Shown here: positions 1-64,000 of the stretch, in pieces
Layout: the number at the start of each line of letters is the position of its first letter
How positions within the stretch are numbered: the stretch's first letter is position 1
Source of the DNA: Anaerovibrio sp. JC8
GTDB taxonomy: Bacteria; Bacillota; Negativicutes; Selenomonadales; Selenomonadaceae
DNA: 64,000 nt
Direction of reading: 5' to 3'
NCBI RefSeq assembly: GCF_002100115.1
Contig: NZ_ANBM01000003.1
Coordinates: 1 to 64,000 of the forward strand
Position numbers and translations under genes: made by a program
Notes under the pieces: model-generated
The model's input: only the letters and a program-made list of their open reading frames with translations
Database searches by the model: none
Told to the model about the DNA's origin: nothing

Positions 1-2311
1 CCCCATTAACAGTCATATTACTTTCTGCATTCATTGCCCCGATGGAACCATGGTTATAAAAGGTACCAGTGGTATCATCTGAATAGCCATCCGCCATTTT
101 ATCAGACATATCATTTACAGTAAAAGTGCCACCAAACAGAGAAGCATTCTTGGCCACCTGAACATTCACCACATTAGCTGTGCCGCCAAAATTAAGTGTG
201 CCACTCTTGACATTCATCTTCATATTTTCCGTACCGATGATATCGCCGTTGTAATTCATATCCGAATTGAAATTCAGATTGGTGACCAGCCCCGGCACAT
301 ATTTTTTATACGGAATCATTTTGCCATCATACTGAAGCATAAGTCCGCCAGTATATATTGGATATGTATAGTCTTCGGTGGTCATTTCCTCCTCAACACA
401 GGTTTCACTGTCCGAAATGCCATCCTCCGGTGAAAAATTCTTCCACATACTTACAATATCACCATTAATTTTAGCCCCGGAATTCAGATTGATGTTATCA
501 ATGAAAGACTCTTTTCCAATATAAATTGCGGCCCGCTCCCCTGATACTGTCCCAGTTACATTTAGCGTTGCCATTGGGGCATTTGTATCTCCTTCAGCCC
601 TGTCGGTAATGCTGAAATCGTCCGCCCGATGGGCATATTCTGTAAGCTTCAAATTATAATGCTTGGTAATCTGCCCATCTGTTATTTCCCGTTTATAGCG
701 AAAGTATGAGCCACGATATTCAGTGGTAGCCCCCCCAAACTCACACCATATCCCGGAGCCGTTTTCACCATTGCCTGTCACTGTACCATCTATATTTATA
801 ACGTGATTTTTGCCGTAGGCCACCAAAAGGCCCGCTCCACTAGCTCCATCCCCATGGATTTCCGTACCCTTAGGAACCGTAATGGTATTATGTAACCCAT
901 CTACCCGTATACCCACTCCGGCAGCACCCTTTGTCCAAATATTGCCGGCCTGGGTAATATTATTATTGGAGCCGTATACATGGAGTCCTATACCATAAAT
1001 GGCAGTATTATAGCCATTCACATAGGCCGTTCCCGCCGCATTCCGGGCCGAAAAGCCCTGATTATTGGTAAGGGTCAGCCCATCGTTATATATGGAACGG
1101 CCATAAAAATTCTTCCTGTCAATTTTATAGCCAATGTCCTGCATAACGGCCAGTTCAGCCTCAATAAAGCTATTATAGCTGCGATAGCTCTGATGGCTCA
1201 TAAAACTCCTGGCCAGATCGATGTGGGAAAATTCCGGATTACCCCTCTCCCACGTATTAATAGGAATGCCTTGGATTTGATCCCCATTTACCCCGGCAAA
1301 TGTTTTTCCCGCCAGTACCTCCGAAACATTTTCTCCCCGAAAACTCAGCAATACTCTTCCTTCACGGCCGGTGAATGCATTGTCCATATCCACCACAATA
1401 ACATCCTCATCCCTTAATGGATTATAGTAACCCTGTGTTACCTCTTGAAAAGCAGCCCAGTCGGCGGGATTATTCCGCAACCGGTTCAAATCCGCTGAAG
1501 TCATTATTAGCTGGTAATCATTTGAAATCCGCTGACCATTCTGGTCATAAAGATGTCCTGTAAATGAGGCCGCATTGTTCGCCCCATCCCCCAAAGTTGC
1601 CACCTTTATGCCAGTATTACCAATATTCTCCGCAGAGTAGATATCTGCTAAAATTCCCAGACTATGACCAATTTCATGAAACATTACGGAAGTAACATCC
1701 AGTTCCTTCATGGCCTGGGCTATTGGGACAGGCTGCTTTAACGCCGTAAAACCATAGCCGCCATCCCCGGTGTCAACCCCCATGTTCTGCCCGATGATTA
1801 TGCCCCCATAGCCTTTGACAGAATTTGCCCCTGCTTCCTTATACACATCATCTATACTGTTCAGCCACTGAACTTCCGTACCCTTTTGCAAAGCCGAATG
1901 TAAATAATTAGGATTTTCAGTAGCCTGGCCACCCTTTTGGGAATAACTCAGTGCAGCAGCATTTTGGAAGTTGCAGGTACCGACAAAATACTGTACTGGA
2001 CGTTTATTCTGTAAACCCGGACCCAATATTTCCCCCCATTGCCTAAAGGCATTGTTCAGTCCCATTTTTATATTGTCAGTCAAAGTATAATTAAGGGTTT
2101 GGTGTGTATTACCTATTAGCTGATTAAAAAATTCTACTGCTGATTTATTATTGGCGTCCTCCTGGCCGTAATAATCCACTGAAAATAAAGGCTTGCCCTC
2201 ATAGTCAATCTGACTACTGGTCATGGCATCCACCTGCCCGGGCCCGCTGATTATGGCAAGGTGAAGTAATATTGCTGCTGTCAGCCGCTTCTTTTTTGAT
2301 TGTCCGTTCAT
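1..2311 (-). CDS. Secreted autotransporter-like zinc metalloprotease, 3' end beyond window
   Basis: The frame is open from ATG at 2311 to the window edge, at least 770 codons, so the C-terminus is missing. A basic start (MNGQSKKKRLTAAILL) and small residues ending VDA near residue 29 look like a signal peptide. A zinc-protease motif HEIGHSLG lies at residues 212-219 (H212, E213, H216). The metzincin third His, expected at 222, is Ala; H253 is a possible substitute, and a Met-turn-like LIMTS follows. The second half is Gly/Asn/Thr-rich and repetitive (for example VNGYNTAIYGIG, VYGSNNNITQAG), as in beta-helical autotransporter passengers. A barrel domain would lie outside the window. The start is preceded by AGAGGAGCAATTAAG. 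Likely a surface or secreted protease; the substrate is unknown. Confidence 0.75.
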   Translation of the reverse strand, partial: MNGQSKKKRLTAAILLHLAIISGPGQVDAMTSSQIDYEGKPLFSVDYYGQEDANNKSAVEFFNQLIGNTHQTLNYTLTDNIKMGLNNAFRQWGEILGPGLQNKRPVQYFVGTCNFQNAAALSYSQKGGQATENPNYLHSALQKGTEVQWLNSIDDVYKEAGANSVKGYGGIIIGQNMGVDTGDGGYGFTALKQPVPIAQAMKELDVTSVMFHEIGHSLGILADIYSAENIGNTGIKVATLGDGANNAASFTGHLYDQNGQRISNDYQLIMTSADLNRLRNNPADWAAFQEVTQGYYNPLRDEDVIVVDMDNAFTGREGRVLLSFRGENVSEVLAGKTFAGVNGDQIQGIPINTWERGNPEFSHIDLARSFMSHQSYRSYNSFIEAELAVMQDIGYKIDRKNFYGRSIYNDGLTLTNNQGFSARNAAGTAYVNGYNTAIYGIGLHVYGSNNNITQAGNIWTKGAAGVGIRVDGLHNTITVPKGTEIHGDGASGAGLLVAYGKNHVINIDGTVTGNGENGSGIWCEFGGATTEYRGSYFRYKREITDGQITKHYNLKLTEYAHRADDFSITDRAEGDTNAPMATLNVTGTVSGERAAIYIGKESFIDNINLNSGAKINGDIVSMWKNFSPEDGISDSETCVEEEMTTEDYTYPIYTGGLMLQYDGKMIPYKKYVPGLVTNLNFNSDMNYNGDIIGTENMKMNVKSGTLNFGGTANVVNVQVAKNASLFGGTFTVNDMSDKMADGYSDDTTGTFYNHGSIGAMNAESNMTVNG

Positions 2312-2454
2312 CTTAATTGCTCCTCTGAACAGCCGAATATTTCCGTTTACCATCGTATATATCTGATATTGCGATAATTCGTGCTACTGGCTCCTATTTC
2401 CTGCCAATATCCTATTAATAATGATTAGCTTTACCATTGTATTTAATTTTGCAC

Positions 2455-2496
2455 AACAAAAAACGGTGCTGCTACATTTTGATAACAGCCCCGTTT
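2455..2496 (-). terminator. Rho-independent terminator of the DASS transporter gene
   Basis: Arms 2461-2471 and 2486-2496 (AAACGG plus GCTG paired with CAGC plus CCGTTT, one mismatch) are followed on the minus strand by a T-rich run. It lies 18 bases beyond the stop of the transporter at 2514. Confidence 0.75.
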
Positions 2497-2513
2497 AATT
2501 AAGCATTATTCTT

Positions 2514-4058
2514 TTACCCAACTACCCAGGTTACAAAATATACCACCAGTGGAATAGTAACAAATGCAATACCAATGAAGTCGATGATTACACCAGTGCG
2601 CAGCATTTTTGTAATTGGAATGTAGCCAGTAGCATATACGATGGCATTTGGCGGAGTGGATACTGGAAGCATGAAGCCCAGTGAAGCCGCCAGGGCGATA
2701 CCAACTGCCACCGGAATAGGGCTCAAGCCTGCAGATACAGCCGCCGTAATGGCCAATGGTCCAATCATATTGGTCGCTGCTGTATGGGAGGTAAGCTCCG
2801 ACAACAAAAGTGCCATAACAGAGAAGATTGCCACCATAGTAATCTGGGAAATCTCGCCACCAAGGCTGTTAACAATCAAATCACCAATCCAGGAGGACAG
2901 GCCTGTTTTATACATCATGGAACCCATGGCCAAGCCACCGCCAAAGAGAATCAATGTACCCCACTCAATGCCTTCCTTGGCTTCTTCCCACTTAATGGTG
3001 AACTTTCTCTCCTTGAAATCCACCGGAACAACAAAGAGCAGCAAAGCACCTGCCATGGCTGCCACAGCCTCCGGGAACAGACGGTTATACATCGTCAGCA
3101 CATCAGAGGTAGTACCCAAAGACATGCTCAAAAAGCCCGGCAATACCCACAAAACAACTGCCACCATAAAGCAGAACAGGGTATTTTTCTGTGCCCTGGT
3201 CCAGCTGCCCATCTCTTTGATGCGCTGTGCAATAAATTCCTCAGCACCTTCAATTTTATCCACATCAGCTGGGAACAGCTTCATCAACACAACATAAGCG
3301 ATGGCGAAATAAACCACCATGGCAATGGCACCCCACAGCATCCACTGGAAGAAGGAAATGTGGATATTGGCCATCTGATCCAGGAAGCCCAGCATAATCA
3401 GGTTTGGCGGTGTGCCTATTGGAGTCAGTACACCACCGATGGACGCCGCATAGGCCGTCATCAGCATAAGCCCAGTAGCGTATTTATAATCGGATAAGTC
3501 AATGTCCCGGCCATTTGCCGCCATCATATCCTTTATAGCTGTCAGCAAACCCAAGCAAATAGGCAGCATCATGGCAGCTGTAGCTGTATTGCTGACCCAG
3601 CCGGAACACAGGGCGGAGGCCAAGCCTATGGCAAGAAAAATCCGTCGTGGATTTGAACCAACCCAGGACATGGACAGGAGCCAATAAGAAAATCGTTTGT
3701 CCAATCCATGCAGCATCATGGCCTTGGCCAGTATAAAGCCACCCATAAACAGGAAAATCATGGGATTGGCAAAGGCCGCAAAGGCATCTGATTCCTTGAC
3801 TATGCCGGTAACTACCGCCAGCACCGGTCCAATAAGGGAAGTAACAGGAATTGGTACCGGCTCCGTAATCCACCACAGGGAAACCAGTATCATAATGGAC
3901 AGAAGCTTGTGTGCTTCTACTGTCAGGCCATCAATGGGTGTCATGAATACCAAAATGGCCAATAAGGGGGCACCAAACAGGCCAACCGTTTTCCTTTTCC
4001 GGTCGAAAGCCTGCTCTGCCCTTTTTACCTCAAGGGCTTCTTGACTAAGTTTTCTCAT
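2514..4058 (-). CDS. DASS/SLC13 family sodium-coupled anion (dicarboxylate) symporter
   Basis: A 514-residue polytopic membrane protein with the two repeated signatures of the divalent anion:Na+ symporter family. These are SNTATAAMMLP in the first half with PIGTPPNLI nearby, and the related TSHTAATNMIGPLAI in the second half with STPPNAIVYATGY. Family members import succinate, malate, fumarate, citrate or sulfate with sodium. Substrate cannot be fixed from sequence; a C4-dicarboxylate is the likeliest in an anaerobe that could produce succinate or propionate. The start has AAAGGAG eight bases upstream. It has its own terminator downstream and is divergent from the purine permease gene at 4336, so it is probably monocistronic. 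Confidence 0.88.
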   Translation of the reverse strand: MRKLSQEALEVKRAEQAFDRKRKTVGLFGAPLLAILVFMTPIDGLTVEAHKLLSIMILVSLWWITEPVPIPVTSLIGPVLAVVTGIVKESDAFAAFANPMIFLFMGGFILAKAMMLHGLDKRFSYWLLSMSWVGSNPRRIFLAIGLASALCSGWVSNTATAAMMLPICLGLLTAIKDMMAANGRDIDLSDYKYATGLMLMTAYAASIGGVLTPIGTPPNLIMLGFLDQMANIHISFFQWMLWGAIAMVVYFAIAYVVLMKLFPADVDKIEGAEEFIAQRIKEMGSWTRAQKNTLFCFMVAVVLWVLPGFLSMSLGTTSDVLTMYNRLFPEAVAAMAGALLLFVVPVDFKERKFTIKWEEAKEGIEWGTLILFGGGLAMGSMMYKTGLSSWIGDLIVNSLGGEISQITMVAIFSVMALLLSELTSHTAATNMIGPLAITAAVSAGLSPIPVAVGIALAASLGFMLPVSTPPNAIVYATGYIPITKMLRTGVIIDFIGIAFVTIPLVVYFVTWVVG

Positions 4059-4228
4059 TGCTCACACTCCTTTTATATATAAAATTTGTCATACAACCTA
4101 TGTTTTAAACTTTTCGACATGAATTCTCCGATTCCTACAAGAAATAATAAAAAATTATAAAAAAAATAATATTTCTCCAATAAATGTTAATAAAAATTAA
4201 AGTGAATATCTAATATAGTTTAATCCAT

Positions 4229-4258
4229 TTGACATTATAAAATGTATGATAGTATAAA
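4229..4258 (+). promoter_or_regulatory. Sigma-A type promoter for the purine permease
   Basis: TTGACA at 4229-4234 and TATAAA at 4253-4258 are separated by 18 bases. The 5' leader of about 75 bases before the gene shows no recognisable purine riboswitch core. Confidence 0.6.
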
Positions 4259-4335
4259 TAGTAGTATATAGATGAATATGAAATACCTTTTTGCAGGTTG
4301 GGTATAAGCCATAAATCAGGAAGGATTGATTCAAT

Positions 4336-5637
4336 ATGAAAGAATTTATCATGCAACACTTTCAGATTGACCAACGACAGACATCCATAAAAACTGAACT
4401 GTTATGTGGTTTGCTTAATTTTTTCGCTATAATGTACATCATAGTGGTTAATCCGGCTCTTTTTGAGCATGCGGGCATGAGCTTTGGCGGTGTGTTCCTG
4501 GCTACTATATGTGCCACTGCCATTGGCTGCTTTTATATGGGCATGATGGCAAACTACCCCATTGTCATTGCCCCGGGGCTTGGCATAAATGCCTATGTTG
4601 TATATACGGTTGTTGTTTCCATGGGGTACAGCTGGCAGGACGCATTGGGCTGCTGCTTCGTGGCGGCCACCATATTCCTTGTTTTGAGTCTTACCTCCTT
4701 TCGGGAGCAGCTGATTAATTCCATTCCAGAGTGTCTGAAGGTGGGCATCACCGCCGGCATCGGGCTGTTTGTTACCTTTATCGGCCTGAAAAACGGCGGA
4801 CTGGTGGTGGCCGGGCCGGATACCTTTGTGACCATGGGCAATATGACTGACCCTGGCACCGCCCTTACTGCCATTGGTGTTCTCCTTTGTCTCATATTCT
4901 CAATTTTAAATGTTCCGGCAGCCATGCTGGTCAGCATGATAATCTTGACCTTTATTGCCTGGATGCTGGGAATGCTCCATTTCCCTTCAGAATTGATTTC
5001 CCTGCCGGCAGATATCGGCTCCACCGTGGGAGCCCTGGAATTCGACCAGATTCCGGAAATGATTCCCATTGTTATGGTCATTCTGCTGGTTACCATGTTT
5101 GATACCACCGGCACCATGATTGGTGTGGGCAAGCAGGCCAAAATCGTAAAGGATGGGTATTTCCCTAATTTGCGCAGTGCCCTTATGGCAGATGCCTTTG
5201 CCAGCTTTTGGGGGACATTGATGGGAACGGGCCCCTGCTCCAGCTTCGCGGAGTCATCCGCCGGTGTTATGGCGGGAGCCCGCACGGGGTTGGCCGCAGT
5301 TACCACTGGCATACTGTTTCTGTCACTGATATTTATTTTCCCTCTGGCCCAGGCCATTGCCTCTGTTCCGGCCATCACCGCTCCGGTGCTCATCATTGCC
5401 GGGATTCAAATGTTCAGTGAAATCAGCTCTCTGGACTGGGAGGATAAACGGACCCTGTATCCATCAGTGCTGGCATGTATCGTAATGCCTCTTACCTACA
5501 GCATTACCAACGGCGTGGCCTTTGGCATGATCAGCTATGTTGCCGTCACTGTGGCTGCCGGCAAATACAGGGAAATTCATCCCCTGCTCTATCTGTTCTC
5601 ACTTTGGTTCCTGCTGGATTTCCTGCATATACTGTAA
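4336..5637 (+). CDS. NCS2/AzgA-type guanine/hypoxanthine permease
   Basis: A 433-residue, about 12-segment membrane protein of the AzgA-like branch of the nucleobase-cation symporter 2 family. The N-terminal FNFFAIMYIIVVNP-like stretch, the signature APGLGINAY near residue 80, FDTTGTMIGVGKQA, and FAESSAGVMAGARTGL near residue 305 are all characteristic. These regions line the purine site and carry the conserved acidic residue. Members import hypoxanthine, guanine or adenine by proton symport. AGGAAGG lies 11 bases before the ATG, which supports this start over the internal Met at codon 6. The gene is single, with its own promoter and a strong bidirectional terminator shared with gatB. Confidence 0.9.
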   Translation: MKEFIMQHFQIDQRQTSIKTELLCGLLNFFAIMYIIVVNPALFEHAGMSFGGVFLATICATAIGCFYMGMMANYPIVIAPGLGINAYVVYTVVVSMGYSWQDALGCCFVAATIFLVLSLTSFREQLINSIPECLKVGITAGIGLFVTFIGLKNGGLVVAGPDTFVTMGNMTDPGTALTAIGVLLCLIFSILNVPAAMLVSMIILTFIAWMLGMLHFPSELISLPADIGSTVGALEFDQIPEMIPIVMVILLVTMFDTTGTMIGVGKQAKIVKDGYFPNLRSALMADAFASFWGTLMGTGPCSSFAESSAGVMAGARTGLAAVTTGILFLSLIFIFPLAQAIASVPAITAPVLIIAGIQMFSEISSLDWEDKRTLYPSVLACIVMPLTYSITNGVAFGMISYVAVTVAAGKYREIHPLLYLFSLWFLLDFLHIL

Positions 5638-5656
5638 ACAAGCTGCTTTATCAATC

Positions 5657-5691
5657 AAAAGCGGAGCTGCCAAATCAGCAGCTCCGCTTTT
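5657..5691. terminator. Bidirectional terminator between the permease and gatB
   Basis: A perfect 14-bp stem (AAAAGCGGAGCTGC / GCAGCTCCGCTTTT) with a 7-base loop lies between convergent genes. T-runs on both strands let it serve either side. Confidence 0.92.
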
Positions 5692-5735
5692 AATTTCAAT
5701 TAAATTATATATTTTGCTTTTAAAATCAGCCTTAT

Positions 5736-7178
5736 TTAGCCCAGCTTCTGTGCCAAAATCTGGTTTACAGTCTGAGGGTTGGCCTTGCCCTTGGACTGCT
5801 TCATAACCTGGCCGACCAAAGCACCGATGGCCTTCTTGTTGCCGGACTTGTAGTCCTCAACAGCCTTCTGGTTAGCTTCGATAACCTTGTCAACGATTTC
5901 CTCGATGGCCTTGGTGTCGGTAATCTGTACCAGACCCTTGTCCTTAACAATCTTTTCAGGGCTATCAGGGCACTTCCACATTTCCTCGAATACCTTCTTA
6001 CCAATCTTGGAGGAAATAGTGCCTTTGCTGATGAGATTAATCATTTCACCAAGACGCTTGGCATCTACTGGAGAATCACTGATTTCCAGGCTCTCAGCAT
6101 TGAGGTTCTTGGCCAAATCACCCATCATCCAGTTGGCTGCCAGCTTGGCATCTGCACCAGTCTCGATAACGGCATCAAAGTACTCAGCCATCTCACGGGA
6201 GCTGGTAATAATGCCGGCATCATAGGCAGACAGACCGAACTGCTCCTCCAGACGGGCCTTGCGGGCATCCGGAAGCTCCGGCAGGGAGTTTCTGAAGGCC
6301 TCGATTTCCTCATCAGTGGTGATGATAGGAACCAGATCAGGCTCCGGCATATAGCGGTAGTCGTGGGCATTTTCCTTGCTGCGCATGGAAAGAGTGATGC
6401 CACGGTCAGGGTCCCATGTACGGGTCTCCTGAATGATGTGGCCGCCGTCCTCAAGAACCTCCTCCTGACGCTCAATCTCATAGGTCAGGGCTTCCTCAAC
6501 AGCCTTAAAGGAGTTGATGTTCTTCATCTCGGTACGGGTACCCAGAACATCACTGCCGGCCGGACGGAGAGAAACATTAAGGTCAGCACGGAGATTGCCT
6601 TCCTCCATCTTACAGTTGGAAACATCAATGTACTGAAGAATGGACTTAACCTTCTCCATGTACAGACGGGCTTCCTCAGGGGAAGACATATCTGGCTCGG
6701 ATACAATCTCAATAAGAGGCACGCCGGTACGGTTATAGTCTACATTGGAGGTATCGGAGTCCTTGATGGTGTTGCCGGAATGAACCAGCTTGCCGGCATC
6801 CTCCTCCATGTGGATACGGGTGATGCGGATACGCTTGGTTTCACCGTTGCTCTTGGTAATATCTACATAACCATTCTCGCAGATTGGCAAATCATACTGG
6901 GAAGTCTGCCAGTTCTTTGGAAGGTCAGGATAATAATAGTTCTTGCGGTCGAACTTGGAGAATTTATTAATCTCGCAGTTCAGGGCCAGGCCAGCCTTAA
7001 TAGCGAATTCCAGCACCCGCTTGTTAAGGGTTGGCAGAACCCCCGGAAGTCCAAGACATACAGGGCATACATGGGTGTTGTGCTCAGCACCGAAGGTAGT
7101 AGCACAGCCGCAGAAAATCTTGGTATTTGTTTTTAATTCACTATGGATCTCAAGTCCAATAACTGCCTCGTAGCTCAT
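5736..7178 (-). CDS. gatB: Asp-tRNA(Asn)/Glu-tRNA(Gln) amidotransferase subunit B
   Basis: A 480-residue protein of normal GatB length. It begins [15 protein letters not shown] and contains FCGCATTFG and [11 protein letters not shown], whose cysteines form the zinc site. [15 protein letters not shown] and HMEEDAGKL also match, followed by the C-terminal tail and YqeY-like domains ending [13 protein letters not shown]. GatB phosphorylates the misacylated Glu or Asp on the tRNA and receives ammonia channelled from GatA. It is the last gene of gatCAB, two bases after gatA, implying tight coupling. Its presence indicates that Gln-tRNA and/or Asn-tRNA is made indirectly in this organism. Confidence 0.97.
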
Positions 7179-7180
7179 GC

Positions 7181-8650
7181 TTAGTTACCTCCCAACTGAG
7201 CTCTGTCATTGTGATATGACTGGCTCTGCTCATAAGTGTAAGCCACCCGGAGAATAGTTTCCTCATCCAGGGCCTTACCAATAATCTGTAAACCGATTGG
7301 CATGTTGGAGCTGCTGTAACCGCATGGTACGGAAATACCAGGCAGGCCAGCCAGATTAAGAGGTACAGTGCAGGCATCCTGCAGATACATTTCCAATGGG
7401 TTGGAAATCTTCTCACCAATCTTGTAGGCCGGGGTCGGTGCAGTAGGACATACGATAACATCCACCTGCTCAAAAGCCTTGTCAAAGTCTTCCTTGATAA
7501 GGCGGCGAACCTTCAGAGCCTTCAGATAATATGCATCATAGTAACCGGCGCTCAAGGCGTAGTTACCAATCATAATACGACGCTTAACCTCTTCACCAAG
7601 ATACTCGGTACGGGTCTTGGTCATCATCTCCACCAGATCGGCAGCATCCTCAGCACGCTCACCATAGCTTACGCCATCATAACGGGCCAGGTTGGTAGCA
7701 GCCTCAGCCGGGGAAATAAGATAGTAAGTGGAAATAGCATAATCGGTATTTGGCAGGGAAATCTCCACGATTTCAGCACCCAAATCCTCCAGCTGCTTAA
7801 TGGCAGCCCGGATGGTCTTCTCCACCTCAGGATCCATGCCCTTGACGAAGTATTCCTTTGGAATACCCACCTTCAGGCCCTTAACATCCTGAACCAGAGC
7901 CTTGGTGAAATCCGGAACCTCCTCATTAATGCTGGTGGAGTCCATTTCATCACGGCCGGAAATAATATTCAAAATATGGGCACAGTCAGTAACATCCTTG
8001 GTGATAGGGCCAATCTGGTCCAAGGAGGATGCATAGGCCACCAGACCATAACGGGATACACGGCCATAGGTAGGCTTCATGCCAACTACACCACAGAAGG
8101 ATGCCGGCTGACGGATAGATCCGCCGGTATCGGAGCCAAGAGCCCAGATAGCAGTACCAGCGGCTACAGCTGCTGCACTGCCGCCGGAGGAACCGCCGGG
8201 AACGCACTCGGTATTCCAAGGGTTGCCGGTCTTCTGGAAAGCAGAGTTCTCTGTGGAACCGCCCATGGCGAATTCATCCATGTTGGTCTTGCCGACAATA
8301 ACAGGATTTTCGGCATTCAGCTTGGTCATAACAGTTGCATCATAAGGTGCAACAAAGTTCTGCAAAATCTTGGATGCACAGGTAGTCTTTACACCCTTGG
8401 TGCAGATATTATCCTTAATAGCGCCTGGGATGCCCTCCAGGAAGGAAATTGCTTCACCCTTGGCAATCTTTTCATCTACGGCCTTTGCCTGGGCAATAGC
8501 CTCATCACGGGTAATGGTAAGATAAGCCTTAACGTCACCCTCCACCTCATCAATACGGGCCAAAACTGCTTCAGTAAGCTCCAGTGAGGTTATTTCTTTA
8601 TTGACAAGCATGTCATGAAGGACATGTGCCGGCTGTTCAAATAATTTCAC
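7181..8650 (-). CDS. gatA: Asp-tRNA(Asn)/Glu-tRNA(Gln) amidotransferase subunit A
   Basis: A 489-residue amidase-signature enzyme. The Ser-cisSer-Lys triad is visible at the expected positions: K79 in PGAIKDNI, S154 in [15 protein letters not shown], and S178 in GSDTGGSIR. GatA hydrolyses glutamine, and the ammonia passes to GatB, which amidates Glu-tRNA(Gln) or Asp-tRNA(Asn). It is the middle gene of gatCAB, 15 bases from gatC and 2 bases from gatB. Full length, no anomaly seen. Confidence 0.97.
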
Positions 8651-8665
8651 AGTGCTGCCTCCTAA

Positions 8666-8956
8666 TTAATCTTCCAATACCTTTGGAACCTTGAAATAGC
8701 CATCTTCCTTCAATGGCGCATTGGACAGGGCCAAATACCGGTCCAGGGATTCCTTTACCACGTCCTCACGGAATACATTGCTTACTGGCAATACGTGGGC
8801 CAATGGCTTAATATCGTCGGTATTTACGGCGCTGAGATTGTCAAAATACTCCAGCACGTCATTGAGCTGCTGGGTATACTGCGCTTCCTTGTCAGCAGGA
8901 ATTGCCAGACGGGACAATACTGCTACGTTTTCCATATCTTTTTTAGTAACCTTCAT
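8666..8956 (-). CDS. gatC: Asp-tRNA(Asn)/Glu-tRNA(Gln) amidotransferase subunit C
   Basis: A 96-residue small subunit that wraps around the GatA-GatB interface and stabilises it. It begins MKVTKKDMENVAVLSRLAI, with the typical DVLEYFDNLSAVNTDDI-like centre and the C-terminal PLKEDGYFKVPKVLE. The start at 8956 is preferred because GGATGGTG lies just upstream. An ATG five codons earlier has no ribosome site and would give an atypically long protein. First gene of the gatCAB operon. Confidence 0.95.
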   Translation of the reverse strand: MKVTKKDMENVAVLSRLAIPADKEAQYTQQLNDVLEYFDNLSAVNTDDIKPLAHVLPVSNVFREDVVKESLDRYLALSNAPLKEDGYFKVPKVLED

Positions 8957-9013
8957 TTTATCACCATCCAAATCATATATTTGATATAGATTTCATATAA
9001 ACACACAGAGGTA

Positions 9014-9042
9014 ATTATATCATAACCCGGCCATAATTTAAA
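9014..9042 (-). promoter_or_regulatory. Promoter of gatCAB
   Basis: On the minus strand, TTTAAA (9037-9042) and a perfect TATAAT (9014-9019) are separated by exactly 17 bases, about 57 bases before the gatC start. The upstream edge is 18 bases from the nested inverted repeat at 9060. Confidence 0.65.
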
Positions 9043-9059
9043 CCGTAGAAGCAAAATAA

Positions 9060-9269
9060 GGACAGGTGATAGCTGGCTATCGCAAGAACACGTCACTAAA
9101 AATATTTTTTGCAGAAAATAAAATAGCGATAAAAATTATAACTCGCTCCACCATTACAACACTGGTTCCGCGTCGCTCAAACAGATAATTTTTATCGCTA
9201 ATGCAGGAATGCAAAAAATATTCTCTTAACGTGACCTGTTCAACTGCGCTAGCCAACTGTCACCTGTCC
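9060..9269. mobile_element. MITE-like 210-bp nested inverted-repeat element
   Basis: The outer arms, 9060-9113 and 9210-9269, are imperfect reverse complements. Each begins GGACAGGTGA and ends TTTTTTGCA, with a few substitutions and about 6 bases of indels. Inside is a perfect 16-bp inverted repeat, TAGCGATAAAAATTAT (9124-9139) against 9185-9200. In the centre is a small ACCA/TGGT stem. There is no coding capacity. The right arm overlaps the last six codons and the stop of the gene starting at 10148. No clear target-site duplication was found. The architecture resembles a miniature inverted-repeat element; an alternative is a large structured intergenic RNA. No second copy was noticed in this window. 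Confidence 0.55.
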
Positions 9270-10148
9270 ATTTATCTGGCGTTCCTCAGTAAGTGCTGTC
9301 TGTACCTTCTTCAAAATATCCAGATGAACACTCATAGGCAGACGGTCAATGGTAGGCTCGTTCTTTCTGGTGCAGCCGTCCACACTGCCTGCTGCCACAA
9401 TGGCCTTGATGAGCTTCTTTTCCATTTCCTTGGTGGAAATAAGATTCTGGCCATGCTTCAGGCTCAAAAGGGCGCAGATTCCCCAGCCCCACCAGTTGGA
9501 AACCCCGGATACTATTGGTATCTGGGCACACTCGGAGGCACAGATTTCCGCCCCGTGGGGCACCTGTATTTCAATGGCATCCCGCAATGAGCCCATGCCG
9601 ATTTCGTTGCCGCCATCTCCTACGGATATGGTCATAACGCCCCGCTTTTGGGCTTCGTCAATAATACAGCTACAATCTGTCAGCATATCATCTATAATCT
9701 TGCCACCCATATTGTGGTAATGGCCATCACGGCCCTTCCCCGGCCGTTCCAACGTAATAAGATGAGTTGGCTTGAACTTGTCCAGCTGACGGATAATAAA
9801 GGCCTCTGTATCCTCATAAGGAATCAGTGTGGGAGCCGTTTTACAGCCAATGGTGTGCAGAGCCGCCTCAAAGGGACGGAACCCCTGGCTGTCGGTCATG
9901 GGCATAATTGTTATGCCCAGCTTCTCCAGAGCCAAAGCAATATTGGCAGTACCCAGTGGCCCATCGGTCTCCCCAATCCACTTGTTCTCCCCCAGGCGGG
10001 TTGGAAAACCAGTCAAAAGTATAACCCGTTCCATATTGTCCAGGCCCCGATCCAGGGCTGCCACCGGATTTGGCGGCATGTGGGGAATCAATCCCCTTTC
10101 CCCCGGGTCTTCCCGCATGATACTGTCCAGCTTCTCATAAAAAGTCAT
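9249..10148 (-). CDS. DUF4392 protein, D-glutamate cyclase catalytic half
   Basis: A 299-residue protein of the DUF4392 family, the C-terminal part of mammalian DGLUCY (D-glutamate cyclase, which converts D-glutamate to 5-oxo-D-proline). Visible family features include NPVAALDRGLDNMERVILLTGF near the start, ETDGPLGT, ITLERPGKGRDGHYHNMGG and SVGDGGNEIGMG. The ATG at 10148 is chosen because AAGGAG sits eight bases upstream; a GTG three codons earlier directly abuts that site. Last gene of the cluster after pxpABC and the DUF1445 gene. The final residues GQVTVG and the stop codon lie inside the inverted-repeat element, so the native C-terminus may have been replaced. Function is inferred from the DGLUCY relationship and context. 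Confidence 0.8.
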   Translation of the reverse strand: MTFYEKLDSIMREDPGERGLIPHMPPNPVAALDRGLDNMERVILLTGFPTRLGENKWIGETDGPLGTANIALALEKLGITIMPMTDSQGFRPFEAALHTIGCKTAPTLIPYEDTEAFIIRQLDKFKPTHLITLERPGKGRDGHYHNMGGKIIDDMLTDCSCIIDEAQKRGVMTISVGDGGNEIGMGSLRDAIEIQVPHGAEICASECAQIPIVSGVSNWWGWGICALLSLKHGQNLISTKEMEKKLIKAIVAAGSVDGCTRKNEPTIDRLPMSVHLDILKKVQTALTEERQINGQVTVG

Positions 10149-10187
10149 AACACTCACTCCTTACAACGGCCTTACGAACTTGCTATT

Positions 10188-10997
10188 TTATTTCGTCTTT
10201 TTGCTCTCCAAAAAATCGTTGATTTCACTGTTCAGCTTGTTGGTAATGAACATACAGCCCGGGGCATGGGTGATTACCAGCGGCAGCTTGGCGTGCTCAA
10301 TCACCGCCTGAGGGGTTACCCCACAGGCCCAGAATACAGGAATTTCCCCCGGCTTAAAGGTTACAGGGTCACCATAATCAGGCTTCAATACATCCTTTAT
10401 TCCCAGCTTTTCCGGATGGCCGATATTCACCGGAGCACCATGAACATTAGGGAACCGTCCGGTTATGGCATCGGCTATCATGGCATTTTGTGCCGTCATT
10501 GGCCGCATGCTTACCACCAGCTCACCCTCAAAGATTCCCGCCGGCTCACACATGGTAGTGGTCTTAAACATTGGCACATTGCAGCCCATGGAAATATGGC
10601 GGATGTCTATATGGGCCTCCATCAGTGCTTCCTCAAAGGAAAAGCTGCAGCCGATGAGGAACACCACAAAATCATCCTGCCAATATGGAGTGGCATCCGT
10701 TACTTCCTTGGTCAGCACACCATTTTCAAATATTCTGTATTTTGGAATATCCGTAAGAATATTGGCCCCTTCCCCCATGTCCTTGACAAATTTGCTGCCG
10801 TGAATTACCTCCAGCAGCGGGCATGGCTTTGGATTTTTACGGGCAAATTCCTCAAAATCCCTGGCATATTTCTCCGGCAAAATAACCAGATTTGCCTGGG
10901 CATAGCCATTGGCCATTCCCGAGGTCTGACCGGTTATCTCCCCGTTTCGTATCTTGATCCACAAATTCTCCGGCCGCATATCTGCATATTCTGACAC
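10188..10997 (-). CDS. DUF1445 (YcsI-like) putative hydro-lyase, DGLUCY N-terminal half
   Basis: A 269-residue member of the DUF1445/YcsI family, annotated as putative hydro-lyases and homologous to the N-terminal part of DGLUCY. Family-type stretches are ANLVILPEKYARDFEEFA, FLIGCSFSFEEAL, MRPMTAQNA, HGAPVNIGHPE and the C-terminal ITHAPGCMFITN. Translation appears to start at GTG with GGGAGG upstream. It lies 13 bases after pxpC and about 39 bases before the DUF4392 gene. Having the two DGLUCY halves side by side as separate genes strengthens the D-glutamate cyclase interpretation. Its own reaction is not established from sequence. Confidence 0.83.
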   Translation of the reverse strand: MSEYADMRPENLWIKIRNGEITGQTSGMANGYAQANLVILPEKYARDFEEFARKNPKPCPLLEVIHGSKFVKDMGEGANILTDIPKYRIFENGVLTKEVTDATPYWQDDFVVFLIGCSFSFEEALMEAHIDIRHISMGCNVPMFKTTTMCEPAGIFEGELVVSMRPMTAQNAMIADAITGRFPNVHGAPVNIGHPEKLGIKDVLKPDYGDPVTFKPGEIPVFWACGVTPQAVIEHAKLPLVITHAPGCMFITNKLNSEINDFLESKKTK

Positions 10998-11010
10998 AAT
11001 GACCGCCTCC

Positions 11011-12099
11011 CTACTTTATTTGCTCAACGGACACCCTAAAAAGCTGCCCGTCTATCTTCAAATTATAATTTCTGACTCCCGGCCGTCTGTCCGGCCATTC
11101 CTCAGCTGCTTCCTCATCCATAAGGGCAATCTGCTCCTGCAGGGCCTTTCGAAAGCTGATGTAAATATCCTGGGCTTCCTCCACAGATATCACCTTAAAG
11201 GTGATTTTACTGCCGGGTGAGCACTGGGCCAAAAGCGGCAAATCCGCCGAAATGACCGTGGCTATCTTTGGATAACCCCCGGTGGTCTGATGGTCAGCCA
11301 TCATAATTATGGGCTGGCCGTTTGGCGGCACCTGAATGGAGCCAAATACTATACCGTCAGTAATCATATCCTTCTGGGTGGCCCGATGAATAACCTCCCC
11401 CTCCAGACGATACCCCATGCGGTCTGATTCATTGGATATGGTATAAACCGCACCATCAAGGGCCTTTACCGCCTCAGGAGTGAAATAATCATCCTGGGGT
11501 CCCAGCACTATGCGTATTTCGTGGCTATCACCAGGATGATTTTCATGCCACAGGTGATGATGCTGCATAAATTCATGGTCCGTATGGCGTACATGGTATT
11601 GCCCCGAAAGAATGGACTTGGCCAATTCCGAGGGCTCCCCTGTATTCAGCACTTCCCCATTGTACAGCTTGCTGCCATCTGCGCCGCCTATTCCCAGCTT
11701 CAGATTGGTGGAATGGCTTCCCAGTACCAGCGGCACATCGATACCACCATCTATGGCTATATAGGCTCTGGTGCCCTCCTCCATGGAGGCTACCTTCAGA
11801 TGCTGCCCCTTGTGAAGTATCAAGGACTCGTAGGCATGGGCTGGCTGATTGTCCACCAAAACCTTTGGTTCACCGCCGGTTACGGCCACCAGCACATCCT
11901 CACTGGCCTCCAGCTCCGGCCCCAGATAAGTACATTCCAGCAACGCGGCGTCACCATCGTTGCCCACCAGGGCATTGGCTATGCTGGCGGAATATCTGTC
12001 CATATCCCCGGACACCTGCATACCGCTGGCCTGATAGCCCATTCGTCCATTGTCCTGTATTGTGGTCATAAGGCCACTGTTAATAACCTTAATGCTCAT
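11011..12099 (-). CDS. pxpC: 5-oxoprolinase subunit C (biotin-dependent carboxyltransferase family)
   Basis: A 362-residue protein of the PxpC/KipA/urea amidolyase-like family. It begins with the family pattern GLMTTIQDNGRMGYQASGM and contains LLECTYLGPELEA, AYIAIDGGIDVPLVLGSHSTNLKLGIGG and QPIIMMADHQTTGGYPKIA. With PxpA and PxpB it forms the ATP-dependent prokaryotic 5-oxoprolinase that opens 5-oxoproline to glutamate. It overlaps the end of pxpB by 11 bases, indicating translational coupling. Slightly longer than average at the C-terminus, otherwise ordinary. Confidence 0.92.
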   Translation of the reverse strand: MSIKVINSGLMTTIQDNGRMGYQASGMQVSGDMDRYSASIANALVGNDGDAALLECTYLGPELEASEDVLVAVTGGEPKVLVDNQPAHAYESLILHKGQHLKVASMEEGTRAYIAIDGGIDVPLVLGSHSTNLKLGIGGADGSKLYNGEVLNTGEPSELAKSILSGQYHVRHTDHEFMQHHHLWHENHPGDSHEIRIVLGPQDDYFTPEAVKALDGAVYTISNESDRMGYRLEGEVIHRATQKDMITDGIVFGSIQVPPNGQPIIMMADHQTTGGYPKIATVISADLPLLAQCSPGSKITFKVISVEEAQDIYISFRKALQEQIALMDEEAAEEWPDRRPGVRNYNLKIDGQLFRVSVEQIK

Positions 12100-12775
12100 T
12101 TTCCATCGCCCTAAATTCTTCTTGAGTAATCGGTTTAAATTTAATGTACTGCCCGGCCTTTAATAGCACCGGCTCCTGACGATTCACATCATAAAGCTTT
12201 AATGGGGTGCGGCCAATAATCTGCCAGCCCCCGGGTGATTCCACGGAGTATATGCCTGTCTGCTCCCCGGCTATGCCCACGCTGCCGGCCTCAATCTTTA
12301 GGCGGGGACTCTTTTTCCGCGGGGTGGCAATGGCCTTGTTCATGCCTCCCAGATAAGGAAAGCCCGCCACAAAGCCCAGCATATAAATGGGATATTCCGG
12401 CTCCGAATGAAGGCTGATAACCTCTTCCTCACTCATATTATGGGCGGCGGCCACCTCTCCCAGATCAGGGCCGTATTCTCCGCCATAGGCCACGGGAATT
12501 TCCACCACCTGTTTTGGCGGCATTTCCACCTTGTCCAGCTGACCCACCAGAGCATTGAGCTTGTCCTTCAGCTGCCCATAGCGAAGCTCCATGGGGTCAT
12601 ATTGAATCAGCAAAGAGCAGTAGGTGGGTACCATTTCCACAATCCCCGCAACCGGCTCCCGCTCCAGCACCATTTTCAGGGCCATAACCTTATGATTAAT
12701 TTCCAGACTGATTTCCTGCCCGAACTCCACAGATACGGCACAATCACCTACAGTAAGAATTCTCACATCATCCAT
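12089..12775 (-). CDS. pxpB: 5-oxoprolinase subunit B (KipI family)
   Basis: A 228-residue protein of the PxpB/KipI (allophanate hydrolase subunit 1-like) family. Recognisable stretches are GDCAVSVEFGQEIS, VEMVPTYCSLLIQYDP, IPVAYGGEYGPDL, YMLGFVAGFPYLGGM and PRLKIEAGSVGIAG. It partners PxpC in the 5-oxoprolinase complex. The start codon overlaps the pxpA stop (TAATG), so the two are translated together. Full length. Confidence 0.92.
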   Translation of the reverse strand: MDDVRILTVGDCAVSVEFGQEISLEINHKVMALKMVLEREPVAGIVEMVPTYCSLLIQYDPMELRYGQLKDKLNALVGQLDKVEMPPKQVVEIPVAYGGEYGPDLGEVAAAHNMSEEEVISLHSEPEYPIYMLGFVAGFPYLGGMNKAIATPRKKSPRLKIEAGSVGIAGEQTGIYSVESPGGWQIIGRTPLKLYDVNRQEPVLLKAGQYIKFKPITQEEFRAMENEH

Positions 12776-13533
12776 TATTTCAGGCTCCTAACCTCTATTC
12801 CTGCACCTTCCAGAGCTTTGCGAATGTTTTGTACCAGCTCAATGGCCTTTTCATTATCCCCATGAACACAGATGCTGTCTGCCTTTATGCTGATTTCTTT
12901 GCCATTTATGGAGATAACCTTGCCCTCTTTGGCCATTTTGACAGCCCGCTCCATGGCCTGCTGTGGGTCATGGATTACTGCCCCCGGCAGCTTGCGGCTC
13001 ACCAAGGAACCATCATCGTTATAGGCCCTGTCTGCAAAGACCTCACTGGCTACCTTTAGCCCCGCCTTTTCGGCCTCAGTGAGCATTACTGAGCCGGCCA
13101 GACCCATGAAAATAAGCTCCTTGTCTACGGAAGCTATTGCCTCACATATACCCTTGGCCAAGGCCTCATCCTTGGCCGCCATGTTGTACAGGGCACCATG
13201 GGGCTTTACGTGCTGAAGCTCCAGCCCCTGCCCCCTGGCAAAGGCCATCAGGGCTCCCAGCTGATATTTTACATAGGCTCCCGCTTCCTCAGGAGTCACC
13301 GTCATAGGACGGCGGCCAAAGCCCATAAGGTCCGGAAAGCCGGGATGGGCCCCCACAGCAACGCCATGCTCCTTGGCCAGTCTGACGGTCTTTTCCATAA
13401 TAAGCGGGTCCCCGGCATGCCAGCCACAGGCCACATTTACTGATGTCACATGGGGAATCACCGCTTCATCCATGCCCATGGTATAGGCACCGAAGCTTTC
13501 CCCTAAATCACAGTTCAAATCCACACAGCTCAT
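12775..13533 (-). CDS. pxpA: 5-oxoprolinase subunit A (LamB/YcsF family)
   Basis: A 252-residue LamB/YcsF family protein with [13 protein letters not shown] at the N-terminus, [36 protein letters not shown] and [17 protein letters not shown], the conserved active-site regions. Together with PxpB and PxpC it cleaves 5-oxoproline using ATP. GGGAGG lies six bases before the ATG. It is the first pxp gene and lies 108 bases after the D-amino acid transaminase gene; no strong terminator separates them, so co-transcription is possible. Confidence 0.94.
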
Positions 13534-13641
13534 ATTTTCCTCCCGGCAATGAGGACTTCATATACAACAATAGGGACCCCCATCTAAAGAACAAGACGTT
13601 GGCCCCTTATGTTTTTGAGCCTCATCGCTCACGTATTCAAA

Positions 13642-14502
13642 TTAATCATTCAAGGTGGTGCGGCCCGTATAAGCCAGATATTCCCTTACCAGCTCATCTG
13701 CCAGACGGTTTCTGGTCTCCGGGTCCTTGTTGCCTACAGGCTTACCGTCAATGGTGTCAGCATAAGTCAGCGGGTTGGAGGAAGAGGTTACCAGAACCTC
13801 ATCGGCATCCATAAGCTCCTCCAGAGTGAATGGCCGCTCCATTACCGGTATACCAAGGCGGTAGCAGGCCTGAATCATGTGGGTCTTGGCAATGCCCCGC
13901 AGAATATACTGGTCATTTGGATGGGAAATGAGATAGCCATTCTTCAAGATAGACACATTGCTGTGGGCACACTCAGTAACAATACCATTGCGGTGCAGTA
14001 CAGTTTCAGAAACACCCTCATCGGATGCCTGCTGGGAATATACCACCGCCGGCAGCAAATTCAGGGTCTTGATATAGCCATATTCAAAGCGCTCGTCTGC
14101 ATGGGTGCGAAGCTTCAAAGGCTTGTTAGGATCACCCATCTTTGACTTGCGGATATAAACCCACAGCTTGCCCACCATATCCTTGCTATATACATGGTCC
14201 CGAGGTGCCAGACCACGGGTAACCTGCCAATAAACAAAATGCGTATTGCCTTCAACCTGCTTGGTCAAATCCTGCAGCAGCTTCTTTAATTCGTCCTTTT
14301 CCATGGGGATTTTAATGTCAAGTGCATTGGCACTGGTGTAGAACCGGTCCAGATGGTCCTCTACCAGATAAGGAACATGATTGCCGGCTGGTGTGGCCTC
14401 GTATACACCATCACCAAAAAAATGGGATCGATCGTTAAACGGAACCATTACCTCTTCAGGCGAACCAATTTTTCCGTCATAATAAGCTAATTCTTTAAAC
14501 AT
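13642..14502 (-). CDS. dat: D-amino acid (D-alanine) aminotransferase
   Basis: A 286-residue fold-type IV PLP enzyme. The Lys that carries PLP is K145 in YIKTLNLLPAV, the position known for the Bacillus D-amino acid transaminase. FFGDGVYEATP and YILRGIAKTHMI are also typical, and SSSNPLTYADTIDGKPVG marks the C-terminal lobe. It interconverts D-alanine plus 2-oxoglutarate with pyruvate plus D-glutamate. The start at 14502 has GGGGTGA five bases upstream; the longer reading frame lacks a site. Just downstream are pxpABC and the D-glutamate cyclase pair, so D-glutamate made here could be cyclised and recycled, an inference from neighbourhood. Confidence 0.9.
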   Translation of the reverse strand: MFKELAYYDGKIGSPEEVMVPFNDRSHFFGDGVYEATPAGNHVPYLVEDHLDRFYTSANALDIKIPMEKDELKKLLQDLTKQVEGNTHFVYWQVTRGLAPRDHVYSKDMVGKLWVYIRKSKMGDPNKPLKLRTHADERFEYGYIKTLNLLPAVVYSQQASDEGVSETVLHRNGIVTECAHSNVSILKNGYLISHPNDQYILRGIAKTHMIQACYRLGIPVMERPFTLEELMDADEVLVTSSSNPLTYADTIDGKPVGNKDPETRNRLADELVREYLAYTGRTTLND

Positions 14503-14603
14503 ATTATCACCCCAAATAATTAAAAAATAAAGAAACAACACTTTATGGCTGTATTGTATCACTTAATATTTTTTATTGCCAGACTTTTGCGAAGTATAAA
14601 GTA

Positions 14604-14642
14604 TACAAAAATGGACAGGTCCTCCAAAGACGAACCTGTCCA
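14604..14642 (-). terminator. Terminator after pepD
   Basis: The stem TGGACAGGT (14612-14620) pairs perfectly with 14634-14642 and is followed on the minus strand by TTTTTG. It lies 15 bases past the pepD stop and closes the FIST kinase/protease/PepD unit. Confidence 0.85.
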
Positions 14643-14656
14643 AATATTCAATTACA

Positions 14657-16120
14657 TTATTCCGCCAAACGCTGAATTGTTTCGGCTATAAGTTTAACCT
14701 GTGGCACAATGGAGGCCAGCTCCAGCCGCTCCTGGGGACTATGAATGTCCATGGTGGTAACGCCAATGGACACCACATCCAAATCCGGCTTCTTCATCAG
14801 ATGGTAGCCACACTCGAGACCGGCATGGATGGTTTCCACTTTCATGGAGAAACCATTCTGCTGCTTAAAGACCTCCTGCATGACCTTGGCCAGCCTGCTG
14901 TTGGCATTTTCCTTCCAGCCCGGGGACTGGTTGCCGATAACTGCCGTAAAGCCGGCCATCTGCCCCATTATATCCGCCTGCAAAACGAACTCGCTGAGCT
15001 TGGCGTCAATGGAAGAACGTGGGAAATAGGCAATACTGATTACCTCTCCCTTATCATCCATCCTTACCATGCCCACATTGGCGGAGGTTTCCACCAGCCC
15101 CGGCACCACCTGGGACATGGCATATACACCGCTGTGAAGGGACACAAGGAGACGGATAATGCTGTCACGGTCCTCATCAGTCATCACCTGCTGCGGCAGC
15201 TCTGCCTCAGTAAGCTCAAGCTCAATATTTCCATCAATGTCACCAAACTTGGCAATGAAGCTGTCCCGCTCTGCCTCCAGAACCTCCTGAACGACCTCAG
15301 CCTCCGCCATGGTGGAGATAAGCACCTCCGCCTCGGCGGGAATGGAGTTGCGGGCCTTGCCACCGGTAAAGCTGGCCAGCTCGTAGGCGATGCCGGCCTC
15401 ATCCAAGGCATTGAGCACCATGGCCATAGTACGGATGGCATTGCCCCGTCCTTTGTCGATTTCCATGCCGGAATGGCCGCCCAGCAAGCCCTTTAAATGA
15501 ATCCTGTAGGCCTTGTCCCCCTGAGGGGCAGAAAAGGTCAGCTGACGGTTAAAATCAATATTGACACTGCCGGCGGCTCCCACCGTCAGCTCGTCATAAT
15601 TTTCCGAATCGCAGTTTATGAGATACTGGGCATCCATAAGATATTCAGGGTCAAGATGAATGGCCCCGGTCATGCCCTGCTCCTCATCCACGGTAATGAT
15701 AGCCCGCAGGGGACCATGTTCATCGAGGTGCTTCATTAAATAAAGGATTTCAGCTATGCCGATGCCATCATCAGCCCCCAGGCTGGTGCCATCCGCAGAC
15801 AGGAATTTTTCATCCCGTACCAGCTTAACAGGGTCCTTCAGAGGATCATAGGCCACACCGGGCGCTGCCACACAAACCATATCCATGTGGGCCTGCAATA
15901 TGATAACCGGTGCCTTCTCCTTCCCCGCCGTAGCCGGCAAATCGGCCACAACATTATTTACCTCATCCTGATGAACCCTGCAGCCAATATCAGTAAAGGC
16001 CTTTACCAGATAATCGCTGACCGCCTTTTCGTGGCCGGATTTACGGGGAATAGCTGCCAAATGGGCAAACTCCGCCAATACGCCATCAATTATTTCTGTG
16101 TCACTATAATTTATCATCAT
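14657..16120 (-). CDS. pepD: Aminoacyl-histidine dipeptidase, M20 family (PepD)
   Basis: A 487-residue dizinc M20C peptidase of usual length. Metal-site residues are visible: H78 and D80 in QAHMDMV, D117 in SLGADDGIGIA, the catalytic E146 and ligand E147 in DEEQGMTGA, and D172 in CDSENYDELTVG. The lid domain has GGHSGMEIDKGRGNA, and the last ligand is in HAGLECGY. Family members split Xaa-His and other dipeptides in the cytoplasm. It starts 18 bases after the secreted C11 protease gene, so extracellular proteolysis and intracellular peptide breakdown appear co-expressed. AGGA precedes the ATG. Confidence 0.93.
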   Translation of the reverse strand: MMINYSDTEIIDGVLAEFAHLAAIPRKSGHEKAVSDYLVKAFTDIGCRVHQDEVNNVVADLPATAGKEKAPVIILQAHMDMVCVAAPGVAYDPLKDPVKLVRDEKFLSADGTSLGADDGIGIAEILYLMKHLDEHGPLRAIITVDEEQGMTGAIHLDPEYLMDAQYLINCDSENYDELTVGAAGSVNIDFNRQLTFSAPQGDKAYRIHLKGLLGGHSGMEIDKGRGNAIRTMAMVLNALDEAGIAYELASFTGGKARNSIPAEAEVLISTMAEAEVVQEVLEAERDSFIAKFGDIDGNIELELTEAELPQQVMTDEDRDSIIRLLVSLHSGVYAMSQVVPGLVETSANVGMVRMDDKGEVISIAYFPRSSIDAKLSEFVLQADIMGQMAGFTAVIGNQSPGWKENANSRLAKVMQEVFKQQNGFSMKVETIHAGLECGYHLMKKPDLDVVSIGVTTMDIHSPQERLELASIVPQVKLIAETIQRLAE

Positions 16121-16138
16121 TTCTAACGTCCTAACATT

Positions 16139-18154
16139 TTAATCAATATTTGTGGTAATATCTCCATTCTTTATTTCAAACCTTACCATTTGGGAGAATG
16201 CACTTTCGCCGGTAGGAGTGACAAATTCAAAGAAATATCCATAGTTTCCGTCCCCGACTACCTCATCCTCCATCCTTGGATTGTCCCCTACGGTGAAGGT
16301 ATCTACCTCTACTTCTGTAGTATCAGTATCATCCCCGGACAGTGACATGCAGTAATGAAGGGTGGTTATCCGGTCACCCCGTTTCAGCTGAACCAGATTA
16401 CGGCTACCCATGCCCTTACTGTCTATCCCCTTGCGGGCACCAAGAATATGGTATTTATCATCGTTGTAGTTATAGGCAACCTCCAAATTGCATTTCTCGC
16501 CATTTAACTTTATTGGCACTGCATAAAGGTTATAATCATCCTCCTCGGCCGTGATTTCCACATAAACAGGATATCCGTTCAGCATAGGCCACTTACCAAA
16601 GAAGTTATCCTTGAATACACCAGTGTCCCAGTCAGCCACAATATTACTGTCGCTGCCCAAAACCAGAAGGACATCATCCTCTATTCCAAGATATACAAGC
16701 TGACAATGAACGCTGGACAACAGATCCATCTCATCCTCTGTCAAGGTAACAAAGGAATTTCCCTCAGAGTCAACATCTACAGACAGGTCCTCCAGCTGGC
16801 TCACCTGGAAAATCTTCTGCTGTTGAACAGCATGCACATCCGGAACAGTGGCTATACCCTGAGATACGCCTTTAGCCAGCAGCTCCTCGGCCTCCTGCGG
16901 GAACACACCGAAAACCAGATAATAATACAGGCATTTTTGCGGCAATGGCACAGACTGCTGCGCTATATATCTTTCCAATACCTCCTGGTCGCCATCATAG
17001 GAATAAAAACCGGAAATACCTTTGCCCTGGCGGCGATATCTGCCATTCACCTTATATACTACTGCATTATCTACGGCATTGATAAGTGCCGGAGAGGTCT
17101 GTGGCAGTATTCCAATAGTTCTGCGGGCCAGATCCCCTAAATCAACCATGTCGGAATAGCCCTGCTCCCGGTTATTGCCGCCATAATTTTCCGCCTGCTG
17201 GGCTCTGCGGCCAAACTCCGAGAAAAAGCCTCTGGTATCATTGGATGCCAGCTTTAAGGCTTCAATGCCATAGGCTTCATACGCCTTTCCCAAAGCAGGA
17301 ATCATACCGATGTCAACTACTGACAGGGTGGCCGACTCATCTGTTTCATACTCCCGGCAGCCCGCCATATAGCTGTCGCAGATGATCTTTCCCAAGGTAG
17401 CAGTATCCATGGACGGATTATTGCCCAGGGCACCGACCCATCTGGTATAATCCCAGCCATTACTTGGTTCTACTTCCTCGGAGGCCGTCATATAGCGGGA
17501 TATTCCTTTCAAGGCATTTGCTGTATCGTAGGTGGCCATCATACAGGCATCAAAGCCAACCATTTCAAATGGAGGATTGGACTCAGATGTGCCATATACA
17601 TTGGCAAAGGAGTTGGTAATGTCATTAAGGCTAAGGGCATTGCCAGTACGCTCATCATAGCAAACACCACCGGCACTGCCACCGCCATGGTTCCAAAATA
17701 CGAAGGCCCGACGCAGATCTTCCCCTTCAAAGGCCTCCTTGCCTACCTGTAAAAAGTACTCCAAGGTCTGGGGGGACCCCATATCCGCATCCTCATAGCG
17801 GCCCACTTCCTGGATTCCATTATTGTCATATAGGTATAATCCAAGCTCCTCCGGCCGCATCATGTCATTCTGCCAATTATTGGCTCCACCAGTAATCAGC
17901 AGCACCTTGACATTTGGCGGAAGCTGTACATTTGTAAGCTCGATTATATCATCAGTGGCCGACCCGTAGTCCGTTTCCAAATCCGAGCCACAAATATACC
18001 AATAAACCAGCCAGTTATCCCCTGTCTGACCAGCTGCCTCAGTCCGGGCAAAATAATCCACCTTGCCCCAGCATAGCGAAACACATAATACAACGGCAAG
18101 CATTATTGCCCTCAGGCAGCATCTGCCCATATTTTTTCTTATTCCCTCGTACAT
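16139..18154 (-). CDS. Secreted clostripain-family (C11) cysteine protease
   Basis: About 671 residues. An N-terminal basic stretch and hydrophobic core (AIMLAVVLCVSLCWG, residues 17-31) give a signal peptide or anchor. The C11 catalytic pair is visible: H156 in FWNHGGGSAGG and C204 in GFDACMMATYD, with YICGSDLETDYG near residue 53. Clostripain enzymes cut after basic residues and self-activate; specificity here is unproven. The C-terminal 250 residues are beta-rich with no recognised domain. The ATG at 18154 is chosen because AAGGAG lies six bases upstream; a TTG eleven codons earlier overlaps the kinase stop. It lies between the FIST hybrid kinase and pepD in one apparent operon. Confidence 0.87.
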   Translation of the reverse strand: MYEGIRKNMGRCCLRAIMLAVVLCVSLCWGKVDYFARTEAAGQTGDNWLVYWYICGSDLETDYGSATDDIIELTNVQLPPNVKVLLITGGANNWQNDMMRPEELGLYLYDNNGIQEVGRYEDADMGSPQTLEYFLQVGKEAFEGEDLRRAFVFWNHGGGSAGGVCYDERTGNALSLNDITNSFANVYGTSESNPPFEMVGFDACMMATYDTANALKGISRYMTASEEVEPSNGWDYTRWVGALGNNPSMDTATLGKIICDSYMAGCREYETDESATLSVVDIGMIPALGKAYEAYGIEALKLASNDTRGFFSEFGRRAQQAENYGGNNREQGYSDMVDLGDLARRTIGILPQTSPALINAVDNAVVYKVNGRYRRQGKGISGFYSYDGDQEVLERYIAQQSVPLPQKCLYYYLVFGVFPQEAEELLAKGVSQGIATVPDVHAVQQQKIFQVSQLEDLSVDVDSEGNSFVTLTEDEMDLLSSVHCQLVYLGIEDDVLLVLGSDSNIVADWDTGVFKDNFFGKWPMLNGYPVYVEITAEEDDYNLYAVPIKLNGEKCNLEVAYNYNDDKYHILGARKGIDSKGMGSRNLVQLKRGDRITTLHYCMSLSGDDTDTTEVEVDTFTVGDNPRMEDEVVGDGNYGYFFEFVTPTGESAFSQMVRFEIKNGDITTNID

Positions 18155-18183
18155 TTTTAACTCCTTAACTCTCATAAACAAGC

Positions 18184-21100
18184 TCAATTGTTAAGACACT
18201 CCCCTATTTTATCCCAATCCAGTTTTGCTGCAGCCTTCTTTACTGCCTGCAACAATTCAGCATCCTTGGCCGGCAGCTCATAACCGGAAAGCTCATCCAA
18301 AATATACTTGAGGCTGTCATCATCAAAGGACTGCACCACTTCCCTAAGTGAGGACCAGGCTTCTGCCAGCTCCTCAGGTGATATCGGTGCCTTCTCTTCA
18401 TCATCAGCCCCGGCCTTTTCAAGCAGTGGCGCCAACAATGCGGCACATTCCCGACACAGCTTCAACAAAACAGGCGTGTCTGTGAGAATTTCATTTATAT
18501 AGCCGCTGTTTCCCGCATCCTCCAGCCGTCTGGCCCGATCGGACAGTTCTCCAAAGCCGGCCACCCGGGCCGTACTCTTCAGTGCGTGCACCTTAGTGGT
18601 GTAATTGTTGCAATCCTGGGCCTCGAAATACCCTTGAATTTCATCCGCAGTGGCTGGAAGTGACTCGGCAAATACTGTCAGTGCAGTCAAATAACCCTCC
18701 ACACTGCCGCAGTGCTCTATGCCGGCCGAAACATCAATTCCCGGCACATTTTTAAGCCATTCCGGTATCATTGCTCCAGCAGCTTCAGTTACATCACCTG
18801 CTGCCTCACTCTTAAGGCTGACCTTATCCTCCGGCAAAAATCTCAGCAGACACTTCTCCAGCTTTTGAGTGGCTATAGGCTTGGTAAGATAATCATCAAA
18901 GCCAGCCTTCCTGTACACCTCGTTGGCTCCCGCCACCGCATTGGCCGTAAGGGCCACCACCGGAGTTTTGGCATTTGGACTGTCCGTCATTTTCTTTAAT
19001 TCAGCCAGCGTTTCCAGGCCATCCATTCCCGGCATCCGATGGTCCATAAAGATAATGTCGTAGGCCGTATCCTTGACCATTTTCAGACACTCATATCCGC
19101 TGGCCGCAGTATCCACTTGGATTTGGGTACGCTTCAGCAGGCCCTTTACCACCGTCAAATTCATGACGGTATCATCCACCACCAGCACTCTGGCCTCAGG
19201 GGCGGAAAAGCATTCACAATCATTGGTCTGCTGTTGAATGCGACGATAGGCCTCCTCATAGTTGCCCATCTTATCCCAGTTCAGGACCTTTTGCCGTATC
19301 TTAAAGGAAAATGTGGAGCCCTGCCCATAAACGCTTTCCACTTCCAGCTTGCTGTCCATAAGGCCAAGCAGCTTCTGGGTAATATTCATTCCAAGGCCGG
19401 TGCCCTCAATAGTACGATTCCGTTTCTCCTCGATGCGTTCAAAGACCTCAAAGAGCTTGGCTATATCCTCATCCTTTATTCCGATTCCCGTGTCTGTTAC
19501 GGAAACCTTCAAGATTATTTCCTGCCCGCTGTATCTTTCCCAATCCAGAGCCAATGTTACACTGCCTTGCTCTGTATATTTTACAGCATTAGTCAAAATA
19601 TTGGTAATAACCTGTCGTAACCGCAGTTCATCCCCATATAAGGTGCTTGGCAAATCCTCCGGGGCCTTTACCCGAAGCTCCAGCTTCTTTTGTTCAGCTC
19701 TGGTGGCTATCATGTTAACCAGGTCATTCAGGAGAGAGCTGGTGGCATATTCTATCGGGATTAATTCCAGCTTGCCCGCCTCAATTTTTGAGAAATCCAA
19801 AATATCATTAATCAATCCCAAAAGGTTATTGCCGGCCGTCTTTATATTTTCAGCGTATTCACGAATCACCGGTTCCCTGCACTCACGCAGAATCATTTCG
19901 TCCATTCCCAGCACTGCATTTATAGGAGTACGTATTTCATGGCTCATGTTGGACAGGAAATCACTTTTGGCTTTATTGGCCGTCTCTGCTGCCTTGGCCA
20001 TTTTTTTAAGCTCTTCATTGGACTCAGCCAATTCCTGGGTCACTGCATCCAAAAATGAGGCCATACGTGTTGCCAACGGAATAATAAAATGCGGCTCCTC
20101 CTCCATAAGGTGTTTATTGCAGCTGCTCATCTCACGATAAGGACCTTCCCGAAAAGCCACGGCTATCAATGCACTATTCAAAACTCCCCCCTGTCCCTTA
20201 TAGGAATATATTTCCGATGTCCCATAATTTACGATCAATTCAGGGGCAAAACGTCGATAATATTCCACCTCTTTCTCAGCAGCTCCCCGCAAAAACAATG
20301 TGCGGTTGCCGCATACAGACATAAACGCCCCCTCTGGACCAAAGCCGCACAATTTTTTGCTGGCTTCATCGGTTTCCTTCAGCAATTCTGAATGTACAGC
20401 GTATGTAAGGCGGGCTTTCTCCCCCCTATAAATGTCTCCGTTGAAATAGATACGGCCTTCATTATCATGCACCGGTGGTACTCTGGCAATAAGACAACCA
20501 TTTCTTTCAATAACCAACGGGAACTCAGATATGTTGTAAACAAAATTTTCATCGGGAATAACATTCAAATAATGACGATAAACCTCAGTAGCAGGCATAT
20601 CATTCAACCGTGCCACACAGTTTACACTGACAGTTTCAGTGACAGTCAATTCCTTTCCTATAGGCTTCCAGCCAAGGATGTAATCTCCATGTACACAAAG
20701 CTCTTTTCCTGAAAAAACAGCTATAACAAGTCCGTGTTTGTACACACGATCACCGATAATAAATTGTTGTTCCTGAATATTATTCATATCTAGCAAAAAA
20801 AGATTTTGCTCTGTCTCCGGCATTTCTGCACTGCTTTCAAATACTCCCGCTGAGGCACCAAAAAAAACTACCTCCCTATTTTTCTCCGTCATTTTATTTA
20901 AAAGCAATGAAAAATCTGTATGCAAACAGCTGCAATATACGGCAGCCGCCTTCACATCAGCCATGCCGGCTATTTGTTCCCCAAGCTGTTGACCAAGCTT
21001 TATATAATCCTCGAGCATATCATCTAAGGAAAACAGCTTAATATCCGCATTGAAGAAAATATTGGCATTAATCAGCAAATAGCGATTTTCCTTTTTTTGT

Positions 21101-21339
21101 GTAAATATAGTTTCCACCATGCCGGTAACCACAGCCTGAGGCAGAAGCTGGCCTATGGCATTGCGGATTTTTTGGGCAATAATGATAGGTATACCATGAA
21201 AAAGCAAATGCAAATACAGTGATCTACCCTTTGCTTTTTTAAATTGACTCTGTATCTCGTGAAGAATTTGCAGAAGCTCCTCCCATTTTTCTTCCGGTGC
21301 GCTGACATCCTTAAAAATTGTATATTTCTTTTGCAGCAT
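18184..21339 (-). CDS. FIST-domain hybrid sensor histidine kinase with receiver and HPt domains
   Basis: 1051 residues, with no obvious membrane segments, so a cytoplasmic sensor. Residues about 30-410 form a FIST_N/FIST_C sensory module, a domain proposed to bind small ligands such as amino acids. A short coiled linker (435-460) leads to HisKA with H467 in SNMSHEIRTPINAVLG. The ATPase domain follows with an N box near 580, DTGIG at 616-620 and GTGLGM at 646-651. The receiver spans about 716-835, with phospho-acceptor D766 in FMDHRMPGMDG. The C-terminal HPt domain has H918 in KVHALKSTARVAG. This is a complete internal phosphorelay. Neighbours are a response regulator upstream and the secreted C11 protease and PepD downstream. 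AAGGGAG precedes the start. Confidence 0.92.
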   Translation of the reverse strand: MLQKKYTIFKDVSAPEEKWEELLQILHEIQSQFKKAKGRSLYLHLLFHGIPIIIAQKIRNAIGQLLPQAVVTGMVETIFTQKKENRYLLINANIFFNADIKLFSLDDMLEDYIKLGQQLGEQIAGMADVKAAAVYCSCLHTDFSLLLNKMTEKNREVVFFGASAGVFESSAEMPETEQNLFLLDMNNIQEQQFIIGDRVYKHGLVIAVFSGKELCVHGDYILGWKPIGKELTVTETVSVNCVARLNDMPATEVYRHYLNVIPDENFVYNISEFPLVIERNGCLIARVPPVHDNEGRIYFNGDIYRGEKARLTYAVHSELLKETDEASKKLCGFGPEGAFMSVCGNRTLFLRGAAEKEVEYYRRFAPELIVNYGTSEIYSYKGQGGVLNSALIAVAFREGPYREMSSCNKHLMEEEPHFIIPLATRMASFLDAVTQELAESNEELKKMAKAAETANKAKSDFLSNMSHEIRTPINAVLGMDEMILRECREPVIREYAENIKTAGNNLLGLINDILDFSKIEAGKLELIPIEYATSSLLNDLVNMIATRAEQKKLELRVKAPEDLPSTLYGDELRLRQVITNILTNAVKYTEQGSVTLALDWERYSGQEIILKVSVTDTGIGIKDEDIAKLFEVFERIEEKRNRTIEGTGLGMNITQKLLGLMDSKLEVESVYGQGSTFSFKIRQKVLNWDKMGNYEEAYRRIQQQTNDCECFSAPEARVLVVDDTVMNLTVVKGLLKRTQIQVDTAASGYECLKMVKDTAYDIIFMDHRMPGMDGLETLAELKKMTDSPNAKTPVVALTANAVAGANEVYRKAGFDDYLTKPIATQKLEKCLLRFLPEDKVSLKSEAAGDVTEAAGAMIPEWLKNVPGIDVSAGIEHCGSVEGYLTALTVFAESLPATADEIQGYFEAQDCNNYTTKVHALKSTARVAGFGELSDRARRLEDAGNSGYINEILTDTPVLLKLCRECAALLAPLLEKAGADDEEKAPISPEELAEAWSSLREVVQSFDDDSLKYILDELSGYELPAKDAELLQAVKKAAAKLDWDKIGECLNN

Positions 21340-21356
21340 GGATTTTCTCCCTTCTT

Positions 21357-21402
21357 TAGAAAAACGGGAATGCGAAATTAATAATCTTCACATCCCCGTT
21401 TA
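21357..21402 (-). terminator. Terminator-like hairpin between response regulator and kinase genes
   Basis: A 15-bp imperfect stem (arms 21362-21376 and 21388-21402, paired by Watson-Crick and G-U pairs) is followed on the minus strand by TTTTTC, ending about 20 bases before the kinase start. A second hairpin (CCTTCTCC/GGAGAAGG, 21430-21447) sits right after the regulator stop. They may end most transcripts or act as an attenuator. Confidence 0.6.
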
Positions 21403-21449
21403 CCTCATTCGCCTCGCACAGTTTGGCCCCTTCTCCAAAGGGAGAAGGC

Positions 21450-22235
21450 TCACAGCACTTTATCATCATGGAGCTTTTTAAATTTTTGCTTTTCAAAGAA
21501 ATCATCCACCGCCGCAATGAGCTTTGCCCGGTCCTGACTCTTTAACAGATACCCATCAGGCTTCATGGCCAGTACCTTTTTAACACTCTCAGGGTCGCCC
21601 TTTCCCGTCAGGAAAATCACAGGAATTGAATCCACCTTGGTTTCGCTACGAATCATTTCCAGCAGCTGCGGACCGGAGGTAACGGGCATTTCATAATCCA
21701 AAAGAATTAAATCCGGACGGTTCTCGGCAATATACATAAGAGCCTGTGCCCCTGAGGTCACTATAGTGACCCTATACTTGGACGACAGCCAGTCCTTAAC
21801 CATTTTCAAAAAGGTTCCGTCATCATCCACCAGCAAAATACTCTTCCGCTTTGCCAGATCGTCATTGGCCTCCAACAGCCAATCCGCCTGTGCCACCAGC
21901 TTTTTCATATCAAATGGGCGCTCAAAGGTGGCGGATATCAAGGCCGCCGGAATACTCCTGTTGGCCACCTCCAGCTCAGTTGCTGTGCCAATAACAATAA
22001 GCAGCTTGTCCTCCTCGGTACAAATATCCTTTATATACACCAGCGTGCTGGCAACATCATCCACGTATTCACCCAGATACAGTATAAATAAATCCGTTTC
22101 GCCCTTATGGGCACCAATATCCTCCACCGTAGGTTCCGCATCTATCACAACGTAACCGCCATCAGCCAGATTCTTGGCAATAGTGCCCAGCATGAAGGAT
22201 TTTCCTTTATGTATCAATACAACTTTTTTTTGCAT
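21450..22235 (-). CDS. Response regulator with degenerate N-terminal and intact C-terminal receiver
   Basis: 261 residues. Residues 1-120 have a receiver-like fold pattern (VVLIHKGKSF, LFILYLGEYVDD, LIVIGTATE) without a clear phospho-acceptor. Residues 131-250 form a canonical receiver with acidic pair in LLVDDDG, phospho-acceptor D180 in LILLDYEMP, Thr in IFLTGKG and Lys in GYLLKSQ. There is no DNA-binding or enzyme output domain, so it likely passes or competes for phosphate, perhaps with the FIST hybrid kinase encoded next. GGAAGGACGG precedes the ATG. The two genes are separated by hairpins, so their expression may be uncoupled. Confidence 0.85.
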   Translation of the reverse strand: MQKKVVLIHKGKSFMLGTIAKNLADGGYVVIDAEPTVEDIGAHKGETDLFILYLGEYVDDVASTLVYIKDICTEEDKLLIVIGTATELEVANRSIPAALISATFERPFDMKKLVAQADWLLEANDDLAKRKSILLVDDDGTFLKMVKDWLSSKYRVTIVTSGAQALMYIAENRPDLILLDYEMPVTSGPQLLEMIRSETKVDSIPVIFLTGKGDPESVKKVLAMKPDGYLLKSQDRAKLIAAVDDFFEKQKFKKLHDDKVL

Positions 22236-22387
22236 GGCTACCGTCCTTCCCGTATCATAAGACTTACTTCGTATTTCGACATAAAGGAAAATAATCCTGC
22301 CAATAGGTTATTTCTTATTTTTCCACACCAACACTTTTGTTATAACGCCATTGTTCAAATTTTTCTTCTTTAGAAGAAAAATCTTCC

Positions 22388-23072
22388 ATGTACCTGTTTT
22401 ATGGAGTGATAGGCAGAATTGGCCTTGGTGTAGGCTATATCACACCAGTTTCTACACTGGTTAAATATTTTCCAAATCATCGAGACTTTGCCACTGGGCT
22501 GGCCATTATGGGCTTTGGCTTTGCCGCCCTTATTGCTGGTCCTGTTATGCAAAGTCTGACTGCTACATATGGCCTTATAAACAACTTCATAATTATGGGT
22601 GTTATCTATATGCTGGTAATGGGAGCTTCAGCCCTTTATTTGAAGCCTCCTGCTGCCAGCAATGAATCAGCTGCAAAGGCTATCTACCATGGCTTTACTG
22701 CCGGTGAGGCCATTAAAACATGGCAATTTGGTGCATTGTGGTGGATATTCTTTGTCAATATCACTTGTGGTATTGGCCTGTTGGCAGTAGCATCTCCTAT
22801 GGCTCAGCAGATTGTGGGGATGGATGCCTGCCTATCTGTCCGATATCTTTGGTACCCGGGAACTAAGTGCCATTCATGGTCGAATTTTAACAGCCTGGGG
22901 GCTAGCCGGTGTAGTAGGCCCTACCATCGTTTCCTTCTTTTGGGAACAAACCCACAGCTATACCTACACCATGTTCTTTTTCGCCGGCTGCTTTGTGCTA
23001 AATTTTATTATTGTAACTATTTTAAAGCAATATGGCATGAAAAGCCTTGCAGTTGCTATGGAAGGAAAATAA
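22388..23072 (+). pseudogene. Decayed OFA-type major facilitator transporter
   Basis: The first part reads GRIGLGVGYITPVSTLVKYF and FATGLAIMGFGFAALIAGP, matching the oxalate/formate antiporter-like (OFA) branch of the MFS. About 100 N-terminal residues expected for the family are absent. After QQIVGM (about 22825) the frame changes and the sequence jumps to MPAYLSDIFGTRELSAIHGR and ILTAWGLAGVVGP, which in the family lies some 80 residues further on. So an internal deletion plus frameshift has joined two distant parts. No convincing ribosome site is seen. It is a remnant, not a working carrier. Confidence 0.85.
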
Positions 23073-23113
23073 TTTTGACAAAAGACTGATTTTAGGATAC
23101 AGTCTAAACGTTG

Positions 23114-23230
23114 CATAGGGGAGTAGTTCGCGTGATATCGTTATGATTAATCATGTGATTTGTCAACAATCGCGGCTGTCTGTATTATATGCAGGACAGT
23201 CTGGCAGATCTTAAAGAATGAGACTTATGC
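23114..23230 (+). promoter_or_regulatory. yybP-ykoY-type (Mn2+) riboswitch aptamer
   Basis: The sequence GGGGAGTAG (23119-23127), characteristic of yybP-ykoY leaders, is followed by GTCAACA (23162-23168), a CTGTC/GACAG hairpin (23176-23199) and GAATGAGAC (23216-23224). GCATAGG (23114-23120) can pair with CTTATGC (23224-23230) to close the element as P1. That 3' strand is also the 5' part of the terminator stem, giving an obvious on/off switch. yybP-ykoY RNAs bind Mn2+ and commonly control metal exporters; here the controlled gene is a CaCA exchanger. Identity is from motif recall, not covariance scoring. Confidence 0.82.
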
Positions 23231-23264
23231 GCATGCTTATATTGCGTGCGCATAAGTCTTTTTT
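23222..23264 (+). terminator. Riboswitch-controlled intrinsic terminator
   Basis: A 15-bp stem, arms 23222-23236 and 23244-23258, with a 7-base loop is followed by a run of seven T. It lies upstream of the exchanger start at 23302, so it must be bypassed for expression. Its 5' arm contains the P1 3' strand of the aptamer. Confidence 0.9.
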
Positions 23265-23301
23265 ATATCTGAAAAAACCTATTATGCGAGGAGAAATCAA
23301 A

Positions 23302-24267
23302 ATGGAAATCTTAGAAGCAGTTTTATTACTTTTAGTGGGCTTTATACTTCTGATAAAAGGCGCGGACTTTTTTGTTGACGGAGCTTCAGCTGTCGCCAAA
23401 AAGCTACGGGTCCCTTCTCTTATCATCGGCTTGACCATCGTAGCTATGGGCACCTCCCTGCCGGAGCTTTCAGTAAGCGTAACAGCTTCCTTAAACGACA
23501 ACAACGCCCTTGCTATAAGCAACGTCATCGGCTCAAATATTTTCAACCTTATGGTGGTCTTAGGCGCATCGGCGGCTATTACCCCCCTTTTGGTAAGCAA
23601 GTCTGTTATGAAAAAGGATTATCCATTTGCCTTAGGCTGTGCCGTGCTCCTTTTAATATTCGGATACAACGGCATGGAGCTTGGACATATAGATGGTATA
23701 ATACTGCTGGTTATTTTTACCGGCTTCATTATCAATCAGATATTATCCGTAAAAAAAGCCAGAAAAGAGCGCCTGGAGCAAGAGGCAAGCTCCGATGATG
23801 AAAATGAAGATACAAGTGATATTTCCCTTTTTCTTTCCATCGTATACATCATTGGAGGTGCCGCTGCCGTAAAATTTGGCGGTGACTGGGTTGTAAATGC
23901 TGCCATTACTATAGCAAGTGCCTTTGGATTATCCGAGAATCTGATTGGACTTACCATTGTAGCCTGTGGAACCTCTCTTCCTGAGCTTGTCACCTCCATT
24001 GCAGCTGCAAGAAAGGACGAGCTTGATATGGCTATCGGAAATGTTGTGGGTTCAAATATATTTAACATCCTTATGATTCTCGGTGTCGCTGCCACTATCA
24101 GCCCGATGGCCTTCATCATGGAAAATGTCATTGATATCGGCGTCCTGTTTGGCTTCTCGGTTCTGACATGTTTTTTTTGCTATACAAAGGGGAAGCTTGA
24201 ACGCCATGAAGGAATCATCATGCTAATCTGTTATGCAGTATATCTGGTATACATCTGCAATCGTTAA
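23302..24267 (+). CDS. CaCA family Ca2+(Mn2+)/cation antiporter, YrbG-like
   Basis: A 321-residue membrane protein with the two inverted alpha-repeats of the calcium/cation antiporter superfamily. Repeat 1 has GTSLPELSVSVTAS then NVIGSNIFN, and repeat 2 has GTSLPELVTSIAAA then NVVGSNIFN. A soluble acidic loop (SSDDENEDTSD) joins the halves. The usual role is extruding Ca2+ against Na+ or H+. Control by a yybP-ykoY-type RNA suggests Mn2+ export here, an inference. The start is the ATG at 23302 with GAGGAG upstream; the open frame extends 28 codons further but only through the terminator. Confidence 0.92.
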   Translation: MEILEAVLLLLVGFILLIKGADFFVDGASAVAKKLRVPSLIIGLTIVAMGTSLPELSVSVTASLNDNNALAISNVIGSNIFNLMVVLGASAAITPLLVSKSVMKKDYPFALGCAVLLLIFGYNGMELGHIDGIILLVIFTGFIINQILSVKKARKERLEQEASSDDENEDTSDISLFLSIVYIIGGAAAVKFGGDWVVNAAITIASAFGLSENLIGLTIVACGTSLPELVTSIAAARKDELDMAIGNVVGSNIFNILMILGVAATISPMAFIMENVIDIGVLFGFSVLTCFFCYTKGKLERHEGIIMLICYAVYLVYICNR

Positions 24268-24289
24268 AAGGGAAAAGTAGCTGATATAT

Positions 24290-25120
24290 ATGGACAAAAT
24301 CAAGGTTGCGGCAGTACAAATGCCCACGGTAGCTGACAAAATGGAAAACGTACGGGCAGTAAAGGACTACCTTGATAAGCTAAAGGATTACAAACCGGAT
24401 TTTGTTGTTTTGCCGGAAATGTTCTGCTGCCCTTACCAGACAAGCAATTTCCCCGTATATGCTGAGAAGGATGGCGGACCAGTATGGACACAGCTTTCGG
24501 AATATGCCCGTCAATATGGTATTTACCTTATAGGTGGCTCTGTACCGGAAAAGGATGACCAAGGCAGCGTGTACAATACCTCATATATTTTCGACCGCCA
24601 AGGAAAGCAGACTGGCAAGCACCGAAAGGTTCATTTATTTGATATAGATATTATAGGTGGCCAGAACTTTTAGGAATCCGATACTCTCACTGCTGGAAAC
24701 AGCCATACCGTATTTGATACAGAATTTGGCAAAATGGGAGTGATTATCTGCTTTGATATTCGCTTCCCGGAATTTACCCGTCTCACAGTCGATGATGGAG
24801 CAAAGTTAATTTTTGTTCCGGCAGTCTTTAATATGACCACTGGCCCAGACCACTGGGAGCTTTCCTTCCGGGCCAGAGCCCTTGATAACCAGATTTACAT
24901 GGTAGGCTGCGCGTCTATGCGTGACTCTTCCTCCGGCTATATCTCCTGGGGACATTCTATTATCACCAATCCTTGGGGAGACGTTGTAGGCGTGCTGGAT
25001 GAAAAGGAGGGCATACTTACAGCCGAGCTGGACCTTGATTATATTGGAAAAATAAGAGAAGAACTGCCATTATTAAAAAATCGGCGCAAGGATATGTATA
25101 AAATTATTTGTTCACCTTAA
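24290..25120 (+). pseudogene. Nitrilase-superfamily omega-amidase interrupted by one in-frame TAG
   Basis: Reading through TAG at 24671-24673 gives a 276-residue carbon-nitrogen hydrolase of normal length. The catalytic triad is intact: E43 (VVLPEMF), K113 (HRKVHLFD) and C154 (IICFDIRFPE). The stop replaces residue 128, between GGQNF and ESDTLTAGN, a position that often holds Lys or another polar residue in Nit2-like omega-amidases. Such enzymes hydrolyse 2-oxoglutaramate or 2-oxosuccinamate. As read, the first product lacks the catalytic Cys. The downstream half could only be made from an internal Met at 24734, so activity is unlikely unless the stop is read through or is a sequencing error. 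It follows the exchanger gene by 22 bases. Confidence 0.85.
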
Positions 25121-25784
25121 ATCCTTGCAAGCCAGCCAGCACGAATTTTTTAAAATTCTTCGGCACTTGGCTATTTTCATAATCTATGGGAACAATTTCC
25201 CTTAATTCCTGCAGTTCACTGCGTTCCACCAATAAAAACCATACAAAGGGTGCTAATACGGAAATCAAACAGCTGGACAATAAAGGAGACTCACGGGATA
25301 AACCGGTATAGTTCCCAAGTATTGACAGCATCAACTTCAATTTAGGCACAGCCTTTTCACTGACAATTTTTTTGGTCAATCCGGACGGAGCGGTAATTTC
25401 CCTTATCCAGACCCGGATTGGCCAATTATCTTTTTGCATAACCATATTGGTTAATATATCCAAAAAAATACTTATTTCTTCCTCGGTGGATGACTTTGAC
25501 TCTTCCAGAGCCTCTAGCTCCCTTACATTTAACAGATATTCATGAACCCGTTCCAGCACTGCAATATATAGCTTATCCCTACCGCCAAAATGATAATTAA
25601 TGGCAGCCACATTTACCTTGGCAACCCCGCAAATTTCCTTGCTGGTGGTTTTTTCATATCCCTTTTGGGCAATAAGCTTTCCAGCAGTTTCTATCAGCAG
25701 AGCTTTGGTTTCGTTACCATCCCCTCTGGCTTCATGACATATCTTTTCGGAGTTTATTTCTCCCATGACTACACGACCTTTCAT
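25104..25784 (-). CDS. cecR: TetR/AcrR family regulator, CecR (YbiH)-like
   Basis: 226 residues. The N-terminal TetR helix-turn-helix spans about residues 28-75 (AGKLIAQKGYEKTTSKEIC, then VAAINYHFGGRDKLYIAVL). The C-terminal ligand domain is of the CecR/DUF1956 type (REITAPSGLTKKIVSE, LSSCLISVLAPF). In enterobacteria CecR represses a ybhG-F-S-R operon of exactly the type found here. Its start overlaps the stop of the ybhR-like gene (ATGA). It overlaps the 3' end of the convergent nitrilase gene by 17 bases. Likely a local autorepressor using the palindrome at 30840-30855. Confidence 0.88.
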   Translation of the reverse strand: MKGRVVMGEINSEKICHEARGDGNETKALLIETAGKLIAQKGYEKTTSKEICGVAKVNVAAINYHFGGRDKLYIAVLERVHEYLLNVRELEALEESKSSTEEEISIFLDILTNMVMQKDNWPIRVWIREITAPSGLTKKIVSEKAVPKLKLMLSILGNYTGLSRESPLLSSCLISVLAPFVWFLLVERSELQELREIVPIDYENSQVPKNFKKFVLAGLQGFKVNK

Positions 25785-26899
25785 TGAAGATTGTTTCTAA
25801 ACAACCAGCCGGCTAAAGGCATGGTTATACATGCCACCACCAGCATTGGAATATAGTCTGGCCATACATCAAGAAATCCGGCCCCTTCAAGATAAATTCG
25901 CCTTACGGCATCCAGGGCAAACCTCATCGGGTCGGCATAAGTCACCAGCTGTAAAAGCTCTGGCATATTATTAACCGGGGTGGCCAAACCAGACAGCAGT
26001 ACCATTGGCATTAATAGCACAAAGCAATACACCATTACCTGTTGCATGGACTTGGAAATTGCCGATATAGACAGACCGATTCCCGTACAGCTTATTATAA
26101 ATATACCAATGGTGAGATACATGGGAAATAAATCTCCCGCCATAGGTATTTCAAACCAATATATACAAATCAGCAGCACTATACTTGATTGTATAAGACC
26201 AATTAACATGGGTGCAACTGCCTTGCCTATTAAGATTTGTACCGGAGACAAGGGGGTAACCAAAAGCTGGTCAAAGGTCCCCTGCTCCCGTTCTCTGGCC
26301 ACAGACAAGCCGCCCAGCATTAGGACCTGCACCAAGCTAAGCATTATTACCAGTGCCGGCAAAAAATTCCATCTAGTTATGAAATTTGGATTATACCAGG
26401 AAACTGTTTCCAGCTGTATCACATTAAGCCCATTATTGCGGCTGGCATTATAGCTCCCCACAATACTGCCAATGTAATTTTGCGCCAAAGAAGCAGTCAT
26501 GGTATTTCTCCCATCGGTTATAACCTGTATTGTACTGATATATCCTCTGGAAAGGTTTTGGGAAAAATCACTGGGTATTGTAAGCACCAGCATAGCTTCT
26601 CCTGAATCAATACAATCAGCAATTTCATGGGAATTGCCCAATGTTCTTACTCGCTGGAAAGCTGCGCTTCCGTCTAATTTTGCAATTAACTGGGTTGATT
26701 CCTGACTATGACTTAAATCCAACAAGGCATAGGGAACATGATCCAAATCATAGGTGGCCACATAGCCGAAAATCAGACTTTGCACAAAAACTGGCACTAC
26801 CAATATTGCTCTGGTCTTAGGATCTTTTAGGGTTGAAAGCAGCTCCTTCCTTATCATCCACTTCAGTTGTTGGATAAAATATTTCCAGCCGTTCATCAT
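25781..26899 (-). CDS. ybhR: ABC-2 type permease, YbhR-like
   Basis: A 372-residue ABC-2 membrane protein with an N-terminal segment at about residues 29-48, a large external loop (about 50-180) and five C-terminal membrane segments. The family motif SVAREREQGTFDQLLVTPLS and LMPMVLLSGLATPVNNMPE are visible. It pairs with the YbhS-like permease and the double-ATPase YbhF to export hydrophobic compounds or cations. ATGA overlaps link it to both neighbours, so it is translated as part of the operon. Confidence 0.9.
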   Translation of the reverse strand: MMNGWKYFIQQLKWMIRKELLSTLKDPKTRAILVVPVFVQSLIFGYVATYDLDHVPYALLDLSHSQESTQLIAKLDGSAAFQRVRTLGNSHEIADCIDSGEAMLVLTIPSDFSQNLSRGYISTIQVITDGRNTMTASLAQNYIGSIVGSYNASRNNGLNVIQLETVSWYNPNFITRWNFLPALVIMLSLVQVLMLGGLSVAREREQGTFDQLLVTPLSPVQILIGKAVAPMLIGLIQSSIVLLICIYWFEIPMAGDLFPMYLTIGIFIISCTGIGLSISAISKSMQQVMVYCFVLLMPMVLLSGLATPVNNMPELLQLVTYADPMRFALDAVRRIYLEGAGFLDVWPDYIPMLVVACITMPLAGWLFRNNLQ

Positions 26900-28020
26900 T
26901 CCACCCTCTTTTTAGTTATATGCATGGCTATCCCTAAAAATAGCAGTCCATAAAAGAATAAAACTGTACAATTTTTGATTATCATTTCCCATTCGTTGCC
27001 CGCCAAAAACAAGGTCTTTAACAGCTCCAAATAATAGGTAGCCGGCAATAAATGTCCAATGGCACTGACCCAAGATGGGACGCTATGCAAATCAAACAAG
27101 AAGCCTGACAGCATTAGAGATGGCAAAAAGCCCACCATAAAAGCAATTTGACATGATAAAAACTGACTTTTTGTCACAGATGAAATCATAAGACCAATCC
27201 CTAATGCAACAGACAGATATAATATTGTGGCAAGGAGTAAAATCACAAAGGACCCATGCAATGGAATACCATATAAAAATTTTGACGCTATAATGCAAAG
27301 AAAAAATCCCACCATAGCAACGCCAAAATAGGGCACCATTTTTGAAAGAAGCAGCTCCATAACCGACACGGGCGTAACAAATATGGCCTCCAGAGTTCCC
27401 CTTTCCCATTCCCGGGCCATGACCAAGGCTGTCAAAAATACGCCTACCAAGGTCATTATCAACATTATCAGACCTGGTACAAAATACCAGGTACTGGAAT
27501 TAGCATCGTTAAACCAAATCCTATTTTCTACAGTCACCAGGCCTTTGGCCATATATCCCTTGTAAAAATTTGAATTATAGCTTTGAACTCCAGCCTCCAC
27601 ATAGCCTTTAACCGAATTGGCAGTGGTGGTATTAACCCCATATATAATCAACTGAAGATTCCCTTTTCTTTTCTGCAGCTTTTCCGAAAAATCAGGAGGA
27701 ACAGTCAAAATAGCATCCACCTGCCGCTGCCCCATTAATTTTTCAGCCTCTTTAAAGGAAGTAACAAAATGCGGTGAAAAATACTCTGACCCACTAAGAA
27801 AGCTCACTGCATGCCTTGCGGTAGGTGATGTATCCTCCAATACAACTGCTATGGGAATATTTTTTACGTCCAGAGATATTCCATAACCCATAATCAGAAT
27901 AAGAATAATAGGAAGCACTGATCCAATGAGAATACTGCTTTTATCCCGCCTTAGCTGCAAATATTCCTTGTAAATAAGGGCCAGCAGCCGATGAAAAAAA
28001 CCTCTATTAATGCTCTTCAC
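26896..28020 (-). CDS. ybhS: ABC-2 type permease, YbhS-like
   Basis: A 374-residue ABC-2 permease with the same topology as its neighbour. LRRDKSSILIGSVLPIILIL forms the first membrane segment and MAREWERGTLEAIFVTPVS the conserved cytoplasmic loop; PSLMLSGFLFDLHSVPSWV follows. The start is taken as GTG at 28020 with GGGGGAG upstream; this overlaps the ATPase gene by 14 bases. The longer frame has no better site. It is expected to form the heterodimeric pore with the YbhR-like protein. Confidence 0.88.
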   Translation of the reverse strand: MKSINRGFFHRLLALIYKEYLQLRRDKSSILIGSVLPIILILIMGYGISLDVKNIPIAVVLEDTSPTARHAVSFLSGSEYFSPHFVTSFKEAEKLMGQRQVDAILTVPPDFSEKLQKRKGNLQLIIYGVNTTTANSVKGYVEAGVQSYNSNFYKGYMAKGLVTVENRIWFNDANSSTWYFVPGLIMLIMTLVGVFLTALVMAREWERGTLEAIFVTPVSVMELLLSKMVPYFGVAMVGFFLCIIASKFLYGIPLHGSFVILLLATILYLSVALGIGLMISSVTKSQFLSCQIAFMVGFLPSLMLSGFLFDLHSVPSWVSAIGHLLPATYYLELLKTLFLAGNEWEMIIKNCTVLFFYGLLFLGIAMHITKKRVE

Positions 28021-29773
28021 CGTGCTCCCCCTTTCTGGAAGACTCCACAATGCTGATAAATACCTCATTCATGGACATATCCTGTCCGCCCTGCTGTGCC
28101 CGTATCTTTTCTGGCGAACCGATGGCCAGCAGCTTTCCCTTGTCCTGTATCATAATCCGGTCACAATATTCGGCTTCCTCCATAAAATGAGTCGTAATGA
28201 TAATAGTAGTTCCTCTAAGTGATAAATCCGTTATCTGGCGCCAAAAATCCCGTCTGGTCAAGGGATCAATTCCGCTGGTGGGTTCATCCAGAAAAAGTAT
28301 TTTAGGCTCATGCAAAAGGGCGGTGGCCATAGACAGTCGCTGCTTATAGCCTCCCGGCAAATCCCCTGCCGGCACATTTTCCTTTCCAGTTAAATGAAAT
28401 TCCTGCAACACTGTCTGTATACGCTCTGTCAATTTCTTTTTTGACAAGCCATAAACTCCCCCAAAGAAGGAAAGGTTTTCCAGCACTGTCAAGTCACTGT
28501 ACAGAGAGAATTTTTGAGCCACATAGCCGATATTTCTCCGGGCCTCGGTCTGGGCATGTCGGAGATTTACGCCGGCAACGCTTAAAAATCCCCCGGACAT
28601 AGGCAAAAGGCCGCACAGCATCCGAAAGGTGGTGGTTTTCCCCGCTCCATTGGGGCCCAGCAGTCCAAATACCTCACCCTTATGTACCTGAAAGGAGGTT
28701 TTATCCACAGCGATAAAATCCCCAAATTTTCTGAGTAAATCCTTTACCTCAATATCAATTTCATCCGATAGGGAAAAATTTCCGTTCAAGGATAAGGGTG
28801 CCACATTTACTGAAGTATTGCTGTTGGCATTGGCCTGAGCACTATCACCATGAAGCAAAATCATAAAGGCATCCTCCAGCCGTTCAGATACTGGAATAAA
28901 GCCATAAGGATAGTTTTCCACAAAATATTTTTCATCCGCTCCCTTTTGGCGGATAAACCGCACCCGGCCCATTTCCGGCACTGCATCCACCACGTGTTCT
29001 TTATCATCCAACAGCAATCCTTGCAAAACTCTGGTGGGAACACCATCCTCTGGTGTCATACGATAACACCGACCAGCCGCCAGCTGCTTAATTGCGTTAG
29101 GCGACGCTCCAGCTAATATCTTCCCTTCATTCAGCACATAGACCATCTGGCAGCGCTCAGCCTCGTCCATATAGGCAGTATTAACCAACACACTTAGCTC
29201 TTCTTCTTTTACCAGCTGGCCTAATATTTCCCATAACTCCCGTCTGGACAGCGGGTCCACCCCCACCGTAGGTTCATCCAATAAAAGTAAGTCAGGAGAA
29301 CGTACCAAGGTACAGGCCAATCCGAGTTTTTGCTTCATACCACCAGATAAATTTCCCGCCAGTCGTTTAGTAAAAGAAGAAAGCCCTGTCATATTTAAAA
29401 GCTGGGCAAAACGGTCCCCTTCCTTATCTGGCGAAATACCATGCAGTCTGGCATATAAGCTCATATTTTCTTCAACGGATAAATCCTCATACAAACCAAA
29501 TTTTTGCGGCATATAGCTGATTTGCTCCTGAACCCTCTGTTCATTTCCCGCTATATTCATTTCCAATACTTCCAGACTGCCGGAGGTAGGTGTAATTAAT
29601 CCAGCAATCATGCGCATAAAAGTGGTTTTTCCCGCTCCATCCGGTCCCACGATGGCAGTTAAGGTCCCCTTCTTCAAGGTAAAATTAATTGACTTTAGGG
29701 CAGTAGCCAGAACATTACCCTTTTTATCAGTAAAAACCTTAGATAAATTATCTGCTCGAACAATCAATTCCAT
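28007..29773 (-). CDS. ybhF: Fused double ABC ATPase, YbhF-like
   Basis: About 588 residues containing two complete nucleotide-binding domains. The first has Walker A VGPDGAGKTTFM, signature NLSGGMKQKLGLA and Walker B LLLLDEPTVGVD. The second has GPNGAGKTTTF, LPGGYKQRLSMA and ILFLDEPTSGID. A non-conserved linker of about 80 residues separates them. Two linked ATPases acting with two different permeases is the YbhF arrangement. The ATG at 29773 is favoured because GGGGTGA lies five bases upstream. In E. coli the system handles cationic dyes, certain antibiotics and sodium; the substrate here is unknown. Confidence 0.93.
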   Translation of the reverse strand: MELIVRADNLSKVFTDKKGNVLATALKSINFTLKKGTLTAIVGPDGAGKTTFMRMIAGLITPTSGSLEVLEMNIAGNEQRVQEQISYMPQKFGLYEDLSVEENMSLYARLHGISPDKEGDRFAQLLNMTGLSSFTKRLAGNLSGGMKQKLGLACTLVRSPDLLLLDEPTVGVDPLSRRELWEILGQLVKEEELSVLVNTAYMDEAERCQMVYVLNEGKILAGASPNAIKQLAAGRCYRMTPEDGVPTRVLQGLLLDDKEHVVDAVPEMGRVRFIRQKGADEKYFVENYPYGFIPVSERLEDAFMILLHGDSAQANANSNTSVNVAPLSLNGNFSLSDEIDIEVKDLLRKFGDFIAVDKTSFQVHKGEVFGLLGPNGAGKTTTFRMLCGLLPMSGGFLSVAGVNLRHAQTEARRNIGYVAQKFSLYSDLTVLENLSFFGGVYGLSKKKLTERIQTVLQEFHLTGKENVPAGDLPGGYKQRLSMATALLHEPKILFLDEPTSGIDPLTRRDFWRQITDLSLRGTTIIITTHFMEEAEYCDRIMIQDKGKLLAIGSPEKIRAQQGGQDMSMNEVFISIVESSRKGEHGEEH

Positions 29774-29799
29774 ATTGTTCACCCCATAATAGCCGCTGT

Positions 29800-30798
29800 C
29801 TACATATTCAACTGGACTGTAGCTGGCATACCCATTCTAAGCACATTTTCCACATCGTCAACATAAACACGTACTTCATATAACAGATTTGTTCTTAGAT
29901 CATCCGTCTGAACAGTCTTCGGAGTAAATTCTGCTGTCGAGGAGATAAATCCTACCTGCCCACTTATTCCTTTATCTGGCAGGCTGTCAATATAGATGGT
30001 TGCCCCTTGTCCTTCATATACACGAGCCAAATCCGTTTCCTTTACATAGACCCTGATCCACTTTTTATCGTGAAGAGAAATTTTAAACACCGGCAGAGAT
30101 GGTGAAGCCATATCCCCCGCCTCCAACAGACGGGAACGTATTACACCATCTACTGGAGAAATCAGCTCCATCTGGGAAAGCAGATATTCCTGACGTGCCA
30201 GCTCCTGTTCTAATGATTCCAGCTTTGCTTCAGCCTGCCGAATTTCCTCTGGCCTTGGACCGGACAAGGCTTCTTGATAAGACTCATTAGCTGCGACTTT
30301 TTCTGCCTCAGCGGCCTGTGCATTATATATGGCACTATCTAATTCCTGCCGACTTATGGCTTCAGAATAATATAGCTGCTGACGGCGTTTCATCACAAGC
30401 TGGGCATCGTCAGAATTTGCCTGGGCGGCAATAAGTCTTGCCTTAGCCTGATTAATGACCTCACTTCTGGTACCATTATGTAGCAAATTTACCGCGCTTT
30501 CCTGTGCTAATATTTCTGCTTTTAATTTTCCTATGCTCATCTCGGTTTCCCGTGTATCCAAGCGGGCCAAGACCTGCCCCATTTTCACCTCGTCCCCTTC
30601 CTCAGCCAGCAGCTCCTTCAGTCGATCACTTCCTCTAAAGGCCAGCGATACTTCTCTCACATCCACATTTCCAGACAAAACCAATTCATGTTCATTTTTA
30701 TTCCCGCCAAACCAGCCATTATTCATCCCAAAGGCAACCGTTACAATCATTACAATTGATATTAGTAGAATAACAATTATCTTTTTCTTTCGCTGCAT
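29800..30798 (-). CDS. ybhG: HlyD-family membrane fusion protein, YbhG-like
   Basis: A 332-residue periplasmic adaptor. A single N-terminal anchor (KKKIIVILLISIVMIVTVAF, about residues 4-23) is followed by a half-motif lipoyl (GDEVKMGQVLARLDTRE), a long coiled-coil hairpin (about 75-190) and the second lipoyl and barrel region (ISPVDGVIRSRLLEAGDMAS). Such adaptors bridge an inner-membrane ABC pump to an outer-membrane exit, which implies a double-membraned cell. The start at 30798 has AAGGGGGG upstream. It is the first gene of the operon, directly after the operator-bearing promoter. Confidence 0.9.
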   Translation of the reverse strand: MQRKKKIIVILLISIVMIVTVAFGMNNGWFGGNKNEHELVLSGNVDVREVSLAFRGSDRLKELLAEEGDEVKMGQVLARLDTRETEMSIGKLKAEILAQESAVNLLHNGTRSEVINQAKARLIAAQANSDDAQLVMKRRQQLYYSEAISRQELDSAIYNAQAAEAEKVAANESYQEALSGPRPEEIRQAEAKLESLEQELARQEYLLSQMELISPVDGVIRSRLLEAGDMASPSLPVFKISLHDKKWIRVYVKETDLARVYEGQGATIYIDSLPDKGISGQVGFISSTAEFTPKTVQTDDLRTNLLYEVRVYVDDVENVLRMGMPATVQLNM

Positions 30799-30833
30799 AT
30801 AGTTACTTCCCCCCTTCAGCTTTTCTTTTTTGT

Positions 30834-30862
30834 ATTTTATCAAATTTAAATTTGAATTTCAA
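30834..30862 (-). promoter_or_regulatory. Operon promoter with palindromic operator in the spacer
   Basis: On the minus strand TTGAAA (30857-30862) and TAAAAT (30834-30839) are exactly 17 bases apart. The spacer contains a perfect 16-bp palindrome, TCAAATTTAAATTTGA (30840-30855). A repressor bound there would block RNA polymerase directly. The CecR-like protein encoded at the end of the operon is the obvious candidate. Confidence 0.75.
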
Positions 30863-30879
30863 TTATTTCCAAAACCAAA

Positions 30880-30921
30880 TACAAAACTCCCGGCTCTGAC
30901 ACCTAAGCCAAAGCCGGGAGT
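30880..30921 (-). terminator. Terminator after the aldehyde dehydrogenase gene
   Basis: The stem ACTCCCGGCT (from 30886) pairs with AGCCGGGAGT (ending 30921), with further weaker pairs in between, and is followed on the minus strand by TTTGTATTTG. Confidence 0.85.
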
Positions 30922-30954
30922 AATATGGACCGATTTTTTTTGATTTTTTATTGA

Positions 30955-32409
30955 TTATTTACCCTTTGCGTTTAAATCATAGTCTACATAGCAAATATGA
31001 GTCTCAAGGAATTCATCCAAACCATGTTCACCATCATCGCCACCGAGACCGGACTGACGAACGCCCTGATGGAAGCCCTGGAATGCTTCAAAATGCTCGC
31101 GGTTTACATAGGTTTCACCAAACTTGATTTCATTCATGGCTCTCATAACCACATCAAAGTCCTGAGTGTATATGGATGAGGTCAATCCATAAATACAGTC
31201 ATTGGCTTTTTCAATGGCTTCGTCCAAGGTCTTAAAGGTGGAAATCGGCAATACTGGTCCGAAGATCTCATCCCGCATAATAGCCATATCATGAGTACAA
31301 TCTGTAACAACAGTTGGCTCATAATAGTAGCCCTTGCCATCAACAGTAGCCTTTTTGCCGCCACAGCGAACCTTGGCGCCTTCCTTTATGGCACTCTGAA
31401 CCAGACTGTCCACATGCTCCTGCTGAGCCTTGTTGACCATTGGGCCAAGATCAAAGGTACCACCTAAGCCTGGACCATAGGTTGCCTTCTGGAAGCGGGC
31501 AATAATTTTTTCGATAAATTTATCTGCAATACCCTCTTGTACATATACTCTTTCTGCAGCATTGCAAACCTGACCGGAATTGATAATACGGGAATTATAA
31601 ACGTGTTCCACGGTTTCGTCCAGCTTACAGTCATCCATAACTATAACCGGAGCCTTGCCACCCAATTCCAGGGAAACCTTGGTAACGTTGTCAGCAGCCT
31701 TCTTCATAATCTTCTTGCCAGCACCGGTGCTGCCAGTCATTGAAACAAGTGCTACCTTTGGATTGCCGGACAGTGCATCACCCACCACACTGCCTGAGCC
31801 AGTAACAACATTGATTACGCCCTTTGGCAAAGAGCTTTTAGCTACTATTTTTGCAAACTCATAGCAGCCATTTGGAGAGTCGCTGGAAGGCTTTAACACC
31901 ACAGTATCACCTGCTATTAATGCAGGTGCAACCTTACGGCCAATGAGGAACAGCGGGAAGTTCCATGGCATGATACCAGCTACAACGCCAATTGGCATTT
32001 TATAAAGGAAAATATTCTCATTAGGTCTGTCAGATGGAATAATCTCACCCTTTATATGGCGGGCCATGGCAGCAAAATACTGAATATAGTCACCAAGCCA
32101 GCCTGCTTCATCCATGGACTGTGCCAACGGCTTGCCCATTTCCTCCGTATTGGTACGGGCAAACAGCTCCTGATTTTCTCTTACCAGCCCAGCCAATTCC
32201 ATCAAATAATTGGCACGCTGAATTGCCGGAAGCTTGCCCCAGGACTTCTGAGCTTCAGCTGCCGCGTCGACAGCTGCCTCAACATCAGCTTCTGTAGCCT
32301 TAGGCACTTGAGAGATGACCTCTTCCGTTGCTGGATTTATAACATCCAGCATTTCCCGGTCACCATTTGGAACAAATTCTCCATTGATGAAAAGCTCATA
32401 CTGTTTCAT
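30955..32409 (-). CDS. aldA: NAD-dependent aldehyde dehydrogenase, lactaldehyde dehydrogenase-like
   Basis: A 484-residue aldehyde dehydrogenase of standard length. The catalytic residues are E248 in SLELGGKAPV and C282 in NSGQVCNAAERVYV; cofactor-site stretches are MPWNFPLFL and GSTGAGKKI. The C-terminal pattern VNREHFEAFQGFHQGVRQSG and DGEHGLDEFLETHI resembles AldA, which oxidises lactaldehyde and glycolaldehyde. Succinate-semialdehyde or another aldehyde is also possible. AAAGGATGG precedes the ATG. It has its own terminator and is apparently monocistronic. Confidence 0.85.
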   Translation of the reverse strand: MKQYELFINGEFVPNGDREMLDVINPATEEVISQVPKATEADVEAAVDAAAEAQKSWGKLPAIQRANYLMELAGLVRENQELFARTNTEEMGKPLAQSMDEAGWLGDYIQYFAAMARHIKGEIIPSDRPNENIFLYKMPIGVVAGIMPWNFPLFLIGRKVAPALIAGDTVVLKPSSDSPNGCYEFAKIVAKSSLPKGVINVVTGSGSVVGDALSGNPKVALVSMTGSTGAGKKIMKKAADNVTKVSLELGGKAPVIVMDDCKLDETVEHVYNSRIINSGQVCNAAERVYVQEGIADKFIEKIIARFQKATYGPGLGGTFDLGPMVNKAQQEHVDSLVQSAIKEGAKVRCGGKKATVDGKGYYYEPTVVTDCTHDMAIMRDEIFGPVLPISTFKTLDEAIEKANDCIYGLTSSIYTQDFDVVMRAMNEIKFGETYVNREHFEAFQGFHQGVRQSGLGGDDGEHGLDEFLETHICYVDYDLNAKGK

Positions 32410-32542
32410 TTAACAACCATCCTTTCAATAAAAAATAAAATCAACGACGAAATTATGTTCTTTATTCTACATTTACGTCAGTAATTCCTGCATTTATTAT
32501 GTACATATCCAAAAAATTATAGGATAGTTAATTAATTCTTCC

Positions 32543-32577
32543 AAATAAAAACAGCTACAGATTGCTCCATAGCTGTT
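32543..32577 (-). terminator. Terminator, ACAGCTA-stem type
   Basis: The stem AACAGCTA (32549-32556) pairs with TAGCTGTT (32570-32577), then TTTTTATTT on the minus strand. Near-identical stems follow the minus-strand genes at 35662 and 40539. Confidence 0.8.
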
Positions 32578-32598
32578 AAAAGGTTTATTTTCACTTAA

Positions 32599-32730
32599 TT
32601 ATGCCGCCACTCGTTTTTTCTCCGGTGCCAATATACGGGCACTATTTAATACCACAGCCAAATCAGTCTGACGGCCCCCCAGGGTAACACCTACATGAGC
32701 AAAGGCAAGGGCTGGAGCGTCATTTATCAT
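32599..32730 (-). pseudogene. P-type ATPase remnant (hinge-region fragment)
   Basis: A 43-codon open segment reads MINDAPALAFAHVGVTLGG and QTDLAVVLNSARIL before a stop. This matches the conserved GINDAPALA...DVG...G..TD...AADI hinge of heavy-metal P-type ATPases. Nothing of the remaining 600 or more residues is present, and no ribosome site is visible. It lies between the EamA gene and its terminator, so it is transcribed but is a fossil. The rest of the gap from 32410 to 32752 holds the aldehyde dehydrogenase leader and a terminator. Confidence 0.75.
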
Positions 32731-32752
32731 TATTTTGTTACTTTAATGAAGT

Positions 32753-33730
32753 TTAACGTGGATAGTTGCTGTTTTGATACACACCATTTCCCGGATGTGC
32801 AAGCTTTGACCAGTTTATATTGGGCAAAATAATCCCGGACAAAATGAGTACAGCTCCCACAATACCGATACTTCCCAAGCTATCCCCCATAAACAGCCAA
32901 CCAAGAACAGCAGTGGTCAGGGGATTTATAGCAATAATAATACCAGTAGTCTCTGATGATAACGGCTTTTGGGCTATTGGCTGCATAGTGAAACCAAAGC
33001 CTGTGCATACAACAGCCAAGATTAATAGCATTATCCACTGTGTACTGTCATCTGGCAAATGAGGTGCTTCAAACATGAAGGATGTGATTAATCCCATTAC
33101 TCCCATTACTCCTACATATAAAATACCCAAAGTCATTGGGTCATATTTTTTTGATATTCTATCAGTGATAATTATTGCCGCCGCATAGCTAAAAGCAGCT
33201 ATCATGCATAGTATTTCACCTATTCCAAAACCGCTGAATAATCTGATATTTCCGATACCATTACTGGCCGACCCGCTGCCAAGGACAATAAGACCTATCC
33301 CAATAAAGGTAATTATTGTGCTAACAGCAATAACCCGTGGAGGAAATCGCCGCAATAATATGGCTTCTATGACCGGTACTATTACGATAGCACTATTTTC
33401 CAGAAAAGAACATATAGAGGCCGTAGTGTACTGTAGTCCAACCAGCTCTGCTGTCATGCATAAATAATAAACGCCTCCCAGCAAAAAAGAAGCACTGACA
33501 ATATGAGGATTTTCCTTGATGTCCTCTACAATTTTTCCAGAAAAAAATATAAACAGTATAAGAAATGCCAACAGAAAACGTATTCCCAATAAATTTAACG
33601 GCTCAATGCTTCCCAAAAGCTGTTTGGAGAACAAAAAGGCTGACCCTCGAACGATGCTCATGGCTACTATAATCAGGCAGCCAGTTTTAAAGCTTATTTC
33701 TATATTATTCAATCCCGAGATGCCATGCAT
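32753..33730 (-). CDS. EamA/DMT family exporter
   Basis: 325 residues, ten predicted membrane segments in two homologous EamA halves. The first half shows VRGSAFLFSKQLL and LNLLGIRFLLAFLILF, the second ISKKYDPMTLGILYVGV and TTGIIIAINPLTTAVLGWLF. Such proteins usually export amino acids or other metabolites. GGAGGTGTAGAAA precedes the ATG. It is divergent from a LysR regulator 125 bases away, a classic arrangement for an inducible exporter; the substrate is unknown. Confidence 0.88.
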   Translation of the reverse strand: MHGISGLNNIEISFKTGCLIIVAMSIVRGSAFLFSKQLLGSIEPLNLLGIRFLLAFLILFIFFSGKIVEDIKENPHIVSASFLLGGVYYLCMTAELVGLQYTTASICSFLENSAIVIVPVIEAILLRRFPPRVIAVSTIITFIGIGLIVLGSGSASNGIGNIRLFSGFGIGEILCMIAAFSYAAAIIITDRISKKYDPMTLGILYVGVMGVMGLITSFMFEAPHLPDDSTQWIMLLILAVVCTGFGFTMQPIAQKPLSSETTGIIIAINPLTTAVLGWLFMGDSLGSIGIVGAVLILSGIILPNINWSKLAHPGNGVYQNSNYPR

Positions 33731-33761
33731 TTTCTACACCTCCACCACATTTTCTCTTATC

Positions 33762-33790
33762 TTGACATTATTGTAATGTAGTTTTAGTAT
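33762..33790 (+). promoter_or_regulatory. Promoter of the LysR-type regulator
   Basis: TTGACA (33762-33767) and TAGTAT (33785-33790) are separated by 17 bases. The partly palindromic ATTATTGTAAT inside the spacer fits a LysR T-N11-A type site and could control both divergent genes. Confidence 0.65.
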
Positions 33791-33855
33791 TGAGTAAAAT
33801 GAAAGTTTATCAATATATCATTGATTTTTTATCAAAGAAAATAAGGAGCAAAAAT

Positions 33856-34725
33856 ATGGATACAGAACGCATTCGCACACTGCTTTGTGCTGTCGATGAA
33901 GGAAGTCTGACCGCAGTATCAGAGAAAATGGGATATACGGCATCCGGGATTAGCCGAATGATGGCAACTCTTGAGGCTGAAGCTGGTTTTCCACTTCTTG
34001 TACGGAGCCGCAGCGGAGTCGTGCCCACCGAAGAATGTCGCCAGCTTTTACCCTTGATGAAGGAAATACTGGCTTTGGCCGACCGCTTTCATCAGGCGTC
34101 TGGTGAGCTTGCTGGATTGGCCCGTGGAACCATAAGAATCGGAACGTCTTATTACGCCTACTATAGCTGGTTTGCCAAGCTGATTGCCGATTTTCAGCAG
34201 ACATATCCCGGAATTGACGCACAAATAATTGAAGGAACCAGTACTGAGCTGATAAGCGCCATGGATGAGCATCAGGCCGACCTGTGTATTATCAGCCGCA
34301 GAAAGGGCAATTACGATTGGATTCCATTAAAAAAAGACCAGCTTCTGGCCTGTCTGCCAGCAGATCACCCAAAAGCCGGTCACAAAACCTTTCCTGTGCA
34401 GGATTTTGCCACTGAGGATTTTATCGAACTCTATCCGGGCAAGGAAACAGATAACTCCCAAATGCTGAAAAGGAACGGTATTACTCCACATATCAAATAT
34501 TCAACATCAGATAATTATGCCGCCTATGCCATGGTCGCCGCTGGTCTGGGTATAGCGTGCACCAATGCGATTATTGGAAAATCTTTTATGGATGGTGTCT
34601 GTTATTTGCCCCTATCACCCAAACAAACGGTAGAAATCGGCATTGCCATGCCAAAAAAGGATAAAATGTCCCCAGCGGCAAAACGTTTTGCGGAATTCGC
34701 CCGTCAACGATTCGACGAGAATTGA
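33856..34725 (+). CDS. LysR family transcriptional regulator
   Basis: 289 residues. The N-terminal winged helix (residues 1-60) reads MDTERIRTLLCAVDEGSLTA and SEKMGYTASGISRMMATLE; the C-terminal substrate-binding domain follows from about 85 (GTIRIGTSYYAYYSWFAKL). The start is placed at 33856 because AAGGAG lies nine bases upstream; a longer frame from 33790 would begin inside the promoter. It is divergent from the EamA exporter, which it probably regulates in response to the exported compound. Confidence 0.9.
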   Translation: MDTERIRTLLCAVDEGSLTAVSEKMGYTASGISRMMATLEAEAGFPLLVRSRSGVVPTEECRQLLPLMKEILALADRFHQASGELAGLARGTIRIGTSYYAYYSWFAKLIADFQQTYPGIDAQIIEGTSTELISAMDEHQADLCIISRRKGNYDWIPLKKDQLLACLPADHPKAGHKTFPVQDFATEDFIELYPGKETDNSQMLKRNGITPHIKYSTSDNYAAYAMVAAGLGIACTNAIIGKSFMDGVCYLPLSPKQTVEIGIAMPKKDKMSPAAKRFAEFARQRFDEN

Positions 34726-34784
34726 TAAAATGATGTAAAATACTTAGATTGAATATAAAAATATGCTTAAATTGTATACTTTTC

Positions 34785-34921
34785 AAAATAAGCGTATGGT
34801 AATACGGACAGATATTCTCATAATGCCCGTCCTTCATTTTAAAGCCACCTGGAATGGTCCCAAGCTGGACGAACCCCAAACGCTCATACAGATGCCTTGC
34901 ATGAATATTGACTTCACCGTA
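34785..34921 (-). pseudogene. GNAT acetyltransferase C-terminal remnant
   Basis: In one minus-strand frame the sequence reads NIHARHLYERLGFVQLGTIP followed by GGFKMKDGHYENICPYYHTL. This is the typical C-terminal end of GNAT N-acetyltransferases (acetyl-CoA site and last strands). There is no N-terminal half, and its upstream edge overlaps the flavoprotein stop codon at 34914. A deletion probably fused the flavoprotein gene to this fragment. The space from 34726 to 34784 holds nothing recognisable. Confidence 0.72.
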
Positions 34922-35531
34922 TAAAGTGGGTAGGCTGCCATTCCTCTTTCTCCGGCAGGCCGTATTTTTCCTTGCCCAGGGCGATACTGCGCATTAGGAA
35001 TATCATATTTTTTGCTAGGGTCCGCATGGTTTGGAGACCTTCGGCGTCCTCCTTTGCCTGTCCCTGCTCCCGACCATGGACACTGTTCCAATACTGGCTG
35101 GAGGCAATCGGCATACCGCTGATACCAAAATATTTATTCAGCTCGTCATAGGTAGCTGAACAGCCGCCCCTCCGGGCCACCGCAATGCCAGCCCCTACCT
35201 TCATGGTCTTGTCAAAATTGGTGCTGAAAAACAGCCGGTCAAGGCAGGAAATCAAGGTGCCGTTGGCCGAAGCATAATAAACCGGTGAAGCTACCACCAG
35301 ACCATCTGCCGCTTCAAATTTCGGTGCCAGCTCATTTACCACATCATCAAAGACACACTTGCCCTTTTGCATGCAGGAGCCACAGGCAATACAGCCCCGA
35401 ATAGCCTTATTGCCTATCTGTACCACCTCGGTTTCCACGCCTTCGGCATCAAATGTCTTTACCAGCTCATTCACCGCTACAGCAGTGTTACCCCCCACCC
35501 GGGGACTGCCATTGATAATTAATACCTTCAT
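34914..35531 (-). CDS. NAD(P)H-dependent FMN reductase / flavodoxin-like oxidoreductase
   Basis: 205 residues with a flavodoxin-like fold. The FMN phosphate loop is NGSPRVGGNTA. GCIACGSCMQKGKCVFDD gives the cysteine pattern seen in iron-sulfur flavoproteins and related reductases. SPVYYASANGTL and ARRGGCSATYDELNKYF shape the flavin site. AGGAGG lies seven bases before the chosen ATG. The C-terminus (PTHFIR) ends exactly where the GNAT remnant begins, so the last residues may not be original. Probably a soluble electron-transfer or quinone/nitro reductase; physiological partner unknown. Confidence 0.83.
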   Translation of the reverse strand: MKVLIINGSPRVGGNTAVAVNELVKTFDAEGVETEVVQIGNKAIRGCIACGSCMQKGKCVFDDVVNELAPKFEAADGLVVASPVYYASANGTLISCLDRLFFSTNFDKTMKVGAGIAVARRGGCSATYDELNKYFGISGMPIASSQYWNSVHGREQGQAKEDAEGLQTMRTLAKNMIFLMRSIALGKEKYGLPEKEEWQPTHFIR

Positions 35532-35613
35532 ATTGCTTCCTCCTAAAAATACACATTTCACACTTTATACTGACTATACCATTTAGAGCCTACTTCAAGT
35601 CAAGCAGTTTTCA

Positions 35614-35646
35614 AGAAAAACAGCTATCGATTTCTTTGTAGCTGTT
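35614..35646 (-). terminator. Terminator, ACAGCTA-stem type
   Basis: The stem AACAGCTA (35619-35626) pairs with TAGCTGTT (35639-35646) and is followed on the minus strand by TTTTTC. It lies 15 bases after the Crp/Fnr gene. Confidence 0.8.
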
Positions 35647-35661
35647 GGCTTTTCCTGTTAA

Positions 35662-36345
35662 TTATTGGGCACTCAGTTCAAAATGCTTGCGATTAGTCTT
35701 TAATATGCCTTCCTTCTGCAGCTTGGATATCTCTACTGTCATGGCAGCTCTCTCCACACAGAGATAGTCCGCCAATTCCTGTCGGTTAAAGGGTATATCA
35801 AAGCTCAGACTGCCCTGACGCTGGGATTCATTGGAAAGAAAGGACAGCAGCTTCTCCCTTGTGGAACGCTTGCTTATATGGGTAATTTTCTCATTAAAGG
35901 CCATGACCTTGTTGGCAAGAACTCCTACCAGATTACGGATAAGCCTTTGATGATGGTCGCAGGCCGAAGAGCAGCTGGACATCAGTCTTTTCACATCCAT
36001 CATAAGAACAGTGGTATCAGCTTCTGCAATTACACTGATATTAAGTACGGAACCGGGAGACGCTGCATAGATTTCTCCAAAAAAATCTCCAGGATGGCAT
36101 TTTGCCATAATATTTCTATGTCCCCACACATCCTCCTGAATAATAAACACCCCGCCGGACAACACCATGCCCATTACATCCGTGCTGTCCCCGGCCCGAA
36201 AGATGTATTTTCCTTTTTCAGCTTTTATGATATAGGCCCCGATACAGCCCAATACAGCCTGAATTTCTCCACTTTCCATACCGCCAAAGAAGGAACAGTT
36301 GCTAAGAATAGGCATATACTTATCCATTTCTTTCCTGTTGACCAT
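35662..36345 (-). CDS. Crp/Fnr family transcriptional regulator
   Basis: 227 residues. The cyclic-nucleotide-binding-like domain spans about 20-135 (KGKYIFRAGDSTDVMGMVLSG, GDFFGEIYAASPGS). The C-terminal winged helix has IPFNRQELADYLCVERAAM followed by TVEISKLQKEGIL. No N-terminal Cys cluster of the Fnr type is present. It is divergent from a ferredoxin-like gene, with a perfect palindrome between them. The arrangement recalls HcpR-type redox/nitrosative-stress regulators, but an hcp gene is not visible. GGGAGA precedes the ATG. Confidence 0.88.
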   Translation of the reverse strand: MVNRKEMDKYMPILSNCSFFGGMESGEIQAVLGCIGAYIIKAEKGKYIFRAGDSTDVMGMVLSGGVFIIQEDVWGHRNIMAKCHPGDFFGEIYAASPGSVLNISVIAEADTTVLMMDVKRLMSSCSSACDHHQRLIRNLVGVLANKVMAFNEKITHISKRSTREKLLSFLSNESQRQGSLSFDIPFNRQELADYLCVERAAMTVEISKLQKEGILKTNRKHFELSAQ

Positions 36346-36376
36346 AATATTTCTCCCATTTTAAAAAAATCATTTT

Positions 36377-36392
36377 TGTTGTAATTACAACA
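36377..36392. promoter_or_regulatory. Palindromic operator between Crp/Fnr regulator and ferredoxin gene
   Basis: TGTTGTAATTACAACA is a perfect 16-bp palindrome located 32 bases before the regulator start and 89 bases before the ferredoxin gene start. A looser repeat (ATACTAG / CTAGTAT, 36392-36417) adjoins it. Its size and symmetry suit a Crp/Fnr dimer. Confidence 0.65.
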
Positions 36393-36480
36393 TACTAGTT
36401 TGTTTTATTCTAGTATACTCATTTTATAAAAGCAATGAAAAATAATTACTTTAGTGTGTATTAGTAAGGAGAGCTACGCC

Positions 36481-37191
36481 ATGATCAGACAGATTATTAA
36501 TATTGACGAAGAAAAATGCAATGGCTGTGGGGCCTGTGCTGCCGCCTGCCATGAAGGTGCCATCGGTATGGTAGATGGAAAGGCAAAGCTGTTACGGGAT
36601 GATTATTGTGACGGTCTGGGAGACTGTCTGCCTCAGTGTCCTACCGGTGCCATCACCTTTGTTCAAAGGGAAGCACTGGCCTATGATGAGGAAGCAGTAA
36701 AAGAGCATCAGCGTTTAAAAGCCATGGTACAGAACCAGCCACCAGCCGGCGGCTGTCCAGGAACCAGAATGAGAGCCCTTAATCCTGATGATACTGCTGA
36801 TGAAGCTGTTACAACAAAAAATATTCCTTCCCGCCTTCGAAACTGGCCTGTGCAGATCAAGCTGGCACCAATCACTGCACCATATTTTTCCGGAGCCAGG
36901 CTCCTTATTGCAGCTGATTGTACTGCTTATTCCTACGCCAATTTCCACGAGGAATTTATCAGGGGCAAGGTGACACTCATTGGCTGTCCAAAGCTGGACA
37001 GCATTGATTACAGTGAAAAGCTCACCCAGATTATTGCCCAAAACGATATTGAAAGCGTTACTATCGTCCGCATGGAGGTGCCTTGCTGTGGTGGTCTGGA
37101 AATGGCAGTCAAGAAGGCGTTGCAGGACAGCGGCAAATTCATTCCATGGCAGGTTATTACCCTGTCCATTGACGGAAAAATCCTTGAATAA
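36481..37191 (+). CDS. 4Fe-4S ferredoxin-type protein next to Crp/Fnr regulator
   Basis: 236 residues. Residues 8-60 hold one complete cluster motif CNGCGACAAACHEGAI and a second region, DYCDGLGDCLPQCPTGAI. The long C-terminal domain (about 100-236) contains scattered cysteines: GGCPG, DCTAYSYANFHEEF, IGCPKLD and PCCGGLEMAVKKAL, possibly a further cofactor site. The pattern matches ferredoxins encoded beside HcpR-type regulators. The ATG at 36481 is preferred, AAGGAG being nine bases upstream. Likely an electron carrier induced by the adjacent regulator. Confidence 0.85.
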   Translation: MIRQIINIDEEKCNGCGACAAACHEGAIGMVDGKAKLLRDDYCDGLGDCLPQCPTGAITFVQREALAYDEEAVKEHQRLKAMVQNQPPAGGCPGTRMRALNPDDTADEAVTTKNIPSRLRNWPVQIKLAPITAPYFSGARLLIAADCTAYSYANFHEEFIRGKVTLIGCPKLDSIDYSEKLTQIIAQNDIESVTIVRMEVPCCGGLEMAVKKALQDSGKFIPWQVITLSIDGKILE

Positions 37192-37226
37192 AAAATCCCC
37201 CTGCCTTTATACGGCAGGGGGATTTT
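37191..37226. terminator. Bidirectional terminator between ferredoxin gene and nagB
   Basis: A perfect 12-bp stem AATCCCCCTGCC / GGCAGGGGGATT with a 7-base loop and T-runs on both strands, between convergent genes. Confidence 0.93.
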
Positions 37227-37229
37227 ATG

Positions 37230-37991
37230 TTACTTTACAGTTATCTGTACTCCACGAATGGCAGACGGCAGCAGGGAAGCCGCCTGTTTATCAAGAATAA
37301 TAGCCACATCACGGTGCAGCTGCAGAATGGACGCCGGTGCTTCCGGGGTAACATCACCGCACACTGCCTTGTATACTGCCTCGGCCTTATTGCGGCCATT
37401 GGCCAGCAGGATTACATGCTCTGCCATCATAATGGTCTTGATTCCCATGCTGATTGCATAGCGGGGCACATCGCTGACGCTGTTGAAAAAACGGGAATTG
37501 GCCTGGATGGTTTCTTCATCCAGCTCCACCTTATGGGTAGTAGCGGCAAATTTCACATCCGGCTCATTAAAGCCGATATGGGCATTTTGCCCGATTCCCA
37601 GCACCTGCAGGTCAATTCCTCCCCTGGAGGCAATGAGCTTTTCATAGCGTTCCCCCTCCGCCACCATATCATCAGCCATACCGTCCGGCAGAAACACATT
37701 CTCCGGACGGATGTTTATATGCCGAAAAAAATTCTCCTGCATAAAATAATGATAGCTCTGGGGATTATCCGGACTCATGCCAATGTATTCATCCAGATTG
37801 AAGGTGGTAACCTGCGAAAAGTCCAGACCCACACTTTTATGCACCGCTGCCAACCGCTGATACATGGAAACCGGAGTGCTGCCAGTGGCCAACCCCAGAA
37901 CGCTGTCCGGCTTCAGATAAATCTGGCCGGCAACAATATTGGCCGCTTCCACGCCCATCTGTTCATAGGATTCGGTAATAATTATCCGCAT
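37230..37991 (-). CDS. nagB: Glucosamine-6-phosphate deaminase
   Basis: 253 residues, normal length. The substrate loop LGLATGSTP, catalytic D67 in FNLDEYIGM, and the HIGFNEP segment with H138 in GIGQNAHIGFNEP are present. It converts glucosamine-6-phosphate to fructose-6-phosphate and ammonia, the last step of amino-sugar use. GGAGG lies before the ATG at 37991; a start eight codons earlier lacks a site. It is in an apparent operon with nfo upstream (31 bases), an unusual partner. The typical nagA or nagE genes are not adjacent. Confidence 0.95.
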   Translation of the reverse strand: MRIIITESYEQMGVEAANIVAGQIYLKPDSVLGLATGSTPVSMYQRLAAVHKSVGLDFSQVTTFNLDEYIGMSPDNPQSYHYFMQENFFRHINIRPENVFLPDGMADDMVAEGERYEKLIASRGGIDLQVLGIGQNAHIGFNEPDVKFAATTHKVELDEETIQANSRFFNSVSDVPRYAISMGIKTIMMAEHVILLANGRNKAEAVYKAVCGDVTPEAPASILQLHRDVAIILDKQAASLLPSAIRGVQITVK

Positions 37992-38022
37992 AGTTGGTAT
38001 CCTCCGTAGCAGCAACAGCTTG

Positions 38023-38847
38023 TCACATACTTCTCAGATTGGAAATTTCCTTGGCATAACCAGCATTGTCATTAGGTGTTTCCAATATAAATGGCAAACC
38101 CTTTAAATATGGGTGATTTACTATCCGGCCAAAGGCTTCGTTGCCGATACTGCCCTCACCGATTTTCGCATGGCGGTCCTTATTGGACCCAAATGGTGTA
38201 AGGCTGTCATTTATATGAAGGGCCCGTAATTTATCAATGCCGATTACACTGTCAAATTCCTGCAGGACCCCCTCCAGATCATTGACGATATCATACCCGG
38301 CACTGTACACATGGCACGTATCCAGACAAACACCCAGATGGTCCTTCAGCTCGGTTCGTTTAATAATTTCCGCCAGCTCCTGAAAGCTTCTACCTACCTC
38401 TGTCCCCTTGCCGGACATGGTTTCAAGCAGCACCATTGTGCTCTGCTCCTTCCTTATTATCTCATTTAGCTGGCTGCTTATAAGCTCAATGGCCGTATCC
38501 ACCCCCTGCCCCACATGACTTCCGGGATGGAAATTATAGTAATTTCCCGGTGTATATTCCATCCGCACCAGATCATCTGCCATAACATTGTGGGCAAATT
38601 CCCTCAATTCCGGCTTTGCTGCACAAGGATTAAGGGTATATGGGGCATGGGCCACCAGAAAGCCAATCTTTTGCTCCTTCTTACATTGAAGAAAGGCCGC
38701 CACATCAGCCTCATCTATATCCTTGGCCTTGCCCCCTCTGGGATTTCTGGTAAAAAAGGCAAATACGTTGCCTCCCATGCTGACAATATCCTTTCCCATA
38801 GCCAGATACCCCTTGGCTGAAGATACATGACATCCTATGTTTAGCAT
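38023..38847 (-). CDS. nfo: Deoxyribonuclease IV (AP endonuclease IV)
   Basis: 274-residue TIM-barrel apurinic/apyrimidinic endonuclease of the Nfo family. Zinc-ligand regions are visible: [64 protein letters not shown] and ILETPNDN. It cuts DNA 5' of abasic sites in base-excision repair. The ATG at 38847 is chosen because GTAGGAGG lies upstream; the longer frame adds a non-family N-terminus. Confidence 0.95.
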
Positions 38848-38919
38848 TGCAGTATTGCCTCCTACCTTTGAACTGCCACTTTTTAAGTACATTCCCTTTA
38901 GTATTTCTAAAATAATTTT

Positions 38920-38957
38920 ACAAAAAAAAGGTGCCAATATCAAAATATCGGCACCTT
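38920..38957 (-). terminator. Terminator after the DJ-1/PfpI gene
   Basis: The stem AAGGTGCC (38928-38935) pairs with GGCACCTT (38950-38957), followed on the minus strand by eight T. It overlaps only the rejected upstream extension of nfo. Confidence 0.88.
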
Positions 38958-38978
38958 ATTTTAGTTGAAAGTATTACA

Positions 38979-39539
38979 TCAACCTAAAATCTTCAAGAAC
39001 TCCTTGCAGATAGCTGTATTGCCAGGCCATGCAGGAGAAGTTACCAGGTTGCCATCCACGACAGCCTTGTCAACATCCACATTCTGGAAATTACCACCAG
39101 CCACAGTAACATCAGGACCAACAGCCGGATAAGCAGTCAATGTACGTCCCTTAACCACATCGGCAGCGGTCAGCACCTGTATACCATGGCAAATAGCCGC
39201 TACTGGCTTATTGTTGTTCATAAAATACTTGGTAATGCTGATAACCTTTGGATCAAGGCGAATGTACTCCGGAGCACGGCCGCCGGTAAGATACAAACCA
39301 TCATAATCCTCTGCGGATACATCATCAAAGGTAGCATTCAGAATAAACAGGTGACCCGGCTTTTCTGAATAGGTCTGATCCCCTTCAAAGTCATGAATGG
39401 CGGTCTTGATAGCCTCGCCGCTCTTTTTGCCCGGGCAAACTACATCCACCTGTACCCCGGCAACCCCTAAAGCCTGAAACGGAACCATTACCTCATAATC
39501 CTCAGCAAAATCCCCTGCCAGCATAAGAACCTTTTTCAT
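38979..39539 (-). CDS. DJ-1/PfpI family protein
   Basis: 186 residues of the class I glutamine amidotransferase-like fold. It begins [20 protein letters not shown]. The nucleophile-elbow cysteine lies in [10 protein letters not shown], with [14 protein letters not shown] before it. Family roles include glyoxalase/deglycase activity, chaperone function and stress response; the precise role is not decided by sequence. GAGAGG lies ten bases before the ATG. Single gene with its own terminator. Confidence 0.9.
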
Positions 39540-39682
39540 ACCTGGAAAACCTCTCTTTCTTTACAAAATAAACCACTCTCTACATGAAGGCCGACTATTC
39601 TTCACCAGCCCTAAGAATCATTATTCTATATTGGGTTTTCCATTTCCTGCCACATTAAATATTATTTTTGTGTAAATAATTT

Positions 39683-40408
39683 TTAAATCCGCTTGGCTAT
39701 AATATTCCAGGCCTCAGTTGTGAAAAAGCTCTTGTCGGCGGCAGCTTCCATTTCTAAAAACCGCTCGTAGGATACGCTAAAGGACAGCAAATTCTTATCG
39801 ATGCACTTACGGGCGGACGGGTCAGTAAGACCAACGTAGCAATGCTCCCGATCCACCATTGGATAAAGAATTGCCTGGGCACAGCCGGCACCGAATAACA
39901 GCTTGGTGGCATCCAATGGAGAATGGTCAAAGTTGGCCAGGGTAACAAGCCCGGATAGCTGGTCCGCATTTACCATAAAGGCCACACATTCCGGCTTCCC
40001 CTGCTGCTCCGTCACCTGCTCCAAGGGCTGAAACAACAGATATTTCTTCCGGGGTGGCAGCTTCTCTATCATGGAATTGGGCCCATTGGTGATAAACTCT
40101 CTGGCCAGCTCCGGAGATTTCTTATAAAGCTCAAAACGGTCCACCTTTTCACTGCCTGTAGACAGGAAATATTCTATCCATCCAAAAGGATACTTCTCAA
40201 AGCCAAGACCGGCCTTGCCGCCGACACACATGGTGGTCTCCGCCGACAGGGCCGCAGTACGTCCCTTGGATGCCGTATTCAGCATAGCCACAACGCAGCC
40301 CCATCTGCCTTCCTTGAACTGGGTAGCCCCCTCCGGACAGGTATCGGACTGGATAATGGCCACCGGATGATTTTGCAGCTTGATATACTCCTTGATTTTG
40401 CTTTCCAT
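39683..40408 (-). CDS. DUF169 family protein
   Basis: A 241-residue protein recognised as DUF169, a family of unknown function common in anaerobes. Typical stretches are HPVAIIQSDTCPE, RWGCVVAMLNTASKGRTAAL, CVGGKAGLGFEKYPFGWIEYF and FGAGCAQAILYPM. Conserved cysteines and glycines suggest a cofactor or metal site. No signal peptide or membrane segment. GAGGGGAG lies before the ATG at 40408. Nothing in its surroundings defines a function. Confidence 0.8.
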   Translation of the reverse strand: MESKIKEYIKLQNHPVAIIQSDTCPEGATQFKEGRWGCVVAMLNTASKGRTAALSAETTMCVGGKAGLGFEKYPFGWIEYFLSTGSEKVDRFELYKKSPELAREFITNGPNSMIEKLPPRKKYLLFQPLEQVTEQQGKPECVAFMVNADQLSGLVTLANFDHSPLDATKLLFGAGCAQAILYPMVDREHCYVGLTDPSARKCIDKNLLSFSVSYERFLEMEAAADKSFFTTEAWNIIAKRI

Positions 40409-40493
40409 AGTAAAACTCCCCTCTATAAAAACAAAACACACCTCTTAACTGAACTATACCATTTTGAGCCCACCTGCCGTCAAGTAATTTCAA

Positions 40494-40526
40494 AAGAAAA
40501 ACAGCTACAGAATAATCCGTAGCTGT
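40494..40526 (-). terminator. Terminator of the dsdA-hyf cluster, ACAGCTA-stem type
   Basis: The stem ACAGCTAC (40501-40508) pairs with GTAGCTGT (40519-40526), followed on the minus strand by TTTTTCTTTT, 12 bases after the last hydrogenase gene. Confidence 0.85.
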
Positions 40527-40538
40527 CATACAAATTCT

Positions 40539-41288
40539 TTATTTCATTTTTTCCTTGAGCATATCCGCAGCCGCCAGCAATGCCATTATCATGGCAGATG
40601 GTCTAGGAGGACAGCCGGGAACATACAGATCCACCGGCACCACCTTGTCAGCAGCTCCCACTACAGCGTAGGTATCACCGTAGGTTTCACCGCCGGCAGC
40701 ACAGGCACCACAGGCCATTACCAGCTTTGGCTCAGGCAATGCTTCATAGGACATCTTCAGGGCCTGCTCCAGATTGCGGGTAACGACTCCCGTCACCATA
40801 AGCATATCGGCATGACGTGGTGAAGCCACAAAGTGTACACCATAACGGTGCAGATCATATATAGGATTGCTCATGGCACCCATTTCAAAATCACAGGCAT
40901 TGCAGGAGCCCGCATCAAGATGACGGACGTGCAGGGAACGGCCCAGCTTAACCTTAAGGACCTCCTGCAGAACCTCCTGCCCGGCTTCAACCAGCACCGG
41001 CAATGCGTCCTCATGCTTATGCTTCAAACCGGCCTCAGCGGCTTCATCAACAGCTGCCTTGGCACAGGCCTCCACACAGCGGCCGCAGAATAGGCATTTT
41101 TTATAATCAACCCTGTACTCCTCACCCTGTACAGAAAAAGCCTGAACAGGACAAGCAGCAGCGCAGGCCTTCAGCACCTCACCGCTGGCACTGCCCTCAA
41201 CAGGGCCACGAAATCTGTCACTGCCTGCCAGAGAGATCTGCTCAGTTGCCAGCTTGTCCTTAAAAATACGTTCTAAAACCTTAAACAT
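40539..41288 (-). CDS. Group 4 hydrogenase small subunit fused to ferredoxin domain (HyfH-HyfI-like)
   Basis: 249 residues. The C-terminal part (about 110-249) is a HyfI/HycG/NuoB-like subunit. Its proximal 4Fe-4S ligands are C129 and C132 (GSCNACDFE), C193 or C196 (MACGACAAGG) and C226 (VPGCPPRP). The N-terminal part resembles HyfH: one complete motif is C65, C68, C71, C75 (CLFCGRCVEAC). The other cluster keeps only ACAAACP (C42, C46), so two ligands are lost. HyfH and HyfI are separate in E. coli. It conducts electrons to or from the NiFe centre of the large subunit. Last gene of the hyf-like cluster. Confidence 0.85.
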   Translation of the reverse strand: MFKVLERIFKDKLATEQISLAGSDRFRGPVEGSASGEVLKACAAACPVQAFSVQGEEYRVDYKKCLFCGRCVEACAKAAVDEAAEAGLKHKHEDALPVLVEAGQEVLQEVLKVKLGRSLHVRHLDAGSCNACDFEMGAMSNPIYDLHRYGVHFVASPRHADMLMVTGVVTRNLEQALKMSYEALPEPKLVMACGACAAGGETYGDTYAVVGAADKVVPVDLYVPGCPPRPSAMIMALLAAADMLKEKMK

Positions 41289-41306
41289 CGCTTTTACTCA
41301 TCTCCC

Positions 41307-42809
41307 TTATCTATCAATGCAGGCATAACAAAGCTCAAAGCTCTTGTTAATCAATGGAAAGTCCGGAATAATGTCACCCTGCACCGCAATAGGAAGGGCT
41401 GGCCAGTTAGCATAGGAAGCACTGCGGACGAAAAGTCTGTCAATGCGGCCCTCACTGTCAAGGGCAACATACTGGAAGTTACTGCCCCGGGCAGACTCGC
41501 TGATACCCCAGGATGCACCCTCGGCATAAGCAACAGGCACGAACAGCTCCTGGCTGTCACAGTTATTCAGAAGCTCAATAAGCTTATCCACCATCTCAAA
41601 GGAAGCAGACAGCTCACCAATGCGAACCAGCAGACGGGCCGCCACATCACCCATGGTCTTGGTATATGGCTTGAAATCCAGCTCATCATAAACACCATAG
41701 GAGAAATCACTGCGGCTGTCGTGCTCATAGCCGCTGGCACGGGCACCAACACCCACCAGGGCCAGATCTACGGCAGTCTGGTTGCGGACAATACCCGTGG
41801 TCTGTACGCGGTTCTGGAAATTTTCCTGCTCCCGGAACATGGTAGCCATGTCCTCAACACCGTCAGCCACCTCATCCATAACATTATGGATACGCTCCCG
41901 CAGCTCCTGGGTAATATCCATGGAGACACCGCCCGTAATAATCATTCCCCTGAGGAAACGATTTCCCGCCACGGCCTCACTGAGTCGCATGAGCTTTTCC
42001 TTCAAACGGCCCCCAAGGCTGATAGCCGGATTAAAGCCCACACCGGCAGGAATATTGCCAATATCACCGGTATGGTTGGCAATACGCTCCAGCTCCATCA
42101 GCAGGGTACGGATGATTTCAGCCCGGCGGGGCACCTTGATATTCAAAGCCTTTTCCACTGCCTGACAGAAGCTCCAGGTGTTGGCAATGCTGCAGGCACC
42201 ACAAATGCGCTCCACAATTGGCAATGCCTCATAAGGAGTTTTGCCCTCCACTGCCTTTTCAATACCCCGATGGGTAAAGAACAGCTTGGCATCCAGCTGG
42301 AGCATGGCCTCACCGGCCTGGCTGAAACGGAAATGCCCCGGCTCAATAATGCCGGCATGAATCGGGCCCACCGGCACCTCAAAGAGGCCCTCGCCCTTGG
42401 CCGTACGAACCTTAAACTGACGCTCCCCTCGAACCTTGGCATTAACCTTCACGTCCTTACGGAGAGGATAAAAGCCCTCCGGAAAGCTCTCATGAAGCAC
42501 CAAAGGCCGCAAATCAGGATGTCCCTTTGGCACCAGACCAAACATATCCTTGATTTCCCGCTCATACCAGGCTGCAGCCGGCACAATATGGGTAATGCTG
42601 TCATATTCCAGTGAACCGTTTGGATTAAAGACAACCTTGAAGCCGTCCATGGTCTTGTCCTCTGGAATCTCAAAATAGCAATATATTACATAACCAACAC
42701 CGGAGGCGGTTTCATCCCGGCCAAACATGGCGGTAAGAGGATGCTTTCCCCCGGCGGAATATTTCTCCGCTGCCATCAGGATAGCTTCCGGCATAATTGT
42801 AGTCATCAT
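41307..42809 (-). CDS. hyfG: Group 4 [NiFe]-hydrogenase large subunit (HyfG-like, NuoC-NuoD fusion)
   Basis: 500 residues. Residues 1-115 are NuoC-like (AWYEREIKDMFGL, HPDLRPLVLHE). The remainder is NuoD-like (PVGPIHAGIIEPGHFRF, FTHRGIEKAVEGK, ELERIANHTGDIGNI). The N-terminal NiFe motif is RICGAC (C203, C206), instead of the common RVCGIC. The C-terminal motif is CYACIDR (C494, C497), ending at the last residue, with ELC where DPC is usual. All four cysteines are kept, so NiFe binding is plausible, but there is no cleavable C-terminal extension for an endopeptidase. Its start overlaps the HyfF-like stop (TAATG). GGAGGTG precedes it. Confidence 0.88.
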   Translation of the reverse strand: MMTTIMPEAILMAAEKYSAGGKHPLTAMFGRDETASGVGYVIYCYFEIPEDKTMDGFKVVFNPNGSLEYDSITHIVPAAAWYEREIKDMFGLVPKGHPDLRPLVLHESFPEGFYPLRKDVKVNAKVRGERQFKVRTAKGEGLFEVPVGPIHAGIIEPGHFRFSQAGEAMLQLDAKLFFTHRGIEKAVEGKTPYEALPIVERICGACSIANTWSFCQAVEKALNIKVPRRAEIIRTLLMELERIANHTGDIGNIPAGVGFNPAISLGGRLKEKLMRLSEAVAGNRFLRGMIITGGVSMDITQELRERIHNVMDEVADGVEDMATMFREQENFQNRVQTTGIVRNQTAVDLALVGVGARASGYEHDSRSDFSYGVYDELDFKPYTKTMGDVAARLLVRIGELSASFEMVDKLIELLNNCDSQELFVPVAYAEGASWGISESARGSNFQYVALDSEGRIDRLFVRSASYANWPALPIAVQGDIIPDFPLINKSFELCYACIDR

Positions 42810-44311
42810 TATGCAACACCTCCCAGCACAATCTTAGTGGCATTGGTCAATAAATGATTAAGCATGGTAATTTCCCCAAGCCCTGCACTGACAATAAAGC
42901 CAAAAACCAGCAGGCCAGCAATAACCACAGAATCCAATACGCCAAAGAACTCACCGGCTACCCTGCGCTTTGGCTTGCCCCCCAGCATACGCATTACGTG
43001 GTACAAAATACCGATAAGCATGCCGGCAAGAAGTATCATGGTCACTACACCCAGCCAAGGATGGTCAGAGCTAAAGAAGCCGTAGAGCATGAAGAACTTA
43101 CTGAAGAATATGCCAAACGGCGGCATCCCCAACAGGGCCACAATTCCCAGCAGCAGGAAGGTAGCTGTCCGTGGAACCTGCACCATCATACCGTGAATAC
43201 GCATCATATTCTTGGTGCCATATTCACCGATGACTGTACCAGCCATATAGAACAAGGAAAACTTCACCAGGGCATGGTTAAAGAGGTTCAGCAGCATTGC
43301 CTGGGCTGCCACTGGCACAAAGAGTCCAAAGGCCGCCATCATAAGGCCGAAATTCTCCATGGAGGAATAAGCCAGCATACGCTTAATATCCCGCTGCACC
43401 ACCACAAATGGCACTGCCACCAAAATGGTAAACAGACCGAAGAACAGGCACAGGCCGCTGATAAAATCAATGCCAATGGATGGCATAAGAATAATTATAT
43501 TTCTAATCAGAACATAAACAGCACAGCTGCACAAAGAGCCGGACAACAGACCGCTGGTCAGGGCCGGAGCCTCGGAGTAGGCATCAGGCAGCCAGGCATG
43601 CATCGGTGCCAGACCAATCTTGGTACCATAGCCTACAAACAGGAAGCACAGTGCAAACTTGGCCATGGCAGGATCCAAGGCCTTGCTGTGCTCAGCCAGA
43701 TACAGCCAGTTAAGGGCATTTTCACTGCCAAAGGTGTACAGCTGCATATAATAAACAATAATAGTACCCAAAAGAGCCAAACAGATACCCACGGTACAAA
43801 CCATAACGTACTTCCAGGTGGCTTCCAGAGAGGTACGGGTGAACTTGAAGGCCACCAGCAGGGCTGATACCAGGGTAGTTGCTTCAATGGTAACCCACAT
43901 AAGGCCCAGATTATTTACCAGCACCACCAGCAGCATAATCCAGACAAAGATATGGGACAAGGCATAAAAACGTCCCTCAAGATAGCCGAAGCGTCTGAGA
44001 TAACCATAACGCTTGTTGGTATCACGGTCCAGATAGGCCTTGCTGGTCCATGCAAAGGCAAAATAAAGGGAGCCGATTATAATAAGCATCCACATGCTGA
44101 GAGCATCCAAATAAATATACTGTCCCGCAAAAGGAATATCGGAGTCAAAGGTCATAAGGAGCATGACAATCGCTGCCCCAACTCCCGTGGCCACCAGACG
44201 GTTCAGCCAGTGGAGTACATTCCTGCCCAGAAAATTAACTGCAGCAACAGCGCTGAAAATCAATGGCAGGGCAAGTATTATATATATCAATTCTCTTATA
44301 TCAAAATTCAT
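42809..44311 (-). CDS. hyfF: Hydrogenase-4 membrane subunit F-like (proton-pumping antiporter-type)
   Basis: A 500-residue polytopic protein of the NuoL/M/N and Mrp antiporter family. It has GLMWVTIEATTLVSALLVAF, GLAPMHAWLPDAYSEAPA and the conserved lysine-containing helices (GYGTKIGLAPMHAW). Residues RDIKRMLAYSSMENFGLM are characteristic. It should couple hydrogenase electron transfer to ion movement. Three bases separate it from the hyfE-like gene; GAAGGGG precedes the ATG. Confidence 0.88.
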   Translation of the reverse strand: MNFDIRELIYIILALPLIFSAVAAVNFLGRNVLHWLNRLVATGVGAAIVMLLMTFDSDIPFAGQYIYLDALSMWMLIIIGSLYFAFAWTSKAYLDRDTNKRYGYLRRFGYLEGRFYALSHIFVWIMLLVVLVNNLGLMWVTIEATTLVSALLVAFKFTRTSLEATWKYVMVCTVGICLALLGTIIVYYMQLYTFGSENALNWLYLAEHSKALDPAMAKFALCFLFVGYGTKIGLAPMHAWLPDAYSEAPALTSGLLSGSLCSCAVYVLIRNIIILMPSIGIDFISGLCLFFGLFTILVAVPFVVVQRDIKRMLAYSSMENFGLMMAAFGLFVPVAAQAMLLNLFNHALVKFSLFYMAGTVIGEYGTKNMMRIHGMMVQVPRTATFLLLGIVALLGMPPFGIFFSKFFMLYGFFSSDHPWLGVVTMILLAGMLIGILYHVMRMLGGKPKRRVAGEFFGVLDSVVIAGLLVFGFIVSAGLGEITMLNHLLTNATKIVLGGVA

Positions 44312-44314
44312 AAA

Positions 44315-44944
44315 TTACCCCTTCAATTTTTTCATAACGCTGGTGTCTGTAGTCATAAAGGACAGACGCATTCTGGAGGTGAGAATAACCAATACCACCA
44401 CAGCAATTAAAACATCAAGGAAAACGCCCAGCTCCACTACCAGTGGCAGTCCCTCGGTCATGAGAAGGCCCAGGAGATAGATGCCATTTTCCAAGGTAAT
44501 AAGACCGCAAATCTGAATTATGGCACGCTTACGCAGAACCATCAGTGAAAGACCGGTCATAATCATCAAAATAGATGAGGCCACAATATCACGGCCGACA
44601 GCCCCGGGCATGAGACGCTCCACTAGGGCATAGCCCATTACCAAAAACAGGGCCGCCGCCATGGTGGAATAGTTTACATTACTTGCAGACACAATCTCCC
44701 GCTCGTTTTTCAGCTTCTTTACCAGACGATAGATTGCCCCCGGAATAAAGATAACCTTTACTATAAGGGTCAGCACCCCCGGCATAACCGCGTGAATATC
44801 ATTGCCATGGGAAAAGCCCAGCACAAAGCAGGCAATGGCAATGATTACTGACTGGCTGGCCAGACAGATAACGGCCCGTTTCAAATCCGTAACCCTTGTC
44901 TGCAGGAAAACCACAAGAACTAAGAATACAACCAAATAATCCAT
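44315..44944 (-). CDS. hyfE: Hydrogenase-4 membrane subunit E-like
   Basis: A 209-residue, about six-segment membrane protein with NuoK-like organisation. Hydrophobic segments begin MDYLVVFLVLVVFL and include VICLASQSVIIAIACFVLGF; acidic residues lie within ITLENGIYLLGLLMTEGL, as in HyfE. Expected to be part of the membrane arm between the B/F subunits and HyfC. GGGAGG lies upstream of the ATG. Confidence 0.85.
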   Translation of the reverse strand: MDYLVVFLVLVVFLQTRVTDLKRAVICLASQSVIIAIACFVLGFSHGNDIHAVMPGVLTLIVKVIFIPGAIYRLVKKLKNEREIVSASNVNYSTMAAALFLVMGYALVERLMPGAVGRDIVASSILMIMTGLSLMVLRKRAIIQICGLITLENGIYLLGLLMTEGLPLVVELGVFLDVLIAVVVLVILTSRMRLSFMTTDTSVMKKLKG

Positions 44945-44959
44945 ATTTCTGTGACCTCC

Positions 44960-45844
44960 CTACTCTGCAATAATAGCCAGCAACAGCAGAACTATTGCGG
45001 CGCCAAGATATACACGAACCTTAAAGAGGCGCATCTTGTTATTGAGGGTTTCCACAATACCTATAAGAATGGCACCCAAAAGAACCTTCAGGGCCAGAGG
45101 GATTTCCACCGGCACATAAAGAGCCCCAAATAAAGTCAAAAACACTACGATTTTAAGATAGCTGCCCAAATGAATCAGTGACAGCAGCTTGCCGGAATAC
45201 TCCAGAGTCATGCACTCATGGATCATGGTGAGCTCCAAATGGGTATCCGGGTTGTCCACCGGCAGACGGCTGTTTTCCGCCAGCATGGTCAAAAAGAAGG
45301 CCACACATGCCAATACAGTGGACACAGTAAAGAAAGCCTCGTTATAATCAATAACCATGGCTGACAAGGTGGTGGAATGGTAACGGATGGAGTTAATGAG
45401 AATAGCCAGCATTACCGCAGGCTCCACCAAAACGGAAATATAGATTTCGCGGGAACCACCCATGCCACCAAAGGAAGTGGCTGCATCCATGGAGGACAGG
45501 GTCATAAAGAAGCGGCCCAAGGCCAGAATATACACGAAAATAAAGGCATCACCCATGCTGAACTGGCCCTGCAAAAAGCCCGGCACCATGGTAGCTGCCA
45601 TAAAGCTGGTCATGAAATACACCACCGGGGCCACCACGAAGATTATTCCCGTATATGGTGTCAGAATAGTGGCCTTTTTCCACCACTTGGCAATATCAAA
45701 ATACTCCTGAAAAATGCTGGCACCCTGACGCTTCTGCAGGCGGGCCTTAACCTTGTTGATAATACCGGCCACCAAAGGAGCAATCAACAGCAGCACAAAT
45801 CCCTGTACCAAGCTGAGGCCGATACTTGTCATCATATATTCCAT
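44960..45844 (-). CDS. hyfC: Hydrogenase-4 membrane subunit C-like (NuoH homologue)
   Basis: 294 residues, about eight membrane segments. Family signatures are GIINKVKARLQKRQGASIFQ at the N-terminus and MTLSSMDAATSFGGMGGSRE; ENSRLPVDNPDTHLELTMIH is the conserved NuoH-like loop. The subunit joins the hydrogenase module to the proton channel. Its ATG at 45844 overlaps the stop of the hyfB-like gene by one base; the run GGGGGG serves as ribosome site. Confidence 0.9.
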   Translation of the reverse strand: MEYMMTSIGLSLVQGFVLLLIAPLVAGIINKVKARLQKRQGASIFQEYFDIAKWWKKATILTPYTGIIFVVAPVVYFMTSFMAATMVPGFLQGQFSMGDAFIFVYILALGRFFMTLSSMDAATSFGGMGGSREIYISVLVEPAVMLAILINSIRYHSTTLSAMVIDYNEAFFTVSTVLACVAFFLTMLAENSRLPVDNPDTHLELTMIHECMTLEYSGKLLSLIHLGSYLKIVVFLTLFGALYVPVEIPLALKVLLGAILIGIVETLNNKMRLFKVRVYLGAAIVLLLLAIIAE

Positions 45845-47832
45845 TACAACAGTACCCCCCAAATCAATACAACAATCATGGCCACCATGGTGTAGCCGAT
45901 ATAAATGCTTACACTGCCCTCCTGAATCTTGTGGAAGGAGGAGGAAGAATTAATCATCATCTGCTGGATTGGCTTGTACAGCTTATCATTGAACAGATCC
46001 GGAATGGACAGCTCATAATGGAGCTTACGGCCAAAATAAGCATGCTCCTTCCGCAGATAGGTTGTGCGGCGCTTCGGATTTAAGATACCATCAAAGGCAC
46101 GGCGCAACGGCTTGCTGAAGCCGGTGGCAGAATACTGCTGACGGCTGGTAGGCACTGTACCGCAGTTCCAGGTTACATCCTTGGTCACAAAGGTACTGGA
46201 CCGATAAAGGGCCGCCACCATAAATACGCCGATGAGTACGAACACAATAAAGATAAGGGCTGGACTATAAAGGGCATAATGACCACTGCCACCCCAAATA
46301 ATACCGATAGGATTTCCCATAGGGGCAATTCCCGTACCGGATACCACCCGCTGCATGAGATTTACCAGATAATCCGGCATGAGGCCCACAAATACTATCA
46401 AAAAGGCCTCCATTCCCAAGCCAAGCAGCATGAAAAACGGCATTTCGTGGGCCTTCTCCACAATATGGGTACGGGCCCGGCCCAAAAAGGCAATACCATA
46501 CATACGAACAAAACAGCCCAAGGCTGTAGCACCAGTAAGACCCAGCAAAATAAAGGCGAATACCACCAACAGACGCATTTCCGGAGAACCGGCCTGCTGG
46601 GCCAGGGTTATATAGCTCTGCAAAGTGAGCCACTCCCCTACCAGACCGCTGGTAAAAGGCATAGATGCCAAGGCCATGGAGCCAATCAGGGTAAAGAGGG
46701 CTGTATAAGGCATTTTTCTGGCCAAACCGCCCATGTGCTCAATATTCTTGCTGCCGGTGGCGTGCATCACACAGCCGGCACTCATAAAGAGCAGGCCCTT
46801 CATAAAGCTATGGCTCACGGCATGAACCAGCACCGCCGTAAAGGCCACAACAGACAGCATCGGCATTCCCATGGAATAAAGCACCATGCCGCAGCCGAAG
46901 GCAGCAAAAATAATGCCCATATTCTCCACGGAGGAATAGGCCAAAATACGCTTCATATCCACTTCCATCACGGCATAGAGCACCCCGAGGAACGCAGAAA
47001 TCAAGCCCAAAAGCATCACCAAAAGGCCATACCAGAACACATCCATACCGATGAACTGGAAGGCAAAGCGGCCAAAGCCGTACACTGCCACCTTCAGCAT
47101 AACACCACTCATCAAGGCAGACACATGGCTTGGAGCTGCCGGATGGGCATTTGGAAGCCAAATATGCAGCGGCATAAGGCCGGACTTCAAGGCAAAGCCC
47201 GCAAAGGCAAAGAGGAAGGCCGCATCCTTCATATAGCCTGTCAGATTATTTCTGGCCATATCCACAAAGGAGAAGCTCTCCGCTGTGCTGGCCACCAGAT
47301 AAAAGGCCACCATAATTGCCGCCGTACCGATATGGGTCATAACCATATACTGATAGGCCGCGCTGACAGTCTTTTTCTTCTCCGACTCATGGTATACCAG
47401 CATAAAGGACACCAGAGCCATAACCTCCCAGGAAATAATGAAGGTAAAGGCATCCCCGGAAATAAGCACCAAAACAATTGACAGCAGGAACAAATTCCAA
47501 AGACCGCTCAGGGCCCGAATCCTGCTGCCAATATATCCCTTACCATAATCAATGGCATACAGGCTGATAATCACTCCAGCCACGCCAGTCAACAAAAGAA
47601 AAGCTCCGCTCCAGCCATCGGCCTGGAGGGTATAGCTACCCCATGCCAGGTCGATCAGCCAATTGTTGTCAGTGGTCAAAAGGTATCTCAGGGTAGAGAA
47701 TACCACCAGACCACTGGCAACAACAGAGCAAAGCATACCAAAATAATGTGCCCCCAGCTCAGCCTTTTTCGGCCAAATCAGAGTCACGGTTCCCAACAGA
47801 TACACCAGAAGGGAAATTATCATAAAATCCAT
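45844..47832 (-). CDS. hyfB: Hydrogenase-4 membrane subunit B-like (NuoL-type)
   Basis: A 662-residue antiporter-like subunit, close to E. coli HyfB in length. Features include FIISWEVMALVSFMLVYHES, FALKSGLMPLHIWLPNAHPA and APSHVSALMSGVMLKVAVYG. EVDMKRILAYSSVENMGIIF is also clear, and the C-terminus carries an extra membrane segment. There is no separate HyfD-like or HyfA-like gene in the cluster. First hydrogenase gene, 15 bases after dsdA. Confidence 0.9.
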   Translation of the reverse strand: MDFMIISLLVYLLGTVTLIWPKKAELGAHYFGMLCSVVASGLVVFSTLRYLLTTDNNWLIDLAWGSYTLQADGWSGAFLLLTGVAGVIISLYAIDYGKGYIGSRIRALSGLWNLFLLSIVLVLISGDAFTFIISWEVMALVSFMLVYHESEKKKTVSAAYQYMVMTHIGTAAIMVAFYLVASTAESFSFVDMARNNLTGYMKDAAFLFAFAGFALKSGLMPLHIWLPNAHPAAPSHVSALMSGVMLKVAVYGFGRFAFQFIGMDVFWYGLLVMLLGLISAFLGVLYAVMEVDMKRILAYSSVENMGIIFAAFGCGMVLYSMGMPMLSVVAFTAVLVHAVSHSFMKGLLFMSAGCVMHATGSKNIEHMGGLARKMPYTALFTLIGSMALASMPFTSGLVGEWLTLQSYITLAQQAGSPEMRLLVVFAFILLGLTGATALGCFVRMYGIAFLGRARTHIVEKAHEMPFFMLLGLGMEAFLIVFVGLMPDYLVNLMQRVVSGTGIAPMGNPIGIIWGGSGHYALYSPALIFIVFVLIGVFMVAALYRSSTFVTKDVTWNCGTVPTSRQQYSATGFSKPLRRAFDGILNPKRRTTYLRKEHAYFGRKLHYELSIPDLFNDKLYKPIQQMMINSSSSFHKIQEGSVSIYIGYTMVAMIVVLIWGVLL

Positions 47833-47847
47833 TTTTTCAGCTCCAAA

Positions 47848-49188
47848 TCAAACTTTTTTCGTCAAAAGTTCCTGACGGACATTTTCCGGCACCAGACCAC
47901 CGCCTGTTGCCCAAATTATATGGGTTGCATTTTCCATGTAACGGTTCATATTATTATCCTCCAAATAATCAGCCATTTCCTTGGAATGGCCCCAGCATAC
48001 AGGACCATGAATGGCCGCACATGAGCTTGGCTCAATGAAGGTTTTCTCCGACTCCCACAGAATACGCAAATAATCAAACAACCTCTTATCCTTGACAGTA
48101 AGGATTCCGGAAAGGAATGGCTTTATAAAATCCCCGATAATGGCGGAAGGTCTGCCCACTGCCAGACCATCAGCATGGGTTTTTCCGGAAAGGCCCACAT
48201 CCTGCACAGTAATATTATTGTACAGTCCTGTTACCATGCCCAAAAGCATGCAAGGTGCCTGGGTTGGCTCCACAAAGAAGCAGTGTACATGGTCTCCCAA
48301 GAATTGACGGAGGCCAAAGGTAATACCGCCTGGGGTACTGCCCACACCACATGGAATATATACAAATAAAGGATGTTCTTTGTCGACTACAATCCCCTGC
48401 TGTCTCAGCTGCTTCTTCAATCTCTTGCCTGCGACAGCGTAGCCCAAAAACATTTCTTTAGAATCTTCATCATCAACAAAATGGCTGTTGGCATCCACCA
48501 CTGATTCTGCCTTTGCCTTGGCAACTACCTCGCTGTAGTCACCGTCATATACCTTGACAATGACGCCTCTGTCCCGAAGCAACTCCTTTTTCCACTCAGC
48601 AGCTTCAGAAGTCATGTGAACGATGGTTTCATAGCCCAGGGCTTGTCCCATAAGGCCCACGCTAAGTCCAAGGTTGCCGGTGGAGCCTATATGCAGCTTT
48701 TTGGTACCAAAAAAGGCCTTGGCTGCCGGGCTGGCCAGCTTGCAATAGTCATCCTCAAAGCTGTCCAGTACACCATTCTCCACTGCAAGAGTTTCAGTAT
48801 ACTTCAATACCTCATATATACCGCCCCGGGACTTTACAGAGCCACCAATAGGAAGCTCACTGTCCATTTTCATATAGAGCTTTCCTGCCAGATTGGCACC
48901 TATTTTCTCCCTGTTCAGAGCCTTCCTCAGCTCCGGCACCTCAATAAGTGGAGATTCAATCATTCCCTTGGCCTCAACAGTCTCAGGGAAGGCCATTTTA
49001 ATAAATGGCGCAAAGCGTCTCAATCTTGCCTCTGCGGAATCAATATCCGACAGGGTAAGCATTGAACGTATAATTGCATCATTGTTAGGCAGCTTGGAGT
49101 GATTTATCCAATTTACCTCAATGGCATTTTTTATATCTGTAAACAAAATCTCACGTTTTTCCAGTGAGGAAAGGCTATCCAGTTCCAT
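47848..49188 (-). CDS. dsdA: D-serine ammonia-lyase
   Basis: 446-residue PLP enzyme of normal DsdA length. The PLP lysine is K119 in PIGGSVKSRGGIYEVL, and the phosphate-binding glycine loop is HIGSTGNLGLSVGLMG. SSCAAIHGP and IIWATGGGLVPE near the end are typical. It deaminates D-serine to pyruvate and ammonia. AGAGGATG precedes the ATG. It lies 15 bases upstream of the hydrogenase genes with no terminator between, so it is probably co-transcribed with them, an unusual pairing. No dsdC or dsdX is adjacent. Confidence 0.95.
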   Translation of the reverse strand: MELDSLSSLEKREILFTDIKNAIEVNWINHSKLPNNDAIIRSMLTLSDIDSAEARLRRFAPFIKMAFPETVEAKGMIESPLIEVPELRKALNREKIGANLAGKLYMKMDSELPIGGSVKSRGGIYEVLKYTETLAVENGVLDSFEDDYCKLASPAAKAFFGTKKLHIGSTGNLGLSVGLMGQALGYETIVHMTSEAAEWKKELLRDRGVIVKVYDGDYSEVVAKAKAESVVDANSHFVDDEDSKEMFLGYAVAGKRLKKQLRQQGIVVDKEHPLFVYIPCGVGSTPGGITFGLRQFLGDHVHCFFVEPTQAPCMLLGMVTGLYNNITVQDVGLSGKTHADGLAVGRPSAIIGDFIKPFLSGILTVKDKRLFDYLRILWESEKTFIEPSSCAAIHGPVCWGHSKEMADYLEDNNMNRYMENATHIIWATGGGLVPENVRQELLTKKV

Positions 49189-49323
49189 GTTTTACAACAT
49201 CCTCTCCATAGAATTACAGCCCTTGTACATTCTTTTTTGCATGACAAAAAAACGCGGTACAAAAACCACATTAGTATTATACTCATTTAGCTATCCCAGT
49301 TCAACAATTAAAGCGACAAATAA

Positions 49324-49371
49324 AAAATAAAAGGCTGCCTGCCTGATGAATAAATCATCCGGCAGACAGCC
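49324..49371 (-). terminator. Terminator of the secreted HAD phosphatase gene
   Basis: Long imperfect stem (arms 49333-49348 and 49355-49371, GGCTG-CTGCC core) followed on the minus strand by TTTTATTTTTTA, about 40 bases past the gene. Confidence 0.85.
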
Positions 49372-49411
49372 CTATGTGTTTTAATGATGGGTTCTTCTTT
49401 TTATCAGAAGA

Positions 49412-50551
49412 TTATTTGGTGAAACCCTTATCAGTGAAGAAGCTCTGGGAACCCTTCTTCTCTACATTGTAACCATAGATGGTCTTCCAATCCTTAGCCA
49501 TGGAGATTGGAGTGATACCATACTTCTCGCAGAATGCCTTGAACTTGTCGCCCTTAGCCTGAGTACCCCAGTCACGAGTGCTATCATCGCAGCATACGCC
49601 CATAGCGAAGCTCTTATACTTAGGGTTAGCAAGTGCATAGTTCAGCATGGAACCATCGGAAGTGGAGTTGCCAAGTGCGATAACTGGATGGATACCGATT
49701 TCCTTAGCGATGTTCTGAACCTTACCAGCCTTGTTATCAGTGAACTGGAATGGACCACGCATTACCTTGTCCTTAGCGCCATCCTCGTTGAAGAGGAAGT
49801 ACTGGGAACCAGCCCATCCCTGGCGCTCGATTACTGGCAAGCTGTCAGTACCGATTACATGGTCAGGAAGAATGGAAGGAATTGGAGCCTTCAGAGCCTG
49901 ACGAACCAGCTGACGGTCAGTACCGGTTACAACATAGAAGTTGAAGCCGTTGTTCTGGAGATAAGTAATAACCTCTACCATTGGCAGATAATAAGCCTCT
50001 GCGAAGGTGCAGTTGGTAAGGCCCTCAAGTGGAGCATTGGAGAAGAAGTTATCAACATACTTGTTGAACTCATCAATGCTCATGCCCTCGAAAGCATAAG
50101 ACTGAGCGCGGTCTTCGCCTTCATCCTGGTCGGCGGAGATCTTCTGAGCCTTAGCAGCCTTCAGCAGCTCCTGAGCGTAAGCCTTCTCAGTGTCGGTTGG
50201 CTGATAAGTAGGATCATTGAAGATACGATGGAAATACAGATACCACTCGGAATAAGTAGGTGCCAGCTCGCCGTAGAAAGTACCATCCATATCAGATACG
50301 CATACACGGTCTTTTACAGGAATAAAGTTAGGGCTGTTAGGATTGGTTACATCCTCAACATAAGCCTTCAAAGCCTTGAAGGATGCAGAATCCTGATTCC
50401 AATACTGGAAGTTGGAGCCGGACTTGTTAACATTAATCTGAGCGATTTCCTGTACGGAAGCTGCCTCAGTAGTAGCCATGTCTGCCCCTACAGCACCAAA
50501 AGCCAGACCCAGAGCGATTAATGCGGATGCCATTTTCTTACTTGTTTTCAT
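49412..50551 (-). CDS. Secreted HAD-superfamily phosphatase
   Basis: 379 residues. A signal peptide is clear: KTSKK, the hydrophobic core SALIALGLAFGAVGA and cleavage near EAAS (residue 32). HAD motif I is D87 and D89 in CVSDMDGTFYGE, motif II is VVTGTDR, and motif IV is ALGNSTSDGSML. It resembles extracytoplasmic phosphoserine phosphatase-like or acid phosphatase enzymes. AAAGGGG precedes the ATG at 50551; a longer frame begins outside any site. Tandem 11-base repeats lie upstream of the gene, possibly a phosphate-control box. Confidence 0.85.
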   Translation of the reverse strand: MKTSKKMASALIALGLAFGAVGADMATTEAASVQEIAQINVNKSGSNFQYWNQDSASFKALKAYVEDVTNPNSPNFIPVKDRVCVSDMDGTFYGELAPTYSEWYLYFHRIFNDPTYQPTDTEKAYAQELLKAAKAQKISADQDEGEDRAQSYAFEGMSIDEFNKYVDNFFSNAPLEGLTNCTFAEAYYLPMVEVITYLQNNGFNFYVVTGTDRQLVRQALKAPIPSILPDHVIGTDSLPVIERQGWAGSQYFLFNEDGAKDKVMRGPFQFTDNKAGKVQNIAKEIGIHPVIALGNSTSDGSMLNYALANPKYKSFAMGVCCDDSTRDWGTQAKGDKFKAFCEKYGITPISMAKDWKTIYGYNVEKKGSQSFFTDKGFTK

Positions 50552-50676
50552 AAATAAATTTACCCCTTTCGTTTCACATGCGCACCCCTCGATGCACAAT
50601 ATTAAACATTAAGTGTTGTCCAGTTCATCCTGAACACGACTATATATTTCTCCATTTCAGTACAAATTCCTGCTAA

Positions 50677-50698
50677 AAATTAGAAAAAAATTAGAAAA
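50677..50698 (-). promoter_or_regulatory. Tandem 11-base direct repeat, possible Pho-type box
   Basis: On the minus strand TTTTCTAATTT occurs twice back to back, about 126 bases before the secreted phosphatase start. An 11-base period is that of PhoB/PhoP binding repeats. The AT-rich sequence matches the known boxes only loosely. The rest of the 275-base gap holds a terminator and the gene leader. Confidence 0.35.
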
Positions 50699-50751
50699 AT
50701 GTAAAAGAGGGGCTATTTACCTATAAGCATAAGAAAACAACCGGTACTAAA

Positions 50752-50789
50752 AATAAATGAACCCATCTCATTTACAGGAGATGGGTTCA
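50752..50789. terminator. Terminator after fruA
   Basis: A perfect 12-bp stem TGAACCCATCTC / GAGATGGGTTCA with an 8-base loop; T-rich tracts follow on both strands, and it lies 38 bases past the fruA stop. Confidence 0.88.
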
Positions 50790-50826
50790 CTATTTTTATA
50801 TGGTATAACAGCTACCAGATATTAGT

Positions 50827-52713
50827 TTAATTTTTCAGAGGTCTCTTCAGAACTGACATCACAATGCAGCCTACAATTGAGCCAATGATGATAGCAGCAA
50901 TGTACATGCCGGCATTGCCGATGGTAGGTATTACGAAGACACCGCCATGAGGTGCCTGGAGAGTGCAGCTGAAGGCCATGGACAGTGCACCGGCAGTAGC
51001 CGCACCGATAAATACTGAAGGAATTACCCGCAGTGGATCACTGGCAGCAAAAGGAATGGCACCTTCAGTAATGAAGGACATACCCATAATGTAGTTGGTG
51101 ATACCTGCTTTCCGTTCGCTTTCAGTAAAACGATTGGAGAAAATGGTAGTACACAGGGCAATGGCAAGAGGCGGTACCATACCACCGGCCATAACGGCAG
51201 CCATAACATGATATTCACCGGAGGCCAACAGCCCTGTTCCGGTAACATAGGCAGCCTTGTTGATTGGACCACCCATATCGATAGCCATCATGCCACCCAT
51301 AACAACACCCAAGAGGATACGGGCATTTGGATCCATGTTTTTCAGGGCATCCACCATCCAGGTGTTAATGGCACTAACCGGCGGAGCAATGATAAACATG
51401 CTGATTACGCCGATAATGAGAATACCAAATAAAGGATACAGAAGAACAGGCTTGATACCCTCCAGAGATTCCGGCAAAGCGGCGAATACCTTCTTCAGGA
51501 AGTTTACACTGTAGCCTGCCACAAAGCCTGCCAACAATGCACCCAGAAAACCGGAGCCGGTAGTGCCGGCCAGGGCACCGCCCACAAAGCCTACGGCCAA
51601 GCCTGGACGGTCTGCAATGGACATGGCAATAAATCCGGAAAGAATAGGCAGCATAAAGCCGAAGGAAGCACCGCCGATATCCTTAAGGAATTTCGCCAAC
51701 GGCGTATTGGAACCGAAGTTGCCTGGATCTATGGAATAATCATCAAAGAGGAAGGCCAGGGCAATAAGAATACCACCGCCAACAACGAACGGGAGCATAT
51801 GGCTTACGCCGTTCATCAGATGCTTGTAAATCTGACGGCCAATGCTTTCGCCCTGTACATCAGCGGCACCCTCTGTTCCTTCGGCACCACTGGCATGATA
51901 AATCGGGGTCTTGCCGGACAAAGCACGGTCAAGGAGCTCATCAGCCTTGTTGATACCATCGGAAACCTTGGCAATAATCACAGGCTTTCCATCAAAACGT
52001 GACATGGCCACATTCTTGTCGGCAGCCACGATGATGGCATCAGCCTTTCTGATTTCCTTTGCCGTCAGCACATTCTTGGCACCGCTGGAGCCGTTGGTCT
52101 CAACCTTAATGGAAATGCCACGCTTTTTGGCATGCTGTTCCAGGCTTTCTGCCGCCATAAAGGTATGGGCAATACCCGTAGGACACGCGGTAACCGCCAA
52201 AATCTGAATGTAATCGGAAGTAGGAGCCGTTACCCCATCTGAAGAAACGACACACTTGTTATCTTCCTTTTCATCTATGATGCGTATAAAATCTTCTTTG
52301 GTTTTGGCAGCCAGCAGGGCATCCTTGAAATCGGAATCCATAAGCATGGCAGCCAGCTTGGATAAAATTTCCAGGTGTGCATCGTAGGCCGCTTCCGGTG
52401 CAGCAATCATGAAGAACAGACGGCTTGGTTCTCCATCCTCAGAGTCAAAATCCACCCCGTCTGGCACTGTCATGGCAGCCAGGCCGGCTGTCTTTACTCC
52501 GGTGCTCTTGGCATGTGGTGTTGCTATGCCCTCTCCCAAACCAGTGGAGCTGGAGGCTTCACGGGCAAGCACGTCCTTCACATACTGAGCCTTGTCGGAC
52601 AGGTTGCCACCGGCCTCCATAAGGTCGGCCAGCTGATTGATGGCGGCATTTTTATCCGCCGGCTGTGCTCCCAATACTATGCTCTCGTTCTTGAGCATTT
52701 CGGTAATACGCAT
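50827..52713 (-). CDS. fruA: PTS fructose-specific transporter IIABC
   Basis: 628 residues in the order IIA-IIB-IIC. IIA (1-150) has phospho-His H67 in IATPHAKS. IIB (about 168-265) has phospho-Cys C177 in VTACPTGIAHTFMAAE. IIC (about 295-628) has the long hydrophobic domain with PFVVGGGILIALAFLFDD and AIDMGGPINKAAYVTG. It imports fructose as fructose-1-phosphate using phosphate from HPr. Third gene of fruR-fruK-fruA, 63 bases after fruK. No HPr-like domain is fused. Confidence 0.95.
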   Translation of the reverse strand: MRITEMLKNESIVLGAQPADKNAAINQLADLMEAGGNLSDKAQYVKDVLAREASSSTGLGEGIATPHAKSTGVKTAGLAAMTVPDGVDFDSEDGEPSRLFFMIAAPEAAYDAHLEILSKLAAMLMDSDFKDALLAAKTKEDFIRIIDEKEDNKCVVSSDGVTAPTSDYIQILAVTACPTGIAHTFMAAESLEQHAKKRGISIKVETNGSSGAKNVLTAKEIRKADAIIVAADKNVAMSRFDGKPVIIAKVSDGINKADELLDRALSGKTPIYHASGAEGTEGAADVQGESIGRQIYKHLMNGVSHMLPFVVGGGILIALAFLFDDYSIDPGNFGSNTPLAKFLKDIGGASFGFMLPILSGFIAMSIADRPGLAVGFVGGALAGTTGSGFLGALLAGFVAGYSVNFLKKVFAALPESLEGIKPVLLYPLFGILIIGVISMFIIAPPVSAINTWMVDALKNMDPNARILLGVVMGGMMAIDMGGPINKAAYVTGTGLLASGEYHVMAAVMAGGMVPPLAIALCTTIFSNRFTESERKAGITNYIMGMSFITEGAIPFAASDPLRVIPSVFIGAATAGALSMAFSCTLQAPHGGVFVIPTIGNAGMYIAAIIIGSIVGCIVMSVLKRPLKN

Positions 52714-52776
52714 AATTTTCTCTCCCCTTACAAAAATTATATAAATGAATGTTATATAGATATTGCCTACTGGCGA

Positions 52777-53685
52777 TTACGCAATACTTTTTAAAAGCTC
52801 CTCTACTTCCGGCCGCGTAGCCAGATTTTCGCTGAAGGCCGAAGCCGACCCGGTGGCCACTCCCATGCGGAAAGCCCGTTCAAAGTCGCCGCCTGATTCC
52901 ATGAAGCCTGTGATAAACCCGGCCACCATGGAGTCCCCTGCCCCCACGGAGTTCACCAGGGTCCCCTTTGGAGCCGGACACCTATAGGCTTCTCCCGCCG
53001 CTGTCAGGAGAATGGCTCCATCCCCAGCCATGGATACCAGAACATTTTGTGCTCCCTTTTCCTGCAGCTTTCTGGCGTAGGTAATTATTTCTTCATGGCT
53101 GGTAAGCTTCACACCGAACATATCCCCCAGTTCGTGATTGTTGGGCTTAATCAGGAAAGGACCATATTGCAGAACATTCAGAAGAAGCTTCTTTTCCGCA
53201 TCAACAACTATGCGGATGTCCTTGTCCTCCAGCCGTGCCATGATACGCTGATAAATGTCATCCGGCAGGGTTTTGGGAATGGAGCCGGCCAGTACCAGGG
53301 TATCTCCTGCCACCAGCTTATCCAGCTTTGAAAAAAGCTCCCCCTGCTTTTTTTCGCTGATGTCCGGTCCCTGCCCGTTTATCTCTGTTTCCTTGTCGGC
53401 CTTAACCTTCACATTTATGCGGCTGAAGCCCTGCTCCAGCTGTACAAAATCGTTTTTGACCCCAAACTCCTGCAGCTGCCTCTTGATTTCCTCACCTGTA
53501 AAGCCAGCCACAAACCCCAGGGCAGTGCTGTCATGGCCAAGATTTTTCAGCACAATGGACACATTTATTCCCTTGCCGCCGCCTAAAACCTGCTCATAAT
53601 TCACCCGGTTGATTTCCCCGGCGGTAAAATGATCCAGACGCACATTATAATCCAGTGACGGATTAAAGGTTACGGTGTAAATCAT
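52777..53685 (-). CDS. fruK: 1-phosphofructokinase
   Basis: 302-residue PfkB-family kinase. N-terminal TVTFNPSLDYNVRL, GGGKGINVSIVLKNLG and the C-terminal anion hole NSVGAGDSMVAGFITGF with its catalytic Asp identify it. It phosphorylates fructose-1-phosphate to the 1,6-bisphosphate. Encoded between fruR (4 bases) and fruA, with AAGGAG before the ATG. Confidence 0.95.
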   Translation of the reverse strand: MIYTVTFNPSLDYNVRLDHFTAGEINRVNYEQVLGGGKGINVSIVLKNLGHDSTALGFVAGFTGEEIKRQLQEFGVKNDFVQLEQGFSRINVKVKADKETEINGQGPDISEKKQGELFSKLDKLVAGDTLVLAGSIPKTLPDDIYQRIMARLEDKDIRIVVDAEKKLLLNVLQYGPFLIKPNNHELGDMFGVKLTSHEEIITYARKLQEKGAQNVLVSMAGDGAILLTAAGEAYRCPAPKGTLVNSVGAGDSMVAGFITGFMESGGDFERAFRMGVATGSASAFSENLATRPEVEELLKSIA

Positions 53686-53689
53686 TCCC

Positions 53690-54436
53690 TCACTCTCCTT
53701 CCAGGACGGTGGTATAATCGAGATATTTCTTATCCTCCAACCGTCCGGTTATGATAGTAGCGCTGGAAATATCCGCAAAGGTAATTGGGGAAATCTTGTT
53801 GAACTTTGAACGGTCAGCCAGCACATAGGCACTCTTGCATCGTGCCAGGGCCTCGCTTTTAACGGCCCCCTCATCGGCATCCGGCGTGGAAAAACCGGAT
53901 TTTGGGCTTATTCCGTTTGTTCCGAAAAACCCCTTGGTAAAATTGTAGCCCTCAAGACTTTTCACGGCCTCTGCCCCCACCACGGCTTCAGTGACGGCCT
54001 TTACTGCTCCGCCGATGATGAACACCTTGAAGCCCTTGGCCAGCAGGCGCACTGCGTGCTGCATACCGTTAGTCACAAAGGTCGTATTCTTCTCCGTCAG
54101 AAAATCAATGAGATGCAATGTGGTGGAACCGGCATCTATGTAAACAAAATCCTCACCATTTATGAGCTCTGCGGCTTTGCGGCCGATAGCAACCTTTTCC
54201 TCCGGATACAAATCCTGCTTGGTCTGCATATCCTCCTCAGCCTTTGAGTAATTGTTATCGATGGTTGTGGCACCGCCGTAGACCTTGTACAGCCGTCCGC
54301 TGCGGTGCAGGGCACTTAAATCCCGGCGCACCGTGGACTCCGAAATCTGCAATGCCTTGGTCAGCTCAAGAACCGTGACCGCCTTTTTTTCCCCTAAAAT
54401 CTTTAATATGGCAGCATACCTCTCCTCGGTAAGCAC
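53690..54436 (-). CDS. fruR: DeoR-family fructose operon repressor
   Basis: About 248 residues. The DeoR winged helix is at residues 1-57 (ILGEKKAVTVLELTKALQIS, then ESTVRRDLSALHRSGRLYKV). The C-terminal sugar-phosphate sensing domain has YIDAGSTTLHLIDFL, VTNGMQHAVRL and GGAV. The start is taken as GTG at 54436 with AGGAGG nine bases upstream, matching family length. It is the first gene of the operon and probably represses it, with fructose-1-phosphate as inducer, through the decamer array upstream. Confidence 0.9.
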   Translation of the reverse strand: MLTEERYAAILKILGEKKAVTVLELTKALQISESTVRRDLSALHRSGRLYKVYGGATTIDNNYSKAEEDMQTKQDLYPEEKVAIGRKAAELINGEDFVYIDAGSTTLHLIDFLTEKNTTFVTNGMQHAVRLLAKGFKVFIIGGAVKAVTEAVVGAEAVKSLEGYNFTKGFFGTNGISPKSGFSTPDADEGAVKSEALARCKSAYVLADRSKFNKISPITFADISSATIITGRLEDKKYLDYTTVLEGE

Positions 54437-54471
54437 GGCTTTCACCCTCCTAAAATTTGATTTCTGCATTT

Positions 54472-54535
54472 ATAATACTGTCAGACTCCGTCAAAGTCAA
54501 GCATAATCCGTCAGAATTAATCAAAATTAATCAAA
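54472..54535 (-). promoter_or_regulatory. fru promoter with phased decamer operator
   Basis: On the minus strand TTGACT (54495-54500) and TATTAT (54472-54477) are 17 bases apart. Across 54476-54535 lie six contiguous 10-base units: TTTGATTAAT twice, TCTGACGGAT, TATGCTTGAC, TTTGACGGAG and TCTGACAGTA. Five share TYTGAY at exact 10-base spacing, one helical turn. Such direct repeats suit a DeoR-family oligomer, presumably FruR, and they span the promoter. Confidence 0.75.
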
Positions 54536-54552
54536 AATAAGAATGAGCAATT

Positions 54553-54605
54553 AAAAAAGCAGAGGCTATGTCTGTATCGTCGCTACAAACATAGCCCCTG
54601 CTTTT
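54553..54605 (-). terminator. Terminator after the PTS IIC gene
   Basis: Stem GCAGAGGCTATGT (54559-54571) pairs with ACATAGCCCCTGC (54589-54601), one mismatch, and is followed on the minus strand by TTTTTTAATT. The T-run lies next to the fru operator. Confidence 0.88.
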
Positions 54606-54637
54606 ATATATAGTTTCCAGAAGCTAACGCCTCTCCA

Positions 54638-55981
54638 TCAGGCTTCAATATTATCTTTGTTGTAAAGCTTGGTCTCCTCCTCATCATCCTCACGGCCCGG
54701 AGTCTTGAAATCAAACCTCTTGATAAGGAAATAGAAGGAAAAGTAATACAGGAAAAAGTAAATAATACCAACCGGGATAATCAGCATCCAGCTTGTCTTG
54801 TCATTACCCTGCATAATACCGAAGATTAACAGCTCAAGGAAGCCTCCGGAGAAGGTAAGACCCACTGCGATATTCAGCATATGGGCAATCATGTAGGCTG
54901 CACCGGCCAGAATAACCTGCACACCGAAGAGCAACGGAGCTGCAAAGAGGAAGGAGAACTCAATTGGTTCTGTGATACCGGTCAGCATGGAAGTCAGGGC
55001 TGCCGAAAGCATTAAACCGCCCACAATCTTCTTCTTTTCAGGACGGGCGCAACGATACATGGCCAAAGCGGCACCCGGAAGGCCGAAAATCATAAAAATA
55101 AACTCACCAGAAAAATAACGGGTCGCATCAGAGCTGAAGTGTTCCACATTAGGTGAGGCCACCTGGGCGAAGAAGATATTCTGGCCACCCTGGATAAGCT
55201 GACCATCCACCATCATGGTACCTCCCACGCCGGTCTGCCAGAAGGGCAAATAAAACACGTGATGCAGGCCAAAGGGAATCAATGCACGCTTTACGACACC
55301 GAAAATCAAGGTACCGATATAGCCTGTTCCCGTAACCACATTGCCAAGGCCAAAAATAATGTCCTGAGCAAAGGGCCAGATAAAGGTCATTATAATACCT
55401 ACAAACAAAAATACTATCGTGGATATAATCGGAATAAATCTGGAGCCTCCGAAGAAGGACAAGGTAGAAGGCAAAACAATCTTATAATAACGGTTGTGCA
55501 GTATGGAAACTCCAATACCCACAATGATACCACCAAATACCCCCATCTGCAGAGACATAATGCCACAGCTTGGGGCAATGGTTCCCTCCAGTACCCCAGG
55601 GGCAATGGATCCGTCAGCCAGAATCCTGCCCGTAATTTGCAGCATTGCGTTACATGAAACATGCATAACGAAAAAGGAAATCATGGCAGACAGGGCCGCA
55701 ACCTCCTTCTCTGCCTTTGCCATGCCAATGGCCACGCCTACGGCAAAAATAATAGGCAGGTTACTAAAAATAGCTCCGCCTGTAGAATGCATAACCACCA
55801 ACAGTGAATGCAGCACCGTGCCATCGCCAAGTATGGATTCAAGTCCATAGCTGCTGATGGTAGTCGGATTTGTAAAGGAAGCACCAATGCCCAACAAAAT
55901 ACCCGCAATTGGCATAACTGCAACGGGCAGCATAAAGCTTTGACCAATCCGTTGCAACATACTAAGGATTTTATTTTTCAT
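54638..55981 (-). CDS. PTS IIC component (glucose/maltose-type) lacking a IIB domain
   Basis: A 447-residue permease of the PtsG/MalX class. It has SFMLPVAVMPIAGILLGIG at the N-terminus, the substrate-loop motif LTGITEPIEFSFLF and GLHHVFYLPFW. It ends with the linker FKTPGREDDEEETKLYNKDN and then stops. In the family, this linker normally leads into a IIB domain with a phospho-Cys; no IIB remnant follows in the next 100 bases. A separate IIB would have to act in trans. Its own terminator follows; regulation is not visible. The ribosome site (GAGAG) is weak. Confidence 0.87.
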   Translation of the reverse strand: MKNKILSMLQRIGQSFMLPVAVMPIAGILLGIGASFTNPTTISSYGLESILGDGTVLHSLLVVMHSTGGAIFSNLPIIFAVGVAIGMAKAEKEVAALSAMISFFVMHVSCNAMLQITGRILADGSIAPGVLEGTIAPSCGIMSLQMGVFGGIIVGIGVSILHNRYYKIVLPSTLSFFGGSRFIPIISTIVFLFVGIIMTFIWPFAQDIIFGLGNVVTGTGYIGTLIFGVVKRALIPFGLHHVFYLPFWQTGVGGTMMVDGQLIQGGQNIFFAQVASPNVEHFSSDATRYFSGEFIFMIFGLPGAALAMYRCARPEKKKIVGGLMLSAALTSMLTGITEPIEFSFLFAAPLLFGVQVILAGAAYMIAHMLNIAVGLTFSGGFLELLIFGIMQGNDKTSWMLIIPVGIIYFFLYYFSFYFLIKRFDFKTPGREDDEEETKLYNKDNIEA

Positions 55982-56097
55982 TTAAAACACGCTCTCACAT
56001 AAAAGAATAATTAACTTGTTCCCCATTGTATCATAGCTTCAGCATATATAACAGATATAAAAACAGCAGCTTCCCTCCGTGATATTTTCCAAATAAC

Positions 56098-56131
56098 ATA
56101 AAAAAGGAGCTGTATCACGGGAAACAGCTCC
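56098..56131 (-). terminator. Terminator after lysS
   Basis: Perfect 8-bp stem GGAGCTGT / ACAGCTCC (56106-56113, 56124-56131) followed on the minus strand by TTTTTT, 31 bases past lysS. Confidence 0.9.
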
Positions 56132-56162
56132 GAAAAAACAAATTGTACCGAATAGTATCAGA

Positions 56163-57668
56163 TTATTCAGCCAGTGGCTTCATGGTCGGGAACAGCAGAA
56201 CATCACGGATGGATGCGCTGTCAGTGAGGAACATAACCAGACGGTCCACACCGATACCCAGGCCGCCTGTTGGTGGCAGACCATATTCCAGGGCAGTGAT
56301 GAAGTCGCGGTCCATCATATGGGCCTCATCGTCACCATCCTCACGGGCCTTAAGCTGATCGAGGAAACGACCCTCCTGGTCAATTGGGTCATTAAGCTCG
56401 GTAAAGCCATTGGCCAGCTCACGGCCGTATACGAAGCACTCGAAACGGTCAGTAATGCGAGGGTCCTCAGGATTGCGCTTAGCCAACGGAGAAATCTCAG
56501 TTGGATGGCCGGTAATGAAGGTTGGCTGAATCAGGGTCTCCTCCACCTTCTCCTCGAAGGCTGCATTGAGGATACCGCCAATACCAAAGCGCTTCTCGTA
56601 AGGAACGCCGATTTCATCAGCCATTGCACGGGCTTCCTCTACAGTCTCACAGCTGAGGAAATCCTTGCCGGTGGCTTCCTTGACTGCATCGTTCATGCTG
56701 ATGCGCTTGAAGCTGGAATAATCAATGGTAGTGCCCTGATAATCCACCTGGAGGCTGCCGCAGACTGCCATGGCAGCATCACGGACAATACCCTCTGTAA
56801 CGTCCATCAGGTCATTGTAATCAGCATAAGCCTGATAAATCTCAATGGAGGTAAACTCCGGATTATGACGAACATCCATACCCTCGTTGCGGAATACACG
56901 ACCGATTTCATATACACGCTCCATGCCGCCTACAACCAGACGCTTCAAATTCAGCTCAGTTGCAATGCGAAGGTACATATCCAAATCCAGGGTGTTGTGA
57001 TGGGTAATGAACGGACGGGCAGCTGCACCGCCGGCAATAGTACCCAATACTGGAGTCTCAACCTCCAGGAAGTCACGGGAATCCAAATAATTACGGATGG
57101 ACTTAATAATATTGGTACGGGCCACAAAGGTATTCATAACCTCAGGGTTCATGATGAGATCCACATAACGCTGACGATAGCGGATTTCGGTATCAGTGAG
57201 GCCATGGAACTTCTCAGGCAATGGACGCAGGGACTTGGACAGCAAATCAAAGTCATCTACACGAACAGTGAGCTCACCACGGCGGGTACGGAATACATGA
57301 CCCTTTACACCGATAATATCACCAATATCCAGCAGCTTAAACTGCTTGTACTTCTCCTCACCCAGTACATCCAGCTTGAAATAAATCTGGATACGGCTGG
57401 TACGGTCCATAATAACGGAGAAGCTGGCCTTGCCATGACCACGGATAGCCATGAGACGGCCGGCAATAGCAACTTCATCCTCGCTCTCGTCCTCACCCTC
57501 AAGATGAGCATACTGCTCAAGAATAGCAGCATTGTGGTGGGAAACCTCAAAACGATGGCCAAAAGGAGCTACACCCATTTCTCTGAAGGCAGCCAGCTTG
57601 TCCCGGCGAACCTTCAACAATTCATTCATATCCTGCTGAACAGGAGCATTTTCCTTATTTTCTGCCAC
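56163..57668 (-). CDS. lysS: Lysyl-tRNA synthetase, class II
   Basis: 501 residues. The N-terminal OB-fold (about 60-160) binds the anticodon. Class II motifs follow: [19 protein letters not shown] (motif 1), [20 protein letters not shown] (motif 2) and [20 protein letters not shown] (motif 3). Translation starts at GTG with AGGAGA seven bases upstream. It follows greA by 20 bases, a pairing common in Firmicutes, and ends at a strong terminator. Confidence 0.97.
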
Positions 57669-57688
57669 TTTACATTCTCCTATATAAA

Positions 57689-58162
57689 TCAGTGCTTAAT
57701 CTCAACAATCTCGTAGTTGATGATATTCTCACCAACATGAACCTCTACTACTTCGCCCACGGTTTTACCGATGATAGCGGCACCTACAGGAGATTCGTTG
57801 GAAATCTTGCCCTCATCAGGGTCAGCCTCGGTGGAGCCTACCAGCTGATACACCTCAGTCTCGTCAAACTCCAAATCCTTCAATACAATCTTGGAGCCCA
57901 TGGAAACCACGTTGCTGTCAGCACTGTTCTCAATAATCTTGGCGTGACGGATCTTCTCCTCCAGCTCTGCGATTTCACCCTCCAGGAAGGCCTGCTCATT
58001 CTTGGCATCATCATACTCGGAGTTCTCGGAAAGGTCACCCAGAGCGATGGCAGCTTTCAGACGATCAGCTACCTCAAGTCTTTTTACACTTTTTAAATAA
58101 TCAAGTTTCTCCTGCAGTTTTTTCAAACCATCAGCTGTGAGAAGTACACTCTTGTCTGCCAT
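57689..58162 (-). CDS. greA: Transcription elongation factor GreA
   Basis: 157 residues. The N-terminal coiled coil (1-75) has [19 protein letters not shown] and the tip acidic pair near [16 protein letters not shown]. The C-terminal FKBP-like domain has [19 protein letters not shown]. GreA enters the RNA polymerase secondary channel and rescues backtracked complexes. The ATG at 58162 has AAAGGAG nine bases upstream. Confidence 0.96.
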
Positions 58163-58281
58163 TACCAAAAACTCCTTTACTCAATAAATAATGAGTGCCG
58201 CATATGGCACTCACATGAAATACAAAATTTACTATAATATTATAAGTAATAACCTGCTTTTTGTCAATATATTCAGCAAGT

Positions 58282-58312
58282 CAAAAGAGACTGTTACTAG
58301 CGCAACAGCCTC
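58282..58312 (-). terminator. Possible terminator after sepF
   Basis: An imperfect 9-bp stem (58287-58295 with 58304-58312, one mismatch) followed on the minus strand by TTTTGAC, 17 bases past sepF. The T-run is short. Confidence 0.5.
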
Positions 58313-58328
58313 AATTAATTCACATTTC

Positions 58329-58790
58329 TTATAAAGTAGCAGCTACAGACTTCATCTCGTTAATCTCAACGCCATTTGGTGCATAGAGAACCATGGTGTT
58401 GGAAATACGATGAACAAAGCCGTCCTGAATATAGCATACGCCATTAAGGAAATCACAGATACGCTGCTGTTCAGGAAGCTCAACACGCTCATAGTTTACG
58501 ATAGCAGAATTCTTTGCCTTCAAAGCGTCAGCAACCTCACGAACATCATCAAAACGCTGTGGCATGAAAATCTTGATTTTCATCTCAGCAGTACGCTTGC
58601 TGTTGTCGGTATGCAAAGTAAGAGTTGGTCTCTTTACAGGCGCTGCGGCTGGTTTTACAACACTGGCTGTGCTGCCCCCTACAACCTTACGCTCAACCTG
58701 CTCCTCAACAACCTCTTCTTCGTCCACATACAGTTCGTCTTCAACCTCAACCGGTGCGAAGAAGTCTTCCAATTTCTTTAGAATACTCAC
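58329..58790 (-). CDS. sepF: Cell division protein SepF
   Basis: 153 residues. The N-terminal amphipathic helix (MSILKKLEDFFAP) targets the membrane, an acidic/variable linker follows (about 15-65), and the C-terminal SepF core binds FtsZ (PQRFDDVREVADALKAKNSA, FLNGVCYIQDGFVHRISNTM). Translation starts at GTG with GGAGGG upstream. Its presence supports a Firmicute origin. Single gene here, not in the usual ylm cluster. Confidence 0.94.
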   Translation of the reverse strand: MSILKKLEDFFAPVEVEDELYVDEEEVVEEQVERKVVGGSTASVVKPAAAPVKRPTLTLHTDNSKRTAEMKIKIFMPQRFDDVREVADALKAKNSAIVNYERVELPEQQRICDFLNGVCYIQDGFVHRISNTMVLYAPNGVEINEMKSVAATL

Positions 58791-58994
58791 AACGTCCGCC
58801 CTCCAATAAATAAGTCCAAATTCATTAAATAAAAGAATAAAATTAAAAAATATAAGTTCTTAGAAAAATGCCCATACCGGGTACTTCTTATTATATTCGC
58901 TATAAGCAGGTTTTGTCCTGCTTATTTTGCGAATTTCTTTATTTTTTTAAAAAATGAGTCTAAAGGCCTATGACAAGAAGACTAAAAGTTAAAA

Positions 58995-60818
58995 TTAACT
59001 TTCCTTACGAGCGTTCTTGCTTGCTCTACCACGAACTACCTTGTCAAGAATGGTCTTACGCAGACGAATGCTGTCAGGAGTTACCTCTACCAGCTCGTCA
59101 TCATTAATATACTCAAGTGCCTGCTCCAAGCTCAGAATACGAGGAGGAGTCAAGCGGATTGCTTCATCAGAAGAAGATGTACGCATGTTGGATACGTGCT
59201 TAGCCTTGCATGGATTAATATCCATATCGATATCACGGGTATTCTCACCAACGATCATGCCCTCATATACAGCCTGGCCAGGGGAAATGAACATGGTACC
59301 GCGATCCTGAAGATTGTAAATACCATAGCCGGTGGTCTCGCCCTGCTCGAAGGCTACCAGAGAACCACGGGTACGGCCTGGGATATCACCCTTGTAAGGC
59401 ACATAGCCGGAGAATACATGGTTCATGATACCGTTACCCTTGGTGTTGGTCAGCAGCTCGCTACGGAAACCAATGAGACCACGGGCAGGAATCAGGAACT
59501 CCATACGCATGTAGCCGGATACCTCGGTCATGTTGGCCAACTCAGCCTTGCGGGTACCAAGGGACTCCATAACTGTGCCCATGTACTCCTGTGGAACCTC
59601 AATAGTCAGATTCTCCATTGGCTCGCACTTCTGGCCGTTAATTTCCTTATATACTACCTCTGGCTTACCAACCTGGAGCTCATAGCCCTCACGACGCATG
59701 GTCTCAATAAGAATGGACAGATGCAGCTCACCACGGCCGGAAACCTTGAATACATCAGCAGAATCAGTTTCCTCTACACGGAGGGAAACGTTGGTCTCAA
59801 CCTCCTTGAAGAGACGGTCACGAAGGTGACGGGAGGTTACGAACTGACCCTCACGGCCGGCAAATGGGCTGGTGTTTACACCGAAGGTCATGGACAGGGT
59901 AGGCTCGTCAATATTGATGGTAGGCAGTGCCTCAGGATTCTCGGCATCAGCTACGGTGTGACCAATGCTTACATTGCCAAGACCAGTCAGACAAACGATT
60001 TCACCCATCTTGGCTTCCTCAACCTCTACGCGGTTCAGGCCCTGATAAGCATATACCTTGCCAACCTTTGCCTTGGTCTGGGAATCACCGTCCAGCAGAA
60101 CTACGGACTGGTTAGGCTTTACGCAGCCACGGATAATACGGCCTACAGCCAGCTTGCCAACATACTCGTCAGACTCCAGGGTAGTAACCATCATCTGGAG
60201 AGGACCATCTGCATCACCCTGTGGGCAAGGAATCTCCTTGACAATGGTCTCCATAAGAGGCTTCAGATTATCGTTGTCATCCTCCATGCTGTACTTGGCA
60301 ACGCCATCACGGGCAGTAGCATAAATGCAAGGGAAGTCCAGCTGATCATCATCAGCATCCAGCTCCATAAAGAGCTCCAGAACTTCGTCGTATACTTCAT
60401 CCACACGCTGGTCAGGACGGTCAATCTTGTTGATTACAACGATTGGCTTCAGCCCCTGCTCCAGTGCCTTGCGGAGAACGTACTTGGTCTGTGGCATTGG
60501 GCCCTCAAAGGCATCAACCAGCAGAACTACACCGTCAACCATGTTCAGTACACGCTGTACCTCACCACCGAAGTCAGCATGGCCCGGGGTATCAACGATG
60601 TTGATCTTGGTACCCTCGTACATAATTGCAGTATTTTTGGAAAGAATGGTAATACCACGCTCGCGCTCCAGGTCACCAGAGTCCATTACGCGCTCTGCAA
60701 CCTGCTCATTGTCACGGAAGATGTGGCTCTGCTGCAGCATTGCATCTACCAGTGTGGTCTTGCCGTGGTCTACGTGAGCAATAATCGCGATATTTCTCAA
60801 ATTTTCATTCTTACTCAT
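58995..60818 (-). CDS. typA: Ribosome-associated GTPase TypA/BipA
   Basis: 607 residues of normal length. GTPase motifs are G1 [11 protein letters not shown]3 [11 protein letters not shown] and G4 NKIDRPD, with the switch region RERGITI. EF-G-like domains follow, and the BipA-specific C-terminal region includes [20 protein letters not shown]. It helps 50S ribosome assembly, especially under stress or cold. GGGAGGA lies upstream of the ATG at 60818. A GGAGGAGC-type hairpin lies in its leader (about 60846-60866). No operon partner. Confidence 0.96.
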
Positions 60819-60962
60819 AGTATTAAAATTCCTCCCATACATAGAAAAAGGAGTCCTACGCTCCTCCTACAATAACATCATCTTAAATTTCAGCATACTA
60901 ATATTATTATAGACGCTATATAATGTCAATTGTTTTTTCCCTAGAAGTTTCCTTCATAATCA

Positions 60963-60993
60963 AATAAAAATGGAGCACAATTTCTTGTGCCCC
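60963..60993 (-). terminator. Terminator after metK
   Basis: Hairpin GGAGCACAA / TTGTGCCCC (60972-60980, 60985-60993, one mismatch) followed on the minus strand by ATTTTTATTTG, 25 bases past metK. Confidence 0.87.
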
Positions 60994-61018
60994 ACTTCAT
61001 ATTTTCAGTATATCCGAA

Positions 61019-62206
61019 TCAGATACCAGCCTGAGCCTTCAATGCATCAGCCTTGTCAGTATGCTCCCAAGGCAAATCTATGTCGGTACGGCCAAAGTGA
61101 CCATAAGCCGCAGTCTTAGCATAGATAGGACGGCGGAGGTTAAGCATCTTGATAATGCCGGCCGGACGCAAATCGAAGTTCTTCTGAACCAGCTCCTCCA
61201 GGGTACGGTCATCAACCTTGCCGGTGCCAAAGGTATCAACCATGATGGATACAGGCTTTGCCACGCCGATAGCATAAGCCAGCTGAACCTCAGCCTTGTC
61301 AGCCAGACCAGCAGCAACGATATTCTTGGCTACATAGCGGGCTGCATAAGCACCGGAGCGGTCTACCTTTGTTGGATCCTTGCCGGAGAATGCACCGCCG
61401 CCATGACGGGCCATGCCGCCATAGGTATCAACGATAATCTTACGGCCAGTAAGACCGCAGTCACCCTGAGGGCCGCCGATAACGAACTTGCCGGTAGGGT
61501 TAATGAAATACTTGGTATCGTCACTGAGAAGCTCAGCAGGAATAACAGGCTTTACAACGTGCTCAATGAGGTCCTTGCGGATCTGCTCCAAGGAAACCTT
61601 CTCATCATGCTGAGTGGAAATAACGATGGTATCAATAGCTACAGGCTTGCCGTTCTCGTAAGCAACGGTAACCTGGGTCTTGCCGTCCGGACGGAGATAT
61701 GGCAGAGTGCCGTTCTTGCGAACCTCAGTAAGACGACGGGACAGACGATGAGCCAAGGCAATAGGAGTTGGCATGAACTCAGGGGTCTCGTTGCAGGCAT
61801 AGCCGAACATCATACCCTGGTCGCCGGCACCGGTAGCCTCTTCCTCGCTCATCTCACCCTCACGGGCCTCCAGAGCCTTGTCTACACCCTGGGCAATATC
61901 AGGAGACTGCTCATCAAGGGAAATAAGAATACCACAGGTATCAGCATCAAAGCCGTACTTGGCTCTGATATAACCGATTCTACGGATAGTATCACGAACA
62001 ATTTTGGAAATATCTACATAGCAGCTGGTGGAAATCTCACCGGCAATATGGGCCTGACCAGTAGTAACCAGGGTCTCGCAGGCTACACGGCCCATAGGGT
62101 CCTGTTCCAGAATAGCGTCCAGAATGCTGTCGGAAATCTGGTCTGCGATTTTGTCAGGATGGCCCTCAGTAACAGACTCAGAGGTGAACAATAAACGTTT
62201 ACTCAT
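61019..62206 (-). CDS. metK: S-adenosylmethionine synthetase
   Basis: 395 residues. Signatures are [20 protein letters not shown] at the start, the hexapeptide-like [12 protein letters not shown] and [16 protein letters not shown] (P-loop-like). It makes S-adenosylmethionine from methionine and ATP. AAGGAGG lies seven bases before the ATG. Expression is controlled by an upstream SAM-I riboswitch, so the product shuts off its own synthesis. Full length. Confidence 0.98.
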
Positions 62207-62286
62207 TAAAACGCCTCCTTAAATAAAGATTACTTCTTGCTGAAATATGAAAACACCGTACTTATATTTAAATGAAAATTGTCAAT

Positions 62287-62309
62287 AAAAAAACTCTCTT
62301 CAAAGAGAG
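62287..62309 (-). terminator. SAM-I riboswitch terminator
   Basis: Six-bp stem CTCTCT/AGAGAG (62294-62299, 62304-62309) followed on the minus strand by seven T. It lies between the aptamer and metK; the P1 3' strand GATGAGAG can pair with part of it, giving an anti-terminator. Confidence 0.85.
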
Positions 62310-62324
62310 AGCTCATATAAATCT

Positions 62325-62434
62325 CTCATCTTAAGGCGGATAGCCTTCAGGAATTAGCACCGTTTCGGCACATCTTCATATGCCAATGGTTGCCGCAGCT
62401 TCACAGGGCCAGTCCCTCCACTGCTCTTGATGAG
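62325..62434 (-). promoter_or_regulatory. SAM-I (S-box) riboswitch controlling metK
   Basis: On the minus strand CTCATCAAGAGCAG and GTGGAGGGACTGGCCC lead into GCGGCAACC, then GGTGCTAATTCCTG and finally GATGAG, the conserved core of the S-box aptamer. P1 is CTCATC (62429-62434) with GATGAG (62325-62330). S-adenosylmethionine binding favours the downstream terminator and turns metK off. Confidence 0.96.
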
Positions 62435-62456
62435 TTCATATTCAGTTTACTAATTC

Positions 62457-62485
62457 ATGATATTCTATAGTCCTAAAAAAGTCAA
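62457..62485 (-). promoter_or_regulatory. Promoter of metK leader
   Basis: On the minus strand TTGACT (62480-62485) and TATCAT (62457-62462) are 17 bases apart, placing transcription start just before the aptamer. Confidence 0.7.
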
Positions 62486-62597
62486 GGACATTTAGCATAA
62501 ACTGTACTAATGGATTATTTTGCCGTATAATATGGGAAAATACGATAAACTGCGTTATAATCATATTTGTAAGAGTTTATCATAAAGGAGCCCCACA

Positions 62598-63101
62598 ATG
62601 GAAATTGTAAACGCTTTTGCCATATTTTGGATTTTATTCAATGGCTACTCCCTGTATAAAATTCTCCTTAACTCCAGTGATGAGGAGCGGGATGACATTC
62701 ATAACGAGCTGATGGACATGTGCCGTACCATGACCCCATCTGCTGTGGGAAAAACCATGGTTGCCCTATTCCTGGGAATAATGGCATTGGATATCATAGG
62801 CTTTTATCTCACCTATACCTATGCTTACACCTACGCCTACACCCTTGAGGAATATTTCTACACCAGAATCCTTTTGTTTCTGGCCTTTATACTGGTTTTC
62901 CTCATTGATCAGTTCCTGTCCTTCAGGCAGACCATGAAAATCGCTGCTGCCCTGCGGATTCCAAATATAAGGGATGACGTTTTGAAGCGCTTTATGCGTA
63001 TGACAGAAAGGGATTTGGATTTTATCAACACCATTTCCGCCGTGGCCAAATTCGTGGCCGCCTTTCAGCTGGTGCTGTATACCATTCTTACCAAGGCATA
63101 A
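62598..63101 (+). CDS. Small membrane protein, function unknown
   Basis: I do not recognise this 167-residue protein. It has an N-terminal hydrophobic segment (FAIFWILFNGYSLYKILL, 8-25), a charged stretch (27-48), then two more segments (TMVALFLGIMALDIIGFYLT and RILLFLAFILVFLIDQFL). Between them is a tyrosine-rich run TYTYAYTYAYT from a short degenerate DNA repeat. The C-terminus is amphipathic. AAAGGAG lies before the ATG. TATAAT at 62526-62531 could be its -10 box, with a poor -35. It is divergent from metK and single, closed by a terminator. Confidence 0.75.
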   Translation: MEIVNAFAIFWILFNGYSLYKILLNSSDEERDDIHNELMDMCRTMTPSAVGKTMVALFLGIMALDIIGFYLTYTYAYTYAYTLEEYFYTRILLFLAFILVFLIDQFLSFRQTMKIAAALRIPNIRDDVLKRFMRMTERDLDFINTISAVAKFVAAFQLVLYTILTKA

Positions 63102-63110
63102 CACAACATA

Positions 63111-63147
63111 AAAAAGGCTGTGAAAAATTTCACAGCCTTTATTTTTT
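63111..63147. terminator. Bidirectional terminator between convergent genes
   Basis: Perfect 13-bp stem AAAGGCTGTGAAA / TTTCACAGCCTTT with a 2-base centre, T-runs on both strands. Confidence 0.88.
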
Positions 63148-63152
63148 TGGAG

Positions 63153-64000
63153 TTACTCGTCCCAATTAATACCCTTTGCTTTTTCTATTAATTCCTCCAC
63201 AGAGCCGGCTTCTATGCGCACAGTCTTGGCTGGTGCTGCTTCCTCAGGCCGCTGGTGCTGAGCTGGTGCAGCTTCCATATTTTCGGCTTCTGCCGGACGT
63301 GGTGCCCCATGGTGATGATGCCCATGATGGCCATGAGGTCCGTGGTGTGCCTTGTAAAGCCCATCCTGAACAGTGGTGGTAAAGGTAGCTTCTATTTCAA
63401 AATTATAATATGCACTGTACTGGGTGGTTATACCGGTGTAATTGTTGTACACGCCATTGCCGTTGCCATCATTGATGCCGGTGCCATTCTGCAGAAGATT
63501 CCACACATTCTCCGTGGAATAGAAATTTTTCTCACCATAGGCCTTGATGGCAATAGTGAGCTCCTGCTGGGATGGTACTGTTGGACGCTGTGGCGGTGCC
63601 TTGGAGTGGTCACGGTTCAGCTTCTTGTCCTCAGCCCGCTTTTCCATGGCAGCCTGGCGGATTTCCTCCTGCTTTTCGGTGAACTTCTCCAGCTCGGCAA
63701 ACAGCTTTATATTGCCTTCCTCATCAAAGGATATGCCAAGACGGCTGAAACGTACGCCCTCGCCCAATTCACCATTTTCCTGCAGCTCATTCAATGTGTT
63801 GACGCCGGAATCCACCTTGCCCATCATCTGATTGGCGTATTCTTCGTCCTCAGCCATGCGCTCAATTTCTTCCGTGGTGAACATGACAAAATAGCTCTTG
63901 TCGCTTGGCCCTGCAATATCCAATGGATTCTCTACCCCATCAGCAATGAGGAATTCATAATCACCATACTGTTCACGCAGCTTTGCCAAAAACTCCTGAG
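63153..64000 (-). CDS. Uncharacterised protein with His-rich segment, 5' end beyond window
   Basis: The frame is open through the window edge (QEF precedes the TTG codon at 63989), so the N-terminus is probably outside. At least 282 residues are visible. The first 120 resemble uncharacterised Firmicute proteins of the DUF6033 kind (YGDYEFLIADG, FTTEEIERMAEDEEYANQMM, SRLGISFDEEGNIKLFAELE), a weak match from memory. A Lys/Glu-rich stretch follows. A His/Gly/Pro segment HHGPHGHHGHHHHG could bind metal, then an Ala/Pro/Glu tail. No signal or membrane segment is visible in this part. Function unknown. Confidence 0.65.
   Translation of the reverse strand, partial: QEFLAKLREQYGDYEFLIADGVENPLDIAGPSDKSYFVMFTTEEIERMAEDEEYANQMMGKVDSGVNTLNELQENGELGEGVRFSRLGISFDEEGNIKLFAELEKFTEKQEEIRQAAMEKRAEDKKLNRDHSKAPPQRPTVPSQQELTIAIKAYGEKNFYSTENVWNLLQNGTGINDGNGNGVYNNYTGITTQYSAYYNFEIEATFTTTVQDGLYKAHHGPHGHHGHHHHGAPRPAEAENMEAAPAQHQRPEEAAPAKTVRIEAGSVEELIEKAKGINWDE

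What the first reader, a model, noticed from the sequence alone, without database searches (positions are those of the whole stretch)
9249..14502. Possible D-glutamate/5-oxoproline cycle with a split D-glutamate cyclase
dat, pxpABC, DUF1445 and DUF4392 lie in a row on one strand. Mammalian DGLUCY, which cyclises D-glutamate to 5-oxo-D-proline, is a fusion of the last two domains. The transaminase can make D-glutamate, the cyclase would convert it, and 5-oxoprolinase returns glutamate. That a bacterial split cyclase works with PxpABC, and on which stereoisomer, is inference.
Basis: partly seen in the sequence, partly recalled or inferred. Interest (0 to 1): 0.7.

Follow-up and report, generated by a model that had tools for sequence, protein, structure and literature searches.

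The report
Bacterial one-way D-glutamate recycling gene set
A rumen bacterium carries six neighbouring genes that probably turn the mirror-image cell-wall amino acid D-glutamate into ordinary L-glutamate by closing it into a ring and opening it again with ATP, and related genomes suggest that one of these proteins may not do the job its database name says.

Summary
In detail: dat, pxpA, pxpB, pxpC, DUF1445 and DUF4392 lie in a row on the minus strand (9249-14502) of an Anaerovibrio genome, all intact. The linkage is not chance. In 249 Bacillota genomes all 44 with DUF1445 have PxpA, and DUF4392 sits within 5 kb of DUF1445 in 9 of the 21 genomes that have both. DUF4392-DUF1445, DUF1445-DUF4392 and DUF4392-PxpB fusions exist elsewhere.

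The "split cyclase" reading is only partly supported. DUF1445 genomes have either an NRAMP-family gene of the 5-oxoproline-importer kind beside pxp (21) or DUF4392 (19), rarely both (2) or neither (2). In Pseudomonadota, the DUF1445 genomes without PxpA (9 of 54) all carry the unrelated OPLAH-type oxoprolinase family, five within about 6 kb. So DUF4392, with an intact two-metal site, is the better candidate for the cyclase that supplies 5-oxoproline, and DUF1445 seems to act on 5-oxoproline itself.

I propose Dat -> D-Glu; DUF4392 -> 5-oxo-D-Pro; DUF1445 inverts it; PxpABC + ATP -> L-Glu: an irreversible D-to-L route rather than a cycle. The inversion step is inference, and the reported mouse product speaks against it. 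No activity could be tested here.

The parts
13642..14502 (-). dat: class IV aminotransferase, D-amino-acid type
   Evidence: PF01063; best PDB matches are D-amino-acid aminotransferases (3daa, 3lqs, 1daa); RxH carboxylate-trap motif (PRDH), catalytic Lys and Glu present; TIGR01121 cut-off not reached. Motif meaning recalled.
12775..13533 (-). pxpA (LamB/YcsF), 5-oxoprolinase subunit
   Evidence: PF03746 364 bits; NCBIfam PxpA subfamily NF003814 over cut-off, PxpA equivalog models not; only match in the genome
12089..12775 (-). pxpB (KipI-like), 5-oxoprolinase subunit
   Evidence: PF02682; TIGR00370 PxpB over cut-off
11011..12099 (-). pxpC (KipA-like), 5-oxoprolinase subunit
   Evidence: PF02626; TIGR00724 over cut-off; PxpC equivalog cut-off not reached
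10188..10997 (-). DUF1445 / PF07286 'D-Glu_cyclase' / UPF0317; proposed 5-oxoproline-acting enzyme (racemase, inferred)
   Evidence: invariant C59, C117, C225, H186, H244, R165 in 36 sequences; model pLDDT 91, matches 2pif/3db9, then NrpR-like 3nek Z 9.6
9249..10148 (-). DUF4392 / PF14336 'GLUCM-like_C'; proposed metal-dependent D-glutamate cyclase
   Evidence: six metal-binding acidic residues of TON_0340 present as E60, D62, E134, D178, E182, D257; translation start ATG 10148 (GTG 10157 also possible)
14613..14641 (-). terminator-like inverted repeat (8-bp arms, long loop, then T run) between the upstream pepD-like gene and dat; suggests the dat-pxp cluster is its own unit
   Evidence: seen by eye; not listed by the scan, which allows loops of 3-8 only; not tested further

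Best explanation
The six genes form a route that moves glutamate one way from the D to the L form. (1) Dat passes amino groups between D-amino acids (D-Ala and others from cell-wall turnover) and 2-oxoglutarate, giving D-glutamate. (2) DUF4392, a two-metal enzyme, closes D-glutamate to 5-oxo-D-proline. (3) DUF1445 converts 5-oxo-D-proline into the enantiomer that the oxoprolinase accepts, most likely by racemisation through conserved cysteines. (4) PxpABC opens 5-oxo-L-proline with ATP to L-glutamate, which makes the whole route irreversible. In related genomes without DUF4392 the same DUF1445 + oxoprolinase pair is served by a 5-oxoproline importer instead. Shown here: gene content, motifs, linkage, fusions and the NRAMP-or-DUF4392 pattern. 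Inferred: every reaction in this organism, and step 3 above all.
For: Mouse DGLUCY (DUF1445 + DUF4392 in one chain) converts D-Glu to 5-oxo-D-Pro (PMC5339696; parts 1-2 of 4 and passages seen). Co-occurrence in 249 Bacillota: DUF1445 with PxpA 44 of 44; DUF4392 with DUF1445 21 of 29; DUF4392 with PxpA 23 of 29. Fusions: DUF4392-DUF1445 (L077, L078), DUF1445-DUF4392 (L124), DUF4392-PxpB (L128), DUF4392-MurD-like (L097, L119, L123, L129; N domain only in L130); MurD is the D-glutamate-adding ligase. Import or make: of 44 DUF1445 genomes 21 have only a pxp-linked NRAMP, 19 only DUF4392, 2 both, 2 neither. Own genome has no NRAMP. PxpT, an NRAMP-family homologue of YcsG, is needed for growth on 5-oxoproline in C. 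glutamicum (PMC13274462, passages). The 12 pxp-linked NRAMP proteins examined read IGPG at the aligned first-helix motif, where metal NRAMPs have DPGN (recalled). DUF1445 with either oxoprolinase: Pseudomonadota 45 of 54 with PxpA, the other 9 of 9 with PF02538 frames of OPLAH length, 5 of them within about 6 kb (Pfam of the full chain at L165 and L167). The one TRAP receptor tested beside such a pair is closest to 2pfy/2pfz; receptors DctP6/DctP7 were crystallised with 5-oxoproline (PMC13274462, passage), and that these PDB codes are theirs is recalled.
Against: No biochemistry. The mouse enzyme contains DUF1445 and its reported product is 5-oxo-D-Pro, which argues against racemisation at least there. 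YcsG is also reported to be a Mn2+ importer (PMC10448178, passages). The pxp-linked NRAMP genes are of two subgroups; all four second-subgroup proteins examined (L150, L151, L153, L164) pass NCBIfam's cut-off for 'Nramp family divalent metal transporter', while the five first-subgroup ones scanned do not, so some may bring metal rather than 5-oxoproline. Pfam and NCBIfam call DUF1445 a D-Glu cyclase / hydro-lyase. The p-values ignore kinship, and only the own family (f1) shows the swap within itself; the other mixed family (f21) has NRAMP alone or both. 9 of 54 Pseudomonadota with DUF1445 lack PxpA. 6 of 29 DUF4392 Bacillota genomes lack PxpA; four of these, one genus, carry copies that lost a metal ligand. 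In L128 the class IV aminotransferase lacks the RxH motif. TON_0340 was reported as a weak Mn phosphatase (PMC5132392).
Confidence: 0.42

Rival explanations
1. Split D-glutamate cyclase (first reader, Pfam names): DUF1445 and DUF4392 together form the cyclase as in mouse DGLUCY, and PxpABC, perhaps tolerant of the D form, returns glutamate.
For: Mouse fusion protein makes 5-oxo-D-Pro. The two genes lie in one locus in 27 of 80 DUF4392 loci (a lower bound, some contigs are short) and are fused in three. Within PxpA genomes DUF1445 and DUF4392 co-occur (21 vs 2, against 23 vs 30).
Against: 23 of 44 DUF1445 genomes lack DUF4392, and 8 of 29 DUF4392 genomes lack DUF1445. DUF1445 sits with importer-type genes and with OPLAH-type genes. 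DUF4392 has its own complete metal site.
Confidence: 0.25
2. Overflow valve: Dat (and MurI) make D-glutamate for the cell wall, DUF4392/DUF1445 drain the excess as 5-oxoproline, and PxpABC mainly repairs spontaneously formed 5-oxo-L-proline; shared location reflects shared regulation.
For: Dat can supply D-Glu (family knowledge). The murI of this genome has a frame break. 24 of 76 PxpA genomes have none of DUF1445, DUF4392 or a linked NRAMP.
Against: murI is intact in same-genus relatives (9 of 12 others cover at least 222 of 251 positions, 1 is partial, 2 have none), so Dat is not the usual source. The DUF4392-PxpB fusion and the 44 of 44 dependence of DUF1445 on PxpA in Bacillota suggest a joint pathway.
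Confidence: 0.15
3. DUF4392 is a Mn-dependent phosphatase as reported for TON_0340, unrelated to glutamate; the neighbourhood is coincidental.
For: Low phosphatase activity on many phosphate compounds (PMC5132392).
Against: Activity was low and towards many compounds. The mouse homologue is a D-Glu cyclase. Repeated linkage and fusions with DUF1445, PxpB and MurD-like domains.
Confidence: 0.05

Closest known systems
Mammalian DGLUCY (9030617O03Rik / C14orf159), D-glutamate cyclase, EC 4.2.1.48
   Same: both domains, DUF1445 and DUF4392
   Different: here two separate genes, order DUF1445 then DUF4392, next to pxpABC and dat; bacterial product and stereochemistry unknown
Bacterial PxpABC 5-oxoprolinase operons (B. 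subtilis pxpA-ycsG-ycsI-kipI-kipA, order partly recalled; C. glutamicum pxpTABC)
   Same: pxpA, pxpB, pxpC; B. subtilis also has a DUF1445 gene (control; that it is YcsI is recalled)
   Different: no NRAMP gene here; DUF4392 and dat instead
TON_0340 of Thermococcus onnurineus (PDB 4fc5, 5gl4)
   Same: DUF4392 by sequence, six metal-binding acidic residues
   Different: reported as phosphatase; no DUF1445 in archaea according to that paper
D-amino-acid aminotransferase of the 1daa/3daa kind
   Same: RxH motif, catalytic residues
   Different: below the NCBIfam equivalog cut-off; sits in a pxp cluster
UPF0317 proteins PSPTO_5379 (2pif) and Atu3911 (3db9)
   Same: DUF1445 sequence and fold
   Different: structural-genomics entries; I found no assigned activity for them

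Membership tests
PxpABC 5-oxoprolinase | pxpA, pxpB, pxpC encoded together | tested here: met
PxpABC 5-oxoprolinase | NCBIfam cut-offs for each subunit | tested here: inconclusive
   PxpB equivalog and PxpA subfamily reached; PxpA equivalogs not reached; PxpC equivalog not reached (254.5 of 500), broader TIGR00724 reached
PxpABC 5-oxoprolinase | ATP-dependent opening of 5-oxo-L-proline | not testable with these tools
   -
D-glutamate cyclase (DGLUCY-like) | both domains PF07286 and PF14336 present | tested here: met
D-glutamate cyclase (DGLUCY-like) | both domains in one chain | tested here: not met
   two genes in the window; one chain in L077, L078, L124
D-glutamate cyclase (DGLUCY-like) | intact metal site of the DUF4392 domain | tested here: met
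D-glutamate cyclase (DGLUCY-like) | D-Glu to 5-oxo-D-Pro activity | not testable with these tools
D-amino-acid aminotransferase (EC 2.6.1.21) | RxH motif, catalytic Lys, cofactor Glu | tested here: met
   (meaning of the motif recalled)
D-amino-acid aminotransferase (EC 2.6.1.21) | TIGR01121 equivalog cut-off | tested here: not met
   204.5 of 277.45 bits; best-scoring family all the same
Import-type 5-oxoproline operon | NRAMP-type 5-oxoproline importer in or near the operon | tested here: not met
   no PF01566 match anywhere in the genome; other importer types not searched
Cys-based amino acid racemase (proposed for DUF1445) | two invariant cysteines | tested here: met
   C59, C117, C225 invariant in 36 sequences; whether any two face each other was not examined
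Cys-based amino acid racemase (proposed for DUF1445) | racemase fold | tested here: inconclusive
   no racemase among the listed matches; NrpR-like 3nek Z 9.6

The most novel reading that the evidence does not exclude
DUF1445 is not a glutamate cyclase but a 5-oxoproline racemase, an activity for which no paper was found here. DUF4392 alone is the D-glutamate cyclase. Bacteria combine them with PxpABC or OPLAH into an ATP-driven, irreversible D-to-L glutamate converter, fed either by a 5-oxoproline importer or by DUF4392 (plus Dat in Anaerovibrio). The Pfam and NCBIfam names of PF07286 would then be wrong.
Probability: 0.33. Interest if true: 0.82.

Novelty: new variant of a known kind. Interest (0 to 1): 0.66.

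Why it matters
How bacteria use D-glutamate from cell walls without a reversible racemase, and what the widespread DUF1445 and DUF4392 families do, are open questions. The import-or-make pattern assigns the two domains different jobs and makes both testable with two purified proteins and chiral HPLC. It also bears on mammalian DGLUCY, whose two domains are not tested separately in the text I saw.

Tried and rejected
Considered and rejected: (a) chance neighbours, because. (b) The upstream pepD-like gene (14657-16120) as part of the unit: it is also next to dat in L065 and L066, but lies 154 bp away with a terminator-like repeat between, and was not found in the other clusters. (c) Dat as the sole D-Glu source because murI looks broken: murI is intact in most relatives. 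(d) L128 as a third case of a canonical D-amino-acid aminotransferase in the cluster: it lacks the RxH motif. (e) DUF1445 never occurring without PxpA: true in 44 of 44 Bacillota, false in 9 of 54 Pseudomonadota and in 2 of the 15 genomes whose locus holds DUF1445 (L119, L129). (f) A racemase fold for DUF1445: none among the listed matches, which does not exclude one. (g) The promoter/terminator scan gave counts no higher than shuffled sequence.

Led nowhere or limited: a structure of a DUF1445-DUF4392 complex cannot be predicted with these tools; vertebrate DUF1445 residues were not checked; the 2017 JBC paper that described PxpABC is not held and is recalled only; which of the two NRAMP subgroups holds YcsG and PxpT was not tested; the base rate of the OPLAH-type family in Pseudomonadota was not measured, and PF02538 is a broad family.

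Rows dropped or choices made: the 20 clusters without local DUF4392 were picked by me, 20 of the 44 DUF1445 genomes, and L139 was left out as a copy of L035; result NRAMP in 0 of 19 clusters with DUF4392 and 12 of 20 without (8 of those 20 genomes have DUF4392 elsewhere). The tree used 106 of 113 DUF4392 rows (pieces under 180 residues and L103, L122, L139, copies of L034, L040, L035, left out). L093 was not held and so not searched. The 80 loci are the best matches to a Bacillota-based alignment (of 551 found), not a random sample.
Full report
What is there. The window lies in an Anaerovibrio genome: the closest DUF4392 relative listed is from A. lipolyticus DSM 3074, 87% identical (very near records may be left out of that list). 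On the minus strand, in transcription order, are dat (14502-13642), pxpA (13533-12775), pxpB (12775-12089), pxpC (12099-11011), DUF1445 (10997-10188) and DUF4392 (10148-9249). Pfam identifies every one clearly. NCBIfam gives PxpB over its equivalog cut-off, PxpA over subfamily cut-offs only, PxpC and D-amino-acid transaminase below theirs, and DUF1445 as 'putative hydro-lyase' over its cut-off. DUF4392, DUF1445 and PxpA each have one match in this genome.

Residues. DUF4392 aligns to TON_0340 (PDB 5gkx, 4dwz, 4fc5; E about 1e-33). The six acidic residues that bind metal there (E59, D61, E115, D157, E161, D246; PMC5132392, parts 1-2 of 4 seen) are E60, D62, E134, D178, E182 and D257 here. Of 97 DUF4392 sequences with letters at all six sites, 91 keep all six. 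The exceptions are one with N at the last site and five, all from one genus, with A or S there; those five lie near gene families whose representatives are TRAP (DctM) and NMT1_3 transport proteins, in genomes without PxpA. DUF1445 has invariant C59, C117, C225, H186, H244 and R165 in 36 sequences. Its AlphaFold model (pLDDT 91) matches 2pif and 3db9 and then, much more weakly, the NrpR-like domain 3nek (Z 9.6, rmsd 3.9, 167 residues). Dat has the RxH motif, as do the Dat genes in the other Selenomonadaceae clusters and in L035/L139; the aminotransferase of L128 does not.

Linkage. In 249 Bacillota genomes DUF4392 is in 29 (28 over the cut-off), DUF1445 in 44 and PxpA in 76. All 44 DUF1445 genomes have PxpA (p 1.5e-28); 21 of 29 DUF4392 genomes have DUF1445 (p 2.2e-12); 23 of 29 have PxpA (p 9.9e-9) (kinship not corrected). 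On the contigs, DUF1445 lies within 10 kb of PxpA in 37 of 44, DUF4392 within 5 kb of DUF1445 in 9 of 21, and DUF4392 within 10 kb of PxpA in 4 of 23. Among 80 DUF4392 loci from named genomes, 27 hold DUF1445, 17 a pxp gene and 6 a Dat-like gene; all 6 of those also hold DUF1445 and pxp genes (lower bounds, as some contigs are short, and three loci repeat genomes of the Bacillota set). Fusions found by Pfam: DUF4392-DUF1445 in L077 and L078; DUF1445-DUF4392, the mammalian order, in L124; DUF4392-PxpB in a Spirochaetales genome, L128, followed there by PxpA, PxpC, a class IV aminotransferase and an alanine racemase; and DUF4392 with MurD-like domains in L097, L119, L123 and L129 (N and middle domain; the N match of L129 is just under its cut-off) and L130 (N domain only), none with a Pfam ligase C domain. 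The fused ligase part of L119 is closest to D-glutamate-adding MurD ligases in the PDB. In a tree of 106 DUF4392 sequences the pxp-linked label needs 13 changes, at least 10 forced by well-supported branches, so the linkage was made or lost many times; the window's copy groups with the Selenomonadaceae clusters, next to Lachnospiraceae copies.

Import or make. DUF1445-pxp clusters in genomes without DUF4392 nearly always carry an NRAMP-family gene (21 of 23; fetched examples). PxpT, an NRAMP-family homologue of B. subtilis YcsG, is required for growth of C. glutamicum on 5-oxoproline (PMC13274462, passages); YcsG has also been reported as a Mn importer (PMC10448178, passages). The linked genes are of two subgroups: of 12 examined, 8 are close to each other and 4 (L150, L151, L153, L164) are divergent. 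Those 4 pass NCBIfam's cut-off for a divalent metal transporter; the 5 of the first subgroup that I scanned do not. All 12 read IGPG at the aligned first-helix motif, where metal-transporting NRAMPs have DPGN (recalled). Which subgroup YcsG and PxpT belong to was not tested. Over all 44 DUF1445 genomes, 21 have a pxp-linked NRAMP and no DUF4392, 19 have DUF4392 and no linked NRAMP, 2 have both and 2 neither (Fisher p 4.5e-8). By family: 9 only NRAMP, 9 only DUF4392, 2 neither, and 2 mixed. Of the mixed ones only the own family shows a swap; the other (f21) has NRAMP alone or both. In the own family two relatives (G158, G228) have PxpA, PxpB, PxpC, DUF1445 and an NRAMP, with a biotin carrier and a biotin carboxylase in between (Pfam on G228), where Anaerovibrio has dat and DUF4392 and no NRAMP anywhere; the other four family members in the sample have none of DUF4392, DUF1445 and PxpA. 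Of the 32 PxpA genomes without DUF1445, 24 have neither partner, 6 a linked NRAMP and 2 DUF4392. My reading is that DUF4392 replaces the importer as the source of 5-oxoproline, and that DUF1445 is needed downstream in both cases.

DUF1445 and the second oxoprolinase. In 299 genomes of the phylum of a Rhizobiaceae locus (G297 = L126, Pseudomonadota), DUF1445 is in 54, of which 45 have PxpA (p 2.8e-12) and 9 do not. All 9 have PF02538 in a single open frame of 1202-1248 codons, the size of the one-chain oxoprolinase OPLAH (the size of OPLAH is recalled). In five (G318, G325, G470, G510, G549) it lies 2.6 to 6.1 kb from DUF1445; in a sixth, G597, a shorter PF02538 frame lies 5 kb away. Pfam confirms the full hydantoinase A + B chain in L165 and L167, and a TRAP transporter gene (DctM) in L165, L166, L167 and L170, with its receptor DctP in L165 and L166 (the other five loci were not scanned). 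The receptor of L165, the only one tested, is closest to 2pfy and 2pfz (E 8e-99 and 2.5e-92). PMC13274462 describes the Bordetella receptors DctP6 and DctP7 as crystallised with 5-oxoproline and lying near a eukaryotic-type oxoprolinase gene; that 2pfy and 2pfz are these entries is recalled. Across 39 DUF4392 genomes from many phyla, 29 have PxpA, and 9 of the 10 others have PF02538, the tenth being a 0.5 Mb record; PF02538 is a broad family. Of the 15 among them whose locus holds DUF1445, two, both Planctomycetota with the MurD-like fusion, lack PxpA.

Mechanism. The mammalian fusion makes 5-oxo-D-proline from D-glutamate (PMC5339696, parts 1-2 of 4 and passages). PxpABC and OPLAH are known on the L form (general knowledge; PMC13274462 for PxpABC). 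If ring opening keeps the configuration, Dat-cyclase-PxpABC would only burn ATP. A net gain needs an inversion. DUF1445, which travels with both kinds of oxoprolinase and with importer-type genes, is the natural candidate, and its invariant cysteines would suit a two-base racemase. C. glutamicum, which grows on 5-oxo-L-proline, has PxpA but no DUF1445 match (controls), so DUF1445 is not needed for the L form. Against this stands the mouse product. I give the whole route 0.42, DUF4392 as cyclase somewhat more, and DUF1445 as racemase 0.33.

What is in print. Searches in the open-access library: 'D-glutamate cyclase' 26 papers (20 listed); DUF1445 or 5-oxoprolinase 375 papers (30 listed); pxpA/B/C with DUF names 15; D-enantiomer terms 76 (30 listed); UPF0317 and related names 11; racemase and 5-oxo-D-prolinase terms, 0 papers; 'D-glutamate cyclase' with '5-oxoprolinase' and 'bacteri', one work in two versions; DUF4392 names 3. 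That work (PMC11580864 / PMC12547972; passages of the former seen) already lists human GLUCM with 6 split and no full-length gut-bacterial homologues, so the split itself is known; the passages I saw do not connect it to pxp. The TON_0340 paper noted in 2016 that DUF4392 and DUF1445 are fused in vertebrates and may act in sequence. I found no description of the bacterial route or of the import-or-make pattern in the listings and passages I saw; most subscription papers are not in the library.

Limits. No assay was possible. Fisher tests ignore kinship. The named-genome loci are the best matches, not a random sample. PxpC and Dat miss their strict family cut-offs. The murI frame break in this genome (T run in L031) is not seen in the 9 of 12 same-genus relatives with a near full-length match and may be a sequencing error.

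Noticed in passing
L031 (G000:C7:95983-96567): The glutamate racemase gene murI of this genome has its reading frame broken at a run of T; 9 of 12 same-genus relatives have a near full-length match without a break. Real mutation or sequencing error is not settled.
   Followed up: partly
L097, L119, L123, L129, L130: DUF4392 fused to MurD-like N-terminal and (except L130) middle domains without a Pfam ligase C domain, in Planctomycetota and a Desulfarculaceae genome; L119 and L129 lie next to DUF1445.
   Followed up: partly
L128:5759-11682: Spirochaetales cluster with a DUF4392-PxpB fusion, a class IV aminotransferase without the RxH motif, and an alanine racemase at the end.
   Followed up: partly
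L146:8382-10199 and the same region of L145: A biotin carrier protein and a biotin carboxylase inside the pxp-DUF1445 cluster of Selenomonadaceae relatives (Pfam run on L146).
   Followed up: no
L046, L052, L054, L055: DUF4392 copies in one genus that lost the metal ligand D257 and sit among TRAP/NMT1-type transporter genes in genomes without PxpA: likely a different substrate.
   Followed up: no
L043, L044, L053, L059, L100, L104, L124: A gene family whose representative (L043:5531-7324) is a gamma-glutamyltranspeptidase lies within 6 kb of DUF4392 in 7 loci.
   Followed up: no
L046, L058, L061, L126, L134, L135, L138: A gene family whose representative (L134:9666-10586) is an arylmalonate decarboxylase / Asp-Glu racemase relative lies within 6 kb of DUF4392 in 7 loci.
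   Followed up: no
L145-L154, L160, L164 (12 NRAMP-family genes in pxp clusters): All 12 lack the DPGN motif of metal NRAMPs at the aligned place and fall into two subgroups; what each carries is unknown.
   Followed up: partly
window 40539-47832, minus strand: A run of genes that reads like a membrane-bound hydrogenase or formate hydrogenlyase-type complex (judged from translations only).
   Followed up: no
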